Shown here: positions 1 through 32,353 of the stretch, piece after piece | How the letters are laid out: the number at the start of each line of letters is the position of its first letter | Numbering within the stretch: the first letter of the stretch is position 1 | NCBI GenBank assembly: GCA_021806005.1 | Contig: JAJZDM010000033.1 | Coordinates: 1-32,353, forward strand | DNA: 32,353 bases | Direction: 5' to 3' | DNA from: Acidobacteriota bacterium | GTDB taxonomy: Bacteria > Acidobacteriota > Terriglobia > Terriglobales > Acidobacteriaceae | Program-made: the position numbers and the translations under genes | The notes under the pieces: model-generated | What the model was told of the DNA's origin: nothing | Databases searched by the model: none | What the model saw: the letters and a program-made list of their open reading frames with translations, nothing else

Positions 1-25
1 CTTTTCGTCTTTCTCAGAGCCAGAA

Positions 26-65
26 AGTGATCGCCGTCACATATTTTTTCTTCGCTTGCTATACT
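26..65 (+). promoter_or_regulatory. CRP/FNR-like operator on an extended -10 promoter for the act-cta cluster
   Basis: Positions 26-41 read AGTGATCGCCGTCACA, which matches the CRP consensus TGTGA-N6-TCACA at 9 of 10 defined positions. Downstream is an extended -10, TGCTATACT (57-65); an 18-base spacer separates TATACT from GTCACA (36-41), a 4/6 match to the -35 box. With a start site near 72 the operator is centred near -38, close to the class II activator position of -41.5. A CRP/FNR-family regulator is therefore plausible for this respiratory cluster. The sequence match is seen; the regulator and its effector are inferred. Confidence 0.5.
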
Positions 66-391
66 CGGTTCCTGAAAAATTCGCTGCCTTTCGCTGCGTT
101 CTGAGTGATGGCAACGATGGCGTGAGTCGGGCCTCTACAGAAGTGAACGCTCAAAGGGTTACCACACCGTTGTGATTCTGTTGTCCTTGTCCAGTCCCGC
201 ATCTCCGGATCTTTGTTCACCGTTGTGCTTCGTGGTTCCGCATCATTCAGTTTTGTCAGACGTTGCCAGGTCTGATGCTCTTGTTCGGCATTGCAGATCG
301 AGTCCGTTTTGCCTCTCCTGCAGACCGGATCGATCTTCGCAGTGATTTCATACCGTGATTTTTCTCACCCAGAGGAAGCAGGAACGGATTC
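66..391 (+). other. Long non-coding leader upstream of actA
   Basis: No convincing gene lies here; the short ORFs on both strands have no recognisable motif. If the promoter at 26-65 is used, the mRNA leader is about 320 bases. A six-pair inverted repeat (TCAGAC at 256-261, GTCTGA at 270-275) lies within it. The actA ribosome binding site is purine-rich (GAGGAAG at 372-378, AGGAACGG at 380-387) and ends about 4 bases before the start codon. I recognise no known riboswitch. Confidence 0.4.
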
Positions 392-1273
392 ATGGCGCAA
401 GTATTTGATCGCAGCTCAAACGCCCTGGCTCGCGCAAGCCTGGTGTTGTCCGGCCTGATCGTCATCGCCCTCGGGGTGACGCTGAACAGCCTGCAGAGGT
501 CGCCGTGGGTCACCCGGCAGGGCCAGCGCCCGGACCAGCCGGTACCCTTCAGCCATCTCCACCACGTACAGGGCCTGGGCCTGCAGTGCCAGTACTGTCA
601 CACCTCGGTGGAGAAGAGCATGTACGCCGGCATCCCTCCCACCAAGACCTGCATGAACTGCCACTCGCAGATCTGGACGGATGCGCAGCTTCTCGAGCCG
701 GTCCGCCAAAGCTGGGCCACCGGAGCCTCCATCCGCTGGATTCGGGTCCATGACCTTCCCGACTTTGTCTACTTCAACCACGAGATCCATGTGAACAAAG
801 GCATCGGATGCGCAAGCTGCCACGGCCGCGTGGATGAGATGCCGCTGGTCTACGAGCAGAACTCGCTGCAGATGGAGTGGTGCCTCAACTGCCACCGGGA
901 TCCCGGCAAAAACCTGCGCCCCACAGCAGAGATCTACAACATGGCCTGGCAGGCGCCCTCGGAACAAAAGCCCGTGTGGTGCGGCGCCACCGCCGTATCC
1001 GGGCCCACCGCCCAGCAGGTCGCCTGCCTCAGCACGGATCCCGCTGCGGCCGGCCTGCAGTTGACTGGCCTCAGCTCACCCCGGGACAGCCTGATCCGGA
1101 ACAACCCGCTGGGGCTGGACCGCTCCCAGACCGTCTCCGATGTCGCCCCATCGGTGGTTCCGGCCAACTACGTCAAGTTCACCAGCCAACAGGAGCTGGG
1201 CCTCTACCTGATGAAGCAGTACCACATCCGTACCGCCAATGAGCTGTCCAGTTGCGAGACGTGCCACCGATGA
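392..1273 (+). CDS. actA: Alternative complex III subunit ActA, pentaheme cytochrome c
   Basis: Membrane-anchored multiheme cytochrome of alternative complex III, the quinol oxidoreductase that replaces cytochrome bc1. The 293-residue protein has one N-terminal hydrophobic segment (about 14-33), which anchors or exports it, followed by five CxxCH heme sites at residues 66-70, 87-91, 140-144, 164-168 and 288-292; the last lies one residue from the C-terminus. Family knowledge places the hemes on the periplasmic side, passing electrons from the ActB/ActC quinol site onward. The ATG at 392 is chosen because it follows a purine-rich ribosome binding site and gives the anchor helix near the N-terminus. 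Its stop codon overlaps the actB start (ATGA), indicating translational coupling. First gene of the respiratory cluster. Confidence 0.93.
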   Translation: MAQVFDRSSNALARASLVLSGLIVIALGVTLNSLQRSPWVTRQGQRPDQPVPFSHLHHVQGLGLQCQYCHTSVEKSMYAGIPPTKTCMNCHSQIWTDAQLLEPVRQSWATGASIRWIRVHDLPDFVYFNHEIHVNKGIGCASCHGRVDEMPLVYEQNSLQMEWCLNCHRDPGKNLRPTAEIYNMAWQAPSEQKPVWCGATAVSGPTAQQVACLSTDPAAAGLQLTGLSSPRDSLIRNNPLGLDRSQTVSDVAPSVVPANYVKFTSQQELGLYLMKQYHIRTANELSSCETCHR

Positions 1274-4200
1274 AGAACAACTCCACGACAAACCGTACCC
1301 CAATGGCCATCAAGGAATCCCTTGATGGCGTCGCGCCCGGCTCGCTGGAGAACTCCACGGCAGACCGGACGAAGCTGGAGCAGGCGGCGGAACGGCCCGC
1401 GCTGCCCGCCGCCCAGGTCGTCACTGCTATCGCGCCCGCGGCACAGCGAAGCTCCGGCCACTCCCAGCCCGACGCTCCGGTCACTCCCCGGCTCACCCTG
1501 GCCGAGGTCCGCGCCCGGCTGCAGGGCAAAAGCGGCAAACGCTTCTGGAAGAGCCTCGATGAACTCGCCGATACCCCGGCCTTTCAGGAGTTGATGCAGG
1601 AAGAGTTTCCTCGCCAGGCCGCGGCCGGCGAGTGGGTAGACTCCTTCAGCCGCCGCGGCTTCCTCAAGGTCATGGGAGCCAGCCTCGCCCTGGCCGGGCT
1701 GGCTGGCTGCACCAAGCAGCCCGATGAGCTCATCTTCCCCTACGTCAAGCAGCCGGAAGATCTCGTACTGGGCAAGCCCATGTACTTCGCCACCGCCCAT
1801 CCCTTCCCCACCGGCGCCATTCCGGCGCTGGTCAAGTCGGATGCCTTCCGTCCCATCAAGGTCGATGGAAACCCCGAGCATCCCATGTCCAAAGGGCGGT
1901 CGGATGCCTTTACCCAGGCGACGCTGCTGGGGCTCTATGATCCGGACCGCTCCCAGTATCCGCGCTTCCGCGGAGAGCAGGCGGAGTTCGCCCGGTTTCA
2001 GCAGGAGTTTGCCGGCGCCGTAGCCGCCACCGGCAACGGTCAGGGCGTCGTCCTCCTCTCCGAGACCATCACCTCGCCCACCCTCGCTGACCAGTGGAAA
2101 CAGGTGCAGGCCCGCTATCCCCAGATGCGTCTGGTGCAGTATGAACCGATCAATCAGGACGCGGCCCGCGCCGCCTCCAAAGCCGCCTTTGGCGACTACT
2201 ACGATACCCAGTACCACCTCCAGGACGCCGACGTCGTGCTGGCCCTCGACGCCGACTTCCTGGGCGGCATCGGCTTCCCCGGATTCCTTCCCCTCTCCGC
2301 GGACTGGGCCGAGCGCCGCCGCTTCCACAAAGACAAGCCCATGAACCGGATGTACGCGGTGGAGACCATGCCCACCGTCACCGGCTTCAAGGCCGACCAC
2401 CGCCTGGCCCTGAGACCCAGTGAGATCGACGCCTTTGCAGCCGCGCTGGCCGCGGCCAGCCTGCCCGGCGCGCCCTCCAACTCCGGCGCTGGCCTCAGTC
2501 CTGAGGCGCAGCGCTTCCTCTCCATCCTGCTCGCCGACATCCACACCAGCGGCGGCCGCTTCGCCGTTCTTGCCGGCCCCAACAGTTCGCTGGCTTGCCA
2601 TAACGCCGCCCTGGCCGTCAACGCTGCCCAGGGAGCTGTAGGCAAGACCGTCTTCTATACCCAGACCGTCGCTCCCCTGCCCACCGAGCAGGCCGCAGAG
2701 CTCAAGGCCCTGGTCGCGGATATGAACGCCGGCAAGGTCCAGTGTCTGGTCATGCTCAGCGTCAATCCGCTCTACAACTCTCCCGCTGACCTGAACTTTC
2801 AGGATGCGCTCAACCGGGTCCGCAACACCGTTCACCTCGGGATGCATCTGGATGAGACCGGCATGTACTGCGACTGGCACATCAACCAGGCCCATTACCT
2901 GGAGAGCTGGACCGATACCCGTGCCTGCGATGGCACCCTCTCCATCGTCCAGCCGATGATCGATCCCCTTTACGGCGGCAAGAGCGCGCACGACATCCTG
3001 CAGACCCTGCTCGACCCCGGACGCAGCGCCTATGACGCCGTACGGGCCTACGCCAAAACCTACCTGAACGGAGCCTCCGCCAGGACGTCCGGCCAGACCG
3101 GCAGCGCGGCTCGCCCGGCTCCGGCCGAGGCCCCGGCTTCAACTCAAGCCCAGGCGGCCGCCACAGCCTCTGCCGCCGCAGCCCAGGCCGCAGCACTCGC
3201 CTCCCAGCCCGGCGCCACCGAACAGGCCCGCAAGGATGCCCTCGCCGCCCGGGTGGCGCTCGGATTGGCCGCCCAGGACACCCCCTTCGAGCTGGCCTGG
3301 CGCAAGGCCTTGCACGATGGCTGGGTCGCCGGTACCGCCTTCACACCCGCATCCCTCAGCGCTCCCAAAATCGTTCCCGTCGCTACTGGCGGGACCAGCC
3401 CGGCCCCGTCCAGCACCGCCGCAGCCTGCCCCATCGTCGAGATCAGCTTCCGCCCCGATCCGTCTCTCTATGACGGGCGCTATGGCAACAACGGCTGGCT
3501 GCAGGAGTTGCCCAAGCAGGTCACCAGCATGAGCTGGGACAACGCCGCGCTCATGAACCTGGACATGATGACCCGGCTGGGTATCGAGGAGAACGAGGCT
3601 ATCCAGTTGACCATCGGCGGACGCAGCATCATCACCCCGGTGCTGATGTCTCCCGGCCATCCCGACAACGCCGTCACCGTCCACCTCGGGCTCGGTCGCC
3701 GCGCCGAGTGCGGCCGCGTCGGAGCCGGCGTCGGCTTCAACGCCTACCTGCTGCGCACGGCCGACCATCCTCTCTCCGCCTCCGGCCTCACCATCCAGCG
3801 CACCAAGGGGATGTATGACCTCTGCGTCACCAAGGTGCACAACATCGAGCACCGCGGCCGCTTCGCCCAGCGCGACCTCGAACACACCGAACTGGACACC
3901 CAGGGTACCTACTCCCTGGCCGGGCACGAGGCGCTGGAACGCTCCATCATCCGCTACGCCACCTACCAGGAGGCCATCAGCAACCCGGACTACGCCCACC
4001 TCGGGACAAAGAACTCTGACCTCACCCTGGTCAACAAGGTCGGTTACAACCCGCAGGGCGAGGCGGTCCCCCACGAAGAGAGCTTCTGGCCGGACAACTG
4101 GCGCTACGACCACCTGGAGAAGGTGGGCCTCAACACCACTGTGCTCCAGAACAAGTGGGGCATGGAGGTGGACCTCAACTCCTGCGTCGGCTGCAACGCC

Positions 4201-4857
4201 TGCATCATGAGCTGTTACGCGGAGAACAACATCGCCGTGGTCGGGCGTGAGCAGGTCAAGATCGGACGCATCATGCAGTGGATCCGCATCGACACCTACT
4301 TCGAAGGCGATCTGCACGCGCCCGCGGCCTACTTCCAGCCCATGTTCTGCCAGCAGTGCGAGAGCGCCGGTTGCGAGCAGGTTTGCCCGGTCGGAGCTAC
4401 CGTCCACACCCCCGAAGGCATCAACACCATGGTCTATAACCGCTGCGTCGGCACCCGCTACTGCAGCAATAACTGCCCCTACAAGGTGCGCCGCTTCAAC
4501 TTCCTCCTCTACTCCGACTTTGACACCGAGAGCCTCAAGTTCATGCGTAATCCCGATGTCACGGTGCGCTCCCGCGGCGTGATGGAGAAGTGCAGCTACT
4601 GCATCCAGCGCATCGAGGCGGTCAAGATCGAGGCCGACAAGAACAATCGCCCCATCCGCGATGGCGAGATCCTCACCGCCTGCCAGCAGGCCTGCCCCAC
4701 CGACGCCATCGTCTTCGGCAACCTGAACGATCCCACCTCGCGCGTGGTCCAGCGCAAAGCCACCGAACGTGACTACCAGGTGCTGGCGGATCTCAACTAC
4801 CGCCCCCGCACCACCTACACCGCAGGCGTTATCAACCCCAACCCGGAGCTTGCATAA
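1270..4857 (+). CDS. actB: Alternative complex III subunit ActB, molybdopterin-oxidoreductase-like/iron-sulfur fusion
   Basis: Largest subunit of alternative complex III, about 1195 residues: a molybdopterin-oxidoreductase-like domain fused to a ferredoxin-like domain. A twin-arginine motif (SRRGFLK, RR at 128-129) precedes a hydrophobic stretch and a Cys, after an unusually long N-terminal extension (TRLTLAEV-type helix region followed by LDELADTPAFQELM) that is normal for ActB. The C-terminal part carries the Fe-S ligands: CVGCNACIMSC from 972, CQQCESAGCEQVC from 1027, CVGTRYCSNNC from 1059, CSYC from 1108 and CQQAC from 1138. Family knowledge says the large domain has lost its molybdenum cofactor. 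An Ala/Pro/Gln-rich linker occupies about residues 600-655. The ATG at 1270 overlaps the actA stop; an upstream TTG at 1252 is less likely. Only two bases separate it from actC. Confidence 0.94.
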   Translation: MKNNSTTNRTPMAIKESLDGVAPGSLENSTADRTKLEQAAERPALPAAQVVTAIAPAAQRSSGHSQPDAPVTPRLTLAEVRARLQGKSGKRFWKSLDELADTPAFQELMQEEFPRQAAAGEWVDSFSRRGFLKVMGASLALAGLAGCTKQPDELIFPYVKQPEDLVLGKPMYFATAHPFPTGAIPALVKSDAFRPIKVDGNPEHPMSKGRSDAFTQATLLGLYDPDRSQYPRFRGEQAEFARFQQEFAGAVAATGNGQGVVLLSETITSPTLADQWKQVQARYPQMRLVQYEPINQDAARAASKAAFGDYYDTQYHLQDADVVLALDADFLGGIGFPGFLPLSADWAERRRFHKDKPMNRMYAVETMPTVTGFKADHRLALRPSEIDAFAAALAAASLPGAPSNSGAGLSPEAQRFLSILLADIHTSGGRFAVLAGPNSSLACHNAALAVNAAQGAVGKTVFYTQTVAPLPTEQAAELKALVADMNAGKVQCLVMLSVNPLYNSPADLNFQDALNRVRNTVHLGMHLDETGMYCDWHINQAHYLESWTDTRACDGTLSIVQPMIDPLYGGKSAHDILQTLLDPGRSAYDAVRAYAKTYLNGASARTSGQTGSAARPAPAEAPASTQAQAAATASAAAAQAAALASQPGATEQARKDALAARVALGLAAQDTPFELAWRKALHDGWVAGTAFTPASLSAPKIVPVATGGTSPAPSSTAAACPIVEISFRPDPSLYDGRYGNNGWLQELPKQVTSMSWDNAALMNLDMMTRLGIEENEAIQLTIGGRSIITPVLMSPGHPDNAVTVHLGLGRRAECGRVGAGVGFNAYLLRTADHPLSASGLTIQRTKGMYDLCVTKVHNIEHRGRFAQRDLEHTELDTQGTYSLAGHEALERSIIRYATYQEAISNPDYAHLGTKNSDLTLVNKVGYNPQGEAVPHEESFWPDNWRYDHLEKVGLNTTVLQNKWGMEVDLNSCVGCNACIMSCYAENNIAVVGREQVKIGRIMQWIRIDTYFEGDLHAPAAYFQPMFCQQCESAGCEQVCPVGATVHTPEGINTMVYNRCVGTRYCSNNCPYKVRRFNFLLYSDFDTESLKFMRNPDVTVRSRGVMEKCSYCIQRIEAVKIEADKNNRPIRDGEILTACQQACPTDAIVFGNLNDPTSRVVQRKATERDYQVLADLNYRPRTTYTAGVINPNPELA

Positions 4858-4859
4858 CC

Positions 4860-6298
<1,439 letters not shown>

Positions 6299-6299
<1 letters not shown>

Positions 6300-6841
6300 T
6301 GCCGCCGCGTGAAGGTGTGTACGGCCTGCTGGCCGAGTTCAATACCCCCGCTGAGCTCGTGCATGCCACCCGGTTGGCGCATCGCGCCGGGTTTCGCCGC
6401 ATGGAGTCCTACACCCCTTATCCGGTCGAGGAGGCCGCCGAAGCCCTCCACTTCCACAAGACCCGGGTTCCTCTCCTCTGCCTGCTGGGTGGCCTCGCCG
6501 GTCTCACCACCGGCGCCCTGCTGGAGATCTGGATCAACGTCTGGGGATATCCGCTCAACCTCCGCGCCATGCCGCTGTTCAGTTGGCCGGCCTTTGTGGT
6601 TCCGGCCTATGAGTGCACCATCCTCTTCGCCGGTCTCTCCACCTGCTTCGGCATGCTGGCGCTCAACGGGCTGCCGCAGCTCTATCATCCCCTCTTCAAT
6701 GCACCCAACTTCGCCGATGGAGCCACCTCCGACAAGTTCTTCCTCTGTCTGGAGTCCAGCGATCCCAGGTTCGATCCGGTAGAGACCCGCAAGCTCCTCG
6801 AAGGTTGTTCCCCGGTCTCGGTCGTGGAGGTCCAGCACTAG
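6299..6841 (+). CDS. actD: Alternative complex III subunit ActD (DUF3341 family)
   Basis: Small membrane subunit of 180 residues. It begins GVYGLLAEFNTPAELVHATR, a short soluble ferredoxin-like fold typical of DUF3341/ActD, followed by two transmembrane helices (about 58-82 and 95-122) and a soluble C-terminal tail. In known complex III structures ActD packs beside ActC and ActF; its exact role is not settled. The start is set at the ATG at 6299, which overlaps the actC stop codon as ATGA. A much longer reading frame runs back into actC but is only the overlapping frame. The stop at 6839-6841 overlaps a GTG that could start actE. Confidence 0.9.
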
Positions 6842-6852
6842 TGAGATACGCG

Positions 6853-7695
6853 ATGCCAGATGCGAGTTACCGGATCGGTCCCCGGGCCAGGATCGCCGCC
6901 TTGGCGGGGTCGCTGCCCCTGCTGCTGCTGGTCTCCGGCTGCCGCCAGGACATGCAGAACCAGCCCAAGTTCTTTCCCCAGCGCGGCACAACCTTCTACG
7001 CCGATGGCCGCAGCGTGCGCCCCCAGGTGGAGCACACCGTGGCCCGCAACCAGATGGAGGAGAACACCTACTTCTATACCGGTATCGAGAACGGCAAGGA
7101 GGGCGACGGCCTGCCCATTCCCCTCAACGCCGCAACCCTGGAGCGCGGCCAGGAGCGGTACAACATCTACTGCACCCCCTGTCACTCCCGGGTCGGCAAC
7201 GGCGAGGGAATGATCGTGCAGCGCGGCTACCGACCCGCCGGCGACTTCCACACCGACCGTCTGCGTAACGCTCCGCTCGGTCACTTCTTCGCCGTCATGA
7301 CCAACGGCTACGGTGCCATGCCGGACTATGCCGCGCAGTTGGCTCCCGCCGACCGCTGGGCCGTGGCGGCTTATATTCGCGCCCTGCAGTTGAGCCAGAA
7401 CGCAACCCGGAACGACGTTCCAGCCGGGGCGCAGGTCGAAGATCTGCACGAGATCGCCCGTGATTTGGGAATGCCCGCCGGCTTCGCCGACCCCTGGACC
7501 CTGCCCTCCACCGCCGTCTACGGAACCCCCGACGGCAAGGACAACGGAATTCCCGGCATTCCAATGGGGACGCCTCCCGCCGGAGCAGGGGCTCACTACG
7601 GGCAAAAGGCCACGCAGAACTCCGGGCAGAGAGACTCCGGCGGCGAACCCATCGCGCCGGTCTCCAACGGCACACCGTTTGGCAAGCAGCCGTAA
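6853..7695 (+). CDS. actE: Alternative complex III subunit ActE, monoheme cytochrome c lipoprotein
   Basis: Periplasmic cytochrome c subunit that passes electrons out of alternative complex III. About 280 residues: a lipoprotein signal peptide with a lipobox ending LVSGC, then one CTPCH heme site at about 107-111 in the typical RYNIYCTPCHSRVGNGEG context, and a Met in GYGAMPDYA that is the likely axial ligand. The C-terminal 60 residues are Pro/Gly/Gln-rich and probably unstructured. The start is uncertain by four codons: a GTG at 6841 overlaps the actD stop, while the ATG at 6853 gives a better-sized signal peptide and is preferred. A 67-base gap separates it from actF, the widest inside the act genes. 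Confidence 0.9.
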   Translation: MPDASYRIGPRARIAALAGSLPLLLLVSGCRQDMQNQPKFFPQRGTTFYADGRSVRPQVEHTVARNQMEENTYFYTGIENGKEGDGLPIPLNAATLERGQERYNIYCTPCHSRVGNGEGMIVQRGYRPAGDFHTDRLRNAPLGHFFAVMTNGYGAMPDYAAQLAPADRWAVAAYIRALQLSQNATRNDVPAGAQVEDLHEIARDLGMPAGFADPWTLPSTAVYGTPDGKDNGIPGIPMGTPPAGAGAHYGQKATQNSGQRDSGGEPIAPVSNGTPFGKQP

Positions 7696-7762
7696 CGCGG
7701 CAACTCCAACGCAGAACTCGGCAGCAGGTTTCGCGACGAAAGGACTCAAAGGCGGCTGAAGC

Positions 7763-9103
7763 ATGGAAATGGCAAACGAACATCACGGAGCGGATCTCAC
7801 CCTGGGGCACTCGCTCCATGTCACGCGTGTGCTGCCCGCCGTACTCACCGCTCCCCAGGTCGTCTCCACCTGGCGCACCCGTGCGGCAGCCGTAGCAGTC
7901 GTCTTCGGCCTCCTCTCGCTCGTCTTTCTCTTTGTCCCACTCGGCAAGGAGCACCTGCTGCGCGCCTACCTCATGGGCTTCATGACCTGCTTCAACTTCG
8001 TCGGAGGAGCCTTGGCCTTCCTCATGGTCCAGTACGTCTCCGGCGGCAAGTGGGGCCAGATTCTGCGCCGTCCCCTGGAGGCCATGACCCGCACCATCTG
8101 GGTCCTCATCCTCATGCTGGTGCCCATCCTGCTCCTCATGAAGCACCTCTACCAGTGGGCCGCCTTCCCCGATGCCATCTCCAAGCTGTGGGCCTATCAC
8201 CACGGCTTCATGACCCAGGAACAGCAGTTGACCGCCACCTCCAAGCAGTCCATGCTGAACCCCTCCGCTGCCTGGACCCAGGCCGCCATCGTGCTCGGCA
8301 TCATGGCACTGGTCATCACCCTGCTCAACCGCTGGTCCCTCCAGCGCGACGCAGACCCCGACGCCGGAACACCCTCCAGCTTCGACCGCTGGCGGGTCAG
8401 GTTTGAAAATCTCTCCGGCCCCATGATCCTGCTCTACGTCATCCTGATGACCGACTTCGTCATCGTCTTCGTCAAGTCCCTCGATGTCACCTGGTACTCC
8501 ACGGTCTACGGCCTGCAGTTTCTGGTCGCCCAGGGCTACGCCGTGCTCGCGCTCGGCATCCTCACCCTGATCCTGCTCTCTCGCTATGAGCCGATGAAGA
8601 CCATGTTCCGCACCACCGAACAGCACGATATGGGCAAGCTGGCCTTTGCCTTTGTCATGCTCAACATCTACCTCTGCTTCGCCGAGTTCCTCATCATCTG
8701 GTCCGGCAACGTGCCCGATGAGATTCCCTGGTACCTGCACCGTATCCGCGGCGGTTGGTGGGTCATCTGTTCCCTCGATGTCATCTGCCACTGGGTCATT
8801 CCCTTCTGCATCCTCCTCTCGCGGGATATCAAACGGTCCAAGTCCAAGATGATCTGGGTCTGCTCCTTCATGCTGCTCGCACGGTTGCTGGACATGTTCT
8901 GGCTCATCGAGCCCAACTTCCCCGATGCCGCCGGCAACCTGCATATCACCGGCAACATCGGCATCCTGGCTTACGTCACCGTCCCCATCGCGGTGGTTGC
9001 CTTCTGGATGGTCTTCTACCTGAATGAGCTCATGAAGCGCCCGCTGATCAACGTCAACGACCCCCATACGGAAGAGCTATTGGAGCCTGAACATGCACAC
9101 TGA
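7763..9103 (+). CDS. actF: Alternative complex III subunit ActF, NrfD-like integral membrane protein
   Basis: Second polytopic NrfD-like subunit of alternative complex III, 446 residues with about ten hydrophobic helices. Recognisable family segments include LLRAYLMGFMTCFNFVGGAL near the N-terminus, YHHGFM in the first half, and GGWWVICSLDVICHWVIPF followed by LLDMFWLIEP in the second half. In known structures ActF mirrors ActC in the membrane but lacks a bound quinol; it may form the contact to the terminal oxidase. The start follows purine-rich sequence (GAAAGGACTCAAAGGCGG); an alternative ATG lies two codons on. Its last 11 bases overlap the next gene. Confidence 0.92.
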   Translation: MEMANEHHGADLTLGHSLHVTRVLPAVLTAPQVVSTWRTRAAAVAVVFGLLSLVFLFVPLGKEHLLRAYLMGFMTCFNFVGGALAFLMVQYVSGGKWGQILRRPLEAMTRTIWVLILMLVPILLLMKHLYQWAAFPDAISKLWAYHHGFMTQEQQLTATSKQSMLNPSAAWTQAAIVLGIMALVITLLNRWSLQRDADPDAGTPSSFDRWRVRFENLSGPMILLYVILMTDFVIVFVKSLDVTWYSTVYGLQFLVAQGYAVLALGILTLILLSRYEPMKTMFRTTEQHDMGKLAFAFVMLNIYLCFAEFLIIWSGNVPDEIPWYLHRIRGGWWVICSLDVICHWVIPFCILLSRDIKRSKSKMIWVCSFMLLARLLDMFWLIEPNFPDAAGNLHITGNIGILAYVTVPIAVVAFWMVFYLNELMKRPLINVNDPHTEELLEPEHAH

Positions 9104-9830
9104 GGGACACAATACCCCGCCCAATACCCCGCCCGGCGGGCCCCGGCACGGCAAGGGCGAGATCCAGTCAGGCACCCACGCCGGCCACGGTCCCTCCGCG
9201 GACTCCGCCCAGTCCGGCTTTGAGACGGAAGACATCCGCGTCGGCGGCATAGTCACCTTCCTCGCCGGCTTCTCCGGATTCATCACCATCTTCTTTTTCT
9301 TCTGCTTTGCCCTCGGCAAAGTCATCAACCATGCCCTCATCCAGTACGACGGCCCGGCGAATAAGTGGCACAAAATCAACACGATGGGGACAACACCCCC
9401 TGGCGGCAAGCTCCAGGACCTTACCCCCAGCCCGGTCATGGAGCAACGCCAACTCGCCGCCATGACCAACACCTTTCCCACTCCCCGCCTCTTGCCCGAC
9501 GACGGCAACCAGGAAGTTGCCGACATGCACGCCCGCGAGGATCTCCTGCTCAACTACTACAGCACCTCCTCCGACCTTCCCAAAGGCGCTGTCCGCATTC
9601 CCATCCAGCGGGCCATGGAGTTGATCATCCAGCGCGGCCTTCCTCAGGCCCCGGCATCCGCCCAGCCGCAGACCCTCATGGCCGGAGAGTCGCGACCCAT
9701 AGTCACTGCCCCGCTTACCAATGGATTTGCCAGGACAGGATTTGAGCAGCAGACCATCCTGACCCGCGAGGAACAGAACGAGTACCGTACCGCGATCGGC
9801 AGTGAAGAAGCCAAAGCCGACCAGCCGTAG
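9093..9830 (+). CDS. Unrecognised single-helix membrane protein within the complex III-oxidase cluster
   Basis: A 245-residue protein I cannot name. The first 45 residues are Gly/Pro/His-rich and hydrophilic; one strong transmembrane helix follows (about 49-74, with FITIFFFFCFALG), then a soluble domain. The soluble part has a run ending LPDDGNQEVADMHAREDLLLNYY, and the segment AVRIPIQRAMELIIQRGLP looks like the conserved core of small proteins found beside SCO and oxidase genes. It overlaps actF by 11 bases and stands before the SCO gene, so it is co-expressed with both complexes. A role as an extra complex III subunit, a linker between complexes or an oxidase assembly factor is inference from position. 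It has no cysteine pair or CxxCH motif, so it is unlikely to carry heme or copper. Confidence 0.8.
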   Translation: MHTEGHNTPPNTPPGGPRHGKGEIQSGTHAGHGPSADSAQSGFETEDIRVGGIVTFLAGFSGFITIFFFFCFALGKVINHALIQYDGPANKWHKINTMGTTPPGGKLQDLTPSPVMEQRQLAAMTNTFPTPRLLPDDGNQEVADMHAREDLLLNYYSTSSDLPKGAVRIPIQRAMELIIQRGLPQAPASAQPQTLMAGESRPIVTAPLTNGFARTGFEQQTILTREEQNEYRTAIGSEEAKADQP

Positions 9831-9895
9831 AGGAAGAGTTCCATCCGGGGATTACGGCCCCGGCGGGAAGAGGCGGGCCCGAGGCTCCGCCGGCC

Positions 9896-9904
9896 GGAGA
9901 AGAG
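9896..9904 (+). promoter_or_regulatory. Ribosome binding site that sets the SCO start
   Basis: GGAGAAGAG lies five bases before the GTG at 9910. Neither of the two ATG candidates in this frame (9802, inside the preceding gene, and 9949) has comparable purine-rich sequence upstream, so this site favours the GTG. Confidence 0.55.
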
Positions 9905-9909
9905 TACAG

Positions 9910-10941
9910 GTGAGCACAACAGGTACAACTCGCAGCACGCAGCCAGCCATGGCGATGGCCTGTCGCGGTCCCAGTTTGGTTCCACCCAGCCTGCCTCCTC
10001 TCCGTCCCGCCGCACCCTGTCTGCCACATCGCCATTGGAGCTATCCCGCTGTGCTCTCCGCGCTGTTCAGCCTTGGGCTGGCTAGCTTTTCCCTGCCCTG
10101 CCGCGCCCAGGTCCCCACGGCTGCACAGGTGGCGGACCAGAACGAACAACTGCCCACCGTGCTGCGCAGCGTGCAGATCACCCAGCACCTCAACGCCCAG
10201 TTGCCCCTTGATACCCGCTTTGTGGATGACCACGGCCAGCCGGTCACTCTGGGTCAGTACTTCGACGGCAAGCTGCCGGTCATCCTCACCACTGTCTATT
10301 ACAACTGCCCGATGCTCTGCCCGGAAGAAATGGATGGGCTCACCAGCGCCCTGGAGATGGTCCATCTCACCCCCGGCAAGGACTTTCAGGTCGTCGTCAT
10401 CAGCTTTGATCCCACCGAGACCCCAAAGCTGGCGGCGGAGAAGAAAGCACTCTACCTCAAACGGTATGGCCGTCCCTCCACCGCGGATGGCTGGCATTAC
10501 CTCACCGGATCCCAGGCCTCTGTCGGCTCAGTCACTCGGGCGATCGGTTTCGGCTATGTTCGGGTCCCCGGACCGGACGGCAACATGAATCAGTACGCGC
10601 ATGCCAGCGCGATCGAGGTTGTAACGCCCCAGGGCCGCGTGGCGCAGTACTTCCTGGGCGTCGAGTTTCCACCTCAGGCTGTGGCAGATAGCCTGCTGGC
10701 CGCCTCCGGCGGCAAGGTCGGCATCAGGGTGCCGAACATTCTCACCTACTGCTACCGCTACAACCCCGAGATCGACAAGCGCTCCCTGATGGTAGTGCGC
10801 GCCGTGCAGATCGGCGGGATTGCAACCGTCGCATCCCTGGGCGGCTTTCTCTTCTTCATGTTCCGGCGCGACATCCAGCTTGCGCACCAACAAGACCTTC
10901 AGCCCGGCGCGGAACGGCCGGGCGGGATGGATAAGGGCTAA
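9910..10941 (+). CDS. SCO1/SenC-family copper chaperone with C-terminal membrane anchor
   Basis: Thioredoxin-fold protein that delivers copper to, or reduces, the CuA site of oxidase subunit II; it sits directly upstream of that subunit. From GTG 9910 it is 343 residues. A hydrophobic segment near residues 41-60 ends in SLPCRAQ and resembles a signal peptide. The copper-binding CPMLC (133-137) follows TTVYYNC, and the downstream His (QYAHAS) completes the SCO ligand set. Unlike classical SCO proteins anchored at the N-terminus, it has a second hydrophobic helix near the C-terminus (IGGIATVASLGGFLFFMF) followed by a charged tail. The start is the least certain point: ATG 9949 would give a shorter leader. 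It ends three bases before ctaC. Confidence 0.88.
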   Translation: MSTTGTTRSTQPAMAMACRGPSLVPPSLPPLRPAAPCLPHRHWSYPAVLSALFSLGLASFSLPCRAQVPTAAQVADQNEQLPTVLRSVQITQHLNAQLPLDTRFVDDHGQPVTLGQYFDGKLPVILTTVYYNCPMLCPEEMDGLTSALEMVHLTPGKDFQVVVISFDPTETPKLAAEKKALYLKRYGRPSTADGWHYLTGSQASVGSVTRAIGFGYVRVPGPDGNMNQYAHASAIEVVTPQGRVAQYFLGVEFPPQAVADSLLAASGGKVGIRVPNILTYCYRYNPEIDKRSLMVVRAVQIGGIATVASLGGFLFFMFRRDIQLAHQQDLQPGAERPGGMDKG

Positions 10942-10944
10942 ACG

Positions 10945-11994
10945 ATGGGACTCAGTCCGGTACTCTGGCAATTTCTGGTCAACTGGCTCCACAACGCCTC
11001 GCTGTTTCCCGAGGAGGCGAGCACGATTGCACCCTATACGGACGCGCTTTACCTCTGTCTGGTCGTGATGACCATCGTCGGAACCACATTGGTAGCCACG
11101 CTGGTGGTGGTCTTCTCGGCCCGTTACCGGAGAGAGAGGAGCCCTGTGGCAACACAGATTGAAGGATCCACTCTCCTGGAGGCCACCTGGACCATCATCC
11201 CTCTGGCTATCTTTCTGGTGGCTTTCGTCTGGGGCGCCCTGCTCTACTTCCGCATCTTCAATCCCCCTCCCAACGCCATGAACATCTACATCGTCGGCAA
11301 ACAGTGGATGTGGAAGGCCGAGCATCCCGGCGGACAACACGAGATCAACGCCCTCCATGTCCCCGTAGGCCAGCCGGTGCAGTTGACCATGATCTCCCAG
11401 GACGTCTTCCACAGCTTCTCCGTGCCGGACTTCCGCATCAAGCGCGAGGTGATTCCGGGGCGATACTCCACCGTCTGGTTTGAGGCGACCAAGGTGGGAA
11501 CCTACCACCTTTTCTGCACCCAGTACTGCGGTACGCAGCACTCCGGCATGGTCGGTTGGATTACAGTCATGTCCCAGGAGGACTACAAAACCTGGCTTGA
11601 GCAGTCCACCTCCGGCCAGAGCCTGGCGCAGAACGGAGAGCGTTTGTATGCCAGCATGGGCTGCAACTCCTGCCACAACGGGACTGCGGCGGCCAGAGGA
11701 CCCGATCTGGCCGGTGTCTATGGCTCCAAGCTCACTCTTACCGACGGCCGTCAAATTCTGGTGGATGATGCCTACCTGCGAGATGCCATCCTGAATCCCT
11801 CTGCGCATGTCACCGCCGGCTATGCTCCCATCATGCCCACCTACCAGGGCCAACTGAGCGAGGACGGACTGATTGACCTGGTGGAATTTATCAAGAACAT
11901 GCAGTCCGACTACCGCGTGCAGCAGACTCTGGTGACTGCTGCATCCGGAGAATCTGCTCCCACAACGCCACCACAGGCTGCTGGGGAAAGGTGA
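10945..11994 (+). CDS. ctaC: Cytochrome c oxidase subunit II with fused cytochrome c (caa3 type)
   Basis: Electron-entry subunit of the terminal oxidase, 349 residues. Two N-terminal transmembrane helices (about 32-59 and 77-99) are followed by the cupredoxin domain with the CuA motif [13 protein letters not shown]191, C195, H199 and M202. A C-terminal cytochrome c domain is fused on, with heme site CNSCH at 240-244 and MPTY as the likely axial Met. This fusion defines a caa3-type enzyme, which can take electrons directly from complex III hemes without a soluble cytochrome. No cleavable signal peptide is evident. It lies three bases after the SCO gene and is followed by ctaD after four bases. 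Confidence 0.95.
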
Positions 11995-11998
11995 AGCC

Positions 11999-13675
11999 AT
12001 GAGTACAGCCGTTGGAAATACCATCGTCTCCTTACCGGACCAGAGCACGGCACAGTTGCCCAAGCGCCACTACATCAACAACGAGTATGGTCTTCTGAGT
12101 TGGCTGCTCACCGAAGACCACAAGAGGATCGCGCTCCTTTACCTTTTCTCGGTCACCTTCTTCTTCTTCATAGGCGGAGCCTTTGCCGGCTTGATCCGCC
12201 TGGAGTTGCTCACGCCTCAACCCGACCTGGTGGCGGCCGACACCTACAACAAGTTCTTCACCATGCACGGCCTCATCATGATCTTCCTCTTCCTTGTACC
12301 CTCCATTCCGGGTGTGATGGGGAACTTCCTGATCCCGCTGATGCTTGGTGCCAAGGACCTGGCCTTTCCCAAGCTCAACCTGTTGAGTTGGTACGTCTAC
12401 ATGGCAGGTGGAACTCTCACGCTGGCCGCGCTCGTGCTGGGCGGCGTGGACACCGGCTGGACCTTCACCGCTCCTCTCTCAACGCACTATCTCAATACCC
12501 ACGTCATTACTGCGGCGATGGCCATCTTCATCACCGGTTTCAGCTCCATCCTCACCGGCATCAACTTCATCGTCACCATCCATCGCATGCGCTGTCCAGG
12601 TATGACCTGGTTCCGCATGCCGCTCTTCCTCTGGGCGCACTATGCGGCCTCGCTGCTCATGGTGCTTGGAACTCCTGTGCTGGCCGTCACCTTGGTCCTG
12701 GTCGCCCTGGAGCGACTCTTCGGCATCGGGGTCTTCGATCCCGCCAAAGGGGGAGACCCGCTTCTCTTTCAGCATCTCTTCTGGTTCTACTCCCATCCTG
12801 CGGTCTACATCATGATCCTGCCCGGCATGGGGGTGATCTCCGAGGTCGTCTCCACCTTCAGCCGCAAACGGATCTTCGGATATACGGCGGTGGCCTTCAG
12901 TTCGGTCGCCATTGCGCTGTTCGGCTTCTTCGTCTGGGAGCACCACATGTTCATCATGGGCGTCTCCAGCTACTCGGCCCTGGTCTTCTCCTTGCTTACC
13001 ATGCTGGTCGCCGTGCCTTCCGCCATCAAGATCTTCAACTGGGCCTTTACGCTGCAGAAGGGGTCAATCACCTTTGAGACTCCCATGCTCTATTGCTTCG
13101 GCTTCATGGGCCTATTCACCATCGGCGGTCTCACCGGCGTCTTCCTTGGCTCGCTCGGCATGGACGTTCACCTCACCGAGACCTACTTCGTCGTGGCCCA
13201 CTTCCACTTCGTCATGGTGGGCGGCGGGTTGATGGCCTTCCTGGCAGGCATTCACTTCTGGTGGCCCAAGATGACCGGACGGATGTACCCTGAGACCATC
13301 TCCAAGCTCGCAGCGGTCACCACCTTCATTGGATTCAACCTGACCTTCCTTCCCCAGTTTGTTCTGGGCTATCTGGGTCTGCCGCGCCGCTATGCCGCTT
13401 ATCCACCGGAGTTTCAGGTACTCAACGTGCTCTCTACGGCGGGCGCCACCGTCCTCGGCTTTGGCTACATGCTGCCCATGCTCTATCTGGCATGGTCGCT
13501 GAAGTACGGTGCGATTGCCGGTAGCAATCCGTGGCAGGCCACCGGGCTGGAGTGGCAGATCGCCTCCCCGCCTCCCACCGAGAACTTTACCGAGATTCCG
13601 ATCATGGACCATGAGGTCTATGACTATGAGTGGCTCGCGAACAAGACGAAGAATGAGGTGACCACCGTTGGATAG
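11999..13675 (+). CDS. ctaD: Cytochrome c oxidase subunit I, A2-type heme-copper oxidase
   Basis: Catalytic subunit, 558 residues with about twelve helices, which reduces oxygen to water and pumps protons. Heme a ligands are H90 (MHGLIM) and H403; the heme a3 ligand is H401 (HFHF); CuB ligands are H266 and H315-H316 (WEHHM). Y270 is positioned to form the His-Tyr crosslink. The helix VI motif reads FYSHPAVY: the Glu of A1-type enzymes (HPEVY) is replaced by Ala-268 and the YS pair (264-265) is present, which marks the A2 subfamily. The start ATG is four bases after the ctaC stop, with GGGAAAGG upstream. The end overlaps the TTG start of ctaE. Confidence 0.96.
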
Positions 13676-14426
13676 CGCACTGGCGACAACCGATCCCGCC
13701 GATCTCCATGCCGGACAGGAGCACGGCCACGTCTCTCTGCCTCAGCATCGGCATCACTTCGAGACCGTTGAGCAGCAACGCGAAGCGGGCAGCTTTGGCA
13801 TGTGGCTGTTTCTGCTCACCGAGATCATGTTCTTTGGTGGCATGTTCTTCGCCTATCTGGTCTACCGCAACTGGTATTACCCTGCCTTCGCCGTTGCTTC
13901 CAACCAGCTGAGCGTCTCCATCGGCACCCTCAACACCATGCTGCTCATCACCTCCGGCTTTTGCATGGCCATAGCCGTCTGGGCCGCAGAGATGCGCAAG
14001 CGCTCGTTGTTGCTCGCCATGTTGATGCTGACGACCCTGCTCGGCATCGTCTTCCTTGGCTTCAAATCAAGCGAGTACTACGAGAAGTATGAGCTGCATC
14101 ATATTCCCGGCAACAACTTCAACGTCTCCATGTTCACCAACCCAGCCGGCTATGGGATCAAAGAGGCGCCGCTGCCCCCGGATATGGCGCAAAAAACCCA
14201 GGTCTTTTTCTTCCTGTACTTCGCCATGACCGGGATGCACGCGCTGCACATGATCATCGGCCTCGGCCTCCTCTGCTGGCTCATCTGGCGGGCCAACCGT
14301 GGCGACTTCAGTTCCGGCTACGTAGCGCCGGTGGAGAACTTCGGTCTCTACTGGCACTTCATCGATATCGTGTGGTTATTTCTGTACCCTCTGCTCTATC
14401 TGATTAACCGTCATCCCCTGCACTGA
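13668..14426 (+). CDS. ctaE: Cytochrome c oxidase subunit III
   Basis: Membrane subunit of 252 residues with five predicted helices, the short form lacking the first two helices of the seven-helix type. Family features include [21 protein letters not shown], then [17 protein letters not shown] between helices, [14 protein letters not shown], and a final [17 protein letters not shown]. Subunit III stabilises proton uptake by subunit I. The start is taken as TTG at 13668 because GAGGTG (13656-13661) lies at proper spacing and no in-frame ATG occurs before the first helix; the gene thus overlaps the end of ctaD by eight bases. A gap of 85 bases precedes subunit IV. Confidence 0.93.
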
Positions 14427-14511
14427 GGCGCTTCACCCGGCCCCCGACCGCGCAAGTTTGCATCCACCTTCGGCTCGCGATCCGCGAACCAAGTGATCTC
14501 AAGGAAATACG

Positions 14512-14865
14512 ATGACCGATCAAGCGATCCATGACCACGCGAACCCATCGATGCATGAGCCCCGTTCGGAGCAGGCACAGCTTCACATCGTAACGCCGGC
14601 CCAGTACCTCGTCGTGTACCTGGTCCTGATCGCCCTCACGGCCCTCACCTGCGCGGCGGCGTTCGTTGACCTCAAGTGGGCTAACGCGGTCATCGCCCTG
14701 GCCATCGCCTGCACCCAGGTGGTCATTGTGGTGCTCTTCGACATGCATGTGGCTTATCAGTCCCGCCTGATCAAACTGACCATCGGCGCCGGCGTCTTCA
14801 TGTTTCTGGTCATGGTAACCATGACGCTCACTGACTATATCAGCCGCTCCTGGGGCATGTGGTAA
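14512..14865 (+). CDS. ctaF: Cytochrome c oxidase subunit IV (prokaryotic COX4 family)
   Basis: Small membrane subunit of 117 residues with three hydrophobic helices: YLVVYLVLIALTALTCAAAF, a second starting WANAVIALAIACTQVVIV, and a third at IGAGVFMFLVMVTMTL. The ends are hydrophilic, with a His-rich N-terminus. The loop VVLFDMHVAYQSRLIKL is typical of this family. It probably stabilises the oxidase and is the last gene of the respiratory cluster. A clear ribosome binding site (AAGGAAAT) precedes the ATG. Followed by about 145 bases and then a strong hairpin. Confidence 0.88.
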   Translation: MTDQAIHDHANPSMHEPRSEQAQLHIVTPAQYLVVYLVLIALTALTCAAAFVDLKWANAVIALAIACTQVVIVVLFDMHVAYQSRLIKLTIGAGVFMFLVMVTMTLTDYISRSWGMW

Positions 14866-15009
14866 ACCTTCGACAGCCTGCCGCTCTGCTGGGCCGCTGA
14901 GCAGATACAAGAACCCTCAGAATGTATCTGCATCCATCAGGCGTGGTCGACACCTGTTCTGTGCCGCCTTCGAATAGACACCTCCCTCATCCGGGTCCCT
15001 GACAAATGA

Positions 15010-15044
15010 GCGTGCGGCGGTGGAGAGGATCCACCGCCGCACGC
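15010..15044. terminator. Bidirectional hairpin between convergent operons
   Basis: A perfect 15-base-pair inverted repeat (arms 15010-15024 and 15030-15044, arm core GTGCGGCGGTGGA) surrounds the five-base loop GAGGA. It lies between the end of the cta genes (+) and the end of the E2 gene (-), where a shared terminator is expected. There is no long U-run on either side; the + side ends CCTCTTA. Termination by the very stable stem, or mRNA 3' end protection, is inferred. Confidence 0.7.
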
Positions 15045-15113
15045 CTCTTAGATACTCCGCAATCTTCCCGGCCGCGTTCAGCATGACCGGGCGGCTTCTA
15101 TGCAGCGCCCGGA

Positions 15114-16763
15114 TCAGCCGATATCCTCGGACCAGTTCTCAAGCGTCGCTTTGAAGTCGGACATGAACTTGCCCGCATCGGCGCCGTCAATGATCCGATG
15201 ATCAAAGCCCAGCGTAAAGTGTTGGATACTACGGATAGCGATGCTGTCTTGACCATCCACTCCTGTCACCACAACGGGCTCCTTGTTCAGGCCGCCGATA
15301 CCTAGAATGGCGGACTGCGGCTGCGCGATGATCGGCATCCCAAACTGTTCGCCGAAGATACCGGAGTTGGTCAGCGTGAAGGTTCCACCGGCCACCTCCT
15401 CAGGGGCCAGCTTTTTGGCACGCGCGCGCTCGGCAAGATCAACTACCGCCCGAGCCACCCCAAGGAAGCTCTTCTCCTCAACCTGGTGAATCACCGGGAC
15501 GATCAGCCCCCATTCCAGCGCCACCGCGATCCCCAGGTTGATATTGCGGTTATAGAGGATCGCCTCGCCCTGCATGGAGGCGTTGACAATCGTATGCTTG
15601 CGCAGAGCCTGCACCGCGGCGCGTGCGATGAACGGCATATAGGTCAGCTTCACACCGTTGCGCTGCTCGTACTTGTTCTTCTCTTTCTCGCGCAGCCGCA
15701 CGATGCGGGTCATGTCCACCTTGAAGACCGTGTGCACGTGCGGACTGGTGGCCTTGGACTCCACCATGCGCCTGGCGATGATGGAGCGCATCCGGGAGAG
15801 CGGCACAAGTTCGCCGGGCAGAGGCGCGCCGACCGGCAATGCAGGCGCGGCGGTTGGAGCCTGCGGCGCGGGGGCAGCCGGGGTAGGCGGCGCTGCAACG
15901 GGGGCGGCAACCGGGGGAGCAACGGGCGCGGCAACCGCCGCTGCGGCTGGCGCGGCCGCCGGCTCTTGTAACCGGCGCAGGATGTCCTGCTTGGTGATGC
16001 GGCCTGAGGCACCGGTTCCCGTCAGGGTGTTGAGATCGATCTTGTTCTCGGCAGCGATCTTGCGCACCAGCGGAGAAGACCGCGCCGCCTCGCTTCCAAC
16101 AGTGACGCCGGCCGGGCTGGCCGTCGCGCTGGGGACTGCCGGGCCGGCCGCAGCGGAGACCTGAGGCGCCGTAGGCGCAGCCTCAACAGCGCCGCCAATC
16201 ACGGCTACCACCGTGTTGATCGTCACCGTCTGCCCCTCCGCGACCCGGATCTCGGAGAGAACGCCGGCGGCGGGTGAGGGAATCTCGGCGTCCACCTTGT
16301 CGGTGGAGATCTCGAAGATGGGCTCGTCGCGTGCAACCGTATCACCAATCTTCTTGAGCCACCGCGTCAGCGTGCCCTCGGTGATCGACTCCCCCATCTG
16401 CGGCATCAGCACCTCGGTCCCTGCCCCAACACTAGCGCCAGGAGCCGCAGCAGCGGGCTGCGCAGCGGTCGCTTCCGACGGTGCCGGCGGCGTCACGGGA
16501 GCCGCGGGAGCCACGGCCTGCTGGCCGGCCTCCAGGATCGTGCAGACAACGGTTCCGATGCCGACCGTCGTACCCTCTTGAACCTTGATCTCGCCCAGAA
16601 TGCCGGCGGCGGGCGAAGGAATCTCGGCATCCACCTTGTCGGTGGAGATCTCAAAGATGGGTTCATCACGGGTCACCATTTCGCCGGGCTTCTTGAGCCA
16701 CCGGGTAAGTGTTCCTTCCGTAATGGACTCACCCATCTGGGGCATTACAACGTCGATTGGCAT
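15114..16763 (-). CDS. sucB: Dihydrolipoamide acyltransferase, E2 of a 2-oxoacid dehydrogenase (likely succinyltransferase)
   Basis: Core enzyme that transfers the acyl group from lipoamide to CoA. The 549-residue protein has two tandem lipoyl domains (lipoyl Lys 43 and 156, both in STDKVDAEIPSPAAG), a peripheral-subunit-binding domain (about 229-263, PLVRKIAAENKIDL), a long Ala/Pro linker (264-315) and the catalytic domain to the end, with the active-site motif HRIIDG (H522, D526). The start MPIDVVMPQMGESITEG is the normal lipoyl N-terminus; the longer frame adds 14 unlikely residues. Substrate is not decided by sequence: the 2-oxoglutarate complex is favoured by similarity in style, and a branched-chain complex is possible. 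No E1 gene is present here. A TATAAT box lies about 70 bases upstream. Confidence 0.9.
   Translation of the reverse strand: MPIDVVMPQMGESITEGTLTRWLKKPGEMVTRDEPIFEISTDKVDAEIPSPAAGILGEIKVQEGTTVGIGTVVCTILEAGQQAVAPAAPVTPPAPSEATAAQPAAAAPGASVGAGTEVLMPQMGESITEGTLTRWLKKIGDTVARDEPIFEISTDKVDAEIPSPAAGVLSEIRVAEGQTVTINTVVAVIGGAVEAAPTAPQVSAAAGPAVPSATASPAGVTVGSEAARSSPLVRKIAAENKIDLNTLTGTGASGRITKQDILRRLQEPAAAPAAAAVAAPVAPPVAAPVAAPPTPAAPAPQAPTAAPALPVGAPLPGELVPLSRMRSIIARRMVESKATSPHVHTVFKVDMTRIVRLREKEKNKYEQRNGVKLTYMPFIARAAVQALRKHTIVNASMQGEAILYNRNINLGIAVALEWGLIVPVIHQVEEKSFLGVARAVVDLAERARAKKLAPEEVAGGTFTLTNSGIFGEQFGMPIIAQPQSAILGIGGLNKEPVVVTGVDGQDSIAIRSIQHFTLGFDHRIIDGADAGKFMSDFKATLENWSEDIG
16279..16673 (-). repeat. 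Internal direct repeat encoding the duplicated lipoyl domains
   Basis: The blocks starting at 16279 and 16618 are nearly identical over about 55 bases and lie 339 bases apart, exactly 113 codons. Each encodes the lipoyl-lysine region of one E2 lipoyl domain. The two whole domains (residues about 1-75 and 116-190) are similar beyond this core, which points to an in-gene duplication kept similar by selection or conversion. Confidence 0.8.
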
Positions 16764-16835
16764 GGGAAACAGTCTCCGGGAGAGTTTGCAGCGCCCACAA
16801 GACACTCTGGGAGCTGCCTGCGGCGCAACTTTGAG

Positions 16836-16841
16836 ATTATA
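16836..16841 (-). promoter_or_regulatory. Candidate -10 box for the E2 gene
   Basis: A perfect TATAAT reads on the minus strand 72 bases upstream of the E2 start. The -35 region is weak (TCTTTC at 17-base spacing). With the hairpin at the end of lipB just upstream, this suggests E2 can be transcribed separately from lpd-lipB. Confidence 0.4.
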
Positions 16842-16899
16842 CGGCTCCAGCTAACTTCGAAAGAGTACAAAATTACCAATCTGTACTTATTGGTACAAC

Positions 16900-17649
16900 T
16901 CAACCCCCTGGCGTTGGCTCCAGGGGGGACGAAGCCGCACCCAGGAGTTCCTGCAGTGACCCTGCCGCCAATATCTGGCGCTGAAAGACACGACCGAAGT
17001 TTGTGGAGACCACCGCTGCCGCTTGTTCCATCGTCGGGGCCGGTCCGGGAGCCTCCTGCTCCAGCGAGGTCACGGCACGGTCTGAGATGCCACAGGGAAC
17101 GATCCAGTCAAAGTCGCGCAGATCGGTGGTGACGTTGAGCGCAAATCCGTGCGACGTAATCGCTTGCGCCACATGAATCCCGATCGCCGCAATCTTCTTC
17201 TCGCGCACGCTGCCGCCGGGTAGCGTCCAGACTCCGGTACGCTTGCAGATGCGTTGGGTGGGGATGCCGAAGTCCTTGCAGGAAAGAATCAGCGCCTCCT
17301 CGATCCGGCGAACGAAGTCGACCGGACCGAGGTGCGGACCGCGCTTCCCGGGCAGGTCGCCGCGGAGGTCAAAGATGGGGTATCCCACCAGTTGACCGGG
17401 GCCGTGATAAGTGACGTCTCCGCCGCGGTTGATCTCGTGTACCTCGACACCGCGCGCCGAGAGTTCCTCGTGGCTGGCCAGAATGTTGGCACGACTGGCG
17501 TTGCGGCCCAGGGTAAGAACCGGCGGATGCTCCAGCAGAATAAGCGTATCGCCGATGGCGCCGGCTCTGCGCGCCGCGGCTACCTCCGCCTGGAGTCGCA
17601 GGCCCTCCGCAAACGGGACACGGCCGAGTTGGAGCAGGTGGATAAGCAC
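16900..17649 (-). CDS. lipB: Octanoyl-[ACP]:protein N-octanoyltransferase LipB
   Basis: Moves octanoyl groups from acyl carrier protein onto the lipoyl-domain lysines of E2 and similar proteins; LipA, not in this window, then inserts sulfur. About 249 residues from the GTG at 17649. The signature RGGDVTYHGPGQLVGYP (from 75), the catalytic Lys in KKIAAIGIHV (about 152) and the catalytic Cys in PCGISDRAVTSL (about 186) are all present, as is TSHGFALNV. A longer frame extends back into lpd but has no plausible start between the lpd stop and this GTG. The gene begins 41 bases after lpd and ends 136 bases before E2, its substrate protein, so the arrangement is functional. Confidence 0.9.
   Translation of the reverse strand: MLIHLLQLGRVPFAEGLRLQAEVAAARRAGAIGDTLILLEHPPVLTLGRNASRANILASHEELSARGVEVHEINRGGDVTYHGPGQLVGYPIFDLRGDLPGKRGPHLGPVDFVRRIEEALILSCKDFGIPTQRICKRTGVWTLPGGSVREKKIAAIGIHVAQAITSHGFALNVTTDLRDFDWIVPCGISDRAVTSLEQEAPGPAPTMEQAAAVVSTNFGRVFQRQILAAGSLQELLGAASSPLEPTPGG
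16904..16927 (-). terminator. Hairpin spanning the end of lipB
   Basis: CCCCCTGG (16904-16911) and CCAGGGGG (16920-16927) form an eight-pair stem with an eight-base loop covering the last lipB codons. On the minus strand it is followed by TTGAGTTGT, a weak U-rich tail. It may partly separate lipB from E2 transcription. Confidence 0.4.
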
Positions 17650-17690
17650 TTCGTCTCGAGATCGTCTGGAAGCTCTGAAGTTCTCCGACG

Positions 17691-19130
17691 CTATACGTTT
17701 ACCGCCATCCCCTCCACCGCCGAGAATCCATCCAGCAGGCTCTCGGCGAGGGTCGGATGGGCATGGATGGTGAACATCAGCTCCTCCACCGTGGCCTCCA
17801 ACTCCAGCGCCACAACGCACTCCGCGATCAATTCGGTGGCCTGTGGGCCGACGATATGCACCCCCAGCACCTCACCGTAGCGAGCGTCAGAAACCACCTT
17901 CACGAAGCCCTCGTGGGAATCGATGATGGTGGCCTTGGAGTTGCCCATGAAGGGAAACTTGCCCACCTTTACCGTGTAGCCCTTCTCTTTGGCCTGGGCC
18001 TCGGTGAGTCCCACGCTGCCAATCTGCGGATCGCAGTACGTGCAGCCCGGAACGCGCTCCTTGCGGACGGGACGGGCGTACTTGCCGGCCAGCTTGCTGG
18101 CCACCACAATGCCGCTCATGGCGCCCACGTGTGCCAGTTGCGGCAATCCCGCCACGATGTCCCCGATGGCGTACACTCCGGGCTCACTGGTCTCCATCCA
18201 CTCGTTCACCGGGATGTAGCCGCGATCCAGGGTGATCTTCACCTTGTCCAGGCCGGCGTCTGCGGTACGCGGACCACGCCCCACGGCTACCAGGACCTTC
18301 TCGGCCTCCTTCACCTGGGGTTTGCCGGCGGAATCGATGAAGCTGACCTTCACTCCTCCGGAGGTCTTCTCCATCTTCTCCACCTTGCAACCGGTATTCA
18401 CTTCGATGCCGCGCTTCTTGAAGGTACGTGTCAACTCCTTGGAAACCTCTTCATCCTCCACGGGAACCATGCGGGGAAGCGCCTCCAGAATGCTGACTTC
18501 AGCACCAAAGCTGCGGAAGATAGAGGCAAACTCCACCCCCACGGCGCCCGAGCCGATGACGATCAACGACTTGGGAGGAGCAGCCAGGTTAAGGATCTCC
18601 ATATTGGTCAGGATCGTCTCATCGGCCGTGTAGCCGGGCAGCATGCGGGCGTCCGAGCCGGTAGCCAGCGCCACCTTCTTGCCCTGAACCAGTGTCACCG
18701 TCTTCTTGTCCCCACCCGTAACCTCCACGGTGAAGACGCCCTCCCGAGCCGGGCCGGTCAGCCTTCCGTGGCCGCGCACCACGCTAATCTTGTTCTTCTT
18801 CATCAGGAAGTCCAGACCCTTGGTGTGCTTGGTCACAATCTCATTCTTGCGCTTGAGCAGGTTCTGCCAGTTCAGGCGGGGAGTCGATACGCCGTCGATG
18901 CCATAGCTCTCGGCGTGCTTCAGATGGTCCCAGACCTCGGCGGAGAACAGCATGGCCTTGGTAGGGATGCAACCCCAGTGCAGGCAGGTTCCGCCCAGCT
19001 TGTCGGTCTTCTCAATGAGGGCCACCTTCAGGCCAAGCTGCGCGGCGCGGATGCCGCAGGTATAGCCCGCCGGACCGCCGCCGACGATGACCAGGTCATA
19101 GATTGTCTCTGCCAAAGGGATGTACTCCAT
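17691..19130 (-). CDS. lpdA: Dihydrolipoyl dehydrogenase (E3)
   Basis: FAD enzyme that reoxidises dihydrolipoamide on E2 with NAD+. The 479-residue protein has the N-terminal FAD motif VGGGPAGYTCGIRAAQLG, the redox disulfide GGTCLHWGCIPTKA (C49, C54), the NAD-binding VIGSGAVGVEFASIF, the second FAD motif (VYAIGDIVAG) and the C-terminal catalytic pair HAHPTLAE (H458, E463). Everything needed for activity is present, unlike the broken homologue at the right end of the window. Upstream Shine-Dalgarno sequence is weak. It is followed by lipB and E2 on the same strand, making a lipoate-centred cluster. Confidence 0.95.
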   Translation of the reverse strand: MEYIPLAETIYDLVIVGGGPAGYTCGIRAAQLGLKVALIEKTDKLGGTCLHWGCIPTKAMLFSAEVWDHLKHAESYGIDGVSTPRLNWQNLLKRKNEIVTKHTKGLDFLMKKNKISVVRGHGRLTGPAREGVFTVEVTGGDKKTVTLVQGKKVALATGSDARMLPGYTADETILTNMEILNLAAPPKSLIVIGSGAVGVEFASIFRSFGAEVSILEALPRMVPVEDEEVSKELTRTFKKRGIEVNTGCKVEKMEKTSGGVKVSFIDSAGKPQVKEAEKVLVAVGRGPRTADAGLDKVKITLDRGYIPVNEWMETSEPGVYAIGDIVAGLPQLAHVGAMSGIVVASKLAGKYARPVRKERVPGCTYCDPQIGSVGLTEAQAKEKGYTVKVGKFPFMGNSKATIIDSHEGFVKVVSDARYGEVLGVHIVGPQATELIAECVVALELEATVEELMFTIHAHPTLAESLLDGFSAVEGMAVNV

Positions 19131-19479
19131 TCTTCAAAGGCTTGCTGCAGGCTGGGTGAGGCCTCGCCCAGCGGGGTGTCAATTTCGCTGGAGACCTTAG
19201 TCTACGGCAACTCCCGCGCCATCACGTCCAGTGTGGTCTTGCACCAGATCGCGGCCTCCGCCTGCCTGTGTCGGCTTGCGTAAGCTGATCCGGGAAAACA
19301 CTTCGGCAATCGTCCGGTCTACCGCTCGCCGCAGACCCGTCCAGCTCACCACGTCATTCGATGCGCCGTCCCCGCCTGGGATTCACCTGTGCCGGAGGCA
19401 GGGATTCCCCCGGCGGGCATCCCTGGCTCCCCGCTCTCCGCGGACGTCTCTGGCTGCGCTTCTCGTCGCCCTGCCCTGC
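19131..19479 (-). other. Gap between hemB and lpd with two stem-loops
   Basis: No gene is supported. An imperfect hairpin (19394-19405 with 19419-19430; seven pairs, one mismatch, four pairs; 13-base loop) lies about 50 bases after hemB and has no U-run, so it is only a possible terminator. A second, compact hairpin (19151-19172, GCTGGG/CCCAGC outer arms with GAGGCCTC centre) lies about 20 bases before the lpd start and would be in its leader. A + strand frame crossing here is a shadow of lpd and hemB. Confidence 0.4.
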
Positions 19480-20466
19480 TTACAGCAGCCCGGCGGCGTC
19501 CTTGGCAAAGTAGGTGACGATGAAGTCGGCGCCGGCGCGGCGAATGCCCAGCAGACTCTCCAACATGGCGCGCTCCGGCTCCAGCCAGCCGCGCTGGAAA
19601 GCGGCGTGCAGCATCGAGTACTCGCCCGAGACCTGGTAGGCCCCCATCGGCAGGTCGAAGCGATTGCGCGCCTCGCGAATCACGTCCAGATAGGGCATGG
19701 CGGGCTTCATTAACAGCATATCCGCGCCCTCGGCGATGTCCTGCTCGATCTCCCGCATCGCCTCGCGCAGGTTCGCCGCATCCATCTGGTAGGTGCGGCG
19801 GTCGCCAAACTGCGGCGCGGACCCGGCGGCCTCGCGGAAGGGCCCATAGAAGGCTGAGGCAAACTTGGAGGCGTAGCTGAGGATGGGCGTATTGGCCCTG
19901 CCCGCCTCGTCCAGGGCGGAACGGATCGCTCCCACACGGCCATCCATCATATCGCTCGGTGCAACCACATCCGCCCCGGCCTGGGCCAGCGAAACCGCGG
20001 TCGCCGCCAGCAGGGCTACGCTGGGATCGTTGTCCACCACAAAACTCTCCCCCACCCGGTTCACCACCCCACAGTGGCCGTGGGAGGTGTACTCACACAG
20101 GCAGACGTCTGCCATCACGACCAGGGAACCAGCCGCCGGGCTCTTCTTAATGGTCCTCAGGCCGCGCTGGACGATGCCGTCCTCCGCCCAGGCCCCGCTG
20201 CCCTCTTCGTCCTTCGCGTCCGGAACACCGAAGAGAAGTACACCTCCGATGCCCAGTGCCGCGCAGGCCTCGACCTCCTTCAACGCCTCGTCGATGGAGA
20301 GATTGAACACCCCGGGCATGCTGCCAATCGCGCGCCGGACCCCCACGCCTTCGCAGAGAAATAGAGGGTAGATCAGGGCAGAGGGTTCCAGGCGCGTCTC
20401 CCGGACGAGGGACCGCAGGGCGGCCGAAGAACGCAGACGGCGGAGGCGGGTAGCAGGAAAGTTCAT
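19480..20466 (-). CDS. hemB: Delta-aminolevulinic acid dehydratase (porphobilinogen synthase)
   Basis: Condenses two 5-aminolevulinate molecules into porphobilinogen in heme biosynthesis. The 328-residue protein has the metal-binding cysteines in [14 protein letters not shown] (zinc-type), the Schiff-base lysines in [14 protein letters not shown] and [13 protein letters not shown], and [15 protein letters not shown], all typical. Length is normal. The neighbouring respiratory cluster encodes at least nine heme sites, so heme supply fits the context, though the genes are on opposite strands. Its start is 101 bases from that of mutS2, which is divergent. A TAAAAT box six bases before the ATG may make the mRNA leaderless. 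Confidence 0.95.
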
Positions 20467-20473
20467 GGCTCCA

Positions 20474-20479
20474 TTTTAT
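20474..20479 (-). promoter_or_regulatory. Candidate -10 box just before hemB
   Basis: TAAAAT on the minus strand (5 of 6 match) ends six bases before the hemB ATG, so transcription would begin at or next to the start codon. The same region can form a hairpin (GGCTCC/GGAGCC, 20467-20488). No good -35 is seen. Confidence 0.3.
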
Positions 20480-20567
20480 GGCGGAGCCGGCTGCCGGTCG
20501 GTAGCGCCGATCACACCCTCGCAACCTGCCCGGCGCCTCTCCTCCGCGTACCCCGATCCCTGCCCGT

Positions 20568-23183
20568 ATGCTTAAGGTTGTGGCCTCCCCATCCCCCAAT
20601 CCGCCCGTTCCCTGCGTACCGCTCCCGGCACGGCTGGCCGAGACCAGCGGTGCCGCGCTGCAATGGGCTGAGCTGATCCGCTACATCTCTGGTCATGCGC
20701 AGTCGGAGCTCGGCAGGCGCCACCTGCTGGCCATGGAACCATCCTCCGATCCCGCCTGGATCGAGCAGCAACAGCAGCGCAACGCCGAGATGCAGCAGCG
20801 TATCGCCGGGGGCAGCTTTGACTTTCACGGGATCTTCGATGCCACAGAGCTATTGAATCAGGCGCGCATCGAGGGTGCGGCCCTGGAGGCCGGGCAGATC
20901 CGCGCGCTGCTCAGGCACGCCGAGCGCGTGGAGACGTGGCGACGTCAGGTGCTCTCGCCGGACGAGGGCGCACAGCCTGGCGAGTTCCCGGCCTCCGGCC
21001 CCTCCTCCGGTCTGCGCGAACTCACCCTACCGCTCGCGCCGCATGACCTGGGGAACCTCCTCCGCTCGCTCACCGGCAAGATCGAACCCGACGGCAGCCT
21101 CAGCGATGATGCGTCCCCGGAGCTGCGCAGCATCCGCAGAACCCTGGAGCAGCAGCACCGGGCGATTCAGACCAGCCTGCGCCGAGCCTTGGCCAGACTC
21201 TCGGAGGACGGAAGCGCGCAGGAGGCCTTGATCACCGTCCGCGGCGAGCGCTTCGTCATCCCCGTCAAAGCCGAGTTCAAGCGCCGGGTTGGGGGAGTGG
21301 TCCACGGTTCCAGCTCCACCGGCCAGACGGTGTTCATCGAACCCTTGGAGACCATCGAGCACAATAATGAGCTGGCTAGGCTGCTCGATGAGGAGCAGGC
21401 TGAGATTCATCGCATCCTCGTCTCCATGACGCGCACCGTGGCCGCAAACGCCGAGGCCCTGCTGCTGGGCGCCCAGGTGTTGGCCCAGGCCGACGCCCAC
21501 CAGGCGATCGCCCGCGTGGCGGCGGAGTTTTCCTGGGTGCGGCCAGTTCTTCACCCTGCCAGCGAGCTCTTGTCCGTGGAAGCCCCAAACTCAACAGCCG
21601 CCGAGAGTTCGGAGTCCGACCGCCTCTTCGAGCTTCAGGAAGCTCGCCATCCGCTGCTCGACCTTCGTCTCCGCTCCCAGGGAGCGAAGATCGTTCCTCT
21701 CACCCTCGCCCTGCCTGTCGGAAAGAGACAGATGATCGTTAGCGGACCCAACACCGGCGGCAAGACCGTGGCGCTCAAAACGGCCGGGCTGCTGGCCCAG
21801 ATGGCGCAGGCCGGAATGCCGGTGCCCGCCCGCAGTGCAAGCCTGCCGTTGTTCACCGCCATCTACGCCGACATCGGCGATGCGCAGTCCATCGAGCGCA
21901 ACCTCTCCACCTTCTCAGCGCACGTCATGCATCTCGAGCGCATCGCCCAGCGCGCGGATGCGCGTTCGCTGGTGCTGCTCGATGAGCTGGGATCGGCCAC
22001 CGATCCCGAGGAGGGCGCGGCTCTGGCCGTCGCCGTCGCCGAACACTTCCTGAACCGCCGTGCCTGGTGCATCATTACCACCCACCTAACCTCGTTGAAG
22101 GTCTACGCTGCCAAGCATGGCGGCCTGCCTGGAGAGACCGGTGTGGTAAATGCAGCCGTCGGCTTCGATGAAGCGACGATGTCCCCGACCTATCAGCTTC
22201 GCCTGGGTGTGCCGGGAGCCTCGGCGGGTCTGAACATCGCCGCTCGGCTGGGGCTGGATCCGGCGATTGTGGCCCATGCCCGCGCCCAGATGACCTCCCA
22301 GCAGGTGGATATCGGCAGGTTTCTCGATGAGCTGCACGCGCAGCTCACCGCGGCCGCAGCGGAGCGCGAGCGCCTTGCGACCGCCGAGCGCGCCCTGGCC
22401 AGGGAACGCCTGCGCCTGGAGCAGGAAGGACGCGCCGAGCAGCAGGCGCGTACCCGCGAACTCGAGCGCCAACTCAAGGAGCTCATCGAGGCCTTCGAGG
22501 CGCAACTGCGCGATACCGTCAAGGCCATCGGCGACAAGACCGTCGCCCAGAAGATCGCGCGCGACGCCGCCCTGCGCGTCGCCCGCCTCAAGCGCGAGTT
22601 CTCCGAGCAGTTTCAAAGTACGGTGGTGGCCCACCAGGAGTCCGCCCCGAACCTCGCCGGGGAGAGCAAACCGACCGAACGACAAGATGAGCCTCAGGCC
22701 GGGGACCTCGTCCGGCTCCGTTCCCTGAACCGCGAAGGCCGCGTGGTCCGGGTGCTGGACCGCAAAACGCTCGAGGTGGCCGTCGGACCGATGAAGATGC
22801 GCGTCCGCCGGAACGATGTCGCCGAGGTGGTCGCCCACTCCGCCAGCCGCAACGATGGGTCAGGCTCGCACAGCCTTGCCTCTCAGGGAGCCCGGCGGGG
22901 CGGCGTTACCGTCTCCACCGCCGCCGACTCCGACTACATCAGCGCTGAGATCAACGTCATCGGCCGAACCGCCGATGAAGCGGAGAGCGAGGTCGAGCGG
23001 TTCATCGAAAGAGCCTTTCTCGCCGGACTGCCCCGCGTTCGCGTGGTCCATGGAGTCGGCATGGGGATCCTCCGGCGCACGCTTCGCGAGTTTCTGCGCC
23101 AGCATCCCCATGTCACCGCCGTCTCTGAACCTCCCTACAACGAAGGCGGCCAGGGCGCGACGCTGGTCGAGCTTCGGCAGTAG
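20568..23183 (+). CDS. mutS2: MutS2 family protein (DNA mismatch/recombination or ribosome-rescue ATPase with Smr domain)
   Basis: 871-residue MutS-like ATPase without the mismatch-recognition domain. MutS2 proteins suppress homologous recombination in some bacteria and split collided ribosomes in others. Visible features: N-terminal helical core and clamp, ATPase with Walker A GPNTGGKT (about 393-400), Walker B LVLLDELGSATDPEEG (about 468), HLTSLK, a long coiled coil (about 585-690), a KOW-like segment (AGDLVRLRSLNREGRV) and a C-terminal Smr domain. The Smr domain keeps VHGVGMG (from about 827) but its first motif reads INVIGR (from 795) in place of the usual LDLRG. Start is ATG 20568, with little Shine-Dalgarno sequence; GTG 20580 is possible. 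No hairpin terminator follows. Confidence 0.93.
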   Translation: MLKVVASPSPNPPVPCVPLPARLAETSGAALQWAELIRYISGHAQSELGRRHLLAMEPSSDPAWIEQQQQRNAEMQQRIAGGSFDFHGIFDATELLNQARIEGAALEAGQIRALLRHAERVETWRRQVLSPDEGAQPGEFPASGPSSGLRELTLPLAPHDLGNLLRSLTGKIEPDGSLSDDASPELRSIRRTLEQQHRAIQTSLRRALARLSEDGSAQEALITVRGERFVIPVKAEFKRRVGGVVHGSSSTGQTVFIEPLETIEHNNELARLLDEEQAEIHRILVSMTRTVAANAEALLLGAQVLAQADAHQAIARVAAEFSWVRPVLHPASELLSVEAPNSTAAESSESDRLFELQEARHPLLDLRLRSQGAKIVPLTLALPVGKRQMIVSGPNTGGKTVALKTAGLLAQMAQAGMPVPARSASLPLFTAIYADIGDAQSIERNLSTFSAHVMHLERIAQRADARSLVLLDELGSATDPEEGAALAVAVAEHFLNRRAWCIITTHLTSLKVYAAKHGGLPGETGVVNAAVGFDEATMSPTYQLRLGVPGASAGLNIAARLGLDPAIVAHARAQMTSQQVDIGRFLDELHAQLTAAAAERERLATAERALARERLRLEQEGRAEQQARTRELERQLKELIEAFEAQLRDTVKAIGDKTVAQKIARDAALRVARLKREFSEQFQSTVVAHQESAPNLAGESKPTERQDEPQAGDLVRLRSLNREGRVVRVLDRKTLEVAVGPMKMRVRRNDVAEVVAHSASRNDGSGSHSLASQGARRGGVTVSTAADSDYISAEINVIGRTADEAESEVERFIERAFLAGLPRVRVVHGVGMGILRRTLREFLRQHPHVTAVSEPPYNEGGQGATLVELRQ

Positions 23184-23213
23184 CGACCTCCTGCCAGCCA
23201 TTGGATTGAGGGA

Positions 23214-23594
23214 TTACTCTTTTGATTCCATTGGTCTTATAGCAAATGCAGGGTGGTATCCCCGTTCAACCATCCCTTTTTGGCCGTTCGCTGCAAAATA
23301 TCCCCGTTCACTGCTTTGATAACGACTTGCGCCCCCTGATCCTCCTAAGCTGTAGGCGTAGTCGGATGCGGTCCGGATCTTCTCGCCTTCGCCTGAGATC
23401 CGACTCAGGACTCTGGCCCCGCACTCCGGGTGAACAGTCCAGGTCAGAGGTTCGGGCAGATAGCCAGGACCGGCAGTCTGAGCATCTCGAGTCTCCGCTA
23501 GGGCGAAGTTGCCATAGGAGGCTCCAAAGCAAGCAATCAGGGCAACCAGGCCAAGGCAAGCAGTGTCTGGTAACCGGCGATGCCCGTCAGTCAC
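23214..23594 (-). CDS. Possible small secreted protein, unrecognised
   Basis: A 126-codon frame from GTG 23594. The beginning resembles a signal peptide: basic VTDGHRR, hydrophobic LGLVALIACFGASYG, then FALA-ET as a possible cleavage site. The mature part has a Ser/Gly stretch and two copies of ERGY spaced 14 residues apart, which come from the 12-base DNA repeat. Third-position GC is weaker than in the neighbouring genes, no good ribosome binding site is seen, and no family is recognised, so the frame may be chance. It would be divergent from the radical SAM gene. Confidence 0.22.
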   Translation of the reverse strand: MTDGHRRLPDTACLGLVALIACFGASYGNFALAETRDAQTAGPGYLPEPLTWTVHPECGARVLSRISGEGEKIRTASDYAYSLGGSGGASRYQSSERGYFAANGQKGMVERGYHPAFAIRPMESKE

Positions 23595-23675
23595 TCGAGC
23601 GTCTCCGTTTGAACCGTCGCCGTTCGATTTTGTAGGACCAAGCACTGACCGCGCTGATCGTCGCGGAGAACCTTC

Positions 23676-23682
23676 AGGAGGT
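23676..23682 (+). promoter_or_regulatory. Near-perfect ribosome binding site of the radical SAM gene
   Basis: AGGAGGT lies seven bases before the ATG at 23690, the strongest Shine-Dalgarno match I found in the window. It fixes the start and suggests high expression. Confidence 0.85.
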
Positions 23683-23689
23683 ACGAAAG

Positions 23690-25792
23690 ATGGGAAAGGC
23701 AACAAAGCTCTTAGAAAAAGGCATCGTTGTGGGCGCCAGGAGCGCCTGGGCAGTGTTTAGCCGGCTGAACTCCATCAGCCCCAATGAGAGCTTTACCCCG
23801 AAGTGGTCGGATAAGCCGCTGCTCAAGTCGTACCAGAAGGAGAAGCCACCCCTGGGCTGGCCACGCACCACCGACTCCCTCTGTCCCAAATGCGTTCCGC
23901 AGATCCGCAAACAGATTGTGGATGGCAAGCTCCCTCACGAGATTCTGCTGAATGAGAAGGTAGGAGAGATCAAGGCGCAGATCATCGAGCGGGACGGCAA
24001 GATCCTGATGGTGAAGGACTGTCCGATCCACGGTCACTTTGAAGATGTGATGTCCATCGATCCTCCCATGATGAAGCATCTGGAGGATGTCTTCCCAGGC
24101 CGTGACATCCGTGCCCACAACGACAGCAAGCTTCACAATCACGGCACTTCGACGGTAACCCACGGCCGCGGCGCTGTGCTGACCATCGACCTCACCAACC
24201 GCTGCAACATGATGTGCGACCCCTGCTTCATGGATGCCAACCAGGTGGGCTTCGTGCATGAACTGACCTGGGATGAGATCAAGACCATGCTGGACAACGC
24301 CATCACCATCAAGCCCAGGCGGCAGATGTCGGTGCAGTTCTCCGGCGGCGAACCCACGCTGAGCCCGTACTTCCTGGACGCTGTAGCCTATGCCCGCAAG
24401 GTGGGCTACAACTCCGTACAGGCAGCCACCAACGGGATTGAGTTCGCCAAGTCCAAAGAGTTCGCCAAAGCAGCCGCCGAAGCCGGCCTGCGCTACGCCT
24501 ACCTGCAGTTTGACGGCATCGGCAACGCGGCCAACTCGCACCGCAAGGTGGGCAACGCCTTTGACGTAAAGCTGCAGGCGATCCACAACCTGCATGAGGC
24601 CGGTGTGGATATCGTTCCGGTTACGACTATCGTCAACGGAATCAACAACGAGCAGGTGGGGCGCATCATCGAGTTCGCGATGGACAACCCCAAGAAGATC
24701 AACTTCCTCTCCTTCCAGCCCGTCAGCTTCACCGGCCGCGATGAGGATATCTCCGACGAGCGCCGCGCAGCGCAGCGCTATACCCTCTCGCATATGGCGC
24801 ATGACGTCCGCAACCAGACGGGGCTTGGCGAGAGCACACGAGATTGGTTCCCCATCAGCTTCATGTCCACCTTCACGGACTGGGCTGACCTGGTGCACGG
24901 ACCCAACAACGAGTGGGGCCAACTCTCCTGCGGATGCCATCCCAACTGCGGCATCGGTATGGCCCTGATGATCGATAAGGAGACCAAGGAAGCCGTGCCG
25001 GTTACGGCCTTCCTGAACGCTCCCCAGCTTGCCAAGGATATCGCGCGGGTCAACGATGCGTCCCGCGGCAAGTTCTTCACCATCCTGGGCGGCTCCCTGG
25101 CCCTGATCCGCAACTATGAGCCCTCCAAAGCCCCCAAGCACTTCAGCATCTTTGCTCTGCTGGCCAAGTTCGATAAGGCCTTTGGAGCCAGCGGACGTTC
25201 CTATGGCAAGGTCACCGCGGACCGCACCATGGAAGACATCCAGAAGCGCCGCGCGGATCGCTGGAACTTCCTGTTCATCGCCGGTATGTGGTTCCAGGAC
25301 CTCTTCAACTACGACTTCCGCCGCACCGAACAGTGCATCATCCCCTATGCCACTCAGGAGGGCGAGATCAGCTTCTGCGCCTACAACACCGGCATCGGCT
25401 GGCGCAACATCATTGAGAAGATGCACATGACTGCCTCGCTCACCAAGTGGTATGAGGAGCACGGTCGCCATGAGATCTTTGCGGGCGGCAAGAAGGTAGG
25501 CCTGGAGAAGCAGGAGAAGTACGATCTGGTGCTCAACCAGGAGCATGTGGATGCGGCCGCCAATGACACCTTCGACAAGTCCGGCATCGCCAAGAACGCG
25601 CGCGAGGAGAAACTCCGTGCGCGCGAGCAGAAGCTCAAGCAGGACGCCGAGAACGCCCGCATGGCTAAGCTGTACCGCAAGGAGATCCTGAAGGAGCAGG
25701 ACACTCCGGGGTTCGTCGCGCTCGGGGAGATCAGCGGAGCAAAACCCGCTGCTCAGCAGAAGGACGTCGAGGAGACCGTCGCCGGCGACTAA
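23690..25792 (+). CDS. Large radical SAM protein, tetraether/membrane-spanning-lipid-synthase-like
   Basis: 700-residue radical SAM enzyme. Its layout resembles the archaeal Tes/GrsA (MJ0619-type) family: an N-terminal CPKC (65-68) and a later DCPIHGHFEDV (C111, H114), which together look like a small metal-binding module; the SAM cluster motif CNMMCDPC (C172, C176, C179) after LTIDLTNR; QFSGGEPTLSP; and further cysteines in CGCHPNC (414-420) and at C549 and C563 that could bind auxiliary clusters. A charged helical tail (about 615-665) ends the protein. Family members couple lipid tails or make membrane-spanning lipids; Acidobacteria are known for iso-diabolic acid. That substrate is inferred here. 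It stands alone between a strong ribosome binding site and a strong terminator. Another radical SAM role cannot be excluded. Confidence 0.75.
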   Translation: MGKATKLLEKGIVVGARSAWAVFSRLNSISPNESFTPKWSDKPLLKSYQKEKPPLGWPRTTDSLCPKCVPQIRKQIVDGKLPHEILLNEKVGEIKAQIIERDGKILMVKDCPIHGHFEDVMSIDPPMMKHLEDVFPGRDIRAHNDSKLHNHGTSTVTHGRGAVLTIDLTNRCNMMCDPCFMDANQVGFVHELTWDEIKTMLDNAITIKPRRQMSVQFSGGEPTLSPYFLDAVAYARKVGYNSVQAATNGIEFAKSKEFAKAAAEAGLRYAYLQFDGIGNAANSHRKVGNAFDVKLQAIHNLHEAGVDIVPVTTIVNGINNEQVGRIIEFAMDNPKKINFLSFQPVSFTGRDEDISDERRAAQRYTLSHMAHDVRNQTGLGESTRDWFPISFMSTFTDWADLVHGPNNEWGQLSCGCHPNCGIGMALMIDKETKEAVPVTAFLNAPQLAKDIARVNDASRGKFFTILGGSLALIRNYEPSKAPKHFSIFALLAKFDKAFGASGRSYGKVTADRTMEDIQKRRADRWNFLFIAGMWFQDLFNYDFRRTEQCIIPYATQEGEISFCAYNTGIGWRNIIEKMHMTASLTKWYEEHGRHEIFAGGKKVGLEKQEKYDLVLNQEHVDAAANDTFDKSGIAKNAREEKLRAREQKLKQDAENARMAKLYRKEILKEQDTPGFVALGEISGAKPAAQQKDVEETVAGD

Positions 25793-25816
25793 CGCCCGGA
25801 CGATCCTGCAGAACTG

Positions 25817-25847
25817 AAGAGGCCGCCCACCCGGGCGGCCTCTTTTT
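25817..25847 (+). terminator. Intrinsic terminator after the radical SAM gene
   Basis: Arms GAGGCCGCCC (25819-25828) and GGGCGGCCTC (25833-25842) pair perfectly around the loop ACCC, extended by AA/TT, followed by five T residues (25843-25847). A textbook rho-independent terminator 25 bases after the stop codon. Confidence 0.93.
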
Positions 25848-25944
25848 ACGCCTTCCTGTTTTCGCGCCGCCATAGCGGATCTGCGGCACAACGATCCTGT
25901 AACGCCGCGCTCCAGCATCGGCAACGTTGCTTCTCTCTGCATCC

Positions 25945-27090
25945 TCAGTCGCCCTTCGCTCCTATCGCTGCGGCAGCGATCAGCGCGTCAAGCGCGGAGG
26001 TCTGGGTTGCTGCATCTGCCTGCCCGAAGGGCCCGGACCAGACCAGGCCAAACTGATTTCCAGGCCCCCGATCCTCCCTCCAAACCGCATCGGCATTGGT
26101 CTGAATGAACCGCGTCTCGTCAGGCTGCGGGGAGTACATGTCGAGCGCCATGAGATTGCGCAGAAAGATTCCCTTGAACTGGGTCCCATCGCCCCCGCAG
26201 TTGGGCTCGCAGGCATCATGCAGGACGCCGTTGCGATCCACAAGGCGTGTGACGGCGGCGCTGGCTATGCCTTGCGCCGTGCTGAGGAGCACTGGGCTGG
26301 AGTCCGCTTTGGAGAGCTCGACCAGTCCTCCCAACACCACTCCCTGGTTGTACGTCCAGGTCGTCCCGCTGTTGTTGCTGCACACCGCCTCTCCGGCGCT
26401 GTTGCGGTCAATCTTTAGCCCGTCGTTGATCAGATTCTTCGCGTTCACCATTCCGGAAGCGGCGAACCATTGCCATTCCCTGTTGGCCCACTTCAGATAT
26501 TCCTGGCGATGCCTCCGGTCGCGACTGGCCAGGTGCGCTGCCAGGGAGAGAAACAGCTCATTGGCTATGGCATTTTTGTACTGTCGTTTCTTGCTCCACC
26601 AGATGCCGCCGCCGCAGGTTGGATCCCAGCCGCCCTTCATGTTCTCGAAGATCGAACGCGCCATCTTCAGATAGGCTCGGCGGTGGGTCAGGTCCCAGGC
26701 ATCCACCCAGGCCAGCCCCCACCATCCCTCATCATCGTAGAAGTTGTTAAGAAAGCTGGGGCTCTTCTTCTGCGCTTGGGTAAAGGTTGTGGCAATCACC
26801 TTGTTGTACTTCCGGGTCTGCTTCAAGCGAGCGTAATCAACAAGGACCGTGACGGAGTTCGCCGCATTCCACCAGCCGGTGGTACGGTACAGACCCGTCG
26901 CAGGGTCATACCATCCCTGCAAAGTCACAATCCCATCTCCCGAACGATCCAGAAACGGGGAGGCGGACTGCTTCCCCAGCGTCTGCGCCGCGCCACCAAC
27001 CGGCGTGGACATTATGACGGCTGCAATCAGAAGCAATCCAGCCCAGCCAATGGAGCTGCGCACAGGGGCCCTGCCACCGTTTCTCATCAT
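25945..27090 (-). CDS. Secreted GH76 family endo-alpha-1,6-mannanase
   Basis: Glycoside hydrolase expected to cut the alpha-1,6-mannose backbone of fungal or bacterial mannans. 381 residues from ATG 27090: a signal peptide (hydrophobic GWAGLLLIAAVIMSTPVGG, then AAQ) and a single (alpha/alpha)6 domain. The catalytic pair is D119-D120 in NNFYDDEGWWGLAW; other family hallmarks are TCGGGIWWS, YKNAIANELFLSLAAHLA and TWTYNQGVVLGGL. The longer frame (from 27132) is rejected because GGGAG lies five bases before ATG 27090 and gives a normal signal peptide. Paired with GH125 on the same strand it forms an endo/exo mannan system. No transporter or polysaccharide-binding gene is in view. Confidence 0.88.
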   Translation of the reverse strand: MMRNGGRAPVRSSIGWAGLLLIAAVIMSTPVGGAAQTLGKQSASPFLDRSGDGIVTLQGWYDPATGLYRTTGWWNAANSVTVLVDYARLKQTRKYNKVIATTFTQAQKKSPSFLNNFYDDEGWWGLAWVDAWDLTHRRAYLKMARSIFENMKGGWDPTCGGGIWWSKKRQYKNAIANELFLSLAAHLASRDRRHRQEYLKWANREWQWFAASGMVNAKNLINDGLKIDRNSAGEAVCSNNSGTTWTYNQGVVLGGLVELSKADSSPVLLSTAQGIASAAVTRLVDRNGVLHDACEPNCGGDGTQFKGIFLRNLMALDMYSPQPDETRFIQTNADAVWREDRGPGNQFGLVWSGPFGQADAATQTSALDALIAAAAIGAKGD

Positions 27091-27296
27091 TCCTGCTCCC
27101 TTCCAAAGACCCGTGAAGATACTCTGCCGCATCCTGACGTTGCATCAAGTCATCCAGTCAATCTCTCGTTGACGATTCCGCATCTTGCACAAAGGAACTC
27201 GTCATGTTGGCCCGGTAGCCTTGCGGCTGTAATGCCGCCATACGTACAACGTCATCTCCGCCGCGCGGACGCGCGCGCTCCCTGCACTCGGCACAC

Positions 27297-28601
27297 TCAA
27301 CTACGGATCAGGCAACAACTCTTGAACTTTTTGCCGCTGCCACAGGGACAGGCGTCGTTGCGCCCTGTTCTCTCCCGTGCCGTCCGCGCATCCTGCGCGG
27401 CCGCCCAGCCCATCACGTTTGCCGGCGGCCGATGCGAAGCCAACTCCGCCGCCATGAAACGCATGTACGGATCGATGTGACGGAAGAACATCTTGTAACC
27501 GGCACATAAATAGTTCAGTCCGGACTCTCCGTCCGGAGTCTTCGCAAATCGATGCTTGGGACACTCGCCGTTACAGGCAAACCGCACATCGCAGTCACGG
27601 CAGAACTGGGGCAGTGTGGATGCTTTCTCCTCGCCAAACCGGCGTTGCTGCTCGGATCCCACGAGATTCTCCAGCGCCGACTCCATGATGTTCCCCAGCT
27701 TGTTCTCCGGATACACAAAGTGATCGCAGGAGTACACATCTCCGCAGTGCTCCATCGCCAGGGCCTCGCCGCAGGTCTTGCGGAAGACACACAGGCTGGC
27801 CTCCATGCCCAGCCACATCTCCAGGGAGACGTCGAACAGCTGAACAAAGCTGCGGCCAACGTCCCCACGCACCCACTCGTCAAAGATCGCACAGAGAAAG
27901 CGCCCGAACTGCTTCGGCTCAACCGACCAGGGCGCCACCCTGGCAGCATCTGCAAAATCGGGTGACACCAGATTCAGCCCGTCGGCAGTGGTCTGTTGCG
28001 CGGTTCGCTCCACGATCGGAATGAACTGCATAAAGCCGCTCCCGCATCTCCTCAGGAATCGGTAGACCTCCAACGGGTGGTCGGCGTTGCGGCGATGCAC
28101 CGTGGTCAGGGTATTGAACTCAACCTTGTGCTGCTTCAGGACGTCGATCCCGCGCATCACGCGGTCAAACGTCGGCTGCCCTCCCTTGTCGACACGGTAC
28201 GCATCATGCAACTCCCGCGGCCCATCGATGGAAACGCCGACTAGAAAGCGGTTCTCGCGAAGAAATTCGGCCCATGCCTCGTTCAGCAGGACTCCATTCG
28301 TCTGCAGCGCATTCTCAACCCGCTTGCCGTTCGCATATTGCTTCTCCAACTCCACCACGCGCCGGAAGTAATCCACCCCCAGCAGTGTCGGCTCGCCGCC
28401 CTGCCATGCAAAGCTCACCACCGGCGTGTCGTGTGCCTCAATATACTGGCGAATGTAGCTCTCCAGCACATCGTCGCGCATGGCCCACTTCTCGGCCTGA
28501 GGATACAACGCCTCTTTTTCCAGATAGAAACAGTACTTGCAATCAAGATTGCAGATTGGACCGATCGGCTTGGCCATCACGTGAAACGCGGACTTGCCCA
28601 T
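27297..28601 (-). CDS. anSME-like radical SAM/SPASM sulfatase-maturating enzyme with SEC-C tail
   Basis: 434-residue radical SAM protein of the anaerobic sulfatase-maturating type, which oxidises a Ser or Cys of a sulfatase to formylglycine. The SAM cluster motif is CNLDCKYC (C17, C21, C24), followed by WQGGEPTLLG and LQTNGVLL; SPASM cysteines are seen in CGDVYSCDHFVYP and in CRDCDVRFACNGECPKHRF. The C-terminus adds GRNDACPCGSGKKFKSCC, a SEC-C zinc-binding motif. No sulfatase is encoded in this window, so the partner is elsewhere or the substrate differs. It lies between GH125 and GH76 on the same strand, about 135 and 206 bases away. GAGGG precedes the ATG at good spacing. Confidence 0.88.
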   Translation of the reverse strand: MGKSAFHVMAKPIGPICNLDCKYCFYLEKEALYPQAEKWAMRDDVLESYIRQYIEAHDTPVVSFAWQGGEPTLLGVDYFRRVVELEKQYANGKRVENALQTNGVLLNEAWAEFLRENRFLVGVSIDGPRELHDAYRVDKGGQPTFDRVMRGIDVLKQHKVEFNTLTTVHRRNADHPLEVYRFLRRCGSGFMQFIPIVERTAQQTTADGLNLVSPDFADAARVAPWSVEPKQFGRFLCAIFDEWVRGDVGRSFVQLFDVSLEMWLGMEASLCVFRKTCGEALAMEHCGDVYSCDHFVYPENKLGNIMESALENLVGSEQQRRFGEEKASTLPQFCRDCDVRFACNGECPKHRFAKTPDGESGLNYLCAGYKMFFRHIDPYMRFMAAELASHRPPANVMGWAAAQDARTARERTGRNDACPCGSGKKFKSCCLIRS

Positions 28602-28736
28602 GGATACCCTCTGAGAACTTAGTATGCGATCCGTTTATCGTCTCATCCCAATCACATCCGGCGCGCTGTCCTCGCACCTCCGCACGCCGCTGCTGACAGT
28701 CTCGGCTACAAGATACCAGGACAGGACACACTGTCT

Positions 28737-30200
28737 TCAGGCGTGCACCGTGAACTGGCGTAACAAGGTCGGCCGCTCCCGATGCAGCTTCAGGATCAGC
28801 TCTCCAAACAGGCCATTTGCCCAGGCGAACCAGGGGCGTGTGTAGTCGGCCGGGTTGTCCTTCTGGAACGACTCATGCATGAACGCTGTACCGACGGTAG
28901 TGGTGCACAGGGTCCGCAGGCACGTGACAATCTCCTCTTCCTTGGCACTGGTAAGAGCTCGCATGGTGATGGACATGGGCCAGATATACCCAAGACCGAT
29001 ATGCGGTCCACCAATCCCTTCTCCTGCGCTTCCTCGGAAGAAGTATGGATTATTCAGGCTCAGAGCAAAGGCTCGCGTGCGGCTGTAGAGCGGATCGTTC
29101 TGCCGTAGCAGACCGAGATAGGGAAGAGACAGCAGACCCGGAGCGTTGGCGTCATCCATGGCCAGGGAGTTGCCGTAGCCATCAATCTCGTAGGCCAGAA
29201 TCTGCCCCCAGGTCGCATGGTGAATCGTTCCATACTGCATCACCGCACTGCGAATCTGCCTGGCGAACTGCCGGCATTCCTGAGCGAACGCCTGCTTGTT
29301 GTACACCGTCGCGGAGATCTCGCCGATGCGCTCCAACGTCAGCGCCGCAAACAGATTTGCAGGCACGAACAAGGGATACGTGCAGGCATCGTCGGAGGGC
29401 CGGAATCCGGAGCAGATCAGACCGTTGGGCTTGACCGGATTGCCATAGCCATTCAGCTCCAGCGTTCCGGTAGGCTCCAGCGACTCCCGCTGGAAGTGAT
29501 AGGGTCCGGGGCCGGAGAGGCGCTGCTGCTCTCGGAAGGTCGCCACGATCCGCGTCGCCGCTCCCATCCAGAGCTCATCGAACGGCGCCGTGGATCCGGT
29601 CGCCTTCCAGAAGCCATGTGCAAGACGCACGGGGTAACAGAGTGAGTCGATCTCCCACTTTCGCTCTCCCACCCCGGGCCGCATCGCAGTCCGGTCATGC
29701 AGCGCCCACGACAGCGGCGGGTCATCCGTATATCGAGTAAAGGCGTTGGCGTACGGGTCAATCTGGATAAGCCGCGCCTGGCGGCGGATCACGCCCTCCA
29801 GCAGCCCGCTCAGCGCCTCATCCTTGGAGGCGAACTGCAGATAGGGCCACACCTGAGCGGACGAGTCTCGCAGCCACATCGCATCGATGTCGCCAGTGAT
29901 CACGTAGGTATCCGGCTTTCCTTGCCTGGTCCCAGGGAAGACCGTGGTATCCAACGTGTTTGGAAAGCAGTTGGTGAAGATCTTTGCCAGCTCCGGACTG
30001 CTGATGCCGGCACAAACCTCCGCCATCGCGTCTTCGATCACCGCGGAACGGAAGTGCCGCTCTGGAACAGGAGGTCGCCCATTGAGCCCCGTAAACTCCG
30101 GTGTCTTCGGTTGCTGCACCGGCGTCTTCGGCTGCTGCGCTGGAAGGGCATTTGCCAGCCCGGCTGCGGCTGATCCAAGCAGAAGCTCACGACGGTTCAT
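28737..30200 (-). CDS. TAT-exported GH125 family exo-alpha-1,6-mannosidase
   Basis: 487 residues of the metal-independent glycoside hydrolase 125 family (formerly DUF1237), which releases mannose from the non-reducing end of alpha-1,6-linked mannans. The N-terminus MNRRELLLGSAAAGLANALP is a twin-arginine signal, followed by a short repeat (PKTPVQQPKTPEF). Family signatures: ITGDIDAMWLRDSSAQVWPY, KWEIDSLCYPVRLAHGFW, CSGFRPSDDACTYPLFVPAN, YEIDGYGNSLAMDDANAPGLL and GPHIGLGYIWPMSITMRA. The family uses an acidic pair for inverting catalysis; exact residues were not assigned here. It is first in a minus-strand group with the anSME-like gene and GH76. A short hairpin (arms about 28719-28725 and 28732-28738) lies at its end. 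Confidence 0.9.
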   Translation of the reverse strand: MNRRELLLGSAAAGLANALPAQQPKTPVQQPKTPEFTGLNGRPPVPERHFRSAVIEDAMAEVCAGISSPELAKIFTNCFPNTLDTTVFPGTRQGKPDTYVITGDIDAMWLRDSSAQVWPYLQFASKDEALSGLLEGVIRRQARLIQIDPYANAFTRYTDDPPLSWALHDRTAMRPGVGERKWEIDSLCYPVRLAHGFWKATGSTAPFDELWMGAATRIVATFREQQRLSGPGPYHFQRESLEPTGTLELNGYGNPVKPNGLICSGFRPSDDACTYPLFVPANLFAALTLERIGEISATVYNKQAFAQECRQFARQIRSAVMQYGTIHHATWGQILAYEIDGYGNSLAMDDANAPGLLSLPYLGLLRQNDPLYSRTRAFALSLNNPYFFRGSAGEGIGGPHIGLGYIWPMSITMRALTSAKEEEIVTCLRTLCTTTVGTAFMHESFQKDNPADYTRPWFAWANGLFGELILKLHRERPTLLRQFTVHA

Positions 30201-30742
30201 CGCTCACCACCGATCATTGTGACCGCTGTACCTGTCCGGTAGACTCTCCGTTTCCTCATCCGTGCATACCTCTTCTGTGGCGTCTCTTCCGCCTGGCAAG
30301 GTTCTCATGTCCCCCCTCGGAGGCAACCAAGGGACTCAGGTTCGTTGAAAAAGGCACTGTGGCCGGGCACGAGGCTCGACAAATCATCTTCCAGCAGGCC
30401 GGCCCGCTCCATGGAATGAGAAGCTTCCTGGCCCAAAACGCTGCCTTCGACAATCTCCTTAGACTACACCTGACCGATCTGCATCCTGGTAGCAAGCCGG
30501 AATTGGCGATCCTCTGGCAGCCACTCCTTCCGCCAGGGACATCTGCTGTATCCAGCCCAATGCCCAGGCCATCCTCCTGCCACGATCTCGCTGGGAACCC
30601 CTGCTCCCGGAAGAGCAGCCGGCTGCGCTCCACAGTGCAAAAGATCGACCCTCCGGGACGGACCGACACCCAGTCCAGGCTCCTTGCGATCGCTGACAGA
30701 TCCCTGCAAAGTGACCAAGATCATAGTCTCTCGATCGCTTGA
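30201..30742. other. Gap with possible decayed gene remnants
   Basis: 542 bases between the divergent GH125 and ArsR genes. No intact gene is convincing. On the minus strand one frame reads RLLFREQGFPARSW near 30600, reminiscent of a TetR-type helix-turn-helix start. A different frame downstream reads EIVEGSVLGQEASHSMERAG (about 30400-30455) and continues to a stop near 30310 with coding-like codon choice. A frameshifted remnant of one gene would explain both, but this is weak. Promoters for GH125 must also lie here and I could not identify them. Confidence 0.3.
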
Positions 30743-30772
30743 ATGACAATATGGTCAGGTACGCCGTATCAT
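30743..30772 (+). promoter_or_regulatory. Promoter with overlapping palindromic operator for the ArsR gene
   Basis: ATGACA (30743-30748), an 18-base spacer and TATCAT (30767-30772) form a plausible promoter. The -35 box is the left arm of TGACAATATGGTCA (30744-30757), symmetric at 12 of 14 positions, as expected for an ArsR-family dimer site. TATCAT ends six bases before ATG 30779, so the transcript would start at or next to the start codon. Autorepression is inferred. Confidence 0.5.
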
Positions 30773-30778
30773 GATGAG

Positions 30779-31072
30779 ATGGCAAAACGCGAGATGTTTA
30801 GCAGCCAGGCAAAGATGTTGAAAGCTTTGGCGCATGAGTCCCGACTGATGATTGTCGACCGCCTGAGCCGCGGGGAGTGCTCGGTCGGAGAATTGCGCGA
30901 TTTAATAGGTGGGGACCAATCGACTATCTCCAAACACCTGGCGCTTCTGCGCGCCCACGGAATTGTCGAGGATCGGCGCGAGGGGACCACTGTGTACTAC
31001 AGCCTGCTCACGCCCTGCGTGTGCAACTTCTTCACCTGCGCCACCCAGGTCTTGAAGGAACGAAAGCGATAG
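30779..31072 (+). CDS. ArsR/SmtB-family transcriptional repressor
   Basis: 97-residue winged-helix regulator. The recognition region is CSVGELRDLIGGDQSTISKH (34-53), followed by LALLRAHGIVEDRREG and the beta-wing TTVYYSL. Cysteines at 80, 82 and 87 (PCVCNFFTC) near the C-terminus could sense a metal, metalloid or redox change; C34 precedes the DNA-binding helices. An upstream ATG (30743) lies inside the proposed promoter and would add residues with no family resemblance, so ATG 30779 is preferred even though no Shine-Dalgarno sequence is seen. Six bases separate it from the broken flavoprotein gene, its likely former target. The ligand is unknown. Confidence 0.85.
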   Translation: MAKREMFSSQAKMLKALAHESRLMIVDRLSRGECSVGELRDLIGGDQSTISKHLALLRAHGIVEDRREGTTVYYSLLTPCVCNFFTCATQVLKERKR

Positions 31073-31078
31073 ATACCC

Positions 31079-32353
31079 ATGAGCGACGGCACGGATGTTG
31101 CGCTTCTTGGCGGAGAACCCGCTGGATACATGGCGGCGTTGGTTGCCGCACACCGCGGCGCACCCATCACTCTTGTGGAAGAGCAGCGCGTCGTTGGTAC
31201 CTGGCTCAATGCTCGGTGCATTCCAACCAAGTCTGTGACTACGGCCGCAGATGCTCTGGCTCTCTGTCGCAGAGCAGGCGACTTTTGCCTCTCTGTCCCA
31301 CAGGTTGATGCAGATTTTCCGATGTTGAATGCTTACAGGCCGAGATCGATCCATCAGCTTGTACCGGGCGTGGAATTCTTACTGGGGTGGCGCGGGATTA
31401 CGGCTGTCGCCGGTGAGGGTAGGCTGGTTCGTCTGGGACTCGTATCGGTTTTCGCCGCCGGAAAGATCTCAGAGATTCCTGTGTGTCGCATTTTTCTCGT
31501 TCCTGGCTCGATTGCGGCAGAGCCTCCCATCGAAGGAGGCGGCCTGCCTGGCGTCACCACCAGTGCAGAGGCTCTTTCGGGTGGATCGCGGGCCGGTGCT
31601 GCTGGTGGTCATTGGGGGCGGAGGGATTGCGCTGGAATTTGGGTGCGTCTACGAGATCCTTGGAAGCCCGTTTACGGTTCTGGAGATGACCTCAACATCA
31701 CTGCCCTGCGCTACGGACGCGGCGATCGCCGGACGCGTGCAATCAATCCTTCAGCATCGCGGCATGGCGCTTCAAACTGGAGCAAGCGTACACGAGATTG
31801 TGCAAGGGGAGGAGGTGCTTAAGGTGATTGCCAGTGAATCCGTGTCCGAGGCCCAGAATATATTGATCGCCACGGGGCGCTGGCCAACCCCATCGTCGCT
31901 TAATCCCACCGGGTTGGGCCTCCGCATGTCGGGAAGGGCGATCAATATTGATAATTTCATGGCCACCAACCCATCAGAAGTCTGGGCCGCTTGCGGCACC
32001 GTTCCTGGCCCGATGCTGGCCCACAAAGCCATGATGGAAGGGCGCGTGGTAGGGGAAGACATCACCGGCGGGCTCCGCCACGCGGATCACCGTTCCGTAC
32101 CCAAAGTCATCTTTACCCGCACGGAGGTGCCAGTGTGGACGGGCCGAAGCGCAGGCGTGAACCAACGGCGTCGGAATCAAGGTTTCGCAAATCCCGATGT
32201 CTATCAATCCTCGCGCGCGCATCCTGGGAGAAGGCGATGGAGTCGCTCGGTTGAACTGCGAAACGGACCACGGCCGGTTCCTGCGAGTCCATCTGCTCGG
32301 CCGCACGTCACGGATTGGATTGCCGAAGGCGCACTGGCTGTGACAATGGGCGC
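31079..32353 (+). pseudogene. Broken dihydrolipoyl dehydrogenase/mercuric-reductase-like flavoprotein, truncated by window end
   Basis: Homologous to FAD disulfide reductases but split among three frames. Frame one (from ATG 31079 to about 31575) gives DVALLGGEPAGYMAALVAAH and TWLNARCIPTKS, and ends in TTSAEAL. Frame two (about 31575-32130) resumes with LLVVIGGGGIALEFG (NAD motif), NILIATGRWP, WAACGTVPGPMLAHKAMMEG and KVIFTRTEVP. Frame three (about 32131-32303) has GRAEAQA, an in-frame TGA at 32158, then NGVGIKVSQIPMSINPRARI. Frame two returns with HVTDWIAEGALAV. The redox pair CxxxxC is W42/C47: the first Cys is lost. So the gene has at least three frameshifts, one stop and one lost catalytic residue. 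It follows the ArsR gene by six bases. Confidence 0.85.

Follow-up and report, generated by a model that had tools for sequence, protein, structure and literature searches.

The locus and its signals

The window, the entire 32,353-nucleotide stretch of acidobacterial DNA that was analysed, carries at positions 23690 to 25792 an ATG-initiated gene for a 700-residue radical SAM protein of the Tes class, a member of the acidobacterial group A defined below. This gene and all features described here lie on the forward (+) strand. A ribosome binding site, AGGAGGT (23676-23682), is located 7 nt 5′ of the ATG, and folding identified an intrinsic terminator-like hairpin of 13 pairs followed by T (25816-25845). 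The hairpin has a predicted energy of -27.5 kcal/mol (z -5.48), was equalled by none of 200 shuffles and has a U run; a consensus terminator scan did not list it, probably because the T run partly pairs with the stem. Both signals had been proposed in the initial annotation, and both were located, the hairpin being significant relative to shuffled sequences. The same annotation described the gene as strongly expressed, a description that was not borne out, since codon bias is moderate (5th among 19 window ORFs by ENC deficit) and no match to a sigma-70-type promoter was found within 23100-26000.

The reading frame is maintained across relatives that are ∼50-94% identical over most of the protein. 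At the N-terminus, an amphipathic helix is predicted for residues 2-27 (23693-23770), outside the Tes-aligned part, with a hydrophobic moment of up to 0.49 (99th percentile within the protein) and a pLDDT of ∼45-55. Towards the C-terminus, residues 605-669 (25502-25696) form a charged tail with 15 K/R and 14 D/E and predicted helices at 605-624 and 634-669; this segment lies beyond the Tes fold, confirming the earlier view that a charged helical tail has been added.

Gene neighbourhoods were compared across 32 stretches, of which three (L220-L222) centre on a Tes-like gene only and two (L099 and L104) on a paralogue. The commonest neighbour clusters occurred in 6, 5 and 5 stretches, and MutS2 in 3 including the window; a conserved operon around the gene was rejected, since no widely kept partner was present across the 32 stretches. 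Named plasmid-borne copies were limited to three records, covering 43-72% of the query at 24-26% identity. The window also encodes cytochrome oxidase subunits (aa3-type), and for that reason the host probably breathes oxygen.

Class assignment and metal sites

Pfam recognized a Radical_SAM domain (residues 168-330) and a zinc ribbon, PF23545 (58-122). The best of 41 NCBIfam families was Tes, NF045702 (E 1.7e-93), at 313.9 bits, which is under the curated equivalog cut-off of 450; two group mates scored 317.5 (L061) and 351.9 bits (L068) against the same model. Since NF045702 also found matches in 14 of 14 control genomes, above the cut-off in 3, a match below the cut-off is weak proof on its own. 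In a sequence search of the PDB, the archaeal enzyme GDGT-MAS (7tol) was found at E 1.2e-59 and the next family at 1.2e-6, with ∼30% identity between the window protein and archaeal Tes. A model computed with AlphaFold2 (pLDDT 77.4 on average, with a poor prediction for loop 141-156) matched the Tes structure 7tom over its full fold, with Z 45.5 and an rmsd of 2.6 Å over 477 residues, the runner-up being MoaA (Z 21.0 over 274 residues; Foldseek was also run). The model was built from an alignment of Tes relatives, so that Tes likeness is partly built in and the fold match supports the sequence match without being independent of it. The Tes relationship proposed in the initial annotation agrees with both the profile search, in which Tes is the best family though under its cut-off (313.9 versus 450), and the structure prediction, in which the best fold match stands well above that of the next family.

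Two other assignments were considered and set aside. A pterin methylase is the source of the Pfam name HMPTM, and the annotation of MJ0619 as such is judged incorrect in PMC9433317. A peptide-maturing SPASM enzyme scored far under Tes in the profile search (PqqE 42.2 and SkfB 32.9 bits), and SuiB matched the model at Z 16.9 as against 45.5.

The metal sites described for GDGT-MAS comprise a rubredoxin site (C9, C12, C33 and H36), an N-terminal cluster (C73, C77, C80 and a His), a CX3CX2C motif, and a C-terminal cluster with the labile ligand Met439, with Tyr459 near the substrate (PMC9433317). In the window protein the first rubredoxin-type half-site, C65-x-x-C68 (23882-23893; Tes C9 and C12), aligns within PF23545 as C65-P-K-C68, and the second, C111-x-x-H114 (24020-24031; Tes C33 and H36), as D-C111-P-I-H114-G. 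The C-x2-C...C-x2-H pattern was present in 40 of 40 rows of an alignment of ORFs chosen for spread (A1; 28 rows from groups A and B and 12 Tes-like rows), at a spacing longer than in Tes; an insert of ∼22 residues relative to Tes separates the half-sites (23894-23959, placement approximate). The radical SAM cluster motif C172-x3-C176-x2-C179 (24203-24226; Pfam and alignment) reads C172-NMM-C176-DP-C179. Further downstream, the alignment places C414-G-C416-HPN-C420 (24929-24949), in which C420 aligns with an invariant Tes cysteine, M533 (25286-25288), aligned with Met439, and a C-terminal auxiliary cluster region (25334-25378) holding C549, Y553 (Tes Tyr459) and C563. The cysteine motifs among these lie where they had initially been annotated. 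C65, C68, C111, H114, C172, C176, C179, C420, M533, C549, Y553 and C563 are identical in all 40 rows of A1 and in all 54 rows of a second alignment (A3), which drew on 53 of at least 80 loci. From the alignment we read C420, C549 and C563 as the probable cysteine ligands of the C-terminal cluster, with M533 as the putative labile ligand. C414 and C416 are likewise invariant in the group, whereas in Tes C416 is patchy and C414 rare.

The N-terminal cluster site differs. In place of Tes C73-x3-C77-x2-C80 and its His, the group has a specific H149-x-H151 (24134-24142), with H151 and S154 aligned to Tes cysteines. Across A1, the His and Ser corresponding to H151 and S154 occur in all 28 rows of groups A and B and the second and third cysteines in all 12 Tes-like rows; in column 157 a His is present in every Tes-like row (12/12) and in no group A or B row (0/28). 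When distinct sequences were counted, with groups split at 44% identity to the window protein and with 30 identical copies and 17 ORFs lacking a core match (5 group A/B, 12 Tes-like) left out, the N-terminal [4Fe-4S] motif was found in 0 of 72 group sequences, the window included, versus 81 of 96 Tes-like sequences. Within this stretch 69 of the 72 group sequences have no cysteine and 3 have one. Conversely, HxH[G/A] together with CxCHPxCG occurs in 72/72 group sequences and 0/96 Tes-like sequences. Because the aligned positions are replaced (H151, S154, and no His in column 157), the N-terminal cluster is predicted to be unable to form with its known ligands. No report of its loss in the acidobacterial group was found in those passages and listings of the open-licence literature that were consulted. 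Oxygen as a simple cause of the loss was rejected, since the motif is retained in L064, which is Tes-like and comes from the same family as the window.

With one cluster motif gone and a profile score under the Tes cut-off, the protein might be thought a degenerate Tes relative without coupling activity. This appears very improbable. Every residue aligned to a catalytic site is invariant, and the window's own family is represented at E 0 by 31 members among the matches listed, at 75-94% identity. Moreover, the N-terminal motif is also absent from 15 of the 96 Tes-like sequences (A3 includes 11 of these, every one archaeal and 8 titled as Methanomassiliicoccales groups), and one such sequence, L177, still scores 595.9 bits against the Tes model, so a protein can lack the N-terminal cluster and still be of the Tes type.

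Taken together, the window protein resembles Tes/GDGT-MAS (MJ0619; 7TOL, 7TOM; NF045702) in its fold, rubredoxin-type site, radical SAM motif, C-terminal cluster residues and counterparts of Met439 and Tyr459, and departs from it in having His-x-His rather than the N-terminal [4Fe-4S] motif, the additional C414 and C416, the insert in the rubredoxin site, the N-terminal helix and the C-terminal tail. The conclusion that the gene belongs to the Tes class, but to a group separate from textbook Tes, holds.

Distribution and proposed exchange with canonical Tes

In a tree of 69 proteins, rooted at its midpoint only, group A (23 rows, acidobacterial long forms) and the paralogous group B (5 rows) are united by a branch of length 1.84 with 100/100 support, and archaeal and bacterial Tes stand outside it. 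The supported unit is A plus B; just 19% of bootstrap trees recover group A alone as a clade. Canonical Tes-like proteins, such as L119 and L064, come from the same phylum, Acidobacteriota, have the catalytic residues in common with the group and are sometimes encoded by an adjoining gene. They fall on the archaeal side of the 100/100 branch, however, the 12 in A1 retain the N-terminal motif, and six that were scanned scored 486-619 bits, above the cut-off of 450; a seventh, the TrsS-like L057, scored 257.

Across a phylum-wide sample, 173 of 297 genomes had a match at E 1e-20 or better. In a class sample of genomes at least 90% complete, 389 of 399 matched at 1e-40, and 11 of these had Tes-like genes only, leaving the group gene in 378 of 399. 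At most two to three candidates were scored per genome, so that second copies were possibly missed; one genome (G573) was counted as positive from a 74%-identical fragment at a contig edge, and two others (G496 and G627) from matches at 4.9e-128 and 1.2e-116. Canonical Tes-like genes were present in 50 of the 399 genomes at E 2.3e-189 or better, the rest, among the matches listed, being at 9.5e-95 or worse. Among the 21 genomes that lack the group gene, 11 had a canonical Tes-like gene, compared with 39 of the 378 that possess the group gene (Fisher p 5.6e-6). When the losses were grouped by hand into 16 events, by genus and family labels rather than a species tree, a Tes-like gene was present in 7 of them, the base rate being 12.5% (p 0.002). 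Neither gene was found in 10 of the 21 genomes lacking the group gene, some of which are fragmented assemblies; two of those counted as having neither hold divergent Tes-class matches (G620, 3.2e-61; G454, 3.6e-47). Since these 10 have no canonical Tes-like gene either, the group gene can be lost outright.

In at least 7 of the 39 two-gene genomes the genes are no more than 11 kb apart, in 7 of 7 cases on the same strand, and in two (G265 and G579) they lie within ∼400 bp of each other. These adjacent cases are not independent, as six come from the window's family and one (G579) from another. In our reading, the group gene and canonical Tes serve the same function in two alternative forms, passed on by inheritance or by exchange.

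The initial annotation had placed the protein in a "Tes/GrsA family (MJ0619 type)". Its Tes part stands, on the evidence of profile, PDB sequence, fold, catalytic residues, distribution and swap pattern, with the qualification that the score is below the Tes cut-off, the N-terminal [4Fe-4S] motif is absent and the group is separate. The GrsA part bears on another reading, in which the same radical chemistry acts on lipid tails in a different reaction, namely GrsA-like ring formation, Gms-like bridging or methylation of iso-diabolic acid. Its core is common to radical SAM lipid enzymes, C5/C6 methyls on iso-diabolic acid and rings on the branched GDGTs (brGDGTs) of Solibacter are known (PMC13274423), and some genomes carry several Tes-class genes, leaving room for a division of labour. 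However, GrsA and GrsB are described as most likely having the radical SAM cluster only, without an auxiliary cluster, and Gms as a SPASM protein (PMC11186832), whereas the window protein has the C-terminal cluster residues and the full Tes fold. The near-universality of the gene (378/399), as expected of a core-lipid enzyme, and the way it and canonical Tes-like genes substitute for each other also argue against a different reaction, which we consider unlikely.

A candidate synthase for iso-diabolic acid

Iso-diabolic acid has been reported from subdivisions 1, 3, 4 and 6 of the Acidobacteriota (PMC13274423). Its share of the fatty acids was 11.8-30.4% across six Edaphobacter columns (PMC11354219), and for Occallatibacter and its relatives it was 26.8-49.2% (PMC12935467). 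Its pathway has been proposed with "a still unknown enzyme" (PMC10087280).

A role for acidobacterial Tes homologues in making membrane-spanning lipids has already been published: Zeng et al. described 456 Tes homologues in bacteria and proposed that they synthesize brGDGTs, with identities to archaeal Tes of 32% for E. aggregans, 42% for Koribacter and 40% for Solibacter (PMC8941075). The single E. aggregans homologue, for which brGDGT synthesis was likewise proposed in that work, is probably the orthologue of the window gene. Two cases are less easily accommodated: Solibacter usitatus, with two Tes homologues, is described as containing brGDGTs without iso-diabolic acid (PMC10087280), and Koribacter as making iso-diabolic acid tetraesters (PMC13274423). 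Given those tetraesters and the Koribacter homologue, canonical Tes-like proteins may make iso-diabolic acid too. New here are the definition of the acidobacterial group, the missing cluster motif, the near-universality in the class sample and the swap relation with canonical Tes.

In the window's genome (97.4% complete) no other Tes-class gene was found, the next protein match being at E 1e-5 and the next profile match at 63.9 bits. Three genomes carrying the gene were assigned to Chloracidobacterium by an FMO protein (3/3), which we take to mark Chloracidobacterium within the phylum. In one Chloracidobacterium genome the other matches were weak and part-length (E 7.6e-29 and 2.8e-23). Iso-diabolic acid is listed among the primary fatty acids of Chloracidobacterium (PMC12816986). 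These observations bear on the possibility that iso-diabolic acid comes from another enzyme, be it a Thermotoga Mss orthologue or some unrelated protein, and that the Tes-class protein has some other substrate. Bacterial Tes homologues are described as experimentally unconfirmed, and Mss was later described as a coupling enzyme of bacteria; among 97 acidobacterial MAGs from the Black Sea, 17 had Tes homologues and 11 had Mss homologues (PMC11868695). Yet Mss models are reported to retain the Tes catalytic architecture (PMC13274423), and the genomes just described offer no comparable second Tes-class gene, so this explanation is given slightly less weight still than that of a different tail reaction. 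Compared by description only, Mss would be expected to carry out the same reaction with the same product, and it is described as active mostly anaerobically (PMC11868695); the acidobacterial group may or may not equal what others call Mss.

We favour, at a probability of about 0.75, the reading that the gene encodes a membrane-spanning lipid synthase of the Tes class, for which fold and residues were computed and the chemistry is taken from GDGT-MAS. By homology to that enzyme (PMC9433317), the radical SAM cluster would generate a 5′-deoxyadenosyl radical that abstracts a hydrogen at the tail terminus of one phospholipid acyl chain, and the resulting carbon radical would be stored on the C-terminal [4Fe-4S] cluster through a C-S bond. 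With a second SAM a radical would then be generated on a second tail, and both tails would join. Judging from the lipids of the phylum, the substrates may be iso-C15:0 chains carried by intact phospholipids, with iso-diabolic acid as the product. The enzyme would operate without the Tes N-terminal [4Fe-4S] cluster; more speculatively, the amphipathic N-terminal helix and the charged tail may anchor it at the membrane.

A search for PF09989 proteins found none in the window's genome but did find one in the control, Thermotoga maritima. PF09989 is presumably part of PlsA-type ester reductases, and because none was found the membrane-spanning lipids are probably ester-bound here. A modified PlsA has been proposed for ether formation in Thermotoga (PMC8788747).

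A broader reading is offered tentatively, at a little under even odds: that this group supplies soil Acidobacteriota with their iso-diabolic acid synthase, a reduced two-cluster form in which a surface-exposed N-terminal [4Fe-4S] cluster has been swapped for His-x-His and two extra cysteines stand by the C-terminal cluster cysteine, perhaps permitting this chemistry in oxygen-breathing bacteria, and that it interchanges with canonical Tes through evolution in the phylum.

The gene is real, the class call of the initial annotation was right and the mechanism is plausible. The authors of the GDGT-MAS study describe the roles of the other metallocofactors as not clear (PMC9433317), and a natural loss of the N-terminal cluster bears on the role of that cluster. 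Branched GDGTs serve widely in reconstructions of past temperature and pH, and iso-diabolic acid is similar to their alkyl chains (PMC13274423); the gene is a candidate for producing lipids that act as climate proxies. With a defined candidate that is near-universal in the class sample, usually single-copy and found in a family with many cultured members, the question becomes directly testable in Acidobacteriota.

The N-terminal cluster motif and the paralogous group

The N-terminal cluster motif of the archaeal tetraether synthase Tes (C73-x3-C77-x2-C80 plus His), absent from the acidobacterial Tes-class proteins of group A, is also missing from 11 of the 53 Tes rows in the alignment A3, all of them archaeal (loci L177, L182, L185, L190, L191, L197, L198, L203, L207, L208 and L210). 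The sequence that replaces the motif in these 11 proteins is a different one, and the archaeal loss was apparently independent. In group B, the paralogous group beside group A in the tree (L061, L075, L082, L083 and L045; about 48-53% identical; found in families f21 and f28), Leu replaces Q216 on the strand preceding SGGEP in all five rows.

Recurring neighbours

A proline-rich, lipoprotein-like ORF (cluster 1) lies near the group A gene in six of the 32 stretches compared (L089, L091, L105, L215, L216 and L217). Near the canonical Tes-like gene, a candidate adenine glycosylase resembling MutY was repeatedly seen (L212, L214, L215, L217 and L222).

Other genes of the window

Adjoining genes at 25945-30200 (−) encode a GH76 protein, a radical SAM protein of the anaerobic sulfatase maturase type, which carries SPASM and SEC-C and itself scores above the curated cut-off, and a GH125 alpha-mannosidase. 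Consecutive genes at 15114-19130 (−), whose products are the E2 component of a 2-oxoacid dehydrogenase, a member of the lipoyl ligase family and an E3-like pyridine nucleotide-disulphide oxidoreductase, could supply branched-chain fatty acid starters. A gene cluster at 1252-13675, with domain matches to Fer4, NrfD, SCO1/SenC, COX2 and COX1, resembles by its predicted products alternative complex III together with an aa3-type oxidase, and the host is therefore probably oxygen-respiring.
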